Source: Acidobacteriota bacterium (GTDB lineage Bacteria > Acidobacteriota > Thermoanaerobaculia > Multivoradales > J023). Taken from it: DNA of 56,189 bases. This document shows positions 1 to 56,189 of the stretch, in pieces. Under the pieces are notes generated by a model that was given only the letters and a program-made list of their open reading frames with translations, searched no databases and had not been told where the DNA came from. The stretch is taken from positions 1 to 56,189 of the forward strand of contig RFGL01000092.1 of assembly GCA_003697015.1 (NCBI GenBank), in the 5' to 3' direction. A program made the position numbers and the translations under genes. The first letter of the stretch is position 1, and each line of letters begins with the position of its first letter.

Positions 1-1028
1 GGCGCGGGGCTCGCGGGCGGCGGCGCCGGTGCGGCCGGGCGGGGATCCGCCGGCGCCGGGCTGGTGGCTGCCGGTGCCGCCGGCGCCTCGACCTCGGACT
101 CTGCCAGCAGGGGAACCGCCGGCCAGTCGGCGAGCTCGTCCTCGGTGATCAACGGCACCTCCAGCCACTCCGCCGACGGCTCGCCGTCCGCTGACAGCCC
201 ACCGTCTGCCGGCGCCCCTGCCGCCGGTCCTTCGACGGCCATCTCCTCCTTCGCCGAGGCGCCGGTTGCGGCCGGTCGTTCGACGGCGGTCTCCTCGTTG
301 GCCGCTCCGTCGCGGGCCTGTGGAGCGGCCCGTTCGACCGGCTTCTCCTCCTCCGCCCGCGCGGCGGCCGTCCGCCCGCCGGCAGCCGCCGGCTCGCGCC
401 CCGGTCGGGGCTGGGTCCCGGCTGTCGCGGGTGGCGGCGATGGAGCGACGTCTCGCCGGCGGTCAGCCGTGGGCTCGGTGCTCGCGGCGGCGGGCCGGCG
501 CTTCGTGCCTCGCCCCAGCGGCCCTTCGACGGCGGTCTGCTCCCCGACCGTTGCCGCCGGCGTCTCGGCCCGAGTGGCGGCGGCTGGAGCCGGTGGCTTG
601 GTGGGCGTTGCGGTCTTGCCAGCGCTCGTGCCGGCGGGTGCCTCCGCGGCCTCCGGCGGGCCGAAGTCGGCCTCCTGCGGCCAGTCCTTGGCGTAGCGGT
701 AGACCGAGTCGATCAGCCCGGCGCTGGCCGGATCGAGGTAGGTGAGGGCGACGCGCAAGCCGGCCGGCCGTTGCGGGCCGTTCGGCTCGTGCACCTCCTC
801 CACCGCGCCGAGAGCGCGCACCAGCACCGACCCTTGCTCGAGCTTGAGCTCGAGGCGTACCGGCGTGCCGGCCGGCAGCCGCTCCGCCGTCTCGACGAAA
901 AGCCACGACTTGGCCAGCTTGCCGGCCATCCGCTCGGTGAACTCGGCGAAGGAACCGAAGCTCACCACCAGCCGGTGGGGGCCGAGCTCTTTCCCCTGGC
1001 CTTCGTCCCTAGGGCGTGGATCGTGCAT
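1..1028 (-). CDS. PilZ-like domain protein with long Ala/Pro/Glu-rich tail (partial, C-terminus beyond the window)
   Basis: The leftward reading frame begins with ATG at 1028 and stays open to base 1, so the C-terminus is missing. Residues about 15-110 look like a PilZ-type module: a strand-rich segment containing SWLFVETAERLPAGTPVRL, then GLRVALTYLDPASAGLID. This resembles the TIGR02266-type PilZ domains of gliding bacteria. The canonical c-di-GMP-binding RxxxR is not evident. From about residue 130 the protein turns into a low-complexity Ala/Pro/Glu/Thr tail with three spaced copies of an AVExP motif (ETAVERPAA, EMAVEGPAA, QTAVEGPLG). The start has no clear Shine-Dalgarno, and a TATAGG -10-like box lies about 80 nt upstream. 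It probably has a cytosolic signalling or scaffold role. The domain call is moderate; the reading frame is solid. Confidence 0.6.
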   Translation of the reverse strand, partial: MHDPRPRDEGQGKELGPHRLVVSFGSFAEFTERMAGKLAKSWLFVETAERLPAGTPVRLELKLEQGSVLVRALGAVEEVHEPNGPQRPAGLRVALTYLDPASAGLIDSVYRYAKDWPQEADFGPPEAAEAPAGTSAGKTATPTKPPAPAAATRAETPAATVGEQTAVEGPLGRGTKRRPAAASTEPTADRRRDVAPSPPPATAGTQPRPGREPAAAGGRTAAARAEEEKPVERAAPQARDGAANEETAVERPAATGASAKEEMAVEGPAAGAPADGGLSADGEPSAEWLEVPLITEDELADWPAVPLLAESEVEAPAAPAATSPAPADPRPAAPAPPPASPA

Positions 1029-1105
1029 CGTTACGAGGGGTACGTCGCCGGTGTGGGTTGAGTCGCATCCGCGCGGCACTGGGCTACGTCATCGGGAGGG
1101 CAAGT

Positions 1106-1111
1106 CCTATA
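1106..1111 (-). promoter_or_regulatory. Possible -10 box (TATAGG) for the PilZ-like gene
   Basis: On the minus strand TATAGG lies about 78 nt upstream of the ATG at 1028. A poor -35 candidate (GACTTG, 1129-1134) sits 17 nt further upstream. This is hexamer matching only. The 1029-1221 gap holds nothing else that I can recognise. Confidence 0.3.
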
Positions 1112-1221
1112 CCAGAGCCAACCCGTTCCAAGTCTAGGCGATTGCGCCGCCGAACGCTACGCCGGCGCGCTTCGCCTGCCGCCCGATTCGCACCGGACCA
1201 CGCCCAGCGGCAACGGTTCTG

Positions 1222-1908
1222 TCATGCCCTTGCCGGTTGCCGGGGGAACCAGGACGCGATGTGCCGAGCCAGTCTCGCCGCCGCGGCGTGGTTCTTGAGT
1301 CGCCGCAGAGAGACCCGCTCGCCGATCCGCCGGTACAGGGGGGCGGCACGACGCAACCGAGCGATGGCGACGAGGGCCCCGAACATCTCCTTCGGTTGCT
1401 CATCGAGCGCCTGCTGTGGATCTGCCGGGAATGACAGTCCGGGGTCATAGCGCTTGGCCCGCTCGAGGATGAGCGCATCATCGGGCGGGAGCATTCCGCG
1501 CTCCCTGCAGACGAGTTTCTTGATCCGGTCCCAAACAGGTCGAAAGAGGGCCTCGAGCTCCGGCACCAATGCCAAGGCCATCACGTTGGCCGCTGGCACG
1601 CCCTGTTTCTTGAGTCGATCCTCGACCCTCGCTTCCACCTTCTCCGGATCTCTCTTTTCAGCACCCGAACCTTGATGGTCCCAAACCACCAGGAAGCGGG
1701 TTTGCTGATCCAGGAATGGCCCGAGCACCCGTTCGGGCTCACGCCACACCGTGTCGCGACGCGGATCGCGCAGGCTCCGCCAGCGCATAGGCCGAGAGCA
1801 ACCCCGACGGTGATCCTGGCCGCGCTCAATCAGCGCTTCGAAGAAGTTCTGCATATCGAGATCAGCGAAGAGCCCGACCATGTCGTAGGGCGGCTCGCGG
1901 ACGATCAT
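1222..1908 (-). CDS. TOPRIM-like / DUF4276-like partner protein of the adjacent ATPase (module 1)
   Basis: This 228-residue protein has an ATG that overlaps the stop of the upstream ATPase gene in an ATGA junction, so the two are translationally coupled. The sequence contains FLVVWDHQGSG (about residues 72-82), then a helix and ALVPELEALF. That is the order of an acidic strand end followed by an ExE strand, as in DUF4276/TOPRIM-like proteins. The partner at 15046-15663 shows the equivalent LILIDADED and VATVEYETWF. The N-terminal VEG..E motif of that partner is not conserved here; MVGLFADLDMQ takes its place. ABC-type ATPases paired with TOPRIM-like proteins (OLD, PARIS AriA/AriB, some Abi systems) are usually anti-phage modules. 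An effector or nuclease role is inferred from that pairing and not from an intact catalytic set. Confidence 0.55.
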   Translation of the reverse strand: MIVREPPYDMVGLFADLDMQNFFEALIERGQDHRRGCSRPMRWRSLRDPRRDTVWREPERVLGPFLDQQTRFLVVWDHQGSGAEKRDPEKVEARVEDRLKKQGVPAANVMALALVPELEALFRPVWDRIKKLVCRERGMLPPDDALILERAKRYDPGLSFPADPQQALDEQPKEMFGALVAIARLRRAAPLYRRIGERVSLRRLKNHAAAARLARHIASWFPRQPARA

Positions 1909-3146
1909 GCAAGGACCCCGGTGACGAAGAGGTCCGAGAGGTTGACCTTATCTGCCCACTGGCGGAGATCGTGCACCTCGTCGCCGCGCTGCACGATGGC
2001 GGAGCCATCCGGGTGGCGCCGGAAGATCAGGACCTGCGGCAGGCGGGCCGCGGCCAGGAAGATCGGCGAGTGGCTCGCGCAGAGGAATTGGCCGCTCGGC
2101 GCCGGTCTTTCCAGGATGTCGTAGACGGTTTGGATGGCCAGGGGATGGAGGCCGTTTTCCGGCTCCTCGATGAGGAAGACCTGAAACTCCTCGTCGCTGG
2201 CGGCGAAGCTCAGCAGAGTGAGAGCCATCAGCCGCAAGGTGCCGTCCGACAGCGCCCAGGACGGCACCGGCTGGTGGTGTTGGCCGTCGAATCGCGCCTC
2301 GAGCACCAAGTGCTTGTCGTCTTCGCGCTCGCGCACTTCGATCGTCTTGAGCCCCTCGACCGCCACCGCCACGGTCCGCACCCAGTCGTCGAACAGCACC
2401 GGGTCGCGACGCTTCAGGTCGCGCACCACGTAGGGCAGGTTCGAGCCGTCGACCTCGATTCGAGATCGGCCTCCGGGCGGCGAGGCGAGACGCATCTTGC
2501 GCACGTCGAGGGCCAGGGTGCGGACGCCCGCAGCGAGGGTCCGGCGGGCGCTGATGGAGAGCGGAAACCGCTCCGGATCCTGCGGCAAGCTGCCGAGGGC
2601 CGAGCGCGTCACCCCCCAGCGGTATACATTATTCCATCGGGTTTTCTCGTCGCGAAAATAATCTTTCCCTTCGAGATTCTTGCTGACCACCTTTCGCCAG
2701 GTTTTCGCCGGGATCTTTTCATGAACTACGATCAAGTTGTCGTCCCCAAAGAGGCTCGCCTGGAGCGCTTCGGCCTCACGCGCGCGCCCCGCCTCAGGCA
2801 CGATGAAGAGGCTCTCGCATAGGATCCGCAGCCCTTCGCGCTCATCGATGCCGACGCGGATTTCATACCGCAGATGCTGGCTGCTGCCGTTCGACGACGG
2901 CACGGCCAATTCGACGGCGATCTCGAGGGGACGATCCGGATCGAAACAGAGATCGTAGAAACTCGGTGCCAACCGCTCGACGGCGTACTCGACGTCTTGC
3001 GAGATGACGTCCGAGAGAAATTGCAGGGCGTTCAAGAACGTCGATTTTCCGGTCGCGTTCTGGCCCACGAGAATGTGGAAGGGACGAAGGGAGACCGCAT
3101 TGTGTCGCAGCATGCGGAAATTGCGCGTGGCCAGCAAGCTGATCAT
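1905..3146 (-). CDS. AAA_21/ABC-type (SMC-like) ATPase, module 1
   Basis: The product is a 413-residue ATPase. The reading frame is open far upstream, but homology begins at ATG 3146, preceded by CGGAG at a good distance. It has all the motifs of an ABC-type ATPase: Walker A GQNATGKST (residues 28-36), signature LSDGTLRLM (about 295), Walker B with catalytic glutamate LIEEPENGLHP (about 320) and H-loop CASHSP. There is no transporter part, which points to the AAA_21 group related to RecF, SMC and OLD. It overlaps the downstream partner gene by four bases. The region is visibly poorer in G+C than its neighbours (for example 2625-2720), which suggests later acquisition. The likely role is the ATP-driven sensor or regulator of a two-gene defence-type module. 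Confidence 0.85.
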   Translation of the reverse strand: MISLLATRNFRMLRHNAVSLRPFHILVGQNATGKSTFLNALQFLSDVISQDVEYAVERLAPSFYDLCFDPDRPLEIAVELAVPSSNGSSQHLRYEIRVGIDEREGLRILCESLFIVPEAGRAREAEALQASLFGDDNLIVVHEKIPAKTWRKVVSKNLEGKDYFRDEKTRWNNVYRWGVTRSALGSLPQDPERFPLSISARRTLAAGVRTLALDVRKMRLASPPGGRSRIEVDGSNLPYVVRDLKRRDPVLFDDWVRTVAVAVEGLKTIEVREREDDKHLVLEARFDGQHHQPVPSWALSDGTLRLMALTLLSFAASDEEFQVFLIEEPENGLHPLAIQTVYDILERPAPSGQFLCASHSPIFLAAARLPQVLIFRRHPDGSAIVQRGDEVHDLRQWADKVNLSDLFVTGVLA

Positions 3147-3199
3147 GATGATCTCCGAGCTGCTTGGGTGTAGAGCGTCACCGGGGCGTTCCTCCCCTG

Positions 3200-3205
3200 A
3201 TTCTA
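3200..3205 (-). promoter_or_regulatory. -10 box (TAGAAT) for the module 1 ATPase operon
   Basis: TAGAAT on the minus strand lies about 54 nt upstream of the ATG at 3146. I see no convincing -35. The divergent rightward promoter is at 3283-3311. Confidence 0.4.
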
Positions 3206-3282
3206 CCCCGCCGGAGGGGGTGAGGCCAGCCTGGAGGCGGAGGCGCGGGGTGACGCCGGCGGCGGTGCTGGTGGGCTTCGGC

Positions 3283-3311
3283 TTGAAAGCGGCGGGATGG
3301 CCCGTTACGAT
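3283..3311 (+). promoter_or_regulatory. Sigma70-type promoter, leaderless with respect to ATG 3318
   Basis: TTGAAA (3283-3288), a 17-nt spacer and TACGAT (3306-3311) are followed by exactly 6 nt and then ATG at 3318. The predicted transcription start is therefore the A of the start codon. This supports ATG 3318 over the in-frame ATG at 3297, which lies between the -35 and -10 boxes. Confidence 0.6.
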
Positions 3312-3317
3312 CCCGGC

Positions 3318-4316
3318 ATGGAGCGTGCGATCGTCGACGACGCGAGGGAGATCTCGCCGCCGGTTTGGCGGCGGCTGGTGGGTACGGCGGGGGGCGTCTT
3401 TCTCGGCGGCGTCTTGCTGATCGCGGCCTGGGCGAAGATGCTCGATCCGCAGGCCTTCGCCCGCACCATCGCGGCCGAAGGGCTGGACTTCCTGCTGCCG
3501 GCCGGGGCGGTGGCGCTGATCGCGCTGGCGATCGAGGTCGCCCTCGGCGGCGCGCTGGTCCTGGGCCTGCGCCGTCCCTGGGTGCTGTGGCCGAGCGCTG
3601 CGCTGGTGGTCTTCTTCCTCTTCCTCACCGGCCGCGCCTACTGGCGGTTCGCCCACGGGGAGCTGCCCGCCGACGCCGGCTGCGGTTGCTTCGGCAACCT
3701 GGTGGAGCGGACGCCGGCCGAGGCCTTCTGGCAGGATCTGCTGCTGATGGTGCCGGCCCTCGCTCTCGCTTTCGCCGGCCGCGGCGACGGCGGGCGCCGG
3801 CCGCGCCTGCGGCTGGCTCTGGTCGGGGTGGCGACCGCCGCCGCCCTCGTCTTCGCCTGGCGGGCTCCCGAGCTGCCGATCGACGATCTCGCCACCCGTC
3901 TCAAGAAGGGGGTGGCGGCGGCCGAGCTCTGCGCCGGCAGCGCCGAGGACGGCACCGAGGTCTGTCTCGACCGCATCGTGCCCGAGCTGGCCCAGGGGGA
4001 GCACCTGGTGGTGATCAGCGAGCTCGATGAGGAGGAATTCCTCGCTCGGGTGGAGGCGATGAACGACTATGTGTGGAATGGCGGCGAGCCCCCCCTGTGG
4101 GTGATCAGCGCGGCGGACGAGGAGACCCGCTTCGGCTTCCGCTTCTCCCACGCGCCGCGCTTCGAGGTGCGCGAGGCGCCGGCGCCTCTGCTGCGCCCCC
4201 TCTACCGCACCCTGCCGCGCAGCTTCCGGGTGCGCGACGGCGTGGTGGTCGAGACCTACCGCGGCCTGCCGCCGCCTTTCGCTGCCGCGGTGGCGGACGG
4301 CGCGGGATCCTTGTAA
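3318..4316 (+). CDS. MauE/DoxX-like membrane protein
   Basis: This is a 332-residue protein. The first half (residues about 15-170) has four hydrophobic segments: GGVFLGGVLLIAAWAKM, PAGAVALIALAIEVALGGAL, WPSAALVVFFLFLTG and LLLMVPALALAF. A GCGCFG cysteine motif sits between the third and fourth, as in MauE-type DoxX-fold proteins that handle disulfides or redox equivalents. A further hydrophobic segment near residues 165-185 leads to a soluble C-terminal domain that I do not recognise. The next gene encodes an exported thioredoxin-like protein, and MauE-like proteins commonly occur beside thioredoxin-like partners. A role in periplasmic thiol exchange is therefore inferred. The start is fixed by the promoter placed 6 nt before the ATG. 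Confidence 0.75.
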   Translation: MERAIVDDAREISPPVWRRLVGTAGGVFLGGVLLIAAWAKMLDPQAFARTIAAEGLDFLLPAGAVALIALAIEVALGGALVLGLRRPWVLWPSAALVVFFLFLTGRAYWRFAHGELPADAGCGCFGNLVERTPAEAFWQDLLLMVPALALAFAGRGDGGRRPRLRLALVGVATAAALVFAWRAPELPIDDLATRLKKGVAAAELCAGSAEDGTEVCLDRIVPELAQGEHLVVISELDEEEFLARVEAMNDYVWNGGEPPLWVISAADEETRFGFRFSHAPRFEVREAPAPLLRPLYRTLPRSFRVRDGVVVETYRGLPPPFAAAVADGAGSL

Positions 4317-4402
4317 CGTACGGTGCCGTAGCCTCTGCGCCGGGCCGGCGGCCGCGCCTCGCGCCGCCGCCGGCCCCAGAAGACCGTCCAACGAGGAACG
4401 CC

Positions 4403-5230
4403 ATGAGCCCTGATCACGCATCCCTACGCCCGTTCGTCCTGAGCCTGCTCGCTCTCCTGGTGGCCGCTGCGGCGCCGGCCCAGGTGCCGGCGGACGCGGT
4501 CTTCCAGGGCTTTCAGCCGACCGGCGAGCTGCAGGTGGAGATCGACGGCGAGCTGCAACCCAAGGCGGAGCTGCTGATCTCCGAGCGCGCCCAGGCCTAC
4601 CTGCTGATGACCATCAAGCTGCCGTCGCCGGTGCTGGTCGAGCTGCGCGGCGGGCGGGTGAGCAAGGTGCACCTGATGAAGGTGGTGCGCCGCGACGACG
4701 GCAGCGCCGACATCCTCGCCGACGCCGACCTGCGACCGGTCGGACGCTACCGCATCGAGGGCACCAGCGTCGCCTTCGAGGTCGACGGCAAGCACGTCGT
4801 GCTGAAGGAAAAACCGCCCCTGCTGGGGATGGTGAATCGGTCGCAGCTGATCGACTACGAGCCGGGCTACGGCGTCAGCGCCCGGAGTTACGCCCCCGAC
4901 GCCGAGGCCATGGCGGCGCTCAGGTCGCAGGCCAAGAGCGACGTGCGGGTGCGGGTCTACTTCGGCTCCTGGTGCCCTCACTGCCGGCGCCACGTGCCCT
5001 ACATCCTGCGGGTGGAGAAGGACCTGGAGGAAGCGGGCAGCCCGATCGCCTTCGAGTACGTCGGCCTGCCGCGCTACGACCCCAAGAAACCGGACCTCTG
5101 GCCCGAAGGGGTCAAAGGGGTGCCGACGGCGGTGGTCTACGCCGGCGGGCGCGAGATCGGGCGGATCGAGAACAACCAGTGGAACGCCCCCGAGGTGGCC
5201 CTCAGCCAGCTGCTGTCGTCCGGCTCGTGA
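4403..5230 (+). CDS. Exported thioredoxin-like protein with CPHC active site
   Basis: The product has 275 residues. Residues 1-27 form a signal peptide (RPFVLSLLALLVAAAAPAQ). After a strand-rich region of about 150 residues comes a thioredoxin fold with the active site WCPHC (about residues 191-195) and the cis-proline loop KGVPTAVV. The start ATG 4403 follows AGGAACGCC. The gene lies 86 bp after the MauE-like gene on the same strand and is probably co-transcribed with it. The N-terminal region (residues about 30-160) matches nothing I recognise. It probably acts as a periplasmic thiol-disulfide oxidoreductase that exchanges electrons with the MauE-like protein; this is inferred from the pairing. 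Confidence 0.8.
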   Translation: MSPDHASLRPFVLSLLALLVAAAAPAQVPADAVFQGFQPTGELQVEIDGELQPKAELLISERAQAYLLMTIKLPSPVLVELRGGRVSKVHLMKVVRRDDGSADILADADLRPVGRYRIEGTSVAFEVDGKHVVLKEKPPLLGMVNRSQLIDYEPGYGVSARSYAPDAEAMAALRSQAKSDVRVRVYFGSWCPHCRRHVPYILRVEKDLEEAGSPIAFEYVGLPRYDPKKPDLWPEGVKGVPTAVVYAGGREIGRIENNQWNAPEVALSQLLSSGS

Positions 5231-5272
5231 GCCGCGGGCGGACGTCGCCGGTGGAAGGGGATTCGGCGGATT

Positions 5273-5289
5273 CCGCCCCTTCAGGGCGG
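5273..5289. terminator. Short GC hairpin between convergent genes
   Basis: CCGCCC (5273-5278) and GGGCGG (5284-5289) form a perfect 6-bp stem with a 5-nt loop in the gap between the thioredoxin-like gene and valS, which converge. No T-run follows on either strand, so the terminator function is weakly supported. Confidence 0.3.
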
Positions 5290-5403
5290 GCAATTCGGCG
5301 GCCGGGCTCGGGGCTCCCGCCGCGTCGCCAGCGCCTGAGCGATCGGGTCGCCTTCGGGGCGGTCCCGGGCGGGGTGCGGCGGCGCCGGGGTTGAGGTTCG
5401 GGC

Positions 5404-8076
5404 CTAGGCGCTCAGCGCCCGCAGCCGCTCCTCGATGGATTCGACGGTCGCGGCGAGCTCGGCTTCGAGGTCGCGGGCGCCCTGCACCGCCTGCGGCGCG
5501 GCGCGTTCGACGAATTGCTGGTTGGCGAGACGCTTGCGCACCCCGGCGAGGCGCTGGCGGTCGCGCTCGAGCTGTTTTTCGAGGCGCCGGCGCTCGGCCT
5601 CGCGATCGGCGGCGCCGAGACGGACGGCGACGGCGAAGGCCGGATCGACGGCGACGGCAGCCCCGCTCTCGTCGAGCTCGCCGCCCTGCTCGAGGCGCAG
5701 CTCGGCGGCGCGGGTCAGACGGGCGACGATCGGCCGGCAGGCTTCGATCACCCGATGGTGGGCGAGGCTCCTGACCGCCACCTCGATCTCGGCGCCGGGC
5801 TCGATGCCCTGCTCGGCACGCACCCGCCGCACGGCGGAAATCAGGCGGGCGACGGCGTCGACGCCGGCGGCGTCCTGCGGCCAGTCGAAGGCCGGATTCG
5901 GCTCCGGCCAGGGGGCGCGGATCAGCATGCCGTCGCAGCCCAGCTCGCTCCACAGGTGCTCGGTGACGAAGGGCATGAAGGGGTGGAAGAGCTGGAGGTA
6001 GGTGGCGAAGACCGAGAAAGCCGTCTGCGCCGTCTCCTCGAGCTCGGCGAGGGGCGCCACCTTGATCGCCTCGAGGTAGACGTCGCAGTACTCGCTCCAG
6101 AAGGTGCTGCGCACGATCTCCGCCGCGTCGCCGAAGGCGAAGGCGTCGAAGCGGGCGCCGGTGCGCTCGATCAGCTCGCGGGTGCGGACCAGGAGCCAGC
6201 GGTTGACGGGGTGCTCCACCGCCGCCGGCACCAGCGCTCGCCGGTCGCGGTCGCCGGCGGTGCGTTCGACCAGCTTGGCGGCGTTCCACAGCTTGTTGAC
6301 CAGCCGTTTGCAGCCGATCAGGCGCTCGTGGGTGAGCTTCAGGTCCTTGCCCGGGGCATTGCCCAGGACCAGCGCCAGGCGCAGGGTGTCGGCGCCGTGC
6401 TCGGCGATGGTGTCCATCGGGTCGACGCAGGTTTCGGGCTTCGACTTCGACATCTTCTCGCCGTCTTTGTCGAGGATCAGCCCGTGCAGGTAGACGGTGC
6501 GGAAGGGCACCTGGCCGGTGCCGTAGGTGGTCATCAGGATCATCCGCGCGACCCAGAAGAAGAGGATGTCGTAACCGGTCTCCATCACCGACGTGGGATG
6601 GAACCGGTGGAAGTCCGGGCTGCGCTCGAGGAGCTGATCGAGGTCGAGCTCCGGGTTCTCCGCCGCCTGCGGATCGATCAGGGTCGACCAGGTCCACAGG
6701 GCCGACGAGAACCAGGTGTCGAGGGTGTCGGGATCCTGTTGCCAGCCGTCGCCCGGCGGCGGCCGGTGGCCGACGTAGAGATCTTCGGAGCCGCGATACC
6801 ACACCGGCACCCGGTGGCCCCACCAGATCTGGCGCGAGATGCACCAATCGCGCAGGTTGTCGATCCAGTGGAAGTAGGTCTTGGTTTCGTGCTCGGGCAG
6901 GATGCGGATGTCGCCGGAGGCGACCACGTCGCGCATCACCTGCTTCAGCGACAGACTCTTGCCCTTCCACGGCACCGCCGGCTTGGTGACGTCGACGAAC
7001 CACTGCATCTTGGGCAGGGGCTCGACCGGCTGCTTGGAGCGATAGCAGAGGGAGACCGGCTGGACGTAGTCCTCGACCTTGGCCAGCAGCCCGGCCCGCT
7101 CGAGCTCGGCGACGAAGGCGCGGCGGCATTCCTCGACGCTCATGCCGGCGTAGTAGCTGCCCGCCGCCTCGGTCATCCGCCCGTCCTCGCCGATCACCTG
7201 CACCAGGGGCAGGTTGTGGCGCCGGGCGATCTCGAAGTCGACGTGGCTGTGGGCCGGAGTGACGCCGACCACGCCGCTGCCGGTCTCCGGGTCGACCGCC
7301 TCGTCGGCCACCACCTCGACGGTGATCGTCGGTCCCTTGGGCCACGCCACCTCGTAGGTCTTGCCGACGTGATCGCGGTAGCGTTCGTCGCCGGGATGGA
7401 CCGCGACCGCGGTGTCGCCGAGCTTGGTCTCCGGGCGGCTGGTGGCGACCAGGAAGGGGCCGTAACGCAGGGTGTAGAACTTGGCCGGCCGGTCCTGGTA
7501 CTCGATCTCGTCGTCGGATACCGTGGTCTGGAGCGACGGATCCCAGTTGACGATGCGCGGCGCGCGGTAGATCAAGCCGTCGCGGAACATGCGGGCGAAG
7601 ATGCCGTTCACCGCCCGGCTCAGGGCCGGGTCCATGGTGTAGCGCTCGCGCGTCCAGTCGCAGCTCGCTCCCAGCGCCCGGATCTGCTCCCGGATGCGCT
7701 CCCGCGAGCGCTCGACGAAGGCGGCGATGCGCCGTACCAGCTCGTCGCGCCCCAGCTCGGCGCGCGGATCGGCCATGCCCTGGGCCTGCAGCTGGCGGAT
7801 GACCACGCTCTCGGTGGCGATGGCGGCGTGGTCGGTGCCCGGCAGCCACAGGGCTTCGTCCCCGGCCATCCGCCGCCAGCGCACCATCAGGTCCTCGATG
7901 GTCATGGTCACCGCATGGCCGGTGTGCAGGGTGCCGGTGGCGTTGGGCGGCGGCATGGCGATCGAGAAGACCGGCTTGGTCGATTTGCGGTCGGCGACGA
8001 AGGCGCCCGAATCCAGCCAGCGCTGGTAGATCTGCGGCTCGTGCTTCTGCGGCTCGAAGTACTTCGCTAACGACAT
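5404..8076 (-). CDS. valS: Valyl-tRNA synthetase
   Basis: This class I aminoacyl-tRNA synthetase charges tRNA-Val and has 890 residues, the usual length. Motifs visible are the HIGH-type TLHTGHA (about residues 46-52), KMSKS in GEKMSKSKPE (about 542), and an editing (CP1) domain between them with TSRPETKLGDTAVAVHP. The anticodon-binding domain follows, and then a C-terminal coiled coil rich in Glu and Arg (EAERRRLEKQLERDRQRL) typical of ValRS. The frame is open upstream, but the conserved N-terminus begins at ATG 8076, preceded by AAGGACGAGCC. A TATGCT box is 54 nt upstream. No T-box or other leader structure is evident. Confidence 0.97.
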   Translation of the reverse strand: MSLAKYFEPQKHEPQIYQRWLDSGAFVADRKSTKPVFSIAMPPPNATGTLHTGHAVTMTIEDLMVRWRRMAGDEALWLPGTDHAAIATESVVIRQLQAQGMADPRAELGRDELVRRIAAFVERSRERIREQIRALGASCDWTRERYTMDPALSRAVNGIFARMFRDGLIYRAPRIVNWDPSLQTTVSDDEIEYQDRPAKFYTLRYGPFLVATSRPETKLGDTAVAVHPGDERYRDHVGKTYEVAWPKGPTITVEVVADEAVDPETGSGVVGVTPAHSHVDFEIARRHNLPLVQVIGEDGRMTEAAGSYYAGMSVEECRRAFVAELERAGLLAKVEDYVQPVSLCYRSKQPVEPLPKMQWFVDVTKPAVPWKGKSLSLKQVMRDVVASGDIRILPEHETKTYFHWIDNLRDWCISRQIWWGHRVPVWYRGSEDLYVGHRPPPGDGWQQDPDTLDTWFSSALWTWSTLIDPQAAENPELDLDQLLERSPDFHRFHPTSVMETGYDILFFWVARMILMTTYGTGQVPFRTVYLHGLILDKDGEKMSKSKPETCVDPMDTIAEHGADTLRLALVLGNAPGKDLKLTHERLIGCKRLVNKLWNAAKLVERTAGDRDRRALVPAAVEHPVNRWLLVRTRELIERTGARFDAFAFGDAAEIVRSTFWSEYCDVYLEAIKVAPLAELEETAQTAFSVFATYLQLFHPFMPFVTEHLWSELGCDGMLIRAPWPEPNPAFDWPQDAAGVDAVARLISAVRRVRAEQGIEPGAEIEVAVRSLAHHRVIEACRPIVARLTRAAELRLEQGGELDESGAAVAVDPAFAVAVRLGAADREAERRRLEKQLERDRQRLAGVRKRLANQQFVERAAPQAVQGARDLEAELAATVESIEERLRALSA

Positions 8077-8130
8077 GGCTCGTCCTTGCTCCAGCGCGGG
8101 CGGAGACCCCCCGCCGCCCGCGGAGGGTGG

Positions 8131-8136
8131 AGCATA
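8131..8136 (-). promoter_or_regulatory. -10 box (TATGCT) for valS
   Basis: TATGCT on the minus strand lies 54 nt upstream of the valS ATG. No -35 is recognisable in the GC-rich upstream sequence. The rest of the 8077-8288 gap shows nothing distinctive. Confidence 0.4.
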
Positions 8137-8288
8137 CCCCAGGCCTTCCCCGGCCGCGCCAGCCGACCGTCCGACGCGACGAGCGCGCCGCCCGAGAGAA
8201 GGGCGGCGGCGAGCGGATGCACCAGGATGCACCGGCCCGCATCCGTCTCATGGCGGCTGGCTACGCCCCACCCGCCGCGGCGTCCGGA

Positions 8289-9083
8289 TCAGATGGACTG
8301 CAGCCGGCCGCCGTCGACCGGCAGGCTGACGCCGCGGACGTAGGAGGCGGCCGGGGAGGCGAGGAAGGCGACCACCCAGCCGAGCTCTTCGGGGCGGCCG
8401 ATGCGCCCTGCCGGCACCGAGGCGATCCACTCCTGGCGCACCTGCTCCGGCGTCGTCCCGCGGCCGGCGGCGAGGCGCTCGGCCAGGGCGGCGAGGCGTT
8501 CGGTGTCGGTGAAGCCGGGCAGCAGATTGTTGATCGTCACCGCCGCCGGCAGCTCGCGGGCCAGGGTCTTGGCCCAGGAGGCGACGGCGCCGCGGATGGC
8601 ATTCGACACCCCGAGGCCGGGGAGGGGCTCGCGCACCGAGGTCGAGATGACGTTGATGATGCGGCCGTAGCCGTCCTCCACCATCCCCGGCAGGATCAGA
8701 CGGACCAGCAGGTGGCTGGCCAGCAGATGACGGCCGAAGGCGTGCAGGAAGTCCTCCGCCGAAGCCTCGAGGATGGGGCCGGGGGGCGGGCCGCCGGAGT
8801 TGTTGACCAGGACGTGGACCGGGCCATGCCGGGCCAGGAAGTCCCTCACCCGCGCCTCGAGGGCCGGGCGATCGTCGTGGTCGGCGGCGAGGTAGCGGGC
8901 CTCCGGCGCGCCGGCCTGCCGCAGCTCCCCGGTCAAGCGCTCGAGGGCGTCGCGCGAGCGGGCCAGGGCGGTGACCCTGGCGCCGCGCTCGGCCAGGGCG
9001 AGGGCGGCGGCGCGGCCGATGCCGGCGCTGCCGCCGCAGACCAGGGCGTGGCGTCCGCTGAGATCGAAGGGGTCTCGTTTCAT
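8289..9083 (-). CDS. SDR-family protein lacking the catalytic Tyr and Lys
   Basis: This is a 264-residue short-chain dehydrogenase/reductase fold. The cofactor loop GGSAGIGRA (residues 17-25) and the NNSGG strand end (94-98, normally NNAG) are present, as is the C-terminal VRGVSLPVDGG. The catalytic serine is likely S147 (ISTSVREP), but the expected YxxxK positions are S160 and R164 (GVSNAIRG). The usual proton-relay Tyr/Lys pair is therefore absent. SDRs of this SNxxR type are known and are annotated by similarity as 3-oxoacyl-ACP reductases. Activity cannot be assumed. The RBS GAGGTGA precedes ATG 9083, and a TAGGAT box at 9102-9107 gives a short leader. The gene is divergent from the NAD-GDH gene. 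Confidence 0.85.
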   Translation of the reverse strand: MKRDPFDLSGRHALVCGGSAGIGRAAALALAERGARVTALARSRDALERLTGELRQAGAPEARYLAADHDDRPALEARVRDFLARHGPVHVLVNNSGGPPPGPILEASAEDFLHAFGRHLLASHLLVRLILPGMVEDGYGRIINVISTSVREPLPGLGVSNAIRGAVASWAKTLARELPAAVTINNLLPGFTDTERLAALAERLAAGRGTTPEQVRQEWIASVPAGRIGRPEELGWVVAFLASPAASYVRGVSLPVDGGRLQSI

Positions 9084-9212
9084 CGCGTCACCTCGGGCCG
9101 CATCCTATAGGCCGGCGCCGGGGATCGCCGAGGTTGCGGCGACCGGCCCGGACCGCTAGGCGCGGGGGAAGGAAATCGGCTAGTGTCGGTGGCGGACGTG
9201 AGGCGAGACGCG

Positions 9213-12200
9213 ATGAGCCGAGCCAGCAGCACCGAGCGAGGGGCGGAGGTCGCCGCCGGCCAGCGCCGGGCGCTGGTGGCGTGCGTGCTGAGCAAGCTGA
9301 GCGGCCGCCGGGGCGAGCTGCCGCCCTCGGCGGCGGAGACCCTGGTCGAGCGCTACGTCGCCAGCATGGCGGAGGAGGACCTGGAGAGCAGCCGGCCGGA
9401 CGATCTCTGCGGCGCCATCCTGTCGCTGCTCGAGCTGGCCTGGCGGCGGCGGCCGGGGCAGGTGGAGATCCGGCTCTTGAACCCCACCCTCGAGGAACAC
9501 GGCTGGTCGTCGGAGCACACGATCATCGAGCTGGTCAACGACGACATGCCCTTCCTCGTCGACTCCCTCACCGCGGCGCTCAACCAGCGCGAGCTCGGCG
9601 TCCACCAGGTGGTGCATCCCCAGTACGCGGTGCGCCGGGCGGCGGACGGTACCCTGCGCGACGTCCTCGATCCCACCGCCGGCAAGAAGGCGCCGCGCGA
9701 GTCGTTCATGCATCTGGAGATCGACCCGCAGCGCGCCTCGGCCCAGCTGCTGGAGATCGAGGCCCATCTGCGCCGGGTCCTCGGCGACGTGCGGGCGGCG
9801 GTCGAGGACTGGCAGGCCATGCGCCGCAAGGTGACCGAGGTCGTCGAACGCCTGCGCGCCGCGCCGCCGCCGTCGGTACCGGAGGAGGAGCTCGAGGAGA
9901 GCCTGCTCTTTCTCGACTGGGTGCACGACAACCACTTCACCTTCCTCGCCTACCGCCGCTACCGCCTGCTCGAGCGCGACGGCGACGAGTACCTGAGGCC
10001 GTTGGCCGAGTCGGGTCTCGGCCTGGCGCGCAGCGTCTCCCTCGGCGCCCGGGTGGGGGGGGAGAAGCCCCTGCTGCCCGCCATCCGCGCCTTCTTTCGC
10101 GGCCCCAAGGTGCTCAGCATCTCCAAGTCCAACCACCGCTCGACGGTCCACCGTCCGGTGCACATGGACCTGATTTCGGTCAAGCGCTTCGATCGTCGCG
10201 GCCGGGTGGTGGGGGAAGATCGCATCACCGGCCTCTTCACCTCCACCGCCTACACCCTCGCCGCCAGCGAGATCCCCCTGGTGCGCAAGAAGGTCAGGCG
10301 GGTGCTCGAGCGCTCGGCTTTTCTCCCCGCCAGCCACGACGCCAAGGCCCTGCGCGCCATCCTCGACCACTACTCGCGCGACGAGCTCTTCCAGATCTCC
10401 GAGGACGACCTCTACCGATTCGCCCACCGCATCCTCAAGCTCCAGCTGCGGCCCCGGCTGGCGCTGCTGGTGCGCTACGACGAGGCCGACCGCTTCGCCT
10501 CCTGCATGGTCTACGTGCCGCGGGACCGCCACAATACCGAGCGTCGTCTGCGCATGCAGGAGCTGTTGGAGGAGGCCTTCGGCGGGTCGGTCACGGCCTA
10601 CTACACGCGGCTGTCGGACCGCCCTCTGGCGCAGCTTCACTTCATCGTCCGCCTGGAGTCGGACAAACACCGCCAGGTCGACGTCGCCGCCCTCGAGCAG
10701 CGCCTGGCGGCGGTGGCGCGGTCGTGGGGCGATCGACTGCGCGAGGTGATGGTGGAGCGCCACGGCGAGGAGCACGGTCTGGTCGTCTGGCGGCGCTATC
10801 GCGACGCCTTCCCCGTGCCCTACCAGGCCCACGCCTCGGTCGACGACGCCGTCGAGGACGCGGCGGTGATCGACCGGGTGCTGGAATGCGGCAGCCTGGG
10901 GATGCGTCTCTACCGCGTCGCCGGTGCGGCGGCCAGCCGCTTCCACTTCCGCACCTTCGAGCTGGCGGTGCCGGCACCGGTGTCGATCTTCCTGCCGATG
11001 CTCGAGAACATGGGGCTCGAGGTGTTGAGCGAGATCCCCTTCGAGGTGCGGCCGGCGGACGCCGTGCACCCGATCTGGATCCGCGACTTCGAGCTCCAGG
11101 CGCCGATCGACGTCGATCTCGAAGGCATGCGCGAGCGCTTTCAGGAGGCCTTCGCCCGGGTGTGGACCGGCGAGGTGGAGAACGACGATTGGAACCGCCT
11201 GGTGCTGCGCGCCGGCCTGACCTGGCGCGAGGCGGTGATGCTGCGCGCCTACGCCCGCTACCTGCGCCAGGCCGGGGTCGCCTTCAGCCAGCGCTACATG
11301 GTCGACACCCTGGTGCGCTACCCGCAGATCACCCGCACCCTGATGCGCCTCTTTCACACCCAGCTCGATCCGCGGCGCGGCAAGGGAGAGAAGCGCAGCC
11401 GGGCCCTGGCGCGGCGGGTGCGCCGGCAGTTGGAGGGGGTCGAGCGGCTCGACGAGGACCGCATCCTGCGCCACTTCCTGCTCCTCATCCGCCGTACCCT
11501 GCGCACCAACTACTATCAGGCCGGCGGCGACGGCGAGCCCAAGTCCTATCTGTCGTTCAAGCTCGACGCCAGCGCCATCCCCTTTCTGCCGCAACCGCGG
11601 CCGCGATACGAGATCTACGTCTACGCCCCGCGCTTCGAGGCGGTGCACCTGCGCGGCGGCAAGGTCGCCCGCGGCGGCATCCGCTGGTCCGACCGGCGGG
11701 AGGATTTCCGCACCGAGATCCTCGGCCTGGTCAAGGCGCAGATGGTCAAGAACGCGGTCATCGTCCCGGTCGGCGCCAAGGGCGGCTTCGTGCTCAAGCA
11801 ACCGCCGGCGGAGGGCGGCCGGGAGGCGCTCGAGGCCGAGGCCAGGCTGTGCTATCAGGAGATGATCCGCGGCCTCCTCGACCTGACCGACAACTACCGC
11901 GGCGAAGACGTGGTGCCGCCGCCCGACGCGGTGCGTCGCGACGACGACGATCCCTACCTGGTGGTCGCCGCCGACAAGGGCACCGCGACCTTCTCCGACC
12001 TCGCCAACGAGGTGGCGGCGGAGTACGACTTCTGGCTCGGCGACGCCTTCGCCTCCGGCGGCTCGGCGGGCTATGACCACAAGAAGATGGGGATCACCGC
12101 CCGCGGTGCCTGGGAGTCGGTCAAGGACCACTTCCGCCACCTCGACGTCGACGTCCAGCGCGACGTCTTCACCGCCGTCGGCGTCGGCGACATGTCGGGG

Positions 12201-14048
12201 GACGTCTTCGGCAACGGCATGCTGCAGAGCGAGACCCTGAAGCTGGTCGGCGCCTTCAACCACCTGCACGTCTTCGTCGATCCGGATCCCGATCCGGCGA
12301 CCTCCTACGCCGAGCGCCGGCGCCTCTTCGATGCGCGCCTGGGGTGGGACGGCTACGACCGCGACAAGCTCTCCCCCGGCGGCGCCGTCTTCGACCGCCA
12401 TGCCAAGCGCATCACGGTCAGCGAGGAGGTGAAGGCACGTTTCGGCCTGGCCGACGTCAAGACCACCCCCGCCGCCCTGATCCGGGCGCTGCTCACCGCC
12501 GACGTCGACCTGCTGTGGCTCGGCGGCATCGGCACCTACGTCAAAGCCAGGGCGGAGAGCCACCTCGAGGTCGGCGACCGCGCCAACGACGAGGTGCGCG
12601 TCGACGGCGGCGATCTGCGCGCCAAGGTGGTGGCCGAAGGGGCCAATCTCGGATTCACCCAGGCCGGCCGCATCGAGTACGCCCGCGCCGGCGGGCGCAT
12701 CAACACCGATTTCATCGACAACAGTGCCGGCGTCGACACCTCGGACCACGAGGTCAACATCAAGATCGTGCTGCAGGAGGCGATGGCCGCCGGCGAGCTC
12801 GATCGGCCGGCGCGCGATCGCCTGCTGGAGGAGATGACCGACGAGGTGGCGGCGCTGGTGCTGCGCGACAACTACCAGCAGGCGCGGTCCCTGAGCTTCG
12901 CCGCCGCCCACAGCGCCGAGTCGATCGACGACCACCTGCGTCTGATGCACGACCTGGAGCGGGAGGTCAAGCTCAATCGCCAGCTCGAGGGCCTGCCGGA
13001 CGACGCCAGCCTGCTCGAGCGGCGCGACGGCCTCACCCGGCCGGAGCTGGCGGTGCTGCTGGCCTACAGCAAGATCGCGGTCTACAACCAGCTGCTGGAC
13101 TCCGACCTGCCCGACGAACCCGAGCTGGAAGAGGACCTGGTGCGCTACTTTCCGGCGCCGATGCAGCGCCGTTACCGGCCGCTGATCCTGCGCCACCGCC
13201 TGCGCCGCGAGCTGATCGCCACCCACGTCACCAACTCGATGATCAACCGCGTCGGGCCGGCCTTCGTCGCCCGCACCGCCGCCCTCTTCGGCCGCACGGT
13301 GAGCGACGTCGCCCGCGCCTACACCGCGGCGCGCGACGTCTTCGAGGTGCGCACCGTGTGGGAGGGCATCGAGGGCTTGGACAACCGGGTGCCGTTCGCG
13401 CTCCAGCTGGAGCTCACCGCCGAGGTGGTGCGGTTGCTCGAGCGGGTGACGCGCTGGTTCCTGCGCTACGGCCCGCGGCCGCTGGAAGTCGCGGCCTGCG
13501 TCGCCGACTACCACGCCGACGTGCTGGTGCTGGCGGCGCAGATCGAGGACCTGCTGCCGGCCCGCGCCCGGCGCATGCTGCGCGAGCGCTACCGGCGGCT
13601 GCACAAGAAGAACGTGCCCCTGAACCTCGCCCGTCACGTCGCCAGCCTGGCGCTGCTGCCGGCGAGCTGCGACGTGGTGCGGGTGGCGCGGGCGACCGGC
13701 GTCGGGGTCGAGCGGGTGGGGCAGATCTACTTCGCCGTCGGCGAGCGTTTCCACGTCGACCGCCTGGGACGGGCGGCGCGCCGGGTGCGGGCCGAGGACC
13801 GCTGGCAGAAGGCGGCGGTCGGCGGCGCCCTGGAGGATCTGTACGCCTATCAGGCCGCCCTCGCCCGCCAGGTGGTAGAGGTCAGCGACGGCAAGCCGAA
13901 AAAGGCGATCGACGCCTGGATCGCCGCGCGTCCCGAAGCGGTGACGCGCCTCGACCAGCTGGTCGCCGACGTCGACGCCACCGGCAAGCTCGAGCCGGCG
14001 GTGCTGATCGTCGCCGCCCGCGAGCTGCGACGGCTGGTCGAGGGGTGA
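9213..14048 (+). CDS. gdh: NAD-dependent glutamate dehydrogenase, large (180-kDa) class
   Basis: This 1,611-residue protein matches the length of the large bacterial NAD-GDH class (EC 1.4.1.2), which deaminates glutamate to 2-oxoglutarate for catabolism. The catalytic region around residues 815-1,000 contains KVARGGIRWSDR, EILGLVKAQMVKNAVIVPVG and AKGGFV. Further on are GNGMLQSETLKLVGAFNHLH and DLLWLGGIGTYVK. The long N-terminal part contains weakly conserved ACT-like regulatory segments. ATG 9213 is chosen because GAGGCGAG lies before it; a GTG at 9183 is in frame but falls inside the TAGTGT -10-like hexamer (9181-9186). A small gene follows 3 bp after the stop. A very long antisense frame covers the gene and is treated as a codon-bias artefact. 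Confidence 0.95.
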   Translation: MSRASSTERGAEVAAGQRRALVACVLSKLSGRRGELPPSAAETLVERYVASMAEEDLESSRPDDLCGAILSLLELAWRRRPGQVEIRLLNPTLEEHGWSSEHTIIELVNDDMPFLVDSLTAALNQRELGVHQVVHPQYAVRRAADGTLRDVLDPTAGKKAPRESFMHLEIDPQRASAQLLEIEAHLRRVLGDVRAAVEDWQAMRRKVTEVVERLRAAPPPSVPEEELEESLLFLDWVHDNHFTFLAYRRYRLLERDGDEYLRPLAESGLGLARSVSLGARVGGEKPLLPAIRAFFRGPKVLSISKSNHRSTVHRPVHMDLISVKRFDRRGRVVGEDRITGLFTSTAYTLAASEIPLVRKKVRRVLERSAFLPASHDAKALRAILDHYSRDELFQISEDDLYRFAHRILKLQLRPRLALLVRYDEADRFASCMVYVPRDRHNTERRLRMQELLEEAFGGSVTAYYTRLSDRPLAQLHFIVRLESDKHRQVDVAALEQRLAAVARSWGDRLREVMVERHGEEHGLVVWRRYRDAFPVPYQAHASVDDAVEDAAVIDRVLECGSLGMRLYRVAGAAASRFHFRTFELAVPAPVSIFLPMLENMGLEVLSEIPFEVRPADAVHPIWIRDFELQAPIDVDLEGMRERFQEAFARVWTGEVENDDWNRLVLRAGLTWREAVMLRAYARYLRQAGVAFSQRYMVDTLVRYPQITRTLMRLFHTQLDPRRGKGEKRSRALARRVRRQLEGVERLDEDRILRHFLLLIRRTLRTNYYQAGGDGEPKSYLSFKLDASAIPFLPQPRPRYEIYVYAPRFEAVHLRGGKVARGGIRWSDRREDFRTEILGLVKAQMVKNAVIVPVGAKGGFVLKQPPAEGGREALEAEARLCYQEMIRGLLDLTDNYRGEDVVPPPDAVRRDDDDPYLVVAADKGTATFSDLANEVAAEYDFWLGDAFASGGSAGYDHKKMGITARGAWESVKDHFRHLDVDVQRDVFTAVGVGDMSGDVFGNGMLQSETLKLVGAFNHLHVFVDPDPDPATSYAERRRLFDARLGWDGYDRDKLSPGGAVFDRHAKRITVSEEVKARFGLADVKTTPAALIRALLTADVDLLWLGGIGTYVKARAESHLEVGDRANDEVRVDGGDLRAKVVAEGANLGFTQAGRIEYARAGGRINTDFIDNSAGVDTSDHEVNIKIVLQEAMAAGELDRPARDRLLEEMTDEVAALVLRDNYQQARSLSFAAAHSAESIDDHLRLMHDLEREVKLNRQLEGLPDDASLLERRDGLTRPELAVLLAYSKIAVYNQLLDSDLPDEPELEEDLVRYFPAPMQRRYRPLILRHRLRRELIATHVTNSMINRVGPAFVARTAALFGRTVSDVARAYTAARDVFEVRTVWEGIEGLDNRVPFALQLELTAEVVRLLERVTRWFLRYGPRPLEVAACVADYHADVLVLAAQIEDLLPARARRMLRERYRRLHKKNVPLNLARHVASLALLPASCDVVRVARATGVGVERVGQIYFAVGERFHVDRLGRAARRVRAEDRWQKAAVGGALEDLYAYQAALARQVVEVSDGKPKKAIDAWIAARPEAVTRLDQLVADVDATGKLEPAVLIVAARELRRLVEG

Positions 14049-14051
14049 TGG

Positions 14052-14318
14052 ATGGGCAATTTCCCCGGCGGCAGCGCCTTCGCCATGGTCGCCCAGATCA
14101 CCGAGGGCTATCTGCTGGTCACCGAGCGCACCTTCCGCCGCCTGGCGCCGCCCGAGCTCGAGCAACTGGCCTTCGAGATCGACAAGCGCCTGCGCGGCCT
14201 GCGCAGCGAGTCGCCCCCCTTAGAAGACGTCGCCGCCCTCAAGGCGCGCAACCGCCGCCTGCAACGCTTGAACGGCGCCCGCCTCATGCTTCAGACCTAC
14301 CGGCGCCGCCGGCGCTGA
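14052..14318 (+). CDS. Small conserved-looking hypothetical protein
   Basis: This 88-residue protein starts 3 bp after the NAD-GDH stop and is very likely co-transcribed with it. It begins MGNFPGGSAFAMVAQITEGY. It has a helical middle (PPELEQLAFEIDKRLRGLRS) and a strongly basic C-terminus ending in five consecutive Arg. I recognise no family. Its 3' end overlaps the tail of the convergent DUF434 gene by about 35 bp. It looks genuine because of its tight spacing and its normal amino-acid mix compared with the Arg/Pro-rich shadow frames around it. Confidence 0.55.
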   Translation: MGNFPGGSAFAMVAQITEGYLLVTERTFRRLAPPELEQLAFEIDKRLRGLRSESPPLEDVAALKARNRRLQRLNGARLMLQTYRRRRR

Positions 14319-15042
14319 GGTCGACGACCCAGGCGTCGGGCACGGAGGCCTCGACCACGTGGCGGGCGAGGGCGAGCCAGGGGGGGCCGTGGTCGAGGAT
14401 GCCGCCGTCGGCGGTGGCGACGACGTCGCCGGCCGGCTCGCCGGCGGCGGCGATCAGGATCGGGTCGGGGTTGGGCACCAGGCGGACGCGCCAGGGCCAG
14501 GCGTGGGCGGCGGCGGCCTCGGCGAGCCAGCCGGCGAGGCGGCCGCTGTTGGAAATCGGCCGGTCGAGGAACCAGATCGTCTCCTCCGGCCGCCAGCGGG
14601 CGAGCCAGCGGCCGATGCGGTCGATCGCCGGTCGCGTCTGCCGCACCCGCCGGTAATGGCTCGACATCGCCGCCAGATCGCGCAGGTTGTCGTCGCGGCC
14701 ACGCAGGACGACGGCCCCGGCGAGGGCCGCCTCCACCGTCAGCAGCACGTTGTAGCCGTCGATCAACACCCGCCGGCCGGCGATCGCCGCCGGCGCCACC
14801 TCCCGCGCCCGTCGCGCCACCCGTTTCTCCTCCGCCACCGCGCAGCGCTGAAGCGCCTTGCGCTGGCGCAGGCGCAGCTTGTGGCGATCCCCCACCAGCT
14901 TGAGGGAGGCGACGTCGGAGTAGCCGCGCGACAGAAGCCACGAGAGCTCGTCGCACGCCCGCCGCAGCACCGGCACCTGAGCGGTGGCAAAACACGCCGC
15001 GTCCTTGGGGTGAGCCCCCCGGTTCTGCCGTCGATCGGGCAT
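14284..15042 (-). CDS. DUF434/DUF5616-type protein, last gene of the ATPase operon
   Basis: The product has 252 residues. The N-terminal ~75 residues (CDELSWLLSRGYSD, VGDRHKLRLRQRKAL) match the DUF434 type. The C-terminal part begins with a strand RRVLIDGYNVLLT (about residues 88-100), followed by TIWFLDRPIS and a late DVVATADGGILD. The DGYN motif and the spaced acidic strand ends recall NYN/PIN-like nucleases such as YacP, but this is pattern similarity only. The ATG lies 3 bp after the stop of the DUF4276 gene, so it belongs to the leftward operon 18174-14284. DUF434 proteins also occur outside defence contexts, so its membership could be incidental. Confidence 0.75.
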   Translation of the reverse strand: MPDRRQNRGAHPKDAACFATAQVPVLRRACDELSWLLSRGYSDVASLKLVGDRHKLRLRQRKALQRCAVAEEKRVARRAREVAPAAIAGRRVLIDGYNVLLTVEAALAGAVVLRGRDDNLRDLAAMSSHYRRVRQTRPAIDRIGRWLARWRPEETIWFLDRPISNSGRLAGWLAEAAAAHAWPWRVRLVPNPDPILIAAAGEPAGDVVATADGGILDHGPPWLALARHVVEASVPDAWVVDLSAGGAGRSEA

Positions 15043-15045
15043 TGA

Positions 15046-15663
15046 TTATCCGGCGTCTCTTCGGCTCAACCTCGCCTCGAGCTCGCGGCAGAGTTTGTCG
15101 AAGGAAGGACACCGTCGCCGGCACAGGGTCAGATCCATCCTCGCCGTCATCGACGGCTGGTCAGCGGTCTCGCTGTACTTCGGGCCTCGGAAACGCTTCG
15201 TGATCCAACCCTTTCCGGCCCGTTTCCCCTCGGGATCCTCCGGCGGCTCTTCCGGCTGGAGCTCCAGCAGCTCGCGCAGCGACTCCGCCGCACCGACGAA
15301 CCACGTCTCGTATTCCACCGTCGCCACGACGCACGCGACGTCGGCGTCGCCGCGGGTCTTCCGGGCCCGAGCCAGCAGCTTCGGCCCGAGGATGCACGGA
15401 GGGTCCTCGTCCGCGTCGATCAGGATGAGAATCAATCCCGACGACAGCTCTTCGCATCGTTCTTGCAGCTTCAGTGCGGCCAGCTGAACCGCCCGCCCCA
15501 GCTCGTCGTTCTTCTCCGACAGCAGAGAGCTGCGGCGCCGGCGGATCGGGCGTATGACCTGCGGGTAGTCGAGATCGAATTGCTCCGCGATGCGCGTCAA
15601 GAGGAGCCGGATCGACTCCTGCTCCCCGTGACCCTCGACGATCGGAGCGATGACCGCCGTCAT
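15046..15663 (-). CDS. DUF4276 (TOPRIM-like) protein, module 2
   Basis: This is a 205-residue protein. It opens with APIVEGHGEQESIRLLLTRI (about residues 5-24), the VEG..E motif of DUF4276/TOPRIM-like folds. An acidic strand follows, LILILIDADEDPP (about 78-90), and then VATVEYETWFVGA (about 112-124). The acidic residues are placed as in metal-dependent TOPRIM sites. Its ATG overlaps the stop of the upstream ATPase gene by four bases, the same arrangement as in module 1. It is probably the effector or nuclease half of an ATPase-TOPRIM module. Known relatives with this gene pairing act in phage defence; the actual substrate is unknown. Confidence 0.8.
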   Translation of the reverse strand: MTAVIAPIVEGHGEQESIRLLLTRIAEQFDLDYPQVIRPIRRRRSSLLSEKNDELGRAVQLAALKLQERCEELSSGLILILIDADEDPPCILGPKLLARARKTRGDADVACVVATVEYETWFVGAAESLRELLELQPEEPPEDPEGKRAGKGWITKRFRGPKYSETADQPSMTARMDLTLCRRRCPSFDKLCRELEARLSRRDAG

Positions 15664-16913
15664 GCGCGCTCCGGCACCGGCCGGCCGAAATCGATCTCCA
15701 TCTGTTGCTGGCGTCGTACGTCCGCTCGATCGACTTCGATCTGATCCATTCTCAACAGATCGCCGGCTGAATACAGGTGCGAGCGAACCGCCTCTACACT
15801 CGCTCGATCGGCCGCGGCGACGTGCGTCTTGCCATCCTCGGAAACCACCGCCAGGAGCCCTTCGTCGTCCGCGTGCTCGCCGTCAAAGCGGATTTCATCG
15901 AGCAAGTCCGGGCTGTGGCTGGTGACGACCACCTGGGTGTGCTCGACGGCCTCACGGAGGCCGTCGACGAGAGCCGCGGTCGCCGCCGGATGAAGAGCAC
16001 TCTCGGGCTCCTCGATTCCCACCAGGGAGACCGTTTGACCGGGGGCGGACAGCTGGGAGGTGGCGATGAGCGCGCCGAGGGCGCGCAGGGTGCCGTCGGA
16101 CATGCTCTGGGCATAGAACTTCCAGGGATGCTTCGCACCCGCCACAGACTGCCGGAATTGCAAGGTTTCCCTCGGGCCGAGGGCCACTCTGCAGACGCCT
16201 GCAATTCCGGGGACGATGGTGGCTAGATAGTTTTCAACCCGCTTGACGATCGCGGGCTCCTCACGTTCCAAGCGGGCGACGACGCTGGCGACGTTCGAGC
16301 CGTCGCGATGAAGCAGCTCCCCGGCATCCGGGCTTTGGAGCTCTTTCATCGCTTCGGGGTTCAAGTTATAGAATCCCATGGAAACCAAGGCGTCGTACGC
16401 TGGTCTGAATTGAGCGAAACCGCTGGCGGCGACCAGGTAGAGGCGATCGGACAGAGGTTGAGGAAGGTTGGGCAGCGAGCCGGCCACATCGTTTTCTCGG
16501 CGTACGAATGATGCATTACCGGAGGCGGGTGACAAGATGCCCAGGCGCTCGGCGTTGACGGCGAAACCGCCCTGCGAGCGGGCCGCGATCTCGAAGCCGT
16601 AGCTCGCTTGGGTACCATCCGGCAGCTGGAACTCCACGGCGAGGGCGAAATTTCGCGGGTGGCCGGTGCTTCGACGGCGCACTTCGTTCAGGCCGCCGCG
16701 GCTCTTGATGGCGTGATCGAGAGACGTCTGCAGAGCGTCGGCGAGAAACCTCAGCGAGTCGAGAAAATTGCTCTTGCCCGAGCCGTTTCGACCGACGAGT
16801 ACGGTGAACGGAAAGAGCGAGACGTCGCACTTGCCGATGCTCTTGTAATTGCGGATCTGGACCCGGCGCAGGAACGGGCCGGTGCCAGGCCGTGATCTCC
16901 GATCGGCTACCAC
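15660..16913 (-). CDS. AAA_21/ABC-type ATPase, module 2 (motifs intact)
   Basis: The protein has 417 residues and starts at GTG 16913 behind GAGGAGAACCTG. Walker A is GRNGSGKSN (about residues 38-46), the signature is MSDGTLRAL (about 270), Walker B is VGIEEPESALHP (about 297-308) with the catalytic glutamate present, and the H-loop is VVTSHSPDL. Its N-terminal 100 residues are strikingly similar to the next gene upstream (shared RNYKSIG, GRNG.GKSN, VRRRSTGHPR), so the two arose by duplication. Base composition is lower in G+C than the upstream paralogue. It is translationally coupled to the DUF4276 gene. It is likely the ATP-hydrolysing subunit of the module. Confidence 0.88.
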   Translation of the reverse strand: MVADRRSRPGTGPFLRRVQIRNYKSIGKCDVSLFPFTVLVGRNGSGKSNFLDSLRFLADALQTSLDHAIKSRGGLNEVRRRSTGHPRNFALAVEFQLPDGTQASYGFEIAARSQGGFAVNAERLGILSPASGNASFVRRENDVAGSLPNLPQPLSDRLYLVAASGFAQFRPAYDALVSMGFYNLNPEAMKELQSPDAGELLHRDGSNVASVVARLEREEPAIVKRVENYLATIVPGIAGVCRVALGPRETLQFRQSVAGAKHPWKFYAQSMSDGTLRALGALIATSQLSAPGQTVSLVGIEEPESALHPAATAALVDGLREAVEHTQVVVTSHSPDLLDEIRFDGEHADDEGLLAVVSEDGKTHVAAADRASVEAVRSHLYSAGDLLRMDQIEVDRADVRRQQQMEIDFGRPVPERA

Positions 16914-16947
16914 CAGGTTCTCCTCGCGGGCGAGTCTACAACAGCGG

Positions 16948-18174
16948 CTAGCCGTCGCCGTCGAAGAGGGAGAGTTGATCCTGGCGTTCGCCGGTGCGGG
17001 GGGCGGGGTGGAGTTGGTTGCGGCGCAACAGCTCGCCGACGGTGGGGTGATCGGCTCGCCGTTGTTGGGCGGCGGCGATGCGGCTGGTGCCGTCCTCGGC
17101 TTCGATCACCAGCAGGGCGTCTTTTTTCGCTTCGAGGGCGTCGATCAGCTCCGGGCTGTGGCTGGTGGCGAGGATCTGGGTGTGGGCGGCGGCTTCGCGC
17201 AGGGCGTCGACCAGGGCGGGGACGGCGGCGGGATGGAGGTCGGTCTCCGGCGTCTCGAGGCCGACCAGAGGGGCGCTGCCGCGGCGCTCGGCGTCCTGGC
17301 GGACGGCGACGAGGAGGGCGAGCGCGCGCAGGGTGCCGTCGGCCATGGCGCGGGCGGGGAGCTTCCAGGGATGGCGGGCGCCGGCCATGGTCTGGCGGAA
17401 CCGCAGGGTCTGGTAGGGCCCGAGGACGAGGCTTTCGACGCCGACGATGCCGGGGACGACGGCGCCGAGGTAGGCGGCGATGCGTTCCAGCTCCGCCGGT
17501 GCCTGGCGCTCGAGGCGGCCGACGACGCTCGCCAGGTTGGCGCCGTCGGCGGCCAGCACGGCGCCGTCGGACGGGGCGGCGAGAGCGCGGATGGCGGCGG
17601 GCTCGAAGCGGTAGAAGCGCAGGGACGAGAGCACGTCGTAGAGCGGGCGGAAGGCGTCGAAGCTGGCGGCGCGGCTGAGGTGCAGGCGGGCGCCGTCGGG
17701 AGGCGGCAAGGCGTCGATCGAGGTGCGGGTGATGGCGGCGTCGTCGCGGGCGAAATAGGCTTGGAGCCGGCCGCCGTCGTCGTCCTGGATCACCGCCGTC
17801 TCGTCGCGGATGGCGAAGCCGCCATCGCCGCGGCTCTCGACGGCGAAGCCGTAGCTCGCCAGCTGCCAGGTGGGCAGGCGCAGATCGAGCTCGAAGCGGA
17901 TGATCCGCGGGTGGCCGGTGGAGCGCCGGCGCACCGCCTCCAGCCCGCCGCGGGCGGCGATCGCTTCGGCCAGGGAGCCGCGTACCGCGTCGGCGACGAA
18001 GGCCAGGGCGTCGAGCAGATTGCTCTTGCCGGCCCCGTTGCGGCCGACGACCACCGACAGGGGCCGCAGCTCGACGTCGCCGGCGCCGATGCTCTTGTAG
18101 TTGCGCACCCGCAGCCGCCGCAAAGTCGGCCCCACCCAGCGCCACAGCTCCGTCTTCTGCCCGTCGCTTCGCAT
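16948..18174 (-). CDS. AAA_21/ABC-type ATPase paralogue with altered signature and Walker B
   Basis: This 408-residue protein is the first gene of the leftward operon and lies 34 bp before the module 2 ATPase. Walker A GRNGAGKSN (about residues 43-51) and the H-loop ATSHSPEL are intact. Two catalytic positions differ from both relatives in this window. The signature reads MADGTLRA instead of MSDGTLRA (about residue 276). Walker B reads VGLETPETDLHP instead of IEEPE (about 303), so the catalytic glutamate is Thr (codon ACG). It should bind ATP but hydrolyse it poorly, if at all. The frame is intact and codon usage is host-like (about 70% G+C), so it appears to be maintained. A structural or regulatory partner of the intact paralogue is inferred. 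Confidence 0.85.
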   Translation of the reverse strand: MRSDGQKTELWRWVGPTLRRLRVRNYKSIGAGDVELRPLSVVVGRNGAGKSNLLDALAFVADAVRGSLAEAIAARGGLEAVRRRSTGHPRIIRFELDLRLPTWQLASYGFAVESRGDGGFAIRDETAVIQDDDGGRLQAYFARDDAAITRTSIDALPPPDGARLHLSRAASFDAFRPLYDVLSSLRFYRFEPAAIRALAAPSDGAVLAADGANLASVVGRLERQAPAELERIAAYLGAVVPGIVGVESLVLGPYQTLRFRQTMAGARHPWKLPARAMADGTLRALALLVAVRQDAERRGSAPLVGLETPETDLHPAAVPALVDALREAAAHTQILATSHSPELIDALEAKKDALLVIEAEDGTSRIAAAQQRRADHPTVGELLRRNQLHPAPRTGERQDQLSLFDGDG

Positions 18175-18367
18175 CGTTCAGTCAGGCTCGTCAGTCAGGC
18201 TCGAGGCGACGCGGATCCCGCGCGCCCTGCCGCCGGCACCGGCAAGCCCGGCGATCCGCTCGAGCGCCCGAACGGTGCGGCCGAGGGCTCCGCCCAGCGG
18301 GCGGCCGAAGCTCGGGCCGGGCGATGCGGCGTCGGAAGACTGCTGTACGCCTGCTCCGGTCGGCGTC

Positions 18368-18373
18368 ATTGTA
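18368..18373 (-). promoter_or_regulatory. -10 box (TACAAT) for the leftward ATPase operon
   Basis: TACAAT is a near-consensus -10 on the minus strand in otherwise GC-rich sequence. No clear -35 lies 16-18 nt upstream. The implied leader to ATG 18174 is about 190 nt. Confidence 0.4.
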
Positions 18374-18599
18374 GCCCGGATCCCTCACCAGCCTGCCGCT
18401 GCGAGGCCGCAGCTCCCCGGATCTGCGGCGGGCTCCAGCCCGGTCGCTCGGCGCGCTGCGAGTACGCCTGTGCCGCCCCCCGGCCAGCATGCCTCGCGCG
18501 GTCAGGCGCCCTGCGGCCTTCCGCGACGAAGGCCGGAACCGGCGCGGGCCGGCCTGCCCGTCGCGGCGTCGCGGCCCGCCGCGATCCGGCAGCTTGGCG

Positions 18600-18605
18600 T
18601 AGGAT
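18600..18605 (+). promoter_or_regulatory. -10 box (TAGGAT) placed 6 nt before the serC ATG
   Basis: TAGGAT, six nucleotides (AGCGCC) and ATG 18612. This spacing predicts that transcription starts at the start codon (leaderless). No Shine-Dalgarno is present, which agrees. Confidence 0.5.
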
Positions 18606-18611
18606 AGCGCC

Positions 18612-19730
18612 ATGGAGACGACGAGCGACGTCCGGCCCGCTCCCCGCGTCAAGCGCATCTACAACTTCTCCCCCGGCCCGGCGATGCTGCCGGAGCCGGT
18701 GTTGGAGCAGGCGCAAGAGGACCTGTGGAGCCTCGGCGATACCGGCATCGGCATTCTCGAGCACAGCCACCGCGGCGCGGCCTTCGCCGCCGTCCTGGCC
18801 GACGCCGAGGCGCGCTGCCGGCGGCTGGCCGGCCTGGGGGACGAATGGGCGGTGCTTTTTCTGCAAGGCGGCGCCACCTTGCAGTTCGCCATGGTGCCGA
18901 TGAATTTTCTTTCCCCCGGCACCACCGCCGACTACCTTCACACCGGCGCTTGGACCCGGAAGGCGATCGCCTACGCCCGAGCCTACGGCGACGTCCACCT
19001 GGCATTCGACGGCGAGAGCTGCGCCTTCGACCACGTGCCGGAGCCGGCGGAGATCGCTCTCAGCGCCGAACCGGTCTATGCCTGGTACTGCTCCAACAAC
19101 ACCATCGCCGGCACCCAATATCCATCGCCGCCCGAGGTCGCCGCCCCCCTGATCTGCGATGCCAGCTCCGACGTCTTCGGCCGTCCGCTGCCCGTTGCCG
19201 GCCACGCCATGGTGATCGCCGGCGCGCAGAAGAACCTGGGGCCGGCGGGCTGCACCCTGGTGCTGGCGCGGCGCGACTTCCTCGAGCGCGCCCGCCGCGA
19301 TCTGCCGCCGATCCTCGATTACCGGCAACACGACGCCAAAGGCTCCTGTCTCAACACCCCGCCGGCCTTCGCCATCCACGTCATGGGGCTGGTCTTCCGC
19401 TGGCTCGAAGAGCAGGGCGGGCTGGAGGCGATGGCGCGCCGGAACGCCGCCAAGGCCCAGCTGATCTACGACGCCATCGACCGCAGCGGCGGCTTCTACC
19501 GGGCGGTGGCCCGGCCCGGCTCGCGCTCGTCGATGAACGTCACCTTCCGCACTCCCAGCGCCGATCTCGACGCGCGCTTCGCCGACGAGGCATTGGCCCA
19601 CGACATGTCCGGGTTGAAAGGCCACCGCAGCGTCGGCGGCCTGCGGGCGTCGATCTACAACGCCTTCCCCCCCTCCGGCTGCCGTACCCTGGCCGACTTC
19701 ATGGACGACTTCGCCGCCCGCCACGGCTGA
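18612..19730 (+). CDS. serC: Phosphoserine aminotransferase
   Basis: This 372-residue PLP enzyme (fold type I, class V) converts 3-phosphohydroxypyruvate and glutamate to phosphoserine, the second step of serine synthesis. The N-terminus has the hallmark YNFSPGPAMLPEPVLEQAQ. The PLP-lysine motif is MVIAGAQKNLGPAG (lysine at about residue 205), and near the C-terminus is GHRSVGGLRASIYNAFP. Length fits the family (about 360). The ATG has no ribosome site but has a TAGGAT box 6 nt upstream. The gene stands alone between divergent ATPase genes and the large kinase fusion, with no neighbouring serA or serB. Confidence 0.96.
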   Translation: METTSDVRPAPRVKRIYNFSPGPAMLPEPVLEQAQEDLWSLGDTGIGILEHSHRGAAFAAVLADAEARCRRLAGLGDEWAVLFLQGGATLQFAMVPMNFLSPGTTADYLHTGAWTRKAIAYARAYGDVHLAFDGESCAFDHVPEPAEIALSAEPVYAWYCSNNTIAGTQYPSPPEVAAPLICDASSDVFGRPLPVAGHAMVIAGAQKNLGPAGCTLVLARRDFLERARRDLPPILDYRQHDAKGSCLNTPPAFAIHVMGLVFRWLEEQGGLEAMARRNAAKAQLIYDAIDRSGGFYRAVARPGSRSSMNVTFRTPSADLDARFADEALAHDMSGLKGHRSVGGLRASIYNAFPPSGCRTLADFMDDFAARHG

Positions 19731-19818
19731 GCGCCGGCGCGCCGTCGGCGCGGTTCGCAGCGGGTCGTCGAGGGGCGGCGCGTGCTCGCGCCCGGTTCGC
19801 CACCTCGTGCGGGCGCGG

Positions 19819-19824
19819 TAGTAT
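19819..19824 (+). promoter_or_regulatory. -10 box (TAGTAT) for the kinase-fusion gene
   Basis: TAGTAT has a weak TTCGCC 17 nt upstream (19796-19801). The short leader contains a small CGCAGG/CCTGCG hairpin and the ribosome site GAGGAGAGAGG just before ATG 19864. Confidence 0.5.
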
Positions 19825-19863
19825 GGTCGGCCGCAGGAACGGTCTTCCCTGCGAGGAGAGAGG

Positions 19864-22800
19864 ATGGTGGATCCCGAACGCGCTCAGCGCGCCCGCGAGA
19901 TCGCCGCCAAGGCGTTGGGGCGCGAGCCTGCCCAGCAACGGCGCCTGATCGACCTGGCCTGTGCCGGCGAGCCGGAGCTGCGACGTGAGGTCGAGGCGTT
20001 GATCGCCGAGCGCCTGCCGCTGGCAGAGCAGCCGACCCGGGCGGTGGCCTGGCGCCACCGGCCGCGGCGGGTGGGACGCTACGAGATCCTGCATCAGATC
20101 GGCCAGGGCGGCATGGGGGTGGTCTATCGCGCCCGCGATCCGCGCCTCGACCGCGAGGTGGCGATCAAGATGCTGCCGCCGACCGAGCTCGACGCCGCCA
20201 GCGAGGAGCGCTTCCAGCGCGAGGCGCGGATCGTCGCCGCCATGGACCACCCGGCGATCGTGCCGATCCACGACCTCGGCCGCCACCAGGGCTCGATCTA
20301 CTTCGTCATGCCCCTGGTCACCGGCACCACCCTGCGCCAGCTGATCGGCGAGGGCTCCCTCGAGCTGGCGGAGATCCTCGAGATCGGCGCCCAGGTGGCG
20401 GAGGCCCTCGACTACAGCCACGGCCGTGGCGTCGTCCACCGGGACGTCAAGCCCGCCAACGTGATGGTGACCCGCGAGGAGGGAATGCTGCGGGCGCGGG
20501 TGATGGATTTCGGCGTCGCCCATACCGCCAGCGCCGAACGGCCGCTGACCCGCACCGGCGACATCGTCGGCACCTTGACCTACGTCAGCCCGGAGCAGAT
20601 CGACCGGCCGGAAGTGGTCGACGGCCGCGCCGACCTCTACGCCCTGGGAGCGGTGCTCTACGAATGCCTGACCGGCCGTCCGCCCTTCACCGGTACGGTG
20701 CAGGTGCTGATCAACCGCATCCTGCACCAGGAGCCGGTCTCCCTGCGGGTCCACGGGGTGAGCGTCGATCGCGAGCTCGACGATCTGATCCTCGGCTGTC
20801 TGGCCAAAGATCCGTCGGCGCGGCCGGCGCGCGGCAAGGAGCTCGCCGCCGGCCTGCGCCAATGCGCCGCACGGCTGGCATCCGGCGACCGCGTCGTCCC
20901 GCGGCTGGACGCCGTTCCGCGGGTCAGCGCCGAGCCGCCGCCGCCACTGCCCCTGGTCGGCCGCGAGGTGGAGCTGCGCCGGCTGCGCGAGCAACTCGCC
21001 GCCGCTCTCGCCGGCGAGTGCCAGCTGACCCTGATCGGCGGCGAGGCGGGGATGGGCAAGAGCCGCTTGTTGGACGAGGCGCTGCGCCTGGCTCGGACCC
21101 ACGGCGCCCGGGTGCTGTGCGGCCGATTCTCCAGCCGCGACAGCACCTTCCCCTTCCAGGGCCTGTGCGAGCTGATCCAGGACGCCTTTCGGCGCGATCC
21201 GAAAACCGGCACCGGCCGCGGCGGGGATCTCGACGTCGACCTCAGCGACCTGGCCCCGGGCCTGCTCGCCCTCTTCCCGGTGCTGTCGGAGATCGAGGAG
21301 ATACGGCGCGCCGGCGACGCCGCCGCGGTTCCCGCTCCGGCGCCGCGGGCGGTGGACGATCCGACGGCGGTCTTCGAGCTTCTGGCGCGCACCTTCGGAC
21401 GCCTCGCTGGCGGCCGCCCGCTGGTGCTGGCGCTGGAGAACCTGCACGCCTGCGACGTGTCGATCGATGCGCTGCAATACGCCGTCCACCGCTTGGGGCC
21501 GACGCCGACGTGGGTGCTCGGCACCTACCGCCACACCGAGATCGAACACGGCCACCCCCTGCGCCGGCTGCTGCGCGACTTCAGCGACGATCCGCGTTGC
21601 AGGCACCTGCTGCTCGAACCCTTGTCCCAGCCCGCCCTGCGCCAGTTGATCGCCCAGCAGGTCGGCGGCCAGAGCCTGCGCGACGACCTGGTGGCGCGGC
21701 TCTACGAGGCCACCGAAGGCAACCCTTTCTTCACCCGCGAGCTCCTCGCTTCGCTGATCGAGTCGGGGGGCATCCAGCGCGACCGAAGCGGCAGCTGGTC
21801 CCTCCTGCGCGAGCCCGGCGCCCTCGCCGACGCCCTGCCGGTTTCCATCCACCAGGCGGTTGAGCAACGCCTGGAGCGCCTGGCGCCGGAGCTGCAGCGG
21901 GTGCTGGCGGTGGCCGCGGTCCTCGGTCGCAGCTTCGACTATCAGGACCTGGAAGCGCTGCTGGGGGAGACCGACGAGCTCGAAGAGACGATCGACGCGC
22001 TGGTGCGCCAGGGCATCCTGGAGGAGGAGCGCAAGACCCGTGGCGACCGGCTGCGTTTCGTCAGCGGCATCGTCCGCGACATCCTCTACGCCGGCATTCC
22101 CCGCCGCCGGCGGCGCGCTCTCCACCGGCGGCATGCGCGACGGCTCGAGAGCCGCTACCGCGGCCGCGAGGAACGCGTCTACGCCCAGCTGGTCCACCAC
22201 TTCTCCGAGGGCGACGTGCCCGAACGGACGGTGACCTACGCCCGCAAGCTGGCCCGCGCCGCCCTCGAGGCCTGCTGCTACGAAGACGCCCTGCGGGTCA
22301 GCCGCACCGCCCTCGAGTTCGTCGACGAGGAAGAGGTGGTCAACGCCGCCACCGTCGAGGGCGATCTGCGCCAGATCCGCGCCGTGGCCCAGCGCGCTCT
22401 CGGCCACGTCAGCCGGGCACTGCGCGAGGCGGAACGAGCCGCCGAGATCCTGGCGCGGGTCGAGCTCTGGGAGCCGGCGGCCCGGGCCGCCCTGCTCGCC
22501 GCCGAGACCGCCTGGCAGGGGCGCCAGGTGGAGCGCGCCAGGCGCTGGATCGAGCTCGGCTGCGAGCAGGCGCGGCGCGGTGCCGCCGGCGACGCCCTGA
22601 AACGACTGCTGACCCTGGGGGCGACGGTGGCGAACCTCGGGGGCGACCACCGCCAGGCGCAAGCGCTGCTGGCGGAGGCCGAGGCGCTGGCTCCCCCGTC
22701 CACCGTTCCGGCGGACGAGCCCGTCGCCGCCGGCGGCACCCTGGTCACCGCCATGCCGCGCGCCATCTCCAGCCTCGATCCCAGCGACCTGGAAAGCGAC

Positions 22801-25680
22801 GAGGAGCTGGAGATCGCGGCGATCCTCTTCGATACCCTGCTGGCGGCGGACGAGGAGGGCAACCCCGTGCCCCTCCTCTGCCGCCGCTGGCAGGCGGCGG
22901 AGGATGGCCGTACCTTCATCCTCAAGCTGCGTCCCGACGTCCGCTTCTCCGACGGCACGCCGCTCACCGCCGGGGTGGTCAAGGCTTCCCTCGAACGCGC
23001 CGCCGGGCGCCGTCGCGATCCCCCGGCGGCCTTCCACACCCTGGTCGGCTACGACGCCTTCGTCGGCGGCTCGGCGCCGGAGATCGAGGGCATCGAGGCC
23101 CCCGCCGACGACGAGTTGCGCTTTCGTCTGAGCGAGCCCTTGCCCCTCTTCCCGGCTCTCTTGACCGCGCCGACCACCGCCATCGTCCGCCCGCGCAGCG
23201 AAGCGCAAGGGGGTGGGTTGGCCGGCACCGGCCCCTTCCGCCTGGCGCGGCGCGAGGAACGGCGCATCCTGTTGGAACGCAACCCGGCGGATTGGCGCGA
23301 GGCCAAGCCCCACCTCGAGGGCATCGAGGTGCGAACCTTCTCCGAGGCCCTCGACATCGCCAGCGGCCTGCGCGCCGGCACCATCGACGTGGCGCGGGAC
23401 CTTCTGCCCGAGGACCTCGAATCCTTGCTGCGGGATCCGCGCTGGCGTGCCGGCCTGGTCGAGGCGACGCGCAAGAACGTCTACTTCGTACTGCTCAACA
23501 CCGCCGGTCCCAGCGCGCGCCAGCTCGCCCTGCGCCGCGCCCTGGCCGGGGTCGTGCGGGTACGCGACCTGGTGTGGCGGACCCTGGGTCGCTTCGCCCG
23601 GCCGGCGGTGAGCCTGATCCCCCCCGGCGTCCTCGGCCACGATCCCGGGCGTCGCCGGCCGGTCCTCAGCCGGCAGCAGGCGCGCGAGCTGCTCGCCGGC
23701 GCCGGCCTCGAGCCGCCGATCCGCGTCCGCGCCGCCATCCATCCCCTGCTGCAGGATCGCTACGGTGGGCTGACCGCGGCACTGATCGACGAATGGGGGG
23801 CTCTCGGGGTCGAGGTCTATTTCGAGATGACGACCAGCGAGAGCTTCCACCGGGCCTACCACGACAACGCCGACGTCGATCTCCTGATCGGTCGCTGGAC
23901 CGCCGAGTACGACGATCCCGACTGCTTCACCTACGGCCTCTTCCACTCCACCGGCGGCCGCTTGCGGCGCTACTTCGCCTCCCCCGACAGCGATCGACTG
24001 CTCGAACGGGCGCGCCAGGAACGCGAGGCGATGGCGCGGGCCTGGCTCTACCAGCGCTGGGAACGCCAGCTCGACGAGGCGGCGGTGCTCCTGCCGCTCT
24101 TCCACGACGTCAACTACCGCCTGGCCCACCCCGGGGTGCGCGGGCTGGCGCTCCACAACCGGCCGCCCTACGTCAGCTACGAGACCATCTCCAAGGTGGC
24201 GGCGGACGGCGCGGCCGCCCAGCCGCCGCCGGCCCGGGGCGAGATCCACGTTCCCCTGGCGGTCAAGCTCGCCAGCCTCGATCCGCTGGCCGAAGGGCCG
24301 GTCGAGCGCTACGAAGCCGTCGCCAACGTCTTCGAGACCCTCACCCGCATCGACGAAGGGGCGCGGGTGGTTCCGGCCCTGGCGACCGCCGTCGAGCCCC
24401 TGCCAGGCGGCCGCGGCTACCGCCTGGTGCTCGCTCCGGAGGCCCGTTTTCACGACGGCAGGCCATGCACCGCGCGCGACGTCCGCCATACCTTCGAGCG
24501 CCTGCTGCGCTCGGCCCGTCGCAGCCTCCACCACCTGCTGCTGCCGATCTGCGGGGCCCGCGCGTTGCGCGACGGCAAGGCGGCCGAGCTCGCCGGCCTG
24601 CGCATCCACTCCCAGACCGAGCTGTCGATCGAGCTCGACCGGCCGCTGGCGCTCTTCCCAGCGCTCTTGAGCCACCCTGCTTTGGCGATCGTGCCCGAGG
24701 GGGAAACCTGCTTCGACGGCGATTGGCGTGCCGGTTGCGCCGGCACCGGTCCCTTCCGGGTGGTGCGGTTTACTCCCGGGGAGCGCCTCGACCTGGAGCG
24801 CAATCCCGACTACCGGCACCGCGATCTGCCGAAGAGCGAGCGCCTGGTCTTCCACCTCGGCCTGCCTTCGGAACGCATCCGCCGCGAGCTCGCCGCCGGC
24901 CGCCTGTCCCTCGCCGCCGACCTGAACGCCGCGGACGTCGAGGCGTTGCGGCGGGAGGCCCGTTTCGCCGGCGGTTACCGCGAATCGCCCCGCCTGTCGA
25001 CCTACCTGCTGGCCTTCAATACCCGTCGCGGTCCGTTCGCCGACGCCGGCGCCCGCCGCTCCCTGGCCTGGCAGCTCGACCTCGACGAGGTGCTCGCCGG
25101 CGCCGCCGGCCAGCTGGCGAGCCGCGCTCACGGCATCATCCCGCCGGGACTTCTCGGCCACGAGCCGCCGCGCCGTCCGGTGGTGGCCGCAGCACCCTCC
25201 GGTGGCGTCGCCGGCGAGCTGCGCGTCGCGGCCCTGGTCGATCCCGCCTACGCCGGTTCGTATACCGAGCTCTGGACCACCATCTGCGGCCGCCTCGAAC
25301 AGTCCGGCATCGCCGTCGAGCCGCGCTTCGGCAGTCACCCGCAGGGCGACGTCGACCTCGCCTTCGTACGCTGGGTCGCGGCCTACCCCGATCCGGACAG
25401 CTTCGCCCAGGGGCTGTTGCACAGCGAGGAGGGGCTCTTGGGCGAGCTCTGCGGCTCCCCAGAGCTCGACCGCCTGATCGCCCGCGGCCGGGAGGAGGAA
25501 GATCCTTCCCTGCGCCATGCCCTCTACCGCGAAATGGAGGAGCTCGTCGCCCGCGAGCTGCTGCTCATCCCCCTCTTCCACGAACAGACCTACCGCTTCT
25601 GCCAGCCCACCCTGCACGGCCTGCGTTTCGCCCTTACCATCCCCGAAGTGCGTTATGAAGAACTCGAGCTGGCGTCGTGA
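19864..25680 (+). CDS. Ser/Thr protein kinase fused to a STAND-like AAA ATPase and two tandem SBP_bac_5 (OppA-type) domains
   Basis: The product is a single 1,938-residue polypeptide. The kinase spans about residues 72-340: glycine loop GQGGMGVVY (about 80), AIKM lysine, catalytic HRDVKPANV (about 193-201), DFGVAH and TYVSPEQ. An AAA_16-type ATPase begins at LVGREVELRRL; Walker A is GGEAGMGKSR (about 393-402), and a LALENLH strand stands at the Walker B position. A helical repeat region follows (about 730-930). Then come two ABC-transporter family 5 solute-binding domains, about 955-1,450 and 1,457-1,930. Each has the order RP-DVRFSDG or APEARFHDG, GTGPFR, LERNP.Y and an AYPDPD or EYDDPD tail. 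I find no signal peptide or membrane segment, so the binding domains appear cytosolic. It would be a kinase gated by an intracellular ligand. SgrR is a precedent for a cytosolic SBP_5 sensor; this fusion is unusual. Confidence 0.9.
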   Translation: MVDPERAQRAREIAAKALGREPAQQRRLIDLACAGEPELRREVEALIAERLPLAEQPTRAVAWRHRPRRVGRYEILHQIGQGGMGVVYRARDPRLDREVAIKMLPPTELDAASEERFQREARIVAAMDHPAIVPIHDLGRHQGSIYFVMPLVTGTTLRQLIGEGSLELAEILEIGAQVAEALDYSHGRGVVHRDVKPANVMVTREEGMLRARVMDFGVAHTASAERPLTRTGDIVGTLTYVSPEQIDRPEVVDGRADLYALGAVLYECLTGRPPFTGTVQVLINRILHQEPVSLRVHGVSVDRELDDLILGCLAKDPSARPARGKELAAGLRQCAARLASGDRVVPRLDAVPRVSAEPPPPLPLVGREVELRRLREQLAAALAGECQLTLIGGEAGMGKSRLLDEALRLARTHGARVLCGRFSSRDSTFPFQGLCELIQDAFRRDPKTGTGRGGDLDVDLSDLAPGLLALFPVLSEIEEIRRAGDAAAVPAPAPRAVDDPTAVFELLARTFGRLAGGRPLVLALENLHACDVSIDALQYAVHRLGPTPTWVLGTYRHTEIEHGHPLRRLLRDFSDDPRCRHLLLEPLSQPALRQLIAQQVGGQSLRDDLVARLYEATEGNPFFTRELLASLIESGGIQRDRSGSWSLLREPGALADALPVSIHQAVEQRLERLAPELQRVLAVAAVLGRSFDYQDLEALLGETDELEETIDALVRQGILEEERKTRGDRLRFVSGIVRDILYAGIPRRRRRALHRRHARRLESRYRGREERVYAQLVHHFSEGDVPERTVTYARKLARAALEACCYEDALRVSRTALEFVDEEEVVNAATVEGDLRQIRAVAQRALGHVSRALREAERAAEILARVELWEPAARAALLAAETAWQGRQVERARRWIELGCEQARRGAAGDALKRLLTLGATVANLGGDHRQAQALLAEAEALAPPSTVPADEPVAAGGTLVTAMPRAISSLDPSDLESDEELEIAAILFDTLLAADEEGNPVPLLCRRWQAAEDGRTFILKLRPDVRFSDGTPLTAGVVKASLERAAGRRRDPPAAFHTLVGYDAFVGGSAPEIEGIEAPADDELRFRLSEPLPLFPALLTAPTTAIVRPRSEAQGGGLAGTGPFRLARREERRILLERNPADWREAKPHLEGIEVRTFSEALDIASGLRAGTIDVARDLLPEDLESLLRDPRWRAGLVEATRKNVYFVLLNTAGPSARQLALRRALAGVVRVRDLVWRTLGRFARPAVSLIPPGVLGHDPGRRRPVLSRQQARELLAGAGLEPPIRVRAAIHPLLQDRYGGLTAALIDEWGALGVEVYFEMTTSESFHRAYHDNADVDLLIGRWTAEYDDPDCFTYGLFHSTGGRLRRYFASPDSDRLLERARQEREAMARAWLYQRWERQLDEAAVLLPLFHDVNYRLAHPGVRGLALHNRPPYVSYETISKVAADGAAAQPPPARGEIHVPLAVKLASLDPLAEGPVERYEAVANVFETLTRIDEGARVVPALATAVEPLPGGRGYRLVLAPEARFHDGRPCTARDVRHTFERLLRSARRSLHHLLLPICGARALRDGKAAELAGLRIHSQTELSIELDRPLALFPALLSHPALAIVPEGETCFDGDWRAGCAGTGPFRVVRFTPGERLDLERNPDYRHRDLPKSERLVFHLGLPSERIRRELAAGRLSLAADLNAADVEALRREARFAGGYRESPRLSTYLLAFNTRRGPFADAGARRSLAWQLDLDEVLAGAAGQLASRAHGIIPPGLLGHEPPRRPVVAAAPSGGVAGELRVAALVDPAYAGSYTELWTTICGRLEQSGIAVEPRFGSHPQGDVDLAFVRWVAAYPDPDSFAQGLLHSEEGLLGELCGSPELDRLIARGREEEDPSLRHALYREMEELVARELLLIPLFHEQTYRFCQPTLHGLRFALTIPEVRYEELELAS

Positions 25681-25946
25681 CAAGGTGCCGTGACAAGGTG
25701 CCACCCTTTTTTTCAAAGTTGATCCTTCGTGGGGGCGAGAACAACGCGATCGGCAGCTTCGAGGTCCGCGAAGCGGTCCCGAGCAGTCTCGCTTGACCTC
25801 GGGCGGGCCCCTTGGAACGTGGCTGCCGGTTGACGAGGCCGATACCGGGCGCACGACGACGGTTTCGGCTCCGATAGGGGGAACCGGCGGCATGGTTCGG
25901 TTCGGTCGTCGGTTGGCGGATCGCTGGCCACGGAGGCCGGCTCGCC
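25681..25946. repeat. Gene-free gap with one GGTGCCACC-core repeat (T-tailed) at 25696-25713
   Basis: Directly after the kinase-fusion stop comes a short partial copy (AAGGTGCCG, 25682-25690), then the full AGGTGCCACCCTTTTTTT (25696-25713). The T-run lies on the strand that reads out of the kinase gene. The core GGTGCCACC is almost palindromic. The remaining ~230 bp show no gene; this is the 3' side of the RAYT gene. Confidence 0.7.
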
Positions 25947-26882
25947 TCAAGGGGCGCGGATCGGCCCCGCACGTACGAATGGCTGACCGGGTGGGAAGCA
26001 GCCTTCAGGGAAGCGTACGTCGCGCTCGCCGGCGCGAAGTCGTGCAGATGCTTCGCGAAAGGCGGCGACGAAATCCGAGTAGGCTCGGCGTAAGAGTCTC
26101 AAGCTCTCGCCGCGGGCGTGAAAGTCCGGGGCCGGTGACCGGCTCAAGACCTCAGGCCGCGCATGGGGATCCTGAGCAGCGATGGCCCTCGCACCAAGAA
26201 CGGCTGTGCCGCGCTGGCGACGGTCGTCTGCGGCTTCCTGCTCAATGGTCGAAACCAGGTCAGCGACGCGTTGCCGATAGTTCTTGACCGGCAGGTGACG
26301 CCAGCAGGGCAGGGGGTCGAAAACCAGCATTTCCGGGGTGGCGTGGGCGTATGGATCGTCGTCCCGGCCACGCTGGCGGGCCTGGCATTCGGCGGTGCGA
26401 TCGAACCAGAAGCCGGTAAGGGGCCGCCCCTCGACCAGCGCCGCGGCACAATGCACGCCCGGCCAGTCGTAGGGACTTCGGACAAGGCCTTCTTTGGTGC
26501 CTTGAGACAGCACATACTTCAACCGGCGCACCTGGGTAGCTTCGTCTTGACTGACGACCACGCCGTCGTAGCGCCGGGCCCAGATCTTGTCCGACCAGCC
26601 GTGCAGCCGTCGCACTTCTTTGGCCAGCTTCGCGTTGAAGTACGCCATGAAGCGCGCCAGGCGCTCAGCGTCCTCCACCCAGGCCAGCAGGTGGTAGTGG
26701 TTCGACAGCACCGCGACCCCGCATACCGCGATCGGGTACTTGCGCTGCGCTCGCGCCAGAGCGCCGATCACGGTTTCGTTGAGCTCGCGGCTCGGCCGCA
26801 GCAGAAGGCGGCCCTGGATGGTCCGGGAGGTGATCTCCACCAGGGCGCCGCCAGGGGGGATGTAGCGTAGTTTCCTCGCCAT
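25947..26882 (-). CDS. REP-associated tyrosine transposase (RAYT), IS200/Y1-like
   Basis: This 311-residue member of the Y1 HUH-endonuclease family has the metal-binding HUH as NHYHLLAW (H62, H64). The candidate nucleophile is Tyr123 in RRLKYVLSQGTKEGLV, followed by the SPYDWP motif typical of RAYTs. A C-terminal extension (about residues 150-311) is basic and not otherwise recognised. No IS200/IS605 ends or companion gene are seen. Instead GGTGCCACC-core repeats lie on both sides (25696-25713 and 27038-27214). RAYTs are normally single-copy and vertically kept, and they mobilise or maintain REP sequences. ATG 26882 follows a TATAGG box by 5 nt. Confidence 0.88.
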   Translation of the reverse strand: MARKLRYIPPGGALVEITSRTIQGRLLLRPSRELNETVIGALARAQRKYPIAVCGVAVLSNHYHLLAWVEDAERLARFMAYFNAKLAKEVRRLHGWSDKIWARRYDGVVVSQDEATQVRRLKYVLSQGTKEGLVRSPYDWPGVHCAAALVEGRPLTGFWFDRTAECQARQRGRDDDPYAHATPEMLVFDPLPCWRHLPVKNYRQRVADLVSTIEQEAADDRRQRGTAVLGARAIAAQDPHARPEVLSRSPAPDFHARGESLRLLRRAYSDFVAAFREASARLRAGERDVRFPEGCFPPGQPFVRAGPIRAP

Positions 26883-27017
26883 AACACCCTATAGAAGACG
26901 ACCTCGCCCTCAACTTCTTCGGCGCCGCCGCGATTTCTGGTGAAGTGGCGAAGAGACGGGGCATTGGGGAAGGAGGGAAGCTGGCGAGTATTATGGGCCC
27001 GCGACATAAATTACGGA

Positions 27018-27214
27018 GCCACCTCTAGGTGGCCGATAAAAAGGGTGGCACTTGCCATGGGTCACCTTCCATGGGCACCTCCCGTGGGGGGTAAGAAGGG
27101 TGGGACCTGTGGGGGCCCGTAGGGCAGGCCATCCGTAGGGGATAAAAAGGGTGGCACCTGTGGGTGGCACCTGTGGGTGGGGATAAAAAGGGTGGCACCT
27201 GTGGGCGGCACCTG
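27018..27214. repeat. Repeat cluster upstream of the RAYT gene (four T-tailed GGTGCCACC-core copies, plus partial units)
   Basis: On the plus strand AAAAAGGGTGGCACCTG occurs at 27144-27160 and 27185-27201. Diverged copies are at 27038-27053 and 27093-27109. Shorter GGTGGCACCTG or GGCGGCACCTG units follow two of the copies. At the left end is a perfect inverted repeat GCCACCT-CT-AGGTGGC (27018-27033). The cluster fills most of the 380-bp gap between the divergent RAYT (26882) and membrane sensor (27263) genes. All copies have their T-run on the minus strand. Confidence 0.75.
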
Positions 27215-27246
27215 GGGGCAGCGCCCTTGGGCAGGGCGATCCAGGG

Positions 27247-27252
27247 TATGCT
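27247..27252 (+). promoter_or_regulatory. -10 box (TATGCT) for the membrane sensor gene
   Basis: TATGCT is followed by GGGGAGAGCG and ATG 27263. The weak TTGGGC at 27227-27232 is only 14 nt upstream, so no -35 is claimed. Confidence 0.4.
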
Positions 27253-27262
27253 GGGGAGAGCG

Positions 27263-30200
27263 ATGATCAAGGCCCCGGATGACGGCGACCCTGCGGGCAG
27301 CGCGCTGGCCGGCAGGAAGGAGGTTTCGCGACGGCACGGTCGCAGCCTCGCCCCCCTGGCCTGGGTGATGCTGCTGCTGGTGGTGCCGAGCCTGATCTAC
27401 GTCTTTTACGTCCTCGATCAGATCCGGGCGCTGACGGAGGGCAATCTGCGTCTCCTCGGGCGGGCCGCAACCCGCCTTGAAGCGGTTCTCGACAACGCCG
27501 CGACGACGGTGAAGAACCGTGCTCTGGACCTGCGCTTCGCCTGTGACTTCGTCGACCGCCAGCCTTACCTCACCCTGGTCGAACCCGGTCGCTGTGAGAC
27601 GTTGCAGCGCTACGGGCCGGCAGAGGTTGAGATCGAGACCCGCTACGACGCCGGCCGGGGCAGGCTCCTGCTCACCGCTGTGCCGCAGGGGGACGCCGGG
27701 TGGGAAGGCTTTTCGTTCGCCGTCGAGCTCGAACGGATCCTGCACGAGGTGCCGCTGGCGGATCACTTCGACCTCCTGCTCCTCGCCGACCGCCGGGGCG
27801 ACGTGGTGGTGCAGGTGGCGGGGGACGGCGCCGCGGGCCACGGTCTGCGCATCACCCGCATCGACAAGCTCCCAATGGTCCGCGGTGGGGAGGAGCCGCT
27901 GGCGTTTGCCGCCGTTCAACGGGCGAGCCTGGAGCGCTCGGTAGAGCTCTTCGACCGCGATCACAGGCTCTTTTGCCAGCCCTTGGCGGTGCGTGGCGGC
28001 GCGGCCGGCGCTTGGGCGTTGTGCGGCCTGGTGCGCTCCGGCGACACCTTCCAGCAGGCCCTGGTGGTCTCTCCCATCCTCACCCTGATCTTGATCCTAT
28101 TGCTGATCTTCGGCCTCCTGACCTGGCCGTTCATCAAGCTCTTCTCCCTCGACCGCCGCGAGCGCTTCCGCTTTGCCGACGGCTTCCTCCTCCTCTTCTG
28201 CACCTTCGTGTTGCTTCTGCTCCTCACTCTACTGACCTCCGAGTGGGATAGCGGCAAGCGTCTGCACGAGGCCACCGAGACGAGCCTCGAGGTGCTGGCT
28301 GCCGAGCTCGAAGAGGATCTGCTCGCTGAGCTCAACCGGCTCTACGACCAGGTGGTGGCCTTCGATCGGCATCTGTGCGCGCAGCGGATGGAGCTCGACG
28401 TCTGCGGCCTCAAGGAGGACGCCAACCTGCTCGATCCGAAGAGGCCGCCGGCTGCGTTTCGCCTGCCACGACCGGCGATCGAGGACTTCAGCTCGGTATT
28501 CTGGATGCGACCTTGCGACGGCTTGCAGATCGCCAAGGCGACGGTGCGCAGCAAGAACACGCCGGCGGTCCGGCTGGGGCACCGCGAGTACTTTCGCACC
28601 CTCGCCGAGGGCCGGTCTTGGAGGGTCGGCTCGCCCCCGGACGAGGAGCGCCGGTTCTTCGTCCAGGCGTTCCGCTCGGTGACCACCGGCGAGCGCGGTG
28701 CGGCCTTGTCCATCCGTTCCTGCCTGAGCGATCCCGGCGGCGTCGCCGAGCTGACCAAAGGAGAGGACTGCCGCCTGCCCCCCTGTCGATCGGCCGGCGT
28801 GGTGGTTGCCGCGATCAGCGCCCCCTTGGCTTCGGTCGACCGCGTCCTGACGGGACCGGACTTCGGCTTCGCCATCGTCGAGCCGGGAGGCGGGGTGCTC
28901 TTCCACAGCGATCGGCGGCGGGCGCTGGACGAGAATCTGCTGCTGGAGGTCGACGATTCCAAGCGCTTGAACGCAGCGCTGTCGGCGCGGATCCCGCGCT
29001 CCTTGCGCATGCGGTATCACGGGCGCCCGCATCTTCTCCACGCGGCGCCGCTGCGCGATCTGCCGTGGTCGGTGGTCACCTTCGTCGACCGCGAGCTGCT
29101 GCGGACGACGAGCATCGAGGCCCTCGCCCTGAGCCTGGTGCTGGCCGCCGCGTATCTGGTACCGCTGCTGCTCGGATCGATCGCCTTCGCCCTGATCGCC
29201 GGCCGCGAAGCGAGCTGGCTGTGGCCGGATCCCGCCAAAGAGCGGCTCTATCGCCATCTGAGTTGGATCTTCGCTCAGCTGCTCCTGGCCTTTACCCTGG
29301 CGCTCTACGCCCTGCCGGCGGAGAGCGCGCTGTTGGCGGCGTTCACCATGCCTTTGATGGCGGCGCTCATCGCCTGGTTGCGGCTCATGGCGTGGAAGCT
29401 TCGCCACCGCCGCAATGCGACTCTCTGGCGCGCGTTGGACCTCTTTTCGGTACCGTTGCTCCTGCTGCTCCTGATTCTCGGCCTGGTCGCCCTCAAGCTG
29501 GCGAATCTGTCGTTGTCCTGGCGCGATCCGTGGTTGGTCGGTCCCTTCGTCGGCATGCTGATCCTCACCGCGCTCTACCTGCTGATCCACGGCTGGCGCG
29601 ACTTCAGCCGGCCGTGGCGCTACCGGGTCAACTGGCTCGCCTGGCATTGCACGGCGATCGTCCTTTTTTGGCTGCTGCTGGCGGTGTGGCCGGCGGTCGG
29701 CTTCTTCAAGATCGCCTTCGTCAGCCAGCAGCGGGTGTTGGTCAAGCACGAGAACCTGCACCGCGCCGAGGGCGTCCGCCAGCTGGCGTGTGCGCTCGAA
29801 GACGAGCTGCGCGACGTCGCCATGCCGGATCGCGACGCGAGTCTGAACCGGCGTCTCGCGGCAGCGCGCCACCGCCATCGCCCCCACATGCTGGCGGCGC
29901 TTCACCCGGGCGGCGATCCGCCGGAGGTTTCCGACGTCGGCAGCTGGTTCGATCGAGGGCTGCGCGATCTCCTGGCGCGCTATCAGCCGCTCTACAACCG
30001 CACCACCGAGAGCCAGCGCTACCTGCTGGGGACCCGAGCAGCCGACGGAGCCTGGGAATGGCGTGGAGGCTTGGAGGGGGGCGGCGACGGCGCCATGCGT
30101 TTTCACGCTCGAGCCGGCCCCTGCCAGCGCCGGGACCTCTCCCTGGTCTCCGTTCTGCCGGTCCCCGGCCACCGGCTGACCTGGCGACTGGCAGCGGGCG

Positions 30201-31333
30201 GGGCGATCTTGATCCTGCTCCTCGCCGCCTGGGTCCGCTACTCCGCTCGACGGCTCTTCTTCGCCGCCGTCGAGGGGCAGGTGGAGCGCCTCGGGGTGGC
30301 GCAATTGGTGCGTGGCGAGCTGCCGGTCAACACCATCGCGCTCCTCGCATCCCCTCGTGACCGGCAGCTGCTGGTGGCGTCGAAGAACTACGACGTGGTC
30401 GACCTCGAGCGGCCCGTGGCCCGCGCCCAGTGGCTGGGCGGGCTCGACCACGAGGACCGCAAGCCGGTGGTCTGCGAGCATTTCGAAGACGGTCTGGCGG
30501 ACGCGGGGGTGCGGCGATTCAAGCTCGAGGTGCTGGAAAGCCTGGTCTACGCCGAGCATCGCCGGGTGCTGATCCTGTCCACCGTCGATCCCTATGAAGC
30601 GCTGCTGCGCTTCCACCACGGGGCCGGACCGGAAGCCGCCGGCGGCGCGGGGGACGACCTGGGCGACGACGAGGCCGGGCGCTGGAGTCGTCTTCTCAGT
30701 CACTTCGTGCTCAAGCCGGTGGGGCTCGACCGGCAATCCGCCGGCGCCGAGGAGGGCGATTCTCACGACGGTGAGACGTCCCTCAGCGTTCGGGTGGAGC
30801 GCGAGCTGGGGGCCACGGTCCACCTGCGGCGCTTGGTGCAGAGTGACCTGGCGAGCTTTGACAACCTGAGCCAGCGGGAGCTTCTGGAGCGGATCGTCGA
30901 CGCCGCGGAAGGCTACTACTGGGCGCTGTGGAACGCCTGTTCGGAGGACGAGAAACTGGTGCTGGTGCAGCTGGCGCAAGAGACCTTCGTCAATCCGAAG
31001 CAGCACAGCACCGTGCGGCGGTTGCTCCAGCGCGGTCTGATCGTGCGCGATCCGGTCCTGCGTTTGATGAACGATAGCTTCACACTCTTCGTCCATCGCA
31101 TCCAGCAGCCCAAGGAGGTAGCGCGCTGGGAACGCTCGCTGCGCGGTCTGGGCTGGAAGCAGCTGCGCCTCGCCTTCATCGCTCTGCTGGCGGTGGTGGC
31201 CCTCTTCCTTTTCTCCACCCAGCGCGGCTTGTTCGACGCCACCATCGGCTACGTCTCCGCCCTGGCGGTCGGCATCCCCGGCCTGATCCAGCTGCTGCGC
31301 ACGCTCTATGCCGCCGGCCGCACCGGCGGTTGA
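27263..31333 (+). CDS. Large multi-pass membrane sensor with Cache-like regions and a degenerate NTPase/winged-helix-like C-terminus
   Basis: This is a 1,356-residue protein. The frame is open further upstream through repeat sequence; ATG 27263 is chosen because GGGGAGAG and a TATGCT box precede it. A first membrane helix (about residues 31-50) is followed by an extracytoplasmic Cache-like region with helical entry. Two helices (about 265-325) lead to a second Cache-like region (about 330-615, with GHREYFRTL, FVQAFRS and GAALSIRS). A block of about seven helices (about 615-820) and another periplasmic segment with a closing helix (about 970-990) come next. The cytosolic part (about 1,000-1,280) reads like a P-loop fold without a Walker A: VVCEHFEDGL and RRVLILSTVDP. 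It ends in a winged-helix-like KLVLVQLAQETFVNPKQ...RRLLQRGLI and two C-terminal helices. The ligand and output are unknown. Confidence 0.7.
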   Translation: MIKAPDDGDPAGSALAGRKEVSRRHGRSLAPLAWVMLLLVVPSLIYVFYVLDQIRALTEGNLRLLGRAATRLEAVLDNAATTVKNRALDLRFACDFVDRQPYLTLVEPGRCETLQRYGPAEVEIETRYDAGRGRLLLTAVPQGDAGWEGFSFAVELERILHEVPLADHFDLLLLADRRGDVVVQVAGDGAAGHGLRITRIDKLPMVRGGEEPLAFAAVQRASLERSVELFDRDHRLFCQPLAVRGGAAGAWALCGLVRSGDTFQQALVVSPILTLILILLLIFGLLTWPFIKLFSLDRRERFRFADGFLLLFCTFVLLLLLTLLTSEWDSGKRLHEATETSLEVLAAELEEDLLAELNRLYDQVVAFDRHLCAQRMELDVCGLKEDANLLDPKRPPAAFRLPRPAIEDFSSVFWMRPCDGLQIAKATVRSKNTPAVRLGHREYFRTLAEGRSWRVGSPPDEERRFFVQAFRSVTTGERGAALSIRSCLSDPGGVAELTKGEDCRLPPCRSAGVVVAAISAPLASVDRVLTGPDFGFAIVEPGGGVLFHSDRRRALDENLLLEVDDSKRLNAALSARIPRSLRMRYHGRPHLLHAAPLRDLPWSVVTFVDRELLRTTSIEALALSLVLAAAYLVPLLLGSIAFALIAGREASWLWPDPAKERLYRHLSWIFAQLLLAFTLALYALPAESALLAAFTMPLMAALIAWLRLMAWKLRHRRNATLWRALDLFSVPLLLLLLILGLVALKLANLSLSWRDPWLVGPFVGMLILTALYLLIHGWRDFSRPWRYRVNWLAWHCTAIVLFWLLLAVWPAVGFFKIAFVSQQRVLVKHENLHRAEGVRQLACALEDELRDVAMPDRDASLNRRLAAARHRHRPHMLAALHPGGDPPEVSDVGSWFDRGLRDLLARYQPLYNRTTESQRYLLGTRAADGAWEWRGGLEGGGDGAMRFHARAGPCQRRDLSLVSVLPVPGHRLTWRLAAGGAILILLLAAWVRYSARRLFFAAVEGQVERLGVAQLVRGELPVNTIALLASPRDRQLLVASKNYDVVDLERPVARAQWLGGLDHEDRKPVVCEHFEDGLADAGVRRFKLEVLESLVYAEHRRVLILSTVDPYEALLRFHHGAGPEAAGGAGDDLGDDEAGRWSRLLSHFVLKPVGLDRQSAGAEEGDSHDGETSLSVRVERELGATVHLRRLVQSDLASFDNLSQRELLERIVDAAEGYYWALWNACSEDEKLVLVQLAQETFVNPKQHSTVRRLLQRGLIVRDPVLRLMNDSFTLFVHRIQQPKEVARWERSLRGLGWKQLRLAFIALLAVVALFLFSTQRGLFDATIGYVSALAVGIPGLIQLLRTLYAAGRTGG

Positions 31334-31344
31334 CGACGGCGTTG

Positions 31345-31350
31345 TAAGCT
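31345..31350 (+). promoter_or_regulatory. -10 box (TAAGCT) placed 6 nt before ATG 31357
   Basis: TAAGCT, GCCGGC and ATG. No Shine-Dalgarno is present, so a leaderless transcript is predicted. TTGACG at 31330 is only 9 nt away and is not a usable -35. Confidence 0.4.
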
Positions 31351-31356
31351 GCCGGC

Positions 31357-32310
31357 ATGCGCGCGCTCTACCTCGGGCCGGAAGGGTTGGTGGTCCGCCG
31401 GGATCATCCGCGTCCCGCGCCTCGGGAGGGCGAGGCCTTGATCCGTTTGCTGCGGGCGGGGATCTGTTCGACCGACCTGGAGCTGGTCAAGGGCTATGCC
31501 GGCTTTCACGGGGTCTTGGGGCACGAATTCGTCGGGGTGGTGGAAGAACCAACCGGGGGCGACTGGGCCGGCAAGCGGGTGGTGGGGACCATCAACCTCG
31601 GCTGCCGGCGCTGCCCCACCTGCATCGGCGACGGGCCGGAGCACTGTCCCGAGCGTACGGTGCTGGGCATCGCCGGCCACGACGGTGCGTTCGCCGACTA
31701 CCTCACCCTGCCCGTGGCCAATCTCCTGGTCGTGCCGGACGAGGTCGACGACGACGTCGCCGTCTTCACCGAGCCGCTGGCCGCGGCGCTGCGCATCCGC
31801 GACCAGGTGGCGGTCGAGCCTTCGGCGCGGCTGGCGGTGGTGGGGCCGGGGCGACTGGGGCTGCTGATCGCCCAGGTCCTGGCCTTGACCGGCAGTCGGC
31901 TGGTAGTCCTCGGCCGCCGCGCCGCCTCCCTCGAGCTGCCGCGGCAGCTGGGATTGCAGGTCGGCCTGAGCACCGAGGCTCCGGCCGACGCCTTCGATCT
32001 GGTGGTCGAGGCGACCGGCAACGAGGCCGGCCTCGCCGAGTCCCTGCGCCTGGTGCGGCCGTGCGGCACCCTGATCCTGAAGAGCACCTTCCACGGCGCG
32101 GCGACCGTCGACCTGACCAAGCTGGTGGTCGGCGAGGTGCGGATCGTCGGCTCGCGCTGCGGTCCATTCGCTCCCGCCCTGCGCCTGCTGGCGTCAGGGT
32201 CCGTCGCCGTGCGGCCGCTGATCGACGGTCGCTATCCCTTGGAGCGCGGGCTCGAGGCCATGGCCCACGCCGCCCGCCCCGGGGTGCGTAAGATCCTGCT
32301 CGACCCCTGA
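31357..32310 (+). CDS. Zinc-type alcohol/polyol dehydrogenase (MDR family)
   Basis: The product has 317 residues and is a medium-chain dehydrogenase. The catalytic-zinc motif appears as GICSTDLELVKGY followed by GVLGHEFVG (Cys, His and Glu). The structural-zinc loop GCRRCPTCIGDGPEHC supplies four cysteines. The Rossmann strand is LAVVGPGRLGLLIAQ. It is about 25 residues shorter than typical members, with little after the Rossmann domain. The substrate cannot be told from the sequence; the closest style is glucose/threonine dehydrogenase-like proteins. It lies 23 bp after the membrane sensor gene and also has its own TAAGCT box 6 nt before the ATG. Confidence 0.88.
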   Translation: MRALYLGPEGLVVRRDHPRPAPREGEALIRLLRAGICSTDLELVKGYAGFHGVLGHEFVGVVEEPTGGDWAGKRVVGTINLGCRRCPTCIGDGPEHCPERTVLGIAGHDGAFADYLTLPVANLLVVPDEVDDDVAVFTEPLAAALRIRDQVAVEPSARLAVVGPGRLGLLIAQVLALTGSRLVVLGRRAASLELPRQLGLQVGLSTEAPADAFDLVVEATGNEAGLAESLRLVRPCGTLILKSTFHGAATVDLTKLVVGEVRIVGSRCGPFAPALRLLASGSVAVRPLIDGRYPLERGLEAMAHAARPGVRKILLDP

Positions 32311-32321
32311 GAGGGGGCCCG

Positions 32322-32517
32322 AAAAAAAGGGTGGCACCTGCTCGGTCGCTGAAAAAAGGGTGGCACCTGTCCACCGCGCGGTCCGCGGTCGGCGGCGGAC
32401 CAGCAGCGGCTGGCCGAAAAAAGGGTGGCACCTGGATCGGTCGCCGGCCAGTCGCCGAAAAAAGGGTGGCACCTGGATCGGTCGCCGGCCAGTCGCCGAA
32501 AAAAAGGGTGGCACCTG
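32322..32517. repeat. Repeat cluster of five T-tailed GGTGCCACC-core copies, including a 42-bp tandem duplication
   Basis: On the plus strand AAAAGGGTGGCACCTG-type copies lie at 32324-32340, 32353-32369, 32417-32433, 32459-32475 and 32501-32517. The last three are spaced exactly 42 bp apart because a 42-bp unit (repeat plus GATCGGTCGCCGGCCAGTCG) is duplicated. The cluster sits between convergent genes that end at 32310 and 32533. The T-run is on the strand that reads out of the leftward gene. It is the same family as the repeats around the RAYT gene. Confidence 0.8.
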
Positions 32518-32532
32518 GATCAGGTACCTGGA

Positions 32533-34080
32533 TCAGTCGCTGGCCAGCAGGGTGGTGCCGAGCTCGGCGCGCGGTCCGGGGTCGGCGGACCAGCAGCGGC
32601 AGGTCTCGCTTCGATCACAGGGCTGGGCCGGCGGCAGCGCGAAATGCGCGGCTCTGAGATCGTCGAGCGTGAGCCCACCGGGATCGCTTTTGACGACCAA
32701 GGGTGCTTCGCTGATCAGCTCGCTGCTTCGGGTGTCGAGCCAGACGCGCGTCAGGCTCCGCCCGGCGGCGGCAAGGTCGAGGCAGAAGGCGGCCGGCTCG
32801 CCTTCTTCATCCAGCTGCCACACAAGGTGCAGGCTGGCTTTGAGCTTGGTGTCGTCGACGCCGAGCTGCTCGGCGAGCTCCTGTTTGGCCCGCTTGAGAG
32901 CGCTTCGCACGAAGCTCTTGCTGGCACCATCGAGGATGCCGAGATCGATTCCCGGCTGGCAGAGCGGCAGCTCGGCCCAGTCGACGACCAGCTCGCTGCG
33001 CCAGCGCAGCAGCCGATTGCGCATGTCGATCTCGAAGAGGGTGGGCAGCGCCGGGCAGACGAGCGGCAGGCCGGTGGGGATTTTCAATCCTTTGGGGATC
33101 TCGATCGAAAGGTAGTCGCCGCCGGCGTAGGTGAGACTCACCGCTCCGACCGCGTCGCCGAATACCTTGGCCTGCCCGTCGATGCTGAGACCGGCGCCCT
33201 CATTGCTCAGACGGATGGCCGTTTTCGCTTCAAGCTGGAAGACGTCCAATCGGCTCTGATCGGGGAAGAGGGGTTTCAGCACCTCGGCCCTCGGCACGCT
33301 GAAGTGAAAATCGAATGGGAAAGCCGGCGTCAATCGATCGCTCGTAGCCGACGAGAACGCGTCTTCGTCCAGATCGACGAGCATCTCGCAATCCGGGTCT
33401 TCGGGCGCCACTTCGTCACCGCAGGCGGAAAAGGGCGACGCCACGACGAGCTTGGGTTGGTCGATCCGTAGCCCCAGGGCATCGACTTCCGCCTTTCCGC
33501 GCAGTCGCACCCAGCCCGTACATTCTTCGTCGTCCGTGCGGCAGGCGGGATCGATGGTGATGGCGCCGCTGCTTTGACCGGAAAGCGCCTGCCCCGTCGC
33601 CGCCAGAACGATGCGTTCGTCCGCTTCCTTGCCCGCGGCCCGCCACACGATTCTCCGGCCACCCTTTCCGGCACGGACCTCGAGGCCGATGCAGTCGCCC
33701 GCCATCTCGTTGTTGTCGAGGTCGCAATCGTCCAGCTCGACGTTGCCCTCAGTGCCGCGCAGGCGATAAGAGAAGCGATCGTTAGTCTTCGCCAAGGAGG
33801 TCGCCGAGATCGTCCACCCCCTATCTTCCACGCGCTCGATCTTCCGCAATGCTTGACGGGCGAGATCGATCTTGTGTTTCAGCGAGTCTGATCGTTCGAA
33901 GGCGAGCCGCGCCTCCTCCTCCAGATAGGGTTGCAGTTGGCGGATCGGTGCCCGGCGGGAGTAGTCGTAGGCTACGGCCGCGGCGAGCACCAGGAGCACG
34001 CCTCCGACCGCCGCCAGAAGCATCCGGCGGGTACGACTCCGCTCATCGGCCGGAACTGACGGATGATTCTTGCTGCGCAT
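32533..34080 (-). CDS. Membrane-anchored protein of unknown function
   Basis: This 515-residue protein starts at ATG 34080, preceded by CTGGAGC; an in-frame ATG at 34131 has no better site. One membrane helix near the N-terminus (about residues 20-40, LLAAVGGVLLVLAAAVAYDY) follows basic residues, so the rest is probably outside the cytoplasm. The exported part begins with a helical stretch and continues as a strand-rich, acidic region. It contains several cysteines, including a terminal CDRSETCRCW. I recognise no domain. Its 3' end adjoins the repeat cluster at 32322-32517. It is divergent from an ECF sigma factor gene and could belong to its regulon, but nothing shows that. Confidence 0.7.
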   Translation of the reverse strand: MRSKNHPSVPADERSRTRRMLLAAVGGVLLVLAAAVAYDYSRRAPIRQLQPYLEEEARLAFERSDSLKHKIDLARQALRKIERVEDRGWTISATSLAKTNDRFSYRLRGTEGNVELDDCDLDNNEMAGDCIGLEVRAGKGGRRIVWRAAGKEADERIVLAATGQALSGQSSGAITIDPACRTDDEECTGWVRLRGKAEVDALGLRIDQPKLVVASPFSACGDEVAPEDPDCEMLVDLDEDAFSSATSDRLTPAFPFDFHFSVPRAEVLKPLFPDQSRLDVFQLEAKTAIRLSNEGAGLSIDGQAKVFGDAVGAVSLTYAGGDYLSIEIPKGLKIPTGLPLVCPALPTLFEIDMRNRLLRWRSELVVDWAELPLCQPGIDLGILDGASKSFVRSALKRAKQELAEQLGVDDTKLKASLHLVWQLDEEGEPAAFCLDLAAAGRSLTRVWLDTRSSELISEAPLVVKSDPGGLTLDDLRAAHFALPPAQPCDRSETCRCWSADPGPRAELGTTLLASD

Positions 34081-34325
34081 GATAAGCTCCAGTTCAGTTT
34101 CTTGTTCATGTTCTTGGTTGGCGATCGGCAATGAAAATTCTTGTCTCGCCGGATGACGCCATCTTTCACCGGGGACGGCTCGATCGCGGCCAAGCCTCCG
34201 GCCACGTCGCTCTCGTCGCTCACGTCGTGTGTGATCCTTGATATGCTAGCATCGGTCCAGCCATCGATCAACGGCCATCGATCAACGGCCATCGAGCCAT
34301 CGACCTCGTCGCTGCAGGACCCCTC
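34081..34325. promoter_or_regulatory. Divergent promoter region with a palindrome and 14-bp tandem repeats
   Basis: The gap contains TATGCT (34242-34247) within the perfect palindrome ATGCTAGCAT (34243-34252), which offers -10-like hexamers on both strands. Just downstream, between about 34261 and 34303, CCATCGATCAACGG occurs twice in tandem, followed by shorter CCATCGA units. These repeats fall in the leader of the ECF sigma gene. They could be an operator or replication slippage. Confidence 0.45.
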
Positions 34326-35138
34326 GTGAGCCAAGCCGCCTCCGACCTCGCCCGCGAGCCGCGTGAGGTGGCGTTGCCGCGGTTGCTGGAGGCCGAGGGC
34401 GGGCGGCTCTACGGTCTCGCCCGTCGGCTCTGCGGCGACCCGGAGGACGCAGCCGACCTGGTGCAGGAGATCTTCCTCATCGCCTGGCGCAAGTGGCACC
34501 AGTTTCAGGGCGCTGCCAAGCCGACCACCTGGCTCTACACCATCGCCTCCCGCGCCTGCCTGCGGCGCAAGCGACGGCGGGCCGGCGAGCCGCGCACCAT
34601 CGCTTCTTTGGATGCCCTGCTGCCGTCCGGCGAGCCCCAGGTGCCGGATCTGCCGTCGCCGGCGGAGAGCCCCCTCCACGACAGCCTGCGGCGCGAGGCG
34701 CGGGCGGCGGTGGAGCGGGCGATCGCCACCCTGCCGGTCCACTTCCGCCTGCCCCTGGTGCTGAAGGAGATCGTCGAGTTGCCGATCGCCGAGGTGGCGG
34801 CGATCCTCGGGCTCAAGCCGGCGACGGTCAAGACCAGGGTCCACCGCGGCCGCCTGTTGCTGCGCAAGGCCCTCGCCGAAACCCTCCCCAACGTCGACGC
34901 CCCGCCGCCCGACCATCCCCGCCGGATGTGCCTCGACCTGCTGCATGCGAAGCAGGAAGCCCTCGACCGCGGCGTGCCCTTCAACGTCCCGGAGAGCGAG
35001 CTCTGCCGCCGCTGCCAGGCCCTCTTCGCCACCCTCGACCTGAGCCGTGAGATCTGCCACGACCTCGGCCGCGGCGAGCTGCCGCCGGTCCTCCGTCGGG
35101 AGCTTCTCGCCGCCTTCGGCGCGCGACGCGAAGACTGA
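34326..35138 (+). CDS. ECF-type sigma factor with a Cys/His-containing C-terminal extension
   Basis: This 270-residue protein starts with GTG 34326 behind GCAGGACC. Sigma region 2 is present (GLARRLCGDPEDAADLVQEI, FLIAWRKWHQF, TWLYTIASRACLRRKRR), as is region 4 (TLPVHFRLPLVLKEIVELPI, LGLKPATVKTRVHRGR). Residues about 200-240 add a segment with C...H (MCLDLLHAKQ) and LCRRC, then a further Cys and His. The CxxC resembles the zinc-binding part of ZAS anti-sigma factors, here fused to the sigma factor, so it may be an internal redox or metal switch. No separate anti-sigma gene is adjacent. Confidence 0.85.
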   Translation: MSQAASDLAREPREVALPRLLEAEGGRLYGLARRLCGDPEDAADLVQEIFLIAWRKWHQFQGAAKPTTWLYTIASRACLRRKRRRAGEPRTIASLDALLPSGEPQVPDLPSPAESPLHDSLRREARAAVERAIATLPVHFRLPLVLKEIVELPIAEVAAILGLKPATVKTRVHRGRLLLRKALAETLPNVDAPPPDHPRRMCLDLLHAKQEALDRGVPFNVPESELCRRCQALFATLDLSREICHDLGRGELPPVLRRELLAAFGARRED

Positions 35139-35304
35139 CGCGGGCGAAAAACCTGTCCGCGAATCGGCGTCGGCGGCAGCGTCTCCACCGAAGGGGTGTA
35201 GTGTCCCGTCGCTCGCCTGAGGGAGCGCCCCCGGCGGCATCGCATCGCATGCGGGGGGCCCGAACGAGCCGCTGGCGGTCCAGCTCAGCGCCGGAACCGT
35301 CCGG

Positions 35305-35310
35305 TATGAT
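35305..35310 (+). promoter_or_regulatory. -10 box (TATGAT) for the sigma factor-kinase operon
   Basis: TATGAT lies 14 nt before ATG 35325, implying a leader of about 8 nt. I see no -35 in the GC-rich upstream sequence. Confidence 0.45.
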
Positions 35311-35324
35311 GAGCGTCAGGTACC

Positions 35325-35957
35325 ATGTTGAGCCCATCCCAAGGCCGCCCGTCCGGCGCTGATGCCGTGGAGGAGGAGCCTGCGCTGCTCGCCGAGACCG
35401 GCACGCGCCAGCTGCTGGCCCAGGCCAGGAAGGGTGACGAGCAAGCCCTCGATCGCCTCTTCCGTCGTTATCTCCTCCCCCTCCAGCGCTGGTCGCGCGG
35501 CCGCCTGCCCGGCTGGGCGCGGGATCTCCTCGACACCGACGACCTGGTGCAGGAGACCCTGTTGCGCACGGTGCGCGGCGTCGGCGGGTTCGACCCCCGT
35601 CATTCCGGCGCTTTTCAGGCCTACCTGCGCCGAGCCATCGAGCACCGCATCTGCGACGAGGTACGCCGCGTCGCCCGCCGTCCGGCCGCCGGCGGCACCC
35701 TGTCGCGCGCCGCCGACCCGCGACCGACCCCCTTGGACGAAGCGATCGGCTCCCAGGTCCGGGAGCGCTACGAGGCGGCGCTCGCCACCTTGAAGCCCAA
35801 GGTGCGCGAGGCGGTGCTGGCCCGCCTCGAGCTCGGTTTCAGCTACGCCCAGGTGGCCGAGGCGGCGGGCTACCCTTCCCCCGACGCCGCCCGCATGGCG
35901 GTGAGTCGCGCTCTCCTACGCCTGGCCTCGGTGATGGCGGACGAGGGGCGGGGATGA
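35325..35957 (+). CDS. ECF/sigma-70 family sigma factor, coupled to a protein kinase
   Basis: The 210-residue protein carries region 2 (DLLDTDDLVQETLLRTVRGV, then AYLRRAIEHRICDEVRRVAR) and a region 4 helix-turn-helix (AVLARLELGFSYAQVAEAAG, PDAARMAVSRALLRLA). The stop overlaps the start of the following kinase gene in an ATGA junction. Sigma factors of this type beside Hanks-type kinases are known in Acidobacteria, Planctomycetes and Myxobacteria, where the kinase is thought to modulate the sigma factor. That partnership is inferred here from the translational coupling. Confidence 0.88.
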   Translation: MLSPSQGRPSGADAVEEEPALLAETGTRQLLAQARKGDEQALDRLFRRYLLPLQRWSRGRLPGWARDLLDTDDLVQETLLRTVRGVGGFDPRHSGAFQAYLRRAIEHRICDEVRRVARRPAAGGTLSRAADPRPTPLDEAIGSQVRERYEAALATLKPKVREAVLARLELGFSYAQVAEAAGYPSPDAARMAVSRALLRLASVMADEGRG

Positions 35958-38698
35958 GCCGTCGGGACCAGCGCCGTTTGATGGAGGTCGCCTCGGCGGT
36001 GGCGGACGGCACCACCGTCGACTGGCAGGATGCCGCCGACGCCGTCCGCGACGGGCACCAGCGCGCCACCCTCGAGGCGCTCCGGCAGCTGGCCCGGATC
36101 CGCGACCTCCACCGCACCCTGCAGGGGGAGCCTTCCGCGCCGGAGGCCGGCGACGCCGCCCCTTCCCACCCCAGCGCCCGCCGCCCGGTTCCCGAGCGCT
36201 GGGGTGGCTTCGAGATCCTCGACCAGATCGGCGAAGGCTCCTTCAGCGAGGTCTTCCGTGCCCGCGACCGGGCCCTCGACCGCGAGGTCGCCCTGAAGCT
36301 CTTCCGCGCCGACGTCCCCGGCGCCCGCTTCCGCTCCCTGTCGGTGATTCAGGAAGGCCGCCTCCTCGCCCGCGTCAAGCACCCCAACGTGGTCACCATC
36401 TACGGCATCGACCGGGTCGACGGCCGCATCGGCCTGTGGATGGAGCTCGTCCGCGGCAAGACCCTGGCCCAGCTGGTGCAGGAGCAGGGCCCGTTCGGTG
36501 CTGCCGAAGCCGCCGTGATCGGCATCGATCTGTGCAGAGCCTTGGCCGCCGTCCACGCCCAAGGCATCGTCCACCGCGACGTCAAGGCGCAGAACGTGAT
36601 GCGCGAAGAAGGCGGCCGCATCGTCCTGATGGACTTCGGCATCGGCATCGAAGCCGCCACCCAGCCGCGAAGCTCGAGCTCGATCTCCGGCACGCCCCTC
36701 TACCTGGCGCCGGAGGTCTTGTTCGGCGGCGAAGCGACCCGCCGATCGGACCTCTACAGCTTGGGGGTGCTGCTCTTCTATCTGGTATCGGCGACCTATC
36801 CCGTCCGAGCCGCTACGTGGGCGAGCCTCGTCGCCCGACACCGCGAGGGTGCGTACTCGTCGCTGCGCGGCGTACGACCGATCCTGCCGGAAGGTTTCGT
36901 CGCCTGCGTTGAACGCGCCCTCGCCGCCGCGCCGAGGGACCGGGTGCGGTCGGCCCCGGCTCTGGAGCGTTGTCTGGTCGAATCGTCGCGGGGCGGACGC
37001 AGGAAGGACGCTGCGGGGACCGCGGCAGCCGTCCTCCTCGCCGCCGCGGCGGTCATCGCCGTGGTGCTCTTCTTCTTCCAGCCCTCGCCGGAGAGGAGCC
37101 CGGCCGAGGGGAAGAGGCCCCCGGCCGTGGCTGCGGACCCGGCGATCGACCAGAGCATCGCCCTCGCCGTGCCGCCGTTTCAGCTCGCCAGCGGCGGTTC
37201 CGGCGGCGACCGCGCCGCCAGGCGGATCGAGACCACGGCGCTCCAAGTGCTGAGCGAGTCGCCGTTCTTGGAGATCCTCAAGGAAGAGTCCCCCGGCAGC
37301 GTCTCGAGGGCGGAACTGCGGTTGATCGTCACCGGCTCGCTGGATCGAGGCGCCGAGCTCGACGCTCAGCTCCTGGCGCTCGACGGCAACCGACTCCTGC
37401 ACGCGAGCACCTTGAGCATCGCCGACACGGTTCCCCTGGACTCGTCGATCCGCGACTTCATCTTGCCCTTCCGCCTGGCGATCGAAATCCGCGCCGCCGG
37501 CTTGGAGTCCGAGGAACGGACCATCCACAGCCTCAAGACCGGTTCCGCCGTGGCCTATCTCCTGTACAAGCAGGCGCAGCACTACAACGACGCCTATCAA
37601 TACGAGGAGGCGGTCGAAGCGCTCCTGCGGGCCACCGAGCTCGACGCCTGCTTCGCCCATGCCTTCAGCCTCCTGGCCAATTCCTTCCACGTCCTCGGCC
37701 ATCGCGACGAAGCTCTGCGGGCGATCAACCGGGCGGTCGAATGTGCGAGCCCGCTCACCGAGATCGAGCAGCTGGAGCTCAGGCGGCGGCGGGCCCAGCT
37801 CGAGTGGAATACCGCGGAAGAAGAGGCCCTGCTGCAGAAGATGCTGGCCTTGAGCCCCCTGTCCGCCGAGGCCCACGCCCGCCTCGGTTGGTTCTATCTG
37901 ACCCACCGTCGATCCTGCCCCGAGACCCTGGCCGAGCTGGAACGGGCGGTGGAGCTCGATCCCTCTCGCTGGCGCCTTCTCGGCCTGCTGGTGGAGGGGT
38001 ACCTCGCCTGCCGTGCGCCGGCTGAGGCCTTCGCCATTCTCGACGACAACGAAGCGCTCTATCGAGGAAGACCGCACTATCACTTCAGCCGCGGGCAGGC
38101 CTATCTCGTCACCGGCGCCGCCGAAGACGCCATCGCGGCCTTCCGGCGCGCCGTCGAGCTGGATCCCTCCTATCCTCCGGCTCTCCTCGGACTGGGGGAC
38201 GCCCACGCCTTCCGCGCCCTGGCGAGCGGCGGCGATCCGGCGCGTTCGACGGACCTGCGGCGTGCGCTCGAGGTCTACGCCGAGGTCGGGCAGGGGGCCT
38301 ATGGCATCGACGACAAGAAGGAAGCCTTCTGGCGCAGCGCCAGGGCGTGGGTGCTCCTCGGCGAGCCGGAGAACGCCGAAGACTTCGCCCGCCGGGCCCT
38401 CGACGTCGACCCGCAGATGCTTCGCGCCCACTGGGCCCTCGGCGCCGCGGCGCTCCTGCGCTCCGACGCCGCCGCAGCGGCGCGACGGGCGGCGGCGGCC
38501 GAAGAGATCGCGAGCCGCCGCCGGAGTCTCTACGAGGGCGAATGGCCGCGCCTGCTGCGCGCGTCGATCCTCGCCCGGCAGGGCCGGCCGGAGGAGGCGA
38601 GGCGGCTGCTGGCCGAAACCCTTCCCTGGGCGTCCCTGGAGACGCCTTTCGTCACCTATTCGATGGAGCGTCTGGGCACCAATCGAGACGAGTTTTGA
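35954..38698 (+). CDS. Ser/Thr protein kinase with membrane helix and TPR-rich extracytoplasmic region
   Basis: This is a 914-residue protein. The N-terminal ~85 residues are a variable helical segment. The kinase spans about residues 86-335: GEGSFSEVFRA (about 93), ALKL lysine, HRDVKAQNV (about 206), DFGIG and YLAPEV. It uses KAQN instead of the usual KPxN. A membrane helix is at about 355-376 (AAVLLAAAAVIAVVLFFF). After it come a strand-rich region resembling bacterial TolB/FlgO-like N-terminal folds (about 390-510) and then TPR repeats (about 530-880; for example ALLRATELDACFAHAFSLLA and AFRRAVELDPSYPPALLGLG). It overlaps the sigma factor gene by 4 bp and likely regulates it. Confidence 0.9.
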   Translation: MSRRDQRRLMEVASAVADGTTVDWQDAADAVRDGHQRATLEALRQLARIRDLHRTLQGEPSAPEAGDAAPSHPSARRPVPERWGGFEILDQIGEGSFSEVFRARDRALDREVALKLFRADVPGARFRSLSVIQEGRLLARVKHPNVVTIYGIDRVDGRIGLWMELVRGKTLAQLVQEQGPFGAAEAAVIGIDLCRALAAVHAQGIVHRDVKAQNVMREEGGRIVLMDFGIGIEAATQPRSSSSISGTPLYLAPEVLFGGEATRRSDLYSLGVLLFYLVSATYPVRAATWASLVARHREGAYSSLRGVRPILPEGFVACVERALAAAPRDRVRSAPALERCLVESSRGGRRKDAAGTAAAVLLAAAAVIAVVLFFFQPSPERSPAEGKRPPAVAADPAIDQSIALAVPPFQLASGGSGGDRAARRIETTALQVLSESPFLEILKEESPGSVSRAELRLIVTGSLDRGAELDAQLLALDGNRLLHASTLSIADTVPLDSSIRDFILPFRLAIEIRAAGLESEERTIHSLKTGSAVAYLLYKQAQHYNDAYQYEEAVEALLRATELDACFAHAFSLLANSFHVLGHRDEALRAINRAVECASPLTEIEQLELRRRRAQLEWNTAEEEALLQKMLALSPLSAEAHARLGWFYLTHRRSCPETLAELERAVELDPSRWRLLGLLVEGYLACRAPAEAFAILDDNEALYRGRPHYHFSRGQAYLVTGAAEDAIAAFRRAVELDPSYPPALLGLGDAHAFRALASGGDPARSTDLRRALEVYAEVGQGAYGIDDKKEAFWRSARAWVLLGEPENAEDFARRALDVDPQMLRAHWALGAAALLRSDAAAAARRAAAAEEIASRRRSLYEGEWPRLLRASILARQGRPEEARRLLAETLPWASLETPFVTYSMERLGTNRDEF

Positions 38699-38717
38699 GC
38701 TCAGCAAGGAGATGATC

Positions 38718-39251
38718 ATGATGAATGACCTGCAGGTAACCAACGCGCTGCTCGCGCTGATCGTCCTCGTTCTGATCTTTCTGGCGGTCCTATTCGTACA
38801 CGGCTACGGGAGAATCAAGGCCCGCATCGCCAGCGTCGAAGGCTACGTTGGCAAGGTTCGTGAGCACTTCGAGCAGATCTCTACGGGCGTGAAGATCAAG
38901 GAGGAACGCTCGGTCGATCTCGGCGTGCGTGCGGTCTACAGGCAATGGCAGAAGAGCCGCTACCTCAGCCAGAAGTACGCTGCCTATGGCGAGGGGGAGG
39001 TCGAGGTTCTGAATGAGCTGGCCCCCTGGATGCCACCAGACGGCGCGGCCGCCGCTTCTCATGAGAAAGGCACCGGGGCGTCATCAAGCGGCTACAAGGT
39101 CGATCCCCCCGATCCGGCGATGTTCCGGTCACTCCCGGAGCAGCTGTACTACCTCGCCTGCGGCTCGAAGACCCAGGCCATCCTGCTGGACACGATCCTC
39201 AAGAAGATCGACGAGAGCAACTCGATCCTCACCGGGATCAAGGGGAAGTAG
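38718..39251 (+). CDS. Small single-pass membrane protein of unknown function
   Basis: The product has 177 residues. Three in-frame ATGs lie close together (38712, 38718, 38721); AAGGAG at 38706-38711 favours 38718 or 38721. A membrane helix (about residues 7-28, NALLALIVLVLIFLAVLFVHGY) precedes a helical, coiled-coil-like stretch. The C-terminus is also helical (YYLACGSKTQAILLDTILKK). Codon use is less GC-biased than in the kinase upstream. It follows the kinase stop by 19 bp and is followed by the next gene after 1 bp, so a co-transcribed set is likely. No family is recognised. Confidence 0.7.
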   Translation: MMNDLQVTNALLALIVLVLIFLAVLFVHGYGRIKARIASVEGYVGKVREHFEQISTGVKIKEERSVDLGVRAVYRQWQKSRYLSQKYAAYGEGEVEVLNELAPWMPPDGAAAASHEKGTGASSSGYKVDPPDPAMFRSLPEQLYYLACGSKTQAILLDTILKKIDESNSILTGIKGK

Positions 39252-39252
39252 G

Positions 39253-39945
39253 ATGCGCCGCGCCGCAGGCGAGATCGGCCTTTGCGCGACGTGCCCCCGT
39301 ACGGTGCGGGAGCGCCCCTTGGCGCGCCGCAGGGGCGCGGGATCCGTGATTGCGCTTCTGGTCTGCCTCGCGTTGAAGGCGGATGGCCAGGGCGAGCTGT
39401 GGCAGCTCACCCTTCAGATGCCGCTCTACGCCCCCGGTCCGTGCGAAGAGGCAGAGGACTACGCGGCCCCCATGACGCCGCTCTACGCTCGATCCGTAGG
39501 CCGAGGATTGCGCAACTGCTACGAAACCGTTTCGCAGGAAGAGCTTGAGGGCTACGTCGACACGCTGCGTCAAGAGGGGCGGCCGATCACCGTCAGCGAA
39601 TTCCTTGGGGGCGAGATCGCGGAGATCGTGCTGACTTACGTCGATCCCCATCTCTCCCCCTCAGAAGCCGAAGCGTTGGTTCGCGACTTCCTGGCGTCGA
39701 TCGTCATCTCCCCCGACCACCCCAACGAATCTCCTCAGCTGGTTCCGGGCTGGGCGGAACTCGTCCCGGTGCAAGCGGCGGCCGACCTGCATTTCACGGA
39801 TGGTTCACGCGGGAAGATCGAGATCGGCGGATCGCACCTCGCGGTCAAGGACCGCCGGGGAATCGTCTGGTTCGAGCGGTGGTGGGCCCACTTCCCCCGT
39901 CGTACCGGCGCGGTTGAGCGGACGAGCCCCGAAAGCGACGGCTGA
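39253..39945 (+). CDS. Secreted or membrane-anchored protein of unknown function
   Basis: This 230-residue protein begins one base after the stop of the preceding gene. Residues about 29-47 (GSVIALLVCLALKADGQG) look like a signal peptide with an Arg-rich n-region. The mature part starts ELWQLTLQMPLYAPGPC, contains two Cys (CEEAEDY and NCYETVS) that could pair, and ends in a strand-rich segment (RGKIEIGGSHLAVKDRRG, VWFERWW). I recognise no domain. The tight spacing with the small membrane protein suggests the two act together. Confidence 0.65.
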   Translation: MRRAAGEIGLCATCPRTVRERPLARRRGAGSVIALLVCLALKADGQGELWQLTLQMPLYAPGPCEEAEDYAAPMTPLYARSVGRGLRNCYETVSQEELEGYVDTLRQEGRPITVSEFLGGEIAEIVLTYVDPHLSPSEAEALVRDFLASIVISPDHPNESPQLVPGWAELVPVQAAADLHFTDGSRGKIEIGGSHLAVKDRRGIVWFERWWAHFPRRTGAVERTSPESDG

Positions 39946-40025
39946 ACGAGGTTGCGAAGCGATCGCTGCGGATGCCGTGGCTCCTCGGTTGAGGACGCGC
40001 GACGGCGCAGTTGCGGGCAGAAGAA

Positions 40026-40049
40026 AAGCCGGCGGCCGAGGCCGCCGGC
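40026..40049 (-). terminator. Intrinsic terminator of the 849-residue secreted protein gene
   Basis: AGCCGGCGGCC and GGCCGCCGGCT form a perfect 11-bp stem with a 2-nt centre. On the minus strand it is followed by TTTTCTTCT. It lies 40 bp past the stop at 40090, so this is a convincing Rho-independent terminator for the leftward gene. It also separates that gene from the convergent one ending at 39945. Confidence 0.75.
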
Positions 40050-40089
40050 TGGCGATCGCGCGGGTGCTTGGGGACCCGCCGCCGGGGGA

Positions 40090-42639
40090 TCAGTTGACGC
40101 TGGCGTCGGCGAAACCGCCGATGGTCGACTGGACGCAGACCGTGCTCAGCGCGCCGGCGTTCTTCTGCCGCAGGATGAAGCGGCCGTTGCGCTGCACCTT
40201 GACGAAGGCGAGGACGTTGCCGGTGCAGCCGGTGCTGCCGGCGGCGCCGTCGAAGACCGTCACCCAGTCGGCGAAGGTGCCGGTTTCGCTCATCGGCTCG
40301 AGGCGGCCGCGGATGCGCAGGGCATCGCCGCGCTGGATGGCGCGCAGGCTGCGCACCGAGTCGTCCTCGTCCGGGCCCTCGAAGAGCGGATGGGGCGAGA
40401 AGATGTCGTTGTCGTGGAAGAGGTCGTCGAATTGGTAGAAGACCTGGCCTGAGGCCCGCGGCAGCTCGATGGTCGCCGACAGGGTCTTGCCGGCGAAGAC
40501 CGGGGCACCGTGGCTGAAGGTCAGATCCGCCCAGTAGCCGCCGTCACGCCCCTTGGCGGGGTCGAGGAAGAGGGTGCCGTTGTTGGGGTTGATCCACAGG
40601 AAGGGACGCCATGCGCCGGTCGGCGGGATGATGTCGCCGCACTGCGGATCGCCCTGGCAGGGGTTGCGCAGGAAGGGCGGGAAGCGCAGCTCGGTCGGAT
40701 GGTCCGGGTTGCCGTTCACCCCCTGGAGCGGCGGCGGCGGCCAGTTGAGCACGCCGTGCGGGTTGTACTTGGCGATGTCCTGCGGGCAGAAGCCCGGTTC
40801 CGCCTCGGGACAGAACTGGGCGACGCCGTAGCCTTCGGTCTTCTGGCCGATCACCAGGCCGGGGAGGCCGTCGGCGTCGCGCAGGGGGAAGGGGGCCGGA
40901 TTGACCGTGTCGGTGATGATGAAGGGCGGCGGGTTGAAGCGGAAGTCGCCCTGGCGCGCCTCTTCCGAGTACTGGTAGCCGTAGAAGGTGCCGTCGAAGC
41001 CGCCCTTGAAGGGCTTGAGCTTGGCGCGGTCCGAGCCGCGCGGGAAGACGCCCTGCTGCTGGATGACGTCGTAGTGGGGACGGAAGCCCCAGCCCGCCCG
41101 CCACTGCATCTCCGCCACCTTGGGCGCACCGTAGCTGGGCTTGAAGTTCATGATCTCGAAGCTGGTCTCGCCCCCGCCGCAGCAGCGCAGGATGTCGTCG
41201 TGCAGGCGGGTCCCGAAGTCGACGTTGCGGAAGTAGTGGGTGTGTTTGTCGAGGTTGATCAGCTTGACCTTGAAGACCTCTCCCTGATCCCAACCGATGA
41301 TCTCGTTCAGGAACGGGCCTTCGCCGTACATTTCGTTGTTCATGAAGACGGTGATCATGTTGTACTCGCCGAAGTCGCCGAGGGCGAGGCCGTCTTCCTG
41401 CTCGAGCAGGTCCCAGGCCTCCGGCGGCAGCTGGCGCTGTTCTTTCACCAGGTCGGCCCAGTCGATCCAGGTGCCGCGCGGGCCGGCGTCCTCGTCGATC
41501 AACCACTGCAGTACCTCGACGGTGGAGGCGGTGCCGTCGATCACCGCCTTGGCGACGTTGTACATCTTTTTCTCGGGGGCGGCGTCCGAGATCAGGTCGA
41601 TGATCAGGTCTTCGCGGTTGCGGTAGGCGAAGGACTTGCCCTGCGGGTCGAGCTCGATCTCGCCGGTGTGCTGATTCTGGATCTCATACAGCGGCTGCAT
41701 GAACTGGATGCGCGGCGGGTGGACGCGCCAGCCCCAGTCGTAGACGCCGCGGATCATGCGGATCGGCGGGTACTTGACCGTCAGGTCCACCACCTGGCCG
41801 GCGTTGAAGGCCACCCACACCGAGTCGAATCCCTTGAACGGAAAGGACACGGTGTTCTGCGCCATGCGCCGGTCGAGCATCACCAGGGTGGGGGAGAAGT
41901 CCTCCCGCACCAGGGAAAAGATGCGGTAGTTGACGTGCAGCACGTCGTCTTTGTCGTGACCGAAGGGGAAGACGACGAAAAACGTATCGGAGTCGATCTG
42001 GCCGTCGTAGTAGAGCAGGTTGATGTCGGCTTCCCAGATCTTGCGCTCCTCCCCGTCGAAGGGGCTGATGAAAGTTTTGCCGCTGTCGCGGGCGACCTTC
42101 ATCTTGTATTCCCCCGGCACCGCGTCCGGCGGGAAGTACTCGGCGCCGATGCTCGGATCCTTCCAGCGGTTGAAGTTGAGCATGGAGAAGCCGTCGTAGA
42201 TCCGCCCCTCGGTCGTGCCGAGGAGGATGTCCATCAGGTCTTCGGCGGCCGCGCGCAGGCCCGCGTCGTCGCCGATCTGGGCGGCGGTGACCATGTCCTG
42301 AAGCGCCGCGCGCATGTCGTCGTTGGGGCTGGCGACGTGGGTGATCGGGTGCCCGAGCATGCTGAGGGTGGTGCCGCTGAAGGCGTCCTCGAAGACGACG
42401 TCGCCGTCGATGTTGCTCTGCTCCACCCCGTCGATCGACTGGTCGGTGTTGGGAACGCGCACGTCGCGGTTCTCCAGGAACGAGCTGACGGGCTCGAGGA
42501 TGCCCGGCTCGTTGTCGTCGATCACCTGGGCGAACGACCCGGCGACCGAGCCGAGAAACAACGCGCAGGCCACGAACGCGCGAAGGCCAGCAGGCCGCCC
42601 GCAAGGGCTGCCGGTGCGCAAGGTCGGTTGGCGGTTCAT
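40090..42639 (-). CDS. Large secreted protein of unknown function
   Basis: This is an 849-residue protein. ATG 42639 is preceded by GGAGGACCTCT, and residues about 20-36 (LRAFVACALFLGSVAGSFAQ) form a signal peptide. The mature protein is rich in aromatic residues and strands. It has possible metal ligands in DKHTHYFRNVDF and RLHDDILRCCGGGE, which recall cupredoxin-type HxH segments without a full multicopper oxidase set. Other stretches include HPPRIQFMQPLYEIQNQ and WINPNNGTLFLDPA. Near the C-terminus is a jelly-roll-like region (GKTLSATIELPRASGQVFYQ) followed by a C-terminal beta region with two cysteines. The promoter at 42767-42796 and the terminator at 40026-40049 make it a single-gene unit. 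Confidence 0.8.
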   Translation of the reverse strand: MNRQPTLRTGSPCGRPAGLRAFVACALFLGSVAGSFAQVIDDNEPGILEPVSSFLENRDVRVPNTDQSIDGVEQSNIDGDVVFEDAFSGTTLSMLGHPITHVASPNDDMRAALQDMVTAAQIGDDAGLRAAAEDLMDILLGTTEGRIYDGFSMLNFNRWKDPSIGAEYFPPDAVPGEYKMKVARDSGKTFISPFDGEERKIWEADINLLYYDGQIDSDTFFVVFPFGHDKDDVLHVNYRIFSLVREDFSPTLVMLDRRMAQNTVSFPFKGFDSVWVAFNAGQVVDLTVKYPPIRMIRGVYDWGWRVHPPRIQFMQPLYEIQNQHTGEIELDPQGKSFAYRNREDLIIDLISDAAPEKKMYNVAKAVIDGTASTVEVLQWLIDEDAGPRGTWIDWADLVKEQRQLPPEAWDLLEQEDGLALGDFGEYNMITVFMNNEMYGEGPFLNEIIGWDQGEVFKVKLINLDKHTHYFRNVDFGTRLHDDILRCCGGGETSFEIMNFKPSYGAPKVAEMQWRAGWGFRPHYDVIQQQGVFPRGSDRAKLKPFKGGFDGTFYGYQYSEEARQGDFRFNPPPFIITDTVNPAPFPLRDADGLPGLVIGQKTEGYGVAQFCPEAEPGFCPQDIAKYNPHGVLNWPPPPLQGVNGNPDHPTELRFPPFLRNPCQGDPQCGDIIPPTGAWRPFLWINPNNGTLFLDPAKGRDGGYWADLTFSHGAPVFAGKTLSATIELPRASGQVFYQFDDLFHDNDIFSPHPLFEGPDEDDSVRSLRAIQRGDALRIRGRLEPMSETGTFADWVTVFDGAAGSTGCTGNVLAFVKVQRNGRFILRQKNAGALSTVCVQSTIGGFADASVN

Positions 42640-43059
42640 AGAGGTCCTCCTTTTGTGCTCGAAGTGCTCAGGCTTCCGGGCTCGCTCGACGCCGGCCGAA
42701 GGTCGCGTGGTGAGCTCTCGCCGGACGCTCGTTTGTCCATCCCCCATCGATGGCAGGATCGGGTCCAGAATACGAGAAAGTCAAGGGCTTCGTCAAGGTT
42801 TTTGTTCGGAAGAAAAGCATTGCGCCGCGTCCGGGTGCGCCGCCGGCCGGCGGTTCAGAAATCCACATCTTTTTCCACATCTTTCGCACGGGTTTTGTTT
42901 GCCATGACGGTGAGTTGTGGCTCGATGTCGTGGCCGGCAGCAGCGATGGTGTGGCTCGAAAGTTGTGGATCAGCCGCTCGTCGCACGCCGGCGGAAGCGG
43001 CGGCTGCCGGCGGTGGCCGGCAACGCTGCGGGGCGGGCGCAGGGCCTGCGTCCGGCGGC
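42640..43059. other. Intergenic region with promoter and AT-rich patches
   Basis: This 420-bp gap has no convincing gene. It holds the promoter for the leftward secreted-protein gene. It also holds T-rich stretches that stand out from the GC-rich surroundings, a direct repeat CCACATCTTT (within 42860-42890) and a CCGCCGGCCGGCGG palindrome near 42840. The right part may be remnant sequence downstream of the IS256-derived gene. Confidence 0.4.
42767..42796 (-). promoter_or_regulatory. Sigma70-type promoter for the 849-residue secreted protein
   Basis: On the minus strand TTGACG (42796-42791), an 18-nt spacer and TATTCT (42772-42767). The leader to ATG 42639 is about 120 nt. Confidence 0.55.
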
Positions 43060-44010
43060 TCATTCCCAGTCGCTCCCCGCGGGTGGGCGGTGGCTTTGGC
43101 CGGTCTTCCAACCGGCGAGGAGGGCGCTGTCCCGCGCCTGCTGGCGCCGTCGCTCCGCCGCCAGCGCCTCGTCGAGCTGCGGCCGCAGGGAGGGCGGCAG
43201 CCGGTCGCGCAGCCAGGTCAGCCGTTCGCTCGGGAAGCGGCTCGGCTCGGTCTCGGGCCAGATCCCGCGCGCCGCAGCCCAGAAGCCGAGGGACGGATCG
43301 CCGACCGCCGCGGCCGGCGGCTGCAAGCCGCGATCGCGCAGCCGGCGGAGTAGGCGTGACCAGCAGTCGACGCTGTCGGGCTCGCCGGCGCCGGCGGCGA
43401 TCAGCTCCTCTTCGCCGCCGGTGCCGATGCCGATGACGACCAGGAGGTGTTGGCGGTCGCTCCGGTGGCGCAGGTGGATGCCGCCGGGGCGCAGGTAGAG
43501 GTCGTCGCGGCGGCTGAGATCGCTGCTGGCGAAGCGGCGGCAGGCGGCGCGCCAGGCTTCGCCGATGCGCTCGGCGAGAGCCGGTTCGAGGTCGCCGGCG
43601 ACGTCGCCGGCGAGCGCGAGGGAGCGCCCGCCGTCGCTCAGGGCGCGCAGATAGAGCAGCGGCAGGGCGTCGATCAGGGTCGTGGCGCGGCGGGCGTAGG
43701 GCGGCAGGATCCGGCTGGTGAAGCGCCGCCGCCGCCCGTCCTCGCTGAGCCGCCGGTCGTCGACCCGCGGGGCGGCGATCTCGACGCTGCCGTGGCCGAG
43801 GAAGATCTTGCGCCGCCGCGCCCGACCGTTGCGCACCACCAGGGCGTGGCCGCGCGCATCGCGCTCGTGGCGATGCCGCTCGAGGTAGAGCTCGACCTCG
43901 GCCTCGAGGGCCTGGAGGAGCATCTCCCGCGCCCCCTGGAGGACGATCCGCTCCAGGGTCCGGGTCAGCTCGTCCAGCCGTTCTGGACGGTTGTCGCGCA
44001 CGATCAGCAT
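43060..44010 (-). CDS. Truncated IS256-family transposase-derived protein, catalytically incomplete
   Basis: The product has 316 residues, against roughly 400 for intact IS256/Mutator transposases. The N-terminal two-thirds align by eye to the family: LLQALEAEVELYLERHRHER, VVRNGRARRRKI, RFTSRILPPYARR, LLYLRALSDG and a late AVGDPSLGFWAA. The first DDE aspartate, normally in a WADGVYF-type motif, is replaced (YLRPGGIHLRHR). The second is kept (AVGD). The C-terminal third with the catalytic glutamate is absent and replaced by a charged tail ending WKTGQSHRPPAGSDWE. No terminal inverted repeats or target duplications are seen. It is either a decayed insertion sequence or a domesticated fragment; the open frame and host-like codon use favour long residence. 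Confidence 0.75.
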   Translation of the reverse strand: MLIVRDNRPERLDELTRTLERIVLQGAREMLLQALEAEVELYLERHRHERDARGHALVVRNGRARRRKIFLGHGSVEIAAPRVDDRRLSEDGRRRRFTSRILPPYARRATTLIDALPLLYLRALSDGGRSLALAGDVAGDLEPALAERIGEAWRAACRRFASSDLSRRDDLYLRPGGIHLRHRSDRQHLLVVIGIGTGGEEELIAAGAGEPDSVDCWSRLLRRLRDRGLQPPAAAVGDPSLGFWAAARGIWPETEPSRFPSERLTWLRDRLPPSLRPQLDEALAAERRRQQARDSALLAGWKTGQSHRPPAGSDWE

Positions 44011-44162
44011 GAACCTTGATCCGCCTTCGTATCCCCGCTCGCCCGATGCCGAAACGAAGCCCAGCCTAGGGACAAGGGCGGCGCCGCTTCAAGGAGGCTG
44101 GTTTTTGTGTATCCCGCGCTACAGATTCGGCCCGGCAGGGGACGGCCGAGGCGCTCCCCGCG

Positions 44163-44239
44163 GCGCCGCCGGCGGCGCGTATACCAAAGTACACACGGCG
44201 GTCGAAAGGCGGCACGCCGCCCGCGGGGGCGGCGTGCCG
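44163..44239. terminator. GC hairpin downstream of the leftward choice-of-anchor-type gene, with an adjoining palindrome
   Basis: CGGCACGCCGCC (44210-44221) and GGCGGCGTGCCG (44228-44239) form a perfect 12-bp stem with a 6-nt loop, 10 bp past the stop at 44249. Only CCTTTC follows on the minus strand, so the U-tract is weak. A separate 16-bp palindrome GCGCCGCCGGCGGCGC lies at 44163-44178. The 44011-44248 gap holds no gene. Confidence 0.5.
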
Positions 44240-44248
44240 GGGGAGGGC

Positions 44249-45253
44249 TCAGCGGTCGGTGGAAATCCGTGCCGCTTCGCGCTCGAGACGGCGTGCGGCG
44301 TCGAGCAGCTCCGGATTGGCGAAGGGCCGGGCGGTGAAGCGCTTCAGGCGGTAGGCGCGGGTCTGGTGAACGTCGACCTGAAGCTCGGAGAGGGCGTTGG
44401 GCATGGCGCCGGCGGTGGCCAGGGCGAGGCTGCCGACGCGGTAGGGGCCGGCGAGGCCGCGCTGGTGGAACATCAGGCCGTAGAAGGGAACCTCCAACCA
44501 GTGCTTGCCGGGCTCCAGACGGGCGGCGCTCTGGGCGGTGCCCACCGGCTCGCCGTCGGCGCCGTAGAGGGTCGCCGCCAGGTGGAATCGGCCGGCGCGG
44601 CTGACCTCGACCTCGGCGGCGATCACCAGGTTGCCGTCCACCACGCGGTCGCGGTAGCGGCCGGTGAGGCGGGCCCAGGGCCGGCTGTAGAGGAAGCCGC
44701 CGGTGGCCAGGCGCTGTGTGCCGCCGGGCAGGGTGGCGCGAACGCGCACGGCGAAACTCTCGGCGAGCTCGGGCAGCAGCTCCTGCGGCAGCTCGAAGCG
44801 CACCGCGTGCACCCCGTCGCCGGCCACGGCGTCGGCTTCGAGGCCGTCGTCGCGGAAGTCGAGGGTGGCGACGACTTCGCCGTTCTCGCGCACCACCTCG
44901 CCGGTGACCACCGCCCGCCGCAGCACCTTGTCGAAGGTGTCGGCGAGGCGGGCGTAGAGCTCGACCGGCCGCGGGTGCTCGAAGCTCACCTCGGCGGCCC
45001 ACACCGCGAGGGTGGGGCCGCTGCCGTTCTCGCCCCGGGCCACGATCGGGCTCGGGGTGCGCTTGGCGCGCACCGGGTCGGCATCGCCGGGAAAGAGGAC
45101 GTGGCAGTTCTCGGGGTATGCCGCCTGGGCCCGATAGTCCTTGGCGGTCTCGCGCAGCAGCCAGCCGGGCTCGGGCTGGGCGAGGGTGGGGACGGCGGCG
45201 AGCACCAGGCCCGCGACGGCGCTCAGGACGGGGACTGTGATCTTGTTGCGCAT
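44249..45253 (-). CDS. Secreted protein with choice-of-anchor-type beta domain
   Basis: This 334-residue protein has a signal peptide (MRNKITVPVLSAVAGLVLAA). The mature part is strand-rich and contains the segment TLDFRDDGLEADAVAGDGVH, which is typical of choice-of-anchor-X-like regions found in secreted proteins of Proteobacteria and Acidobacteria. The role is unknown. GAGGAG precedes the ATG. The start is 18 bp after the stop of the secreted hydrolase gene, so the two form an operon. A substrate-recognition or chaperone function for the hydrolase is conceivable but unproved. Confidence 0.7.
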   Translation of the reverse strand: MRNKITVPVLSAVAGLVLAAVPTLAQPEPGWLLRETAKDYRAQAAYPENCHVLFPGDADPVRAKRTPSPIVARGENGSGPTLAVWAAEVSFEHPRPVELYARLADTFDKVLRRAVVTGEVVRENGEVVATLDFRDDGLEADAVAGDGVHAVRFELPQELLPELAESFAVRVRATLPGGTQRLATGGFLYSRPWARLTGRYRDRVVDGNLVIAAEVEVSRAGRFHLAATLYGADGEPVGTAQSAARLEPGKHWLEVPFYGLMFHQRGLAGPYRVGSLALATAGAMPNALSELQVDVHQTRAYRLKRFTARPFANPELLDAARRLEREAARISTDR

Positions 45254-45271
45254 GATCGTCTCGCTCCTCGC

Positions 45272-46273
45272 CTAGTAGAGCAGGCTGATGAATTGGGCGG
45301 TGGTCATCGAGGTTTGCACCAGGGTGTTGGGGGCGCAGGGGGCGCCGCCGCAATTCCAGATGCCGTCGGGGATCTGGCGCCGGTCGTCCGAGTCGCTGGC
45401 GTTGCGCTCGTCGTCGTGGTTCTCGTGCGCGCCGTCGAGGTTGCGGAAGCCCGAGGACTCCTGCTTGAAGCTGTTGCCGCAGACGTTCGAGTTGTTGTAG
45501 CTGGCGGTGGCGCTGCCGCCGCAGGCGAATTGGGAGGCGTACTGAACCACCCCATCGTCTTCGCCCGACAGGCAGGCGCTGGCGCCGAAGATGGCCTCGT
45601 AGCCGCCGGTCATCCAGACGTTCTTGGCCGGCGCGTTGGAGAAGGTCTTGACCTGCACGCCGTCGTCGCTGCGCAGCCAGAAGGTGGCGGTGTCGCAGTC
45701 CTGGATGAAGGAGGCGATGAAGTTGCACAGGAAGGAGCCGTCGCCGCACACCGCGTCGGCCCCCTCCGAGCCGCGGTGGGCGCCGCCGGTGGTGATCACC
45801 AGGCTGATGCGGCTCGCCACCTGGTCGTAGGGGCCGTTGAAGTTGAAGTTGGGGTCGGAGGGGTCGTTGTTGCCGAGGATGAAGTCCATCACCGTGCCGC
45901 CCATGGAGTGGGCGATGACCCAGAAGCTGCCGCCCTGCGCCCAGGTCGTGGCGCAGCGGTTGCCGCCGCCGTCGGCGCCGCCGTTGGTGGCGTTGACGAT
46001 CTCGTTGGCGACCTCGCCGGCGGCCTGGGAACCCCAGTAGGGGTTGGTGCCGTTGTAGCCCACGACGTAGAACGAGGCCTGGAAGTTCTTGGTCGCGGTG
46101 CGGACGAAGTCGTTCGAGCCCTTCACCCAATAGTTGCGGGCGTTGTTCCAGTTGGTGAAGGTGCCGGTGTCGGTCTGCTTGCCGTGCACGAAGATCAGGC
46201 ACGGCTGCGCCAGGGCGCTGGGCGCGAAGGCGGCGAGGGCCGCCAGGGCCAGCGAGGCGATGCGCCATCTCAT
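45272..46273 (-). CDS. Secreted lipase-like alpha/beta hydrolase
   Basis: This is a 333-residue protein with signal peptide RIASLALAALAAFAPSALAQ and RBS GAGAGGAG. The first strand and oxyanion region are PCLIFVHGKQTDTGTF. The nucleophile elbow is VIAHSMGGTVMD (Ser at about residue 122). A candidate acid/His pair lies in the SGEDDGVVQ and DGAHENHDDE segments. The many Cys (at least ten in the mature part) suggest several disulfides, consistent with export. Its length and GxSxG site fit triacylglycerol lipase/esterase-type enzymes; the substrate is not known. It is the first gene of the pair with the 334-residue secreted protein. Confidence 0.8.
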   Translation of the reverse strand: MRWRIASLALAALAAFAPSALAQPCLIFVHGKQTDTGTFTNWNNARNYWVKGSNDFVRTATKNFQASFYVVGYNGTNPYWGSQAAGEVANEIVNATNGGADGGGNRCATTWAQGGSFWVIAHSMGGTVMDFILGNNDPSDPNFNFNGPYDQVASRISLVITTGGAHRGSEGADAVCGDGSFLCNFIASFIQDCDTATFWLRSDDGVQVKTFSNAPAKNVWMTGGYEAIFGASACLSGEDDGVVQYASQFACGGSATASYNNSNVCGNSFKQESSGFRNLDGAHENHDDERNASDSDDRRQIPDGIWNCGGAPCAPNTLVQTSMTTAQFISLLY

Positions 46274-46631
46274 GTCGTTGCTCCTCTCTCGGTGGATGGA
46301 AGGGTGGGACGCGGGGGCGTCCCGCTCGCCGGCACGCGGGGACGCGGCGGCGAGGGCTTCGCTGCCGCCGCGAGGAGGGAATGGGCGACCCGCCGGCCGT
46401 CAGCCGGTGAGCGCGTCGACCGGACGCATCGTGCCGGCGGCGCGGATCGCAGGTCCGCGCGCCGGCCGTCGCCGCCGGGCCCCCCCTCGGCCATGCGGTC
46501 GCCAGCGCCCCCTCAGGGCGCCGGGTCGCGTACGCTTACGACGGCGCAGCGAGTCTACACGAGCTGCGGCCGGCGTGGGGCGAGAATCCGCAGTGCTGCG
46601 CCCTGCCCCGCCGGCCGGGAGGATGGGCGAC
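46274..46631. other. Divergent intergenic region (hydrolase operon / pdxH)
   Basis: This 358-bp GC-rich gap has no gene-like frame with a ribosome site. TACGCT near 46529-46534 is the only plausible -10 for pdxH. I see no repeats of the GGTGCCACC family here. Confidence 0.4.
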
Positions 46632-47276
46632 ATGCCGCACCAGCAGCCCGAGCCGCACCACCCGCCCGAGCGCCTGCGCCTCGCCGACCTGCCGGAGGAT
46701 CCGCTTGAGCTCTTCGCCGCCTGGTACCGGCGGGCGGTGGCGGTGGCGCACCTGCGCTACCCCAACGCCATGTGCCTGTCGACGGCGTCGCCGGACGGGC
46801 GGCCGGAGGGGCGCTTCGTCATCGTCCACGCCTGGGGCGAGGACGGCTTCCTCTTCCTCACCGACGCGCGCTCGGCCAAGGGACGGGCCCTGGCCCACCT
46901 GCCGTACGCCTCGCTGGCGGTCTACTGGGGCGCGCCGCTCGAACTGCAGGTGCGGGTGGAGGGCGGGGTCGAGGTGGCGCCGGAGGAGGACGCCGACCGC
47001 GTCTTCGCCCAGCGCCCGCGCCGCAGCCAGGCCACCCCCTGGGCGTCGCGTCAGAGCGAGGTCACTACCCTCGAGGCCCTCGAGGCGAGCCTGGCCGAGG
47101 TCGACCGCCGCTTCGCCGGCCGCGATCCTCTGCCGCGGCCGCCCCACTGGCGCGCCTACCGTCTCCTCCCCGAGACCATGGAGTTCTGGGCCGCCCGCCC
47201 GCGTCGTCTCCACGACCGCTTCCGCTACCGCCGCCTGGCCGGCGGCGGGTGGGAGCGCGTACGACTGGCGCCGTGA
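46632..47276 (+). CDS. pdxH: Pyridoxamine/pyridoxine 5'-phosphate oxidase
   Basis: The 214-residue FMN enzyme oxidises PNP/PMP to pyridoxal 5'-phosphate. Family signatures are NAMCLSTASPDGRPEGRFVI (FMN-binding), GFLFLTDARSAKGRALA, then PLELQVRVEG, ATPWASRQS and, near the C-terminus, MEFWAARPRRLHDRFRYRR followed by WERVRLAP (the PLP-site WxxxRLxP ending). ATG 46632 is chosen because GGGAGG lies 9 nt upstream; ATG 46623 overlaps that site. Length matches the family. Other vitamin B6 genes are not nearby. It ends at a hairpin shared with a convergent gene. Confidence 0.95.
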   Translation: MPHQQPEPHHPPERLRLADLPEDPLELFAAWYRRAVAVAHLRYPNAMCLSTASPDGRPEGRFVIVHAWGEDGFLFLTDARSAKGRALAHLPYASLAVYWGAPLELQVRVEGGVEVAPEEDADRVFAQRPRRSQATPWASRQSEVTTLEALEASLAEVDRRFAGRDPLPRPPHWRAYRLLPETMEFWAARPRRLHDRFRYRRLAGGGWERVRLAP

Positions 47277-47299
47277 GCGCCGCCCGGGCGCGGGGAGAA

Positions 47300-47323
47300 C
47301 GATCCCGCAACCGGGCGGGATCG
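47300..47323. terminator. Bidirectional hairpin between pdxH and a convergent secreted-protein gene
   Basis: CGATCCCGC (47300-47308) and GCGGGATCG (47315-47323) form a perfect 9-bp stem with a 6-nt loop, centred in the 76-bp gap between two convergent genes. No strong T-run is present on either side. Confidence 0.5.
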
Positions 47324-47352
47324 CCTTGCGGACGGGCGGCCTCGGGACGGCG

Positions 47353-48483
47353 TCAGGGCAGCCGGTCGGCGCGCAGGCGATAGCTCCCGCCGGTGCCGTC
47401 AAGGCGCAGGAAGTAGGTGCCGGGGCTGAGGGTTCGCACCAGGGCGACGGCGTCGCGGTCCCCGCCCGGCTGGCTTCCGGCAGCGAGTGCATGGCCGAAT
47501 CGATCGAAGAGCTGGACGGCAGCACCGGCCTCGCTGCGCACCTCGACCGCCACCGTCTGCGGGGTCGGCAGGCGGAAAGCGAAGACGTCTTCGTCGTCGC
47601 CCCAGCCGTTGGCCAGCCGGCCGTCGATCGGGCGCCCGAGAACCATCGGGGTGGCGCAGAGAAAGGCGTCGCCGTGGTCGTCGGCCTCACCCTGCCGGCA
47701 GAGGGCATCGAGCCAGCGTCGCGCGCCGCGCGGCAAGGCGGCGAGGTTGTAGACGCAGGCGACGAAGGGATCGGGATCGATTTCGATTTCGTCGTCGAGA
47801 TCGCTCTTGTTTGCGACGGTCGGGCAGGCGACGAAGGGATCGGGATCGATTTCGATTTCGTCGTCGAGGTCGCTCTTGTTTGCGACGGTCGGGCAGGCGA
47901 CGAAGGGATCGGGATCGATTTCGATTTCGTCGTCGAGGTCGCTCTTAGTTGCGACGGTCGGGCAGGCGACGAAGGGATCGGGATCGATTTCGATTTCGTC
48001 GTCGAGGTCGCTCTTGAGCATCAGGTCACCGGGCTCGACGAAGGCGGTACGCAGCTTGGAGGGCGGCAGGACGGCGCCGGTTTGCTCGGCGATGATGCGG
48101 AAGCGATAGCGACCGGCTTCGCGCACGCCGAGCACCAGGCCGGTGGCGGCACGTTTCCAGTACACGGTCCGCGGCCCCTTGTTCAGGCCGCGATCGACCG
48201 AGCCGAGGAAGTCGAGCCGGGCCCGCGCGGCGTAGCCCGGAGCCGACAGATCGAGAGCGAGGACGCCGCGGGCGGCCAGCTCGACCTCGAAGCAGACGCT
48301 CTCCGCGCCGCCGGCATCACGCCAGGTTTCGCCGGCGGCGAGCGGGATGGCGTCGTCGCACGGGGCGGCGAGAGCCCGCAGGTCCGAGGCTCCGACGCAG
48401 AGGGCCACGACGGCGGCGATCAGAGTCGAAAGAAAGGTTTTTGAGTAAAGCCGTTGTGAAGTCCGGAGGTTGACGTTTGACAT
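47353..48483 (-). CDS. Secreted protein with 23-residue acidic tandem repeats and flanking PPC-like beta domains
   Basis: This 376-residue protein starts at ATG 48483 behind AAGGAGGAGC. A signal peptide (about residues 15-39, FLSTLIAAVVALCVGASDLRA) is followed by a beta domain (CFEVELAARGVLALDLSAPG) like bacterial pre-peptidase C-terminal (PPC) modules. A similar domain ends the protein (DVFAFRLPTPQTVAVEVRSE, GTYFLRLDGTGGSYRL). Between them lie 3.8 copies of a 23-residue repeat with core DLDDEIEIDPDPFVACP, one Cys per repeat. The acidic DxDxE pattern could bind Ca2+, and the regular Cys could cross-link; both are inferences. No known family matches the whole protein. Confidence 0.75.
   Translation of the reverse strand: MSNVNLRTSQRLYSKTFLSTLIAAVVALCVGASDLRALAAPCDDAIPLAAGETWRDAGGAESVCFEVELAARGVLALDLSAPGYAARARLDFLGSVDRGLNKGPRTVYWKRAATGLVLGVREAGRYRFRIIAEQTGAVLPPSKLRTAFVEPGDLMLKSDLDDEIEIDPDPFVACPTVATKSDLDDEIEIDPDPFVACPTVANKSDLDDEIEIDPDPFVACPTVANKSDLDDEIEIDPDPFVACVYNLAALPRGARRWLDALCRQGEADDHGDAFLCATPMVLGRPIDGRLANGWGDDEDVFAFRLPTPQTVAVEVRSEAGAAVQLFDRFGHALAAGSQPGGDRDAVALVRTLSPGTYFLRLDGTGGSYRLRADRLP
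47755..48015 (-). repeat. 69-bp in-frame tandem repeats, 3.8 near-identical copies
   Basis: The period is exactly 69 bp (equivalent points at 47761, 47830, 47899 and 47968) and the copies differ at only a few bases. They encode a 23-residue unit, last copy partial. The low divergence suggests recent expansion or gene conversion. Confidence 0.9.
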
Positions 48484-48832
48484 GAAGCTCCTCCTTGCAG
48501 GCGCGCGGCCCGCCATCGGTGTTGGCGCTCGTCACTGCCAGATAACTGGCTTTGCGGAATCTCTGGTGGGATGGGGAGCAGGAAGCGTGCCAGCCGGCAC
48601 GAAACGGGCGGGATCTGCCCTCTTCAGCCGGCGCCGCCGAGCGCCGACGGCAGCGGGAAGGGCGGCTCCGGCGGCGCGCCGGCGCCGTCGCGCGAGAAGC
48701 CGACGGGGCGTCGCTCGCAGGTGGGCCGATGGCGGCGGTACGGGAGGGCGGACGCCGTCCGACATGTCAAAGGGCCGCGACGGACACCCGCCGGCGGCCG
48801 TGCCGGTCGCCCGCCGAGCGTAGAATGGGGGC
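48484..48832. other. Divergent intergenic region (repeat protein / kinase)
   Basis: This 349-bp gap has no gene. GCCAG-ATAA-CTGGC (48537-48550) is a small inverted repeat overlapping a minus-strand TTATCT that could serve the leftward gene. The plus-strand TAGAAT for the kinase lies at the right end. Confidence 0.4.
48821..48826 (+). promoter_or_regulatory. -10 box (TAGAAT) placed 6 nt before ATG 48833
   Basis: TAGAAT, GGGGGC and ATG. The 6-nt gap again predicts transcription from the start codon. No -35 is visible. Confidence 0.5.
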
Positions 48833-51070
<2,238 letters not shown>

Positions 51071-51086
51071 GCGGGGGGGCGGGGCC

Positions 51087-51485
51087 TCAGGCGGCAGCGC
51101 GGGCGATCAGATCCTTGACCCGGCGCTCGATCTCGTCGCGGATCTGGCGGTAGGCGGGCGGCGGCAAGTCCCTCGGGTCGGGCAGGTCCCAGTCCTCGCG
51201 CTGGCGGGCGGGGACGAAGGGGCACGCGTCGCCGCAGCCCATGGTGATCAGGAAGTCGTAAGGCCCGGCGGGCACCGCGTCCAGGTCCTTCGAGCGATGC
51301 GCGGTCAGGTCGTAGCCGAGCTCGGCCATGGCGGCGACGGCGCGCGGGTTGATCGTCCCCGACGGCCGCGAGCCGGCGCTCCAGGCCTCCAGCATGCCCT
51401 TGCCGTGGATGCGGGCGAAGGCTTCCGCCAGCTGGCTGCGGTTGGCGTTCTCGGTGCAGACGAAGAGGACTCGTTTGGGCTTCAT
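51087..51485 (-). CDS. ArsC-like low-molecular-weight phosphatase (thioredoxin-type arsenate reductase family)
   Basis: This 132-residue protein has the P-loop VLFVCTENANRSQLAEAF (CX5R, Cys10). Later come ITMGCGDACPFVP (Cys83, Cys87) and the general-acid loop WDLPDPRDLPP. This combination is that of arsenate reductases related to low-molecular-weight tyrosine phosphatases, in which three cysteines shuttle electrons to thioredoxin. The ATG overlaps the stop of the Cds6-domain gene by 4 bp. No arsR, arsB or acr3 is adjacent, so a phosphatase role other than arsenate reduction is possible. Confidence 0.88.
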   Translation of the reverse strand: MKPKRVLFVCTENANRSQLAEAFARIHGKGMLEAWSAGSRPSGTINPRAVAAMAELGYDLTAHRSKDLDAVPAGPYDFLITMGCGDACPFVPARQREDWDLPDPRDLPPPAYRQIRDEIERRVKDLIARAAA

Positions 51486-52390
51486 GGCGGCGGCTCCGCC
51501 GTCTCCTCCAGCACCTCCTCGGCCAGGATGCGCCAATCGTCGTCTTCCCAGATCAAGCGCAGGCGTTTGCGGGTGACGTCCTGGTAGGCGTCGGAGCGGT
51601 AGCGCTGGACGAAGGTCGCCTCGGCGCGGTCGATGCCGACGATGCTCGCCTGCAGGTCGTCGAGCACCACGTCGATGAATCGCGGCCGGCGCAAGCGCTG
51701 GCGGCGCTGCTCCTCCCACGCCGTCCGCGTGAGCCCCCCCGGCGGCCGGAAGTCGCGGGCGTAGAAGCTGAGGTAGTCGTCGACCCGCTGCGCCGACCAG
51801 GCGGCGGCCCAGGCACGCACCCGGGCGGTGAGGCCGGTGGACGGCGGCTCGGGGAGCGGCTCGCCGCGGCCGGGGACGACCGGCGGCGACGGCGGCCGGG
51901 AAACGCCGGCCGCCGGCCAGGCCGGTCCGCTCGTCTCCGCCGGCGGTTGAGCGCCCGCTGCCGGCGGCGCCAGGACCTCCCCCCGCTGCTGCCAGCGCCG
52001 CTCGAGCAGGCGCAGGACGGCGAGCTCGAGGCGCGGGTCGGCGGGCACCAGGCGTTCGGCGAGCTCGCCGAGCTCGCGTTCGTCCAAGGCCTCGAGATCG
52101 TCGGCCACACCGCCTTCGAGTGCCGCGAAACGCTCGGCGGGAAGGTCGAAGACGGCGCGGTCGCCGGCGGCGACGCCGGCGCCGGGGGGGAGGGCGAGGC
52201 CCAGGCGGGTGCCGTCGCTCACCACCGTGCCGCGGCCGACGGCGGTCCAGGTCCGGCCGCCGTCGCCGACCCGGTAGATGGTCGCTGCGTCCCCCGGTTG
52301 CAGCAGGGCGGTGGCGCCGTCGTCGAGGCGGGCGAGACCGCCGTCGAGGCTCAGGACGGTGGCGAGGATGGTGATCGTGCGGGCGAGCAT
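51482..52390 (-). CDS. Protein with C-terminal Cds6/NTF2-like domain
   Basis: The product has 302 residues. The N-terminal hydrophobic stretch is too weak to call a signal peptide. Residues about 20-85 are strand-rich (LQPGDAATIYRVGDGGRTW), and a Pro-rich linker follows. The C-terminal ~110 residues (VRAWAAAWSAQRVDDYLSFY ... YQDVTRKRLRLIWEDDDWRI) form an NTF2-like Cds6 domain. The same domain, with matching YLSFYA.DFR and the closing W-x-I, ends the L,D-transpeptidase at 54610-55644. It probably acts in the envelope with that enzyme. It is coupled to the downstream ArsC-like gene by a 4-bp overlap. Confidence 0.75.
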   Translation of the reverse strand: MLARTITILATVLSLDGGLARLDDGATALLQPGDAATIYRVGDGGRTWTAVGRGTVVSDGTRLGLALPPGAGVAAGDRAVFDLPAERFAALEGGVADDLEALDERELGELAERLVPADPRLELAVLRLLERRWQQRGEVLAPPAAGAQPPAETSGPAWPAAGVSRPPSPPVVPGRGEPLPEPPSTGLTARVRAWAAAWSAQRVDDYLSFYARDFRPPGGLTRTAWEEQRRQRLRRPRFIDVVLDDLQASIVGIDRAEATFVQRYRSDAYQDVTRKRLRLIWEDDDWRILAEEVLEETAEPPP

Positions 52391-52448
52391 GCGATCTTCC
52401 CTACGGCGTCTCCGACTCTATCGTCTACGGCGCCCTGGCGCCCGCTGG

Positions 52449-53486
52449 TCAGCGCCGCTCCAGGTCGACGACGATGCCCGGGTGATCGGAGATGGCCACC
52501 GGCTCGCCGATCAGCGCTTCGAGCTCGCCGGGACGCAGGGTCCAGGCGGCGTTCGCCACCTGCCAGGGCGAATCGCTCGCCGGGACGAAGACGTGGTCGA
52601 TGCCGCCGGGCAGGGCGTCCCGCAAGCCGTGGGCCTCGAAGGCCCGCGCTGCGGCGCTGGCGCTGGGTGCGTTGAGGTCCCCGGCGACCACCAGGGTCGC
52701 GGCCGGCGGCAGCCGTCGAGCCAGAAACTCCGCCTGCGCCGCGGCGGTTTGCAGATCCCCCGCCACCAGGTGGGTGGAGACCACGGTCAGGGTTTCGCCG
52801 GGTGCCACCTCCAGGGTGACGAAGAGCGCCACCCGGATCTCCCACCACGGCCGCCGCGGCGCCAGCACCACCCGTTGCGCCCGGCGGATCGGCAGCCGGC
52901 TGAGCACCGCGCTGCCCTCCTCGAAGCCGATCAGCCGGCGCGAGCCGTTGGCGCTGGCGAAGACCGCATCGAGGCCGAGCTCCTGACCGAGGCGGGCGGC
53001 GAGTTGGCCGTGGCCTGCCACCGACCAGGCTTCCTGCAATACCACCACCGTCGGCTCGAGGGCGGCGAGGGCCGCCGCCAGCTGGGCGTAGCGGGTCTCC
53101 TGATCGCGGAAGGCGGGGAAGCCGTGCAGAACGTTGACGTTGACCAGCCGCAGGGTGGAGGGTGGCGTCGCCGGCGTCGCTGCCCGCCGCTCGACGTGAA
53201 GCGGCCCGGAGGGCGGCAAGAAGACGGTGGTGACGAAGAGCAGGGCCGAGGCCACCAGGCCGCCGCCCAGCCAGCGCTCGCCGGCGACGCGGGACGGCGT
53301 CGCGGCCAGCCACAGGCCGGCCAGGACGCTGACCAGCAGCAGCGAGGCGAGGCCCCAGGGTGGCAGGTACGCCAGGCGGCCGGAGATCCACAGGACTGCG
53401 GCGGCGAGAAGACCGAAGACCAGCAGCCCGCGTCGAGCCCTCTGCCCTTGCGACGGCAGGGGCTGGAGCGAGCTGGGGGCGGGCAC
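52449..53486 (-). CDS. Membrane-anchored endonuclease/exonuclease/phosphatase (EEP) family protein
   Basis: This 345-residue protein starts at GTG 53486 behind GAGGAG, 11 bp after the M14 peptidase stop; the open frame further upstream is ignored. Three N-terminal hydrophobic segments (within residues 20-90) are followed by an EEP domain with all metal and catalytic motifs: VNVNVLHG, VVVLQEAW, VVSTHLVAGD, VVAGDLNAPS, GGIDHVFV and SDHPGIVVDL. Membrane-anchored members of this superfamily cleave phosphodiesters of nucleic acids, sphingolipids or inositol phosphates, so the substrate is open. It is in the leftward cluster with cell-wall genes. Confidence 0.88.
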   Translation of the reverse strand: MPAPSSLQPLPSQGQRARRGLLVFGLLAAAVLWISGRLAYLPPWGLASLLLVSVLAGLWLAATPSRVAGERWLGGGLVASALLFVTTVFLPPSGPLHVERRAATPATPPSTLRLVNVNVLHGFPAFRDQETRYAQLAAALAALEPTVVVLQEAWSVAGHGQLAARLGQELGLDAVFASANGSRRLIGFEEGSAVLSRLPIRRAQRVVLAPRRPWWEIRVALFVTLEVAPGETLTVVSTHLVAGDLQTAAAQAEFLARRLPPAATLVVAGDLNAPSASAAARAFEAHGLRDALPGGIDHVFVPASDSPWQVANAAWTLRPGELEALIGEPVAISDHPGIVVDLERR

Positions 53487-53497
53487 CGGCCGGCTCC

Positions 53498-54397
53498 TCA
53501 GCCGCCCGGCGCCGCCAACGTCTGGGCCGGGGACGACGGGGCCTCCGGCAGGCGTTCCTTGAGCCAGCGCACCAGGTCGATCCAGATCCGCTTCTGCTCG
53601 CGCAGAGAGGGCATCGAGGTGGCGCTTTCCAGCTCGATGGTGACCACCGGGATCTCCTGGAAGAAGCCGGCGTAACGCCCCAGGGAGCCCGGGTAGGTGC
53701 CGAGCAGCTTGAGCTCGAGGGAGCCCAGTTTGCGCGGTGGATGGGGCGGTCCGTCGAAGTCGACGACGCTGTGGGGCGCGTGAACCGAGACGATCACGTC
53801 GGGCTGGAAGCGCTCGATCTGTTCCGCCAGCCAGCGGCTCTCGGGCTCGCTCAAGGCCGCCGGACCGGGGTAGCGCCGCGGGTTCTTGCCGGTGCGGCGT
53901 TCCCAATAGTCGCGGGTGGCGGCGAGCCAGTCTGGACAGGGAAAGTTGCGGTTGAGGTCGACGCCGTTGGCGTTCATCCGCGATCCCGGCCGCTGCAGCA
54001 AGCCGTCGGGGTTGAGGGCGGGGACGATGCGCCAGTGAAAAAGACCGCTGTGGAAACGGTTGAGGATTCCCATCCACTTGAAGACGATGCTCACCGACGA
54101 CAGCTCGTCGCCGTGGATGCCGCCGAACAGCAGCACCCGGCCGCGCGGTGGGCGAGCTTCGACCGGCGGATACTCCCGGGCCACGATCGGCAGGCCGGCC
54201 ACCGACCGGCCGTCGGTCGCCTGCAAGCCGATGCCGAGGCATTCGTCGAGGGAGACACTGGCCAAGCGGGCTGCGAAGCGCTCGCAACTCAGGCGCACCT
54301 CGTCGCTCGCCGTCGCCGTTGCAGCGCCCGGTGCCGGAACCTCCGAGCCGATCAACGCTCCGGCGGCGAGGAGCAGCACGTTTACCACTTCAAACAC
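53498..54397 (-). CDS. M14-family zinc carboxypeptidase, MpaA-like
   Basis: The protein has 299 residues and a GTG start. An N-terminal hydrophobic segment (VVNVLLLAAGALIGSE) may be a signal peptide. The zinc ligands are in GGIHGDELSS (HxxE) and SVHAPHS. The substrate-binding NANGVDLNRNFP is characteristic of the M14 family, and the catalytic glutamate is in VVTIELES. This group includes MpaA, which removes meso-diaminopimelate from murein tripeptide. The nearby L,D-transpeptidase supports a peptidoglycan role. TATAGT lies 9 nt before the GTG, and tandem AATCAACGGGATTG repeats lie just beyond it. Confidence 0.88.
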   Translation of the reverse strand: MFEVVNVLLLAAGALIGSEVPAPGAATATASDEVRLSCERFAARLASVSLDECLGIGLQATDGRSVAGLPIVAREYPPVEARPPRGRVLLFGGIHGDELSSVSIVFKWMGILNRFHSGLFHWRIVPALNPDGLLQRPGSRMNANGVDLNRNFPCPDWLAATRDYWERRTGKNPRRYPGPAALSEPESRWLAEQIERFQPDVIVSVHAPHSVVDFDGPPHPPRKLGSLELKLLGTYPGSLGRYAGFFQEIPVVTIELESATSMPSLREQKRIWIDLVRWLKERLPEAPSSPAQTLAAPGG

Positions 54398-54406
54398 AGC
54401 GCCGAC

Positions 54407-54448
54407 ACTATATCAATGGGAATCAACGGGATTGAATCAACGGGATTG
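54407..54448. promoter_or_regulatory. Promoter of the M14 peptidase gene with tandem 14-bp repeats
   Basis: On the minus strand TATAGT (54412-54407) stands 9 nt before the GTG start. Next to it AATCAACGGGATTG occurs twice in tandem (54421-54448), with a diverged ATCAATGGG in front. The repeats occupy the -35 position of the leftward promoter in the 212-bp divergent gap, so an operator is plausible. Confidence 0.5.
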
Positions 54449-54609
54449 ACTTCGCTCGCCGTCGCCAACGCCTGCGGCGGGGCCGGACGTTGCCGCAGGC
54501 GGCGTCCGCGATTGTGCTATCGTTGCTCCATCCCCGGTTCGGGTCCGTGCGGACGCCCAGGCCGAGTGCCGCCGGGGCAGGGCTTCGCCGATCGATCCAA
54601 GGCCGACGT

Positions 54610-55644
54610 ATGCGACCCATGCTCAAGACGCTGGCACCCGCCTGGCACCTCGTGCTCGCGGTTGCCGTCGTGGTGCTCGCCTGGAGCCTGGCGGCAAGAA
54701 GCGCCGCCGACGGCGGGCAGCCGGAGGAGCCGGCGGCCAGCCCATCCGGCGCCGGCGGGCGGGCGCCGGTGCGGGAGCTCGGCGACGGCGTCGCGTCGCC
54801 GGCAGGCGGCGTGCGCCTTCCGGCCGGGCTGCTGCAACTGCCGCCGTCGGTCGACGCCGCCCTGGTGGTCGACCTGAGCCGCAACCGGATGTACGTCTAC
54901 AAGAACCACCGGCCGATCCCGCGGTTGGCCGCCGACCTCTACGTCTCGATCGGCAAGAACGGCAGTCACAAGGAGCGTGAGGGCGACGAAAAAACGCCGG
55001 TCGGGGTCTACTTCGTCACCGATTTCATCCCCGGCAGTCGCCTGCCCGAGCTCTACGGCGCCGGCGCTTTCCCGGTCGACTATCCCAACCTGTGGGATCG
55101 GCGGTTGGGTCGCACCGGCAGCGGCATCTGGATCCACGGCATGCCGGAAAGCATGATCACCCGTCCGCCGCGCTCCAGCCGCGGTTGCCTGACCCTGGCC
55201 AACGACGACTTCCGGGCCATCGCCAGATCGGTCGAGCCCGGCCGCACGCCGGTGGTGATCAGCGACCGCATCGAGTGGTTGTCGCCGGAAGCGATCGCCG
55301 TCCAGCGCAACGGCGTCCTGCGGGCGCAGGAAGCGTGGCGGCAGGCGTGGGAGAGCCTCGATACGGAACGCTACCTCTCCTTCTACGCCACCGACTTCCG
55401 CTCCGGCAACATGGACATCATCGCCTGGATTCGGCACAAGCGGCGGGTCAACGCGGCCAAGAGCTACATCCGCGTCGAGGTGTCGGATCTCGGCCTCTAC
55501 CGCTATCCCGGCGAAGACGACCTGGTGCTGCTCGACTTTCTCCAGACGTACCGCAGCAGCAACTACGACACCACCTCGCGCAAGCGCCAGCTCTGGCGGC
55601 TACGGCAGGGCCGCTGGCGAATCGTCCAAGAAGGGCGCGGCTGA
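54610..55644 (+). CDS. L,D-transpeptidase (YkuD) with C-terminal Cds6 domain
   Basis: This 344-residue protein forms 3-3 peptidoglycan cross-links or attaches proteins to the wall. An N-terminal signal anchor (WHLVLAVAVVVLAWSLAAR) precedes a Pro/Ala-rich linker. The YkuD domain spans about residues 95-220, from VVDLSRNRMYVYKN through the catalytic IWIHGMPE and SSRGCLTL (His at about 176, Cys about 195). Residues about 235-340 are a Cds6/NTF2-like domain (YLSFYATDFR, DTTSRKRQLWRLRQGRWRIV). ATG 54610 is preceded by AAGG; another ATG follows at 54619. It is divergent from the M14 peptidase gene, which fits a shared cell-wall function. Confidence 0.9.
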   Translation: MRPMLKTLAPAWHLVLAVAVVVLAWSLAARSAADGGQPEEPAASPSGAGGRAPVRELGDGVASPAGGVRLPAGLLQLPPSVDAALVVDLSRNRMYVYKNHRPIPRLAADLYVSIGKNGSHKEREGDEKTPVGVYFVTDFIPGSRLPELYGAGAFPVDYPNLWDRRLGRTGSGIWIHGMPESMITRPPRSSRGCLTLANDDFRAIARSVEPGRTPVVISDRIEWLSPEAIAVQRNGVLRAQEAWRQAWESLDTERYLSFYATDFRSGNMDIIAWIRHKRRVNAAKSYIRVEVSDLGLYRYPGEDDLVLLDFLQTYRSSNYDTTSRKRQLWRLRQGRWRIVQEGRG

Positions 55645-56189
55645 GCTTCCCCTTCCCCTCCCTCAAAGGTCCCACCCTCTTCACAACTCCTTGCGGCTCA
55701 ATGAATTAGTGCTGCCCGTAAGGTGCCCCCCGGCCCGTGAGGTGCCCCTGAGGTTGCCCCTGACGTGGTTGCCCCGCCCCTGGCCCTGCCCCTGAGGTGC
55801 TGCCCCTGAGGTGCCACCCTCTTCGCTGCTGCCCCCTGAGGTGCCACCCTCTTCGCAAGTTGTTGCCCCCTTAGGTGCCCCTTAGGTGCGGTGCCCCTTA
55901 GGTGCTGCCCCCCTTAGGTGCCACCCTCTTCGCAAGTTGTTTCGAATGAGGTAGTTACTCGTGCTGGTTTGGATTGATTGTGACGTCAGACTTGACCGTA
56001 TGCCTCACGCCGTCCCTGCTGTGAGAGCCCAAGAGGTCCCCAAGGGTCGCGAGGTCTCCACTCCGAAGGTCCCACCCTCTTTGCGGCCACTCCCCATAAG
56101 GTCCCACCCTCTTCGCAACTCCTTACGCATCAACGAATTACACCGAGATCCACCGATCTCCTCGCGGCCGGATCCCCTCCCATCCTCAC
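55645..56189. repeat. Gene-free repeat array (GGTGCCACCCTCTTCG and GGTCCCACCCTCTTC variants)
   Basis: Six full copies lie in one orientation at 55668-55682, 55810-55825, 55840-55855, 55917-55932, 56068-56082 and 56100-56115. Many shorter AGGTGCCCC fragments lie between them. The first and last copies share a longer 3' flank (AACTCCTT.CG..TCAA.GAATTA). The core GGTGCCACCCT is that of the repeats around the RAYT gene, but the T-tail is replaced by CTCTTCG. About 100 bases (55935-56040) are lower in G+C and contain no repeat. No gene is visible. Confidence 0.75.

Follow-up and report, generated by a model that had tools for sequence, protein, structure and literature searches.

Among described signalling proteins, PknK of Mycobacterium tuberculosis (Rv3080c) has been assigned to the STAND family (PMC9045387). 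The outputs of STAND kinases such as PknK are known, while their signals are poorly known. SBP_bac_5 domains are normally part of transporters; in the SgrR/DsvR transcription factors, however, such a domain serves as the sensor-type domain of a cytosolic regulator, and SgrR, which controls the glucose-phosphate stress response, has been cited as able to bind glutamate (PMC13060122). A solute-binding protein has also been proposed to control a Ser/Thr kinase with a TPR domain via a membrane partner, in the GlnH-GlnX-PknG system (PMC8546545). Here we describe a protein family in which a kinase, a STAND NTPase, a TPR-like arm and two SBP_bac_5 domains (SBP1 and SBP2) are joined in one polypeptide.

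The window, i.e. the whole stretch of 56,189 nucleotides analysed, corresponds to contig C235 in a draft genome of 5.34 Mb (96% complete). A first-pass annotation had placed a kinase, an AAA_16 ATPase and two SBP_bac_5 domains in a single open reading frame at 19864-25680. These coordinates proved exact, the frame is single and intact with a Shine-Dalgarno-like GGAG, and Pfam finds all of the domains: Pkinase at residues 73-322 (E 9e-50), AAA_16 at 363-544 (E 5e-17) and two SBP_bac_5 stretches (4.6e-103 for both together). The same annotation would have been undone by C-terminal segments that fail the SBP_bac_5 profile (PF00496), but both copies match it over its full length and, when searched separately in the genome, gave 2.7e-56 (window 22861-23955) and 2.1e-47 (24367-25428). 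None of the NCBIfam equivalog models reaches its cut-off against the query. The features are as follows.

19864..25680, + strand: whole gene, 1938 residues, kinase - STAND NTPase - TPR arm - SBP1 - SBP2; ATG at 19864, stop ending at 25680
19853..19863, + strand: Shine-Dalgarno-like GAGGAGAGAGG before the ATG (sequence; GGAG five bases upstream)
19864..20043, + strand: N-terminal leader, residues 1-60, missing in most relatives (sequence)
20080..20829, + strand: Ser/Thr kinase domain, residues 73-322 (Pfam); K102, E120, HRD 192-194, D215-F-G and activation-loop T229/T237 family-wide
20950..21495, + strand: AAA_16 NTPase, residues 363-544 (Pfam)
21037..21066, + strand: Walker A GGEAGMGKSR, residues 392-401; G393, G396, G398 and K399 in 26/26
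21418..21456, + strand: Walker B PLVLALENLHACD, residues 519-531; first acid E in 24/26
21718..21729, + strand: GNPF motif, residues 619-622 (sequence alignment)
22102..22686, + strand: TPR-like helical arm, residues about 747-941; ten regular helices in the structure model
22726..24198, + strand: SBP_bac_5 domain 1, residues about 955-1445 (Pfam, alignment, structure model)
23905..23907, + strand: E1348, equivalent of OppA Asp419 in SBP1 (alignment; D or E in 22/25 SBP1)
24232..25677, + strand: SBP_bac_5 domain 2, residues about 1457-1938 (Pfam, alignment, structure model)
25381..25383, + strand: A1840, equivalent of OppA Asp419 in SBP2 (alignment; D in 22/27 SBP2, not in the query)

An antisense open frame of 2083 residues spans the whole gene (window 19699-25950, - strand) and is probably a shadow of GC-rich codon positions, not a gene.

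The first part of the protein has the features of a PknK-like STAND kinase, with a Hanks-type N-terminal kinase, an AAA_16 domain with Walker A/B and a GNP motif, and, in the model, a TPR-type arm. In the kinase, Lys102, Glu120, HRD, the Asp and Gly of DFG, the SPE motif and the activation-loop threonines are kept in 26/26 or 25/26 members, which suggests that it should be active. The Walker B motif differs from the usual DD, its second position being D in 11 and N in 10 of 26 members (N in the query), a make-up that would be compatible with a slow, switch-like ATPase. The GNPF motif is a hallmark of STAND-type proteins. As for the helical repeats that had been claimed, the ten helices of the arm are present in the model of the query but no TPR profile matches its sequence; the TPR_12 or TPR_MalT profile does match in some relatives. 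How the domains are placed relative to each other in the kinase-STAND model is uncertain (pTM 0.43), a Foldseek search with this model returned kinases only and was uninformative on the NTPase, and the STAND part, searched by sequence against the PDB, gave no match.

The SBP pair, modelled as a unit with high confidence (pLDDT 88.5, pTM 0.88), forms two complete two-lobe OppA-like folds. Its nearest solved structures are MppA (open form, TM 0.81 on target), OppA, DppE and NikA; some of the best matches are open or unliganded forms, and by sequence as well as fold the closest proteins are oligopeptide and murein-peptide binders. The pockets were examined for conserved ligand contacts, as the first-pass annotation had proposed, using OppA mature numbering that was verified at 18 positions. 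In OppA, Asp419 binds the peptide amino group. The equivalent site holds 19 Asp and 3 Glu among 25 SBP1 domains and Asp in 22/27 SBP2 domains, so that this anchor acid is present in most domains and missing in 3/25 and 5/27, respectively; the query itself has Glu in SBP1 and Ala in SBP2. Conversely, conservation of the 25 OppA pocket positions as a set is not above that of the rest of the domains, and the wall formed by 413-423/483-485 is the only part of the pocket that exceeds it. Novel relative to OppA are an Arg before Trp (site 415) and, where OppA has Tyr485, an acid, both nearly invariant in SBP1 and SBP2, as well as an Arg-Asp at 245-246 that is characteristic of SBP1; the pocket wall has gained charged residues. 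R413, H371 and K307, which contact the peptide carboxylate in OppA, are substituted in nearly all members, and an ordinary short-peptide ligand is therefore not assured. The putative site thus appears to keep the amino-group anchor in most members while being rebuilt elsewhere. A peptide is our first guess, and amine-bearing small molecules other than peptides are further candidate ligands.

The protein had been described as cytosolic, without signal peptide or membrane helix, and the hydrophobicity scan agrees: neither of these was found in the query or in 18 relatives, and the query has no lipoprotein motif. The highest 19-residue Kyte-Doolittle mean is 1.39 in the query and at most 1.86 in the relatives, compared to 1.97-2.54 for a control signal peptide and transmembrane helices scanned alike (a lipoprotein signal and MCP membrane helices), with 1.73 for the second helix of one MCP control. 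A membrane segment placing the SBP part outside the cell was looked for in the same scan; the query has no segment hydrophobic enough to do so, and the SBP part is predicted to be cytosolic. The ordinary SBPs of these genomes do have a signal peptide or lipoprotein motif.

With one genome searched per species, the family was found in 15/149 of the class and 15/396 from the phylum. After removal of overlap, at least 22 species from 12 family-level groups carry it among about 500 sampled species of the phylum; this count is a lower bound because only two candidates were scored in each genome of the phylum search. Relatives are 40-50% identical to the query over the full length, and 22 complete four-part copies, including the query, were read, the others being cut by contig ends or frame-broken. 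Because full-length identity at this level and intact frames recur in many other genomes, the architecture is beyond chance. Several genomes hold two to three divergent copies, with three each in G002, G005 and G095, and the query genome contains a paralogue (L016) in which all four parts are present at 57, 48, 48 and 49% identity. Broken frames were seen in three copies from one family-level group (G095, G092), at L075:11235-11237, L078:3207-3209 and L077:1903-1904. The breaks fall at different points within the SBP part, and one copy lacks about 125 residues; the copies are either decaying paralogues or assembly errors.

In the maximum-likelihood tree of the SBP domains, 25 SBP1 form one clade and 27 SBP2 another (100/100 each), and the two are sisters (100/99). 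The binding domain is thus duplicated as had been proposed, and the joined clades indicate one old duplication before the family spread through the phylum. Two copies with a single SBP (L079, L080) retain a domain that belongs to SBP2, which suggests that SBP1 was probably lost there. Matches to the STAND part at E <=2.8e-79 are all family members or contig-truncated pieces, and the next match follows at 4.6e-46 with about 30% identity. Every full-length member of this STAND branch carries SBPs, whereas none was found in the six next relatives scanned (0/6), four of which are kinase-AAA_16-TPR and two Trans_reg_C-AAA_16-TPR proteins, one of the latter with an extra C-terminal GerE helix-turn-helix. 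Judged from these sequences, it is the SBP pair that defines the branch. No match was found in plasmid records, and a contig scan of named genomes with the whole protein returned mostly other kinases; a Terriglobia match (L013) contains the N-terminal leader of the kinase, which tentatively suggests Acidobacteriota as the phylum.

Two members differ in the part that precedes the NTPase. L084:2548-8973 (-) has two complete tandem kinase domains before the STAND NTPase, and L088:6993-12323 (+) has a Trans_reg_C winged helix instead of the kinase, with an equivalent STAND-SBP-SBP core. As the SBP2 domain of L088 is nested in the tree among those of members with a kinase, the swap from kinase to winged helix looks derived. 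With the kinase replaced in one case and doubled in the other, the effector is exchangeable and the STAND-TPR-SBP-SBP core constant. It is this that most strongly suggests a single sensor-switch unit, made up of the NTPase, the arm and the two SBPs, which would drive the attached effector.

A serC-like class-V aminotransferase gene precedes the gene in the same orientation, and a weak Y1_Tnp (IS200/REP-type) gene follows it in the opposite one. Across relatives, neither a conserved operon partner nor recurring permease or ABC-transporter families were found beside the gene, which is therefore probably self-contained. In several relatives, though not in the window, the gene directly upstream encodes a Ser/Thr kinase or a TPR regulator. 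Elsewhere in the window (15049-18174, - strand), the candidate defence pair HEC-01B/HEC-01A of PADLOC is matched by a DUF4276 gene (6.9e-60) and the AAA_21 ATPase gene that overlaps it (1.7e-149); another HEC-01A-like ATPase adjoins them (1.6e-126). A 1389-residue protein with several long hydrophobic segments and no Pfam family at 0.001 is encoded at 27164-31333 (+), and an ECF-type sigma factor gene (34326-35138) is followed by a Ser/Thr kinase-TPR gene (35954-38698) at 34326-38698 (+).

The first-pass annotation had read the protein as a sensor inside the cell that responds to a peptide or small ligand by switching a kinase. This is still the best-supported reading, owing to the STAND order of effector, switch, arm and sensor, the effector swap, the kept anchor acid and the absence of an adjoining transporter, and we consider a cytosolic one-protein ligand sensor that switches a STAND-controlled kinase reasonably probable. 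The two C-terminal OppA-like domains would be the sensor, binding a small cytosolic or imported ligand, for which a peptide or some other molecule that carries a free amino group is the likeliest candidate. Cleft closure would be relayed via the TPR-like arm to the NTPase, which would act as a nucleotide switch and probably enable self-assembly. Assembly would gather the kinase domains, allowing mutual phosphorylation of the activation loops and, in turn, phosphorylation of other proteins. Domain order, kinase motifs, Walker A, missing export signals, conservation, SBP duplication and kinase replacement are observed; from them we infer that a ligand binds and of what kind it is, as well as switching, assembly and targets. 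Points against the sensor reading are the unremarkable pocket set, the lost carboxylate residues, Glu and Ala at the anchor sites of the query, the Walker B motif, the uncertain domain placement in the kinase-STAND model and the two single-SBP relatives.

A cytosolic sensor for a non-peptide ligand (amino acid, polyamine, sugar phosphate or alike), in the manner of SgrR-type regulators, is a sub-case of the sensor reading with regard to the switch and a rival with regard to the ligand. The role of SgrR in glucose-phosphate stress and its cited glutamate binding speak for it, as do the lost carboxylate anchors and the charges gained in the pocket wall; the nearest folds and sequences bind oligopeptides and murein peptides, however, and most members keep the amino-anchor acid, so that we hold this option to be possible but doubtful. 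The same loss of carboxylate-binding residues, together with the ordinary conservation of the pocket set and the domains that lack the anchor acid, would also fit SBP domains that bind no ligand and serve in protein-protein interaction, e.g. as a scaffold that docks a partner kinase or transporter subunit and integrates protein signals. The kinase or TPR regulator genes next to several relatives, on the upstream side, speak for it as well. A scaffold appears unlikely, given the complete two-lobe fold with an open cleft in the model, the D/E at the anchor of most domains, the R-W in front of it and the acid at the Tyr485 site, both nearly invariant, and the retention of both copies across great divergence.

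An anti-phage STAND sensor whose SBP domains recognise a phage product is far less probable still. The STAND architecture, the kinase matches to defence profiles (PD-T4-6 and others) and the HEC-01-like candidate pair 3-5 kb upstream in the window would agree with it, but the profile matches span the kinase domain only, as would be expected for any kinase of this kind, defence genes do not recur beside relatives, and several genomes carry two to three divergent copies. Finally, the usual place of SBP_bac_5 in transporters and the three broken relatives of one family-level group might hint at an ordinary transporter component or an artefact of fused frames or a pseudogene. The frame is single and intact and has a ribosome site, 21 relatives besides the query are complete, and neither a signal peptide nor a permease or ABC gene recurring nearby was found, so that this explanation can hardly be maintained.

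Returning to the sensor reading, a bolder version may be tentatively put forward. The family could represent widespread intracellular oligopeptide receptor kinases, whose twin OppA-type domains would read imported, cell-wall-derived or proteolytic peptides and fire the STAND-controlled kinase, with chemoreceptors bearing cytosolic SBPs as a second class. If true, they would be this phylum's counterpart of the cytosolic receptors that sense peptides in Gram-positive quorum sensing. Chemoreceptors (MCP) with a C-terminal cytosolic SBP_bac_5 do occur in the same phylum; their SBPs form a separate clade (100/99) with Asp at the OppA Asp419 equivalent in 16/16, and we found no published description of a chemoreceptor with a cytosolic peptide-binding-type sensor. 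Other long SBP_bac_5 frames (806-1302 residues) were considered as further fusions and rejected, being, the MCP type excepted, ordinary lipoprotein SBPs with the frame open upstream. Within one phylum, kinases, DNA-binding regulators and chemoreceptors seem to have acquired peptide-binding-type domains as cytosolic sensors, and transport-only annotation would mask such sensors. As the sensor end is a well-understood ligand-binding fold, present twice, the ligand should be directly fishable and the switch studiable in one polypeptide.

A non-exhaustive search of the open-access full-text literature gave no description of the kinase-STAND-twin-SBP architecture. The earlier label "unusual" should be revised, as the family is conserved in the phylum and has PknK-like relatives without SBPs. 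PknK, other kinase-AAA_16-TPR STAND kinases and the generic relatives of this type in the phylum share the order Ser/Thr kinase, AAA_16/STAND NTPase and TPR arm with the query; they lack SBPs, and their STAND part is about 30% identical as compared to 39-54% within the query family. Trans_reg_C-AAA_16-TPR regulators (AfsR/SARP-like, MalT-like) have the same NTPase and arm, with a winged helix in place of the kinase and ordinarily no SBPs, and L088 combines their output with both SBPs. The TOMM system kinase/cyclase fusion protein (TIGR03903), the second-best NCBIfam match of the query at 277 bits and hence below the curated threshold (705.75), likewise joins a kinase to a large C-terminal signalling region, with no SBP named. 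OppA/MppA/DppA share the fold of both C-terminal domains and, in most family members, the Asp419 equivalent (Glu and Ala in the query), whereas the query family has no export signal, is fused to a kinase and NTPase, and has substituted carboxylate-binding residues. GlnH-GlnX-PknG differs from the query in consisting of separate proteins, and its binding protein, a lipoprotein, lies outside the membrane. The analogy to SgrR drawn by the annotation holds in that SBP_bac_5 is a domain of a cytosolic regulator (PMC13060122), and the NCBIfam SgrR model matches SBP2 weakly. SgrR/DsvR differ in their DNA-binding output, single SBP and lack of NTPase or kinase, and Pfam and NCBIfam find no N-terminal SgrR DNA-binding domain in the query. 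Each part thus has a precedent, while the combination and the duplicated sensor appear undescribed, and the protein is classed as a PknK-like STAND signalling kinase with a putative sensor of the SgrR kind.

Follow-up and report, generated by a model that had tools for sequence, protein, structure and literature searches.

Several described families of Y1 HUH transposases come close to the locus studied here. RAYT or TnpAREP proteins, which form class 2 of the TnpAY1 enzymes, are marked by the signature Y---NP, and their elements are said to show no sign of moving as whole units (Quentin et al. 2018, PMC6006769). For the E. coli enzyme the hairpin and the GTAG motif of the repeat both matter, and TnpAREP cleaves at CT, or at CA in Marinomonas (PMC8266576). 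TIRYTs (TIRtrons) are RAYT-like tyrosine transposases flanked by inverted repeats unlike GTAG REPs; some of these repeats occur as dispersed families of moderate abundance, some share GGGGWSAS, and a sharply delimited group is acidobacterial (Di Nocera et al. 2013, PMC3733652). The TIRYT proteins have been published in four groups. TnpAY1 class 3, from Acidobacteria, Planctomycetes and Proteobacteria, has Q in place of N in its Y motif and atypical high-copy flanking repeats (~600 in Solibacter), and stands between IS and REPtron, while subclass 2.1 holds most published TIRYTs, with no REP found near its genes (PMC6006769). The spread of RAYT repeats is still to be explained, since most RAYT genes are stable and their elements are not seen moving as units. 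A clade with many copies per genome, paired variants of enzyme and repeat, recent moves and broken repeats with a fixed edge is a natural data set, whose sequences allow cut site, specificity and mobility to be predicted.

The window, that is, the whole stretch of 56,189 nt that was analysed, is contig 235 of a 5.34-Mb draft genome in 500 contigs (G000). On its minus strand (26882-25947) it encodes a RAYT/TnpAREP-like Y1 HUH transposase of 311 aa, identified by ORF call, family profiles, alignment and fold. This RAYT-like transposase is framed by a cognate repeat family that is dispersed in the genome. The pair is probably best understood as a RAYT/TnpAREP-like Y1 transposase with a cognate repeat family of the terminal-inverted-repeat type, for which TIRYT/TIRtron, likened here by its published description rather than by protein alignment, is a closer published category than REP (PMC3733652). 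Two features go beyond what the first-pass annotation had noted, namely shortened arrays with a fixed break, a probable cleavage footprint, and the movement of whole units, seen in one related genome. We found no published description of the clade, of AGGTGC-type repeats or of such shortened arrays in a literature search that left subscription journals mostly outside.

The transposase and its leader

The 311-aa protein matches Pfam Y1_Tnp with an E-value of 0.00022, just under the cut-off, and NCBIfam REP_Tyr_transpos with an E-value of 2.2e-12 and 47.1 bits (cut-off 80). Its catalytic core comprises approximately residues 1-142. In an alignment of 88 clade proteins, from which two loci (L075 and L096) with no uninterrupted 250-residue frame were excluded, the HUH motif and a single catalytic tyrosine are present (H62 in 86/88, H64 in 86/88 and Y123 in 87/88). 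The residue at Y+4 is Q in 57 proteins, H in 21, N in 6 and A in 4, and that at Y+5 is G in 81/88 and P in 1/88, giving a Y motif of the form Y-x3-[QHN]-G; the signature Y---NP is absent from the clade in this alignment. The AlphaFold2 model of the protein (pLDDT 89.8) has a Y1 fold, for which the best structural match is 4er8, E. coli TnpAREP with a REP hairpin (Z 14.4, 157 residues, rmsd 2.8), with the IS608 and ISDra2 transposase structures ranking below it (Z 8.6-10.0). Foldseek with the same model gave an E-value of 7.9e-6, and the family profile of the clade matches the ISDra2 transposase and TnpAREP chains.

The first-pass annotation, made from the sequence of the window, had described a single HUH/Y1 protein with RAYT motifs and a long C-terminal extension, a description that the TnpAREP-like fold and an extension covering residues 143-311 bear out. 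Some 170 residues long, the extension is conserved throughout the clade. Modelled alone (pLDDT 82, pTM 0.48), it matched no solved fold (best Foldseek E-value 1.8; best VIA Z 2.4), a missing match that says nothing about the novelty of the fold. Long proteins with a C-terminal extension are also found in TnpAY1 subclass 2.1, or RAYT group 1, but the members described there carry Y---NP and an HTH-like C-terminus, whereas here NP is absent and the C-terminal model has no fold match (PMC6006769).

Only one clade member was found in the window genome, as against about 105 repeats. Another weak protein match in that genome, on contig C254 (L027), is an unrelated 150-aa IS200-type transposase, after which come repeated hairpin-like units (GTCCCGCAGGGACGCACCAAGGTAGCCCGGGG...). 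PADLOC returned no defence gene match. Across 148 genomes of the class, a clade protein (E-value up to 1e-10) occurs in 49, of which 46 belong to the same order, and many relatives hold from 5 to at least 15 protein copies per genome, the count of 15 being a lower bound because no more than 15 candidates were scored in each genome. The named relatives in the genome collection are Thermoanaerobaculia, other Acidobacteriota, a few Myxococcota and one Deltaproteobacteria record. Among 396 genomes sampled from the phylum, only two outside the order (G347 and G431) matched most of the 304-position family profile, the other out-of-order matches covering only about its first 140-170 positions.

The leader of the gene also has a conserved feature. 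Directly before the ATG, about 40 to 10 nt upstream, 80 leaders (L028-L117) share an ungapped block, GnnAGAT-N15-CGTCT(T), which in the window lies at 26896-26922 on the minus strand, with CGTCT ahead of the ATG. The alignment was anchored on CGTC-like words, so that their conservation is inflated, while GnnAGAT was not an anchor. From its conservation in relatives the block is probably promoter-like; we take it to resemble an ECF-sigma-type promoter, a reading that would make the mRNA nearly leaderless. A hairpin in the leader was considered and, on inspection by eye, judged unlikely, as the sequences vary without compensation and a block of fixed spacing is kept. An RNA in the downstream 200-250 nt was rejected, the region not being conserved between subgroups, and Rfam gave no match at E 0.1 in window positions 25500-27400.

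The repeat family and its pairing with the protein

The transposase gene sits between inverted copies of AGGTGCCACCC, followed by a T-rich stretch, and inverted repeat pairs I1-I3 stand on its two sides. When matches to AGGTGCCACCCT with at most two mismatches are counted, one near-copy lies 3' of the gene (25696-25707) and six lie 5' of it. The 3'-side repeat, AGGTGCCACCCTTTTT (25696-25711), follows a shortened tandem copy, so that the plus-strand feature at 25676-25711 (locus w4) reads [CGTGACA-AGGTGC] twice and then CACCC. The 5'-side copies are all on the minus strand. Those at 27189-27200 and 27148-27159 are exact, each followed by TTTT; a short copy, AGGTGCCACCCA, at 27161-27172 (one mismatch) is in tandem with the next copy (locus w1); and the variants are AGGTGCCGCCCA at 27202-27213 (two mismatches), AGGTCCCACCCT at 27097-27108 and AAGTGCCACCCT at 27042-27053, closest to the gene (one mismatch each). 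The first-pass annotation had counted four copies on the 5' side; its single 3' copy and a perfect inverted repeat, GCCACCT-CT-AGGTGGC, on the 5' side (27018-27033, with no assigned role) stood.

Elsewhere in the window the repeat core recurs in two further clusters, as had been reported, at 32328-32516 and 55667-56110 (matches with at most two mismatches). The former belongs to an array of five direct copies of the gene-flanking repeat on the minus strand (32319-32536), between two convergent genes. The latter belongs to a plus-strand array of a second subfamily (55660-56120; AGGTGCCACCCTCTTCGC... and AGGTCCCACCC) that includes shortened [flank+AGGTGC] copies. The word GGTGCCACC was observed 13 times in the window against 0.58 expected from shuffles, and a lone occurrence at 52801 is without the CCCT edge. 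The second, longer repeat subfamily (AGGTGCCACCCTCTTCGC-AAGTCGTTTnGAATnAGnnAGTTACG) is seen in the window at 55660-56120 and at L119, L123, L126, L129, L130, L132, L133, L135 and L136. No matching transposase for it was found in the window genome, and it is perhaps the relic of a lost one. A hairpin in this subfamily was rejected, 24 aligned sequences (of 32) giving 61.1% pairing against 65.1% in shuffles.

Throughout the 5.3-Mb draft genome, GGTGCCACCCT occurs 105 times (48+57) against once for the reversed pattern, and AGGTGCCACCCTTTTT occurs 25 times against 0 for the reversed control, mostly as direct-orientation arrays. Arrays lie at or near the ends of contigs C21, C136, C216, C247 and C348, where the assembly seems to break, so that the true repeat count is probably above 105. 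As to intergenic bias, a crude codon-composition caller, which over-calls at contig ends, placed 35 of 95 repeats within coding frames, which made up 79% of the sequence supplied; as array copies are also non-independent, little weight is put on this figure.

The repeats are also distributed with the protein. Of the 49 genomes with a protein match, 17 contain the exact 13-mer GGTGCCACCCTTT, as do 4 of the 99 without a match. With enrichment defined as at least 10 copies and at least twice the reversed control, 28 of the 45 genomes that have a strong clade member are enriched in AGGTGCCASCC (1403 copies over the 45 against 532 for the control), as is 1 of the 99 that have none (510 over the 99 against 672); the four genomes with a weak match only have 40 against 44. 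None of 26 non-carriers of the same order is enriched, in a comparison that treats related genomes as independent and in which 21 of these 26 are of one genus. That genus (g23 in family f7, G063-G083) is missing both clade and repeat enrichment in 21/21 genomes, and its family neighbours carry from 9 to at least 15 copies. Clear enrichment is not universal among carriers, as 17 of the 45 strong-member genomes are without it and the control can exceed the count (28 against 56 in G026). Hence neither of the outcomes that the first-pass annotation had named as refuting its proposal, a repeat equally frequent without the clade or one not enriched beyond the window, was observed.

Ninety clade loci were examined, 83 of which had enough flank for a comparison of arms, that is, the best ungapped match of the 450 nt ahead of the gene with the reverse-complemented 450 nt behind it. 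Arms scored at least 13 in 28/83 loci; permuted pairings gave a mean of 3.1 such loci and a maximum of 11, and 28 was reached in 0/10000. In the remaining loci the ends are decayed, shortened or different. The matched arm words mostly follow one plan, with an outer hexamer AGGTGC (or AGGTGA, AGGTGT, AGGTTC or AAGTGC), then CA, then a variable body. The body in the window is CACCCTTTTT, and after AGGTGC relatives carry CAGCCGATTTG, CACCCGATTTCC, CACACGTTTCG and others. The T-rich edge emphasized earlier is a feature of the window's subfamily alone. A full repeat was recovered by pattern in 56/90 loci, 55 of them with a protein, and in the 54 loci left after removal of redundancy the distance between repeat bodies follows the distance between proteins (Mantel r 0.394, 0/5000 permutations); with repeats shuffled within genomes only, the value was reached in 1/5000. 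Genome counts, the contrast between carriers and non-carriers, matching arms and the Mantel correlation together assign the repeat to the protein as its cognate family, as the annotation had supposed, and repeat type does vary with the transposase.

The same results bear on whether the repeats are instead host elements, such as terminators or binding sites, at which the transposase merely lands. The copies just behind stop codons (25680, 32310) and the array between convergent genes at 32319-32536 would suit such a role. However, arms match within a unit, bodies differ between paralogues of one genome, same-order genomes without the gene show no enrichment, and the repeats have no stem of the intrinsic-terminator kind, and we hold this explanation to be very improbable. 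As regards the TIRYT/TIRtron category, the likeness lies in a gene framed by non-GTAG terminal inverted repeats. The differences are that here the outer AGGTGC is conserved while the inner body varies with the protein, and that the 54 repeats compared start with AGGTGC or a near variant and do not show GGGGWSAS, a motif of some published repeats and hence no defining mark; the available text makes no mention of shortened flank-plus-hexamer arrays with a fixed break, or of whole-unit mobility (PMC3733652).

The repeats had been called nearly palindromic and assigned to a REP class. The first term holds for the 9-nt GGTGCCACC core only, since 45-nt stretches taken from AGGTGC inward fold no better than their dinucleotide shuffles. 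No hairpin was detected in 39 upstream repeats (mean z 0.16), 38 downstream repeats (0.08) or 46 repeats of the window genome (0.02), while in a like test six GTAG repeats beside E. coli rayT, the positive control, gave z from -1.4 to -2.5. Nor was there a common GTAG edge among the 54 repeats. With no detectable hairpin and no GTAG foot, the repeats are not REPs in the strict sense but of the terminal-inverted-repeat type. It is accordingly quite unlikely that the locus is a canonical REPtron as in E. coli, with a domesticated, immobile transposase recognising GTAG-footed hairpin REPs. The closest fold is indeed that of E. coli TnpAREP, inverted repeats surround the gene, and the window genome has one gene copy for about 105 repeats, all of which such a system would share. 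Against it stand the unfolded repeats, the Y motif (N at Y+4 in 6/88 and P next in 1/88), the many relatives with multiple gene copies and the five near-identical moved units described below.

TnpAY1 class 3, again compared by description, is another close candidate, being found in Acidobacteria and having atypical high-copy repeats (PMC6006769). Its Y motif is written Y- - - -Q, and here Q stands at Y+4 in 57/88; secondary structures with a CnGA foot are described for it (PMC6006769), and no secondary structure was detected here. CCGA does occur within many repeat bodies. IS200/IS605 elements (IS608, ISDra2) share the Y1 HUH core. Here, however, the protein is twice as long, the subterminal hairpins typical of both IS200/IS605 unit ends were not detected by the fold test, and the repeats are dispersed well beyond the gene copies.

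Shortened copies and a fixed break

Full repeats adjoin shortened tandem copies, which consist of the local flank plus AGGTGC with nothing after. At L049, for example, CAGGCCAGGTGC occurs several times and is followed by CAGGCCAGGTGCCAGCCGATTTG, and at L056 CTGACCTGAGGTGC stands ahead of CTGACCTGAGGTGCCACCC; in the window, shortened copies lie at 25676-25701 and 55700-55930. The position of the break was counted in copies agreeing with a full repeat in six bases of flank and the AG after them, with the analysis of G000 covering 27 loci and four window stretches rather than every contig with a match. The match stops right after AGGTGC in 17 of 56 copies in G000 and 16 of 61 in relatives, and one base on, after a further C, in 6/56 and 11/61; other break positions are spread, the long ones being near-full copies. 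Of the 41 arrays that include a shortened copy, 31 have a break at AGGTGC|CA or one base further. A second count, of maximal direct repeats, gave 18/42 at AGGTGC|CA and 8/42 one base later. Shortened tandem copies are also seen by eye on one side of L194, a Myxococcota relative whose end word is different.

Since the edge recurs in arrays whose flanks have nothing in common, and with CACCC as well as CAGCC bodies, neither a target sequence nor the palindromic core explains this edge. The fixed break is probably, as far as sequence can tell, the footprint of strand cleavage, marking the position of the enzyme's cut. The other edge is less regular: the base preceding the duplicated unit is C in 17/38, not convincing as a rule, so that no clear rule emerges for the second cut, and replication slippage may play a part. 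Arrays and break might even be due entirely to such slippage at some DNA motif, with no enzyme cut and with the gene flanked by repeats for other reasons. Tandem duplication is common in bacteria, the arrays are local and tandem, and their junctions frequently have one or a few bases in common, but at L047 the units join without a shared base, the right edge stays at AGGTGC|C regardless of flank and body type with no need of a palindromic core, and the repeats track the protein, with enrichment missing where the protein is missing. On balance slippage alone seems unlikely.

Whole-unit mobility and a proposed cleavage mechanism

Mobility was seen in one subgroup of relatives. Genome G056 holds five units whose genes are 94-97% identical and whose flanks are all different, which indicates that whole units move. 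What the units share starts with CCAATATTCGG, some 108 nt ahead of the gene; its far limit is GGNTGCC, some 223 nt past the gene, in those pairs where both contigs reach this point and the alignment continues. Judged from these sequences, the movement of whole units has taken place in at least one genome, within the G056 subgroup. No target duplication is visible by eye at the G056 units, a likeness to IS200/IS605. Two units of 91% identity stand in tandem in G057. An empty site for the window copy was not found: in G023 neither a repeat nor a transposase precedes the downstream gene's orthologue, but there is no shared upstream gene. For the neighbouring array, the search for an empty site gave only one partial DNA match, in G021.

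The edges of the G056 units lie before CA on the left and after the complement of the outer word on the right. In IS608, the cuts in one strand lie on the 3' side of a flank word at the left end and of an end word at the right. The asymmetry of the G056 edges is what would be expected if the strand were cut in this way. By analogy only, the left edge of these units would equal the AGGTGC|CA break, the units having a different end, CCAATATTCGG. Cutting on the 3' side of a conserved flank word would be a further likeness to IS608. The proposed AGGTGC|CA site may also be compared with the cleavage of TnpAREP at CT or CA, in a system where, unlike here, hairpin and GTAG motif are present and matter (PMC8266576).

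These observations suggest the following course of events. The enzyme would bind single-stranded repeat DNA by reading its sequence, and in the repeat AGGTGCCACCCTTTTTTTCG it is predicted to cut one strand after AGGTGC with formation of a covalent protein-DNA link. Attack by the catalytic tyrosine at this point would leave a 3'-OH on the AGGTGC side and the tyrosine link on the body side, which is the general chemistry of HUH Y1 enzymes. If the free 3'-OH were joined to the other end of the unit, the unit or the repeat would move; if AGGTGC were joined to a nearby cut, the repeat body would be lost or the flank duplicated, building [flank+AGGTGC]n arrays. At a guess, the C-terminal extension might read the body of the repeat where other systems rely on a hairpin. 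Taken together, we tentatively propose, at somewhat less than even chances, a hairpin-independent branch of RAYT/Y1 enzymes that would read linear single-stranded AGGTGC plus a co-varying body, probably aided by the C-terminal extension, with the [flank+AGGTGC]n arrays as in-vivo footprints. If the footprint reading is true, genome sequence alone would reveal where dozens of paralogous enzymes cut and what they recognise, and if the enzymes work without a hairpin, Y1 transposases would have a second means of choosing their sites.

A relative with the canonical YTLTNP motif was observed at L253 in another Acidobacteriota lineage (G431). Its inverted arms match each other and end in ACCCAGGTTGAT, with more ACCC-type words outside, and arrays may be a habit of canonical RAYTs as well.
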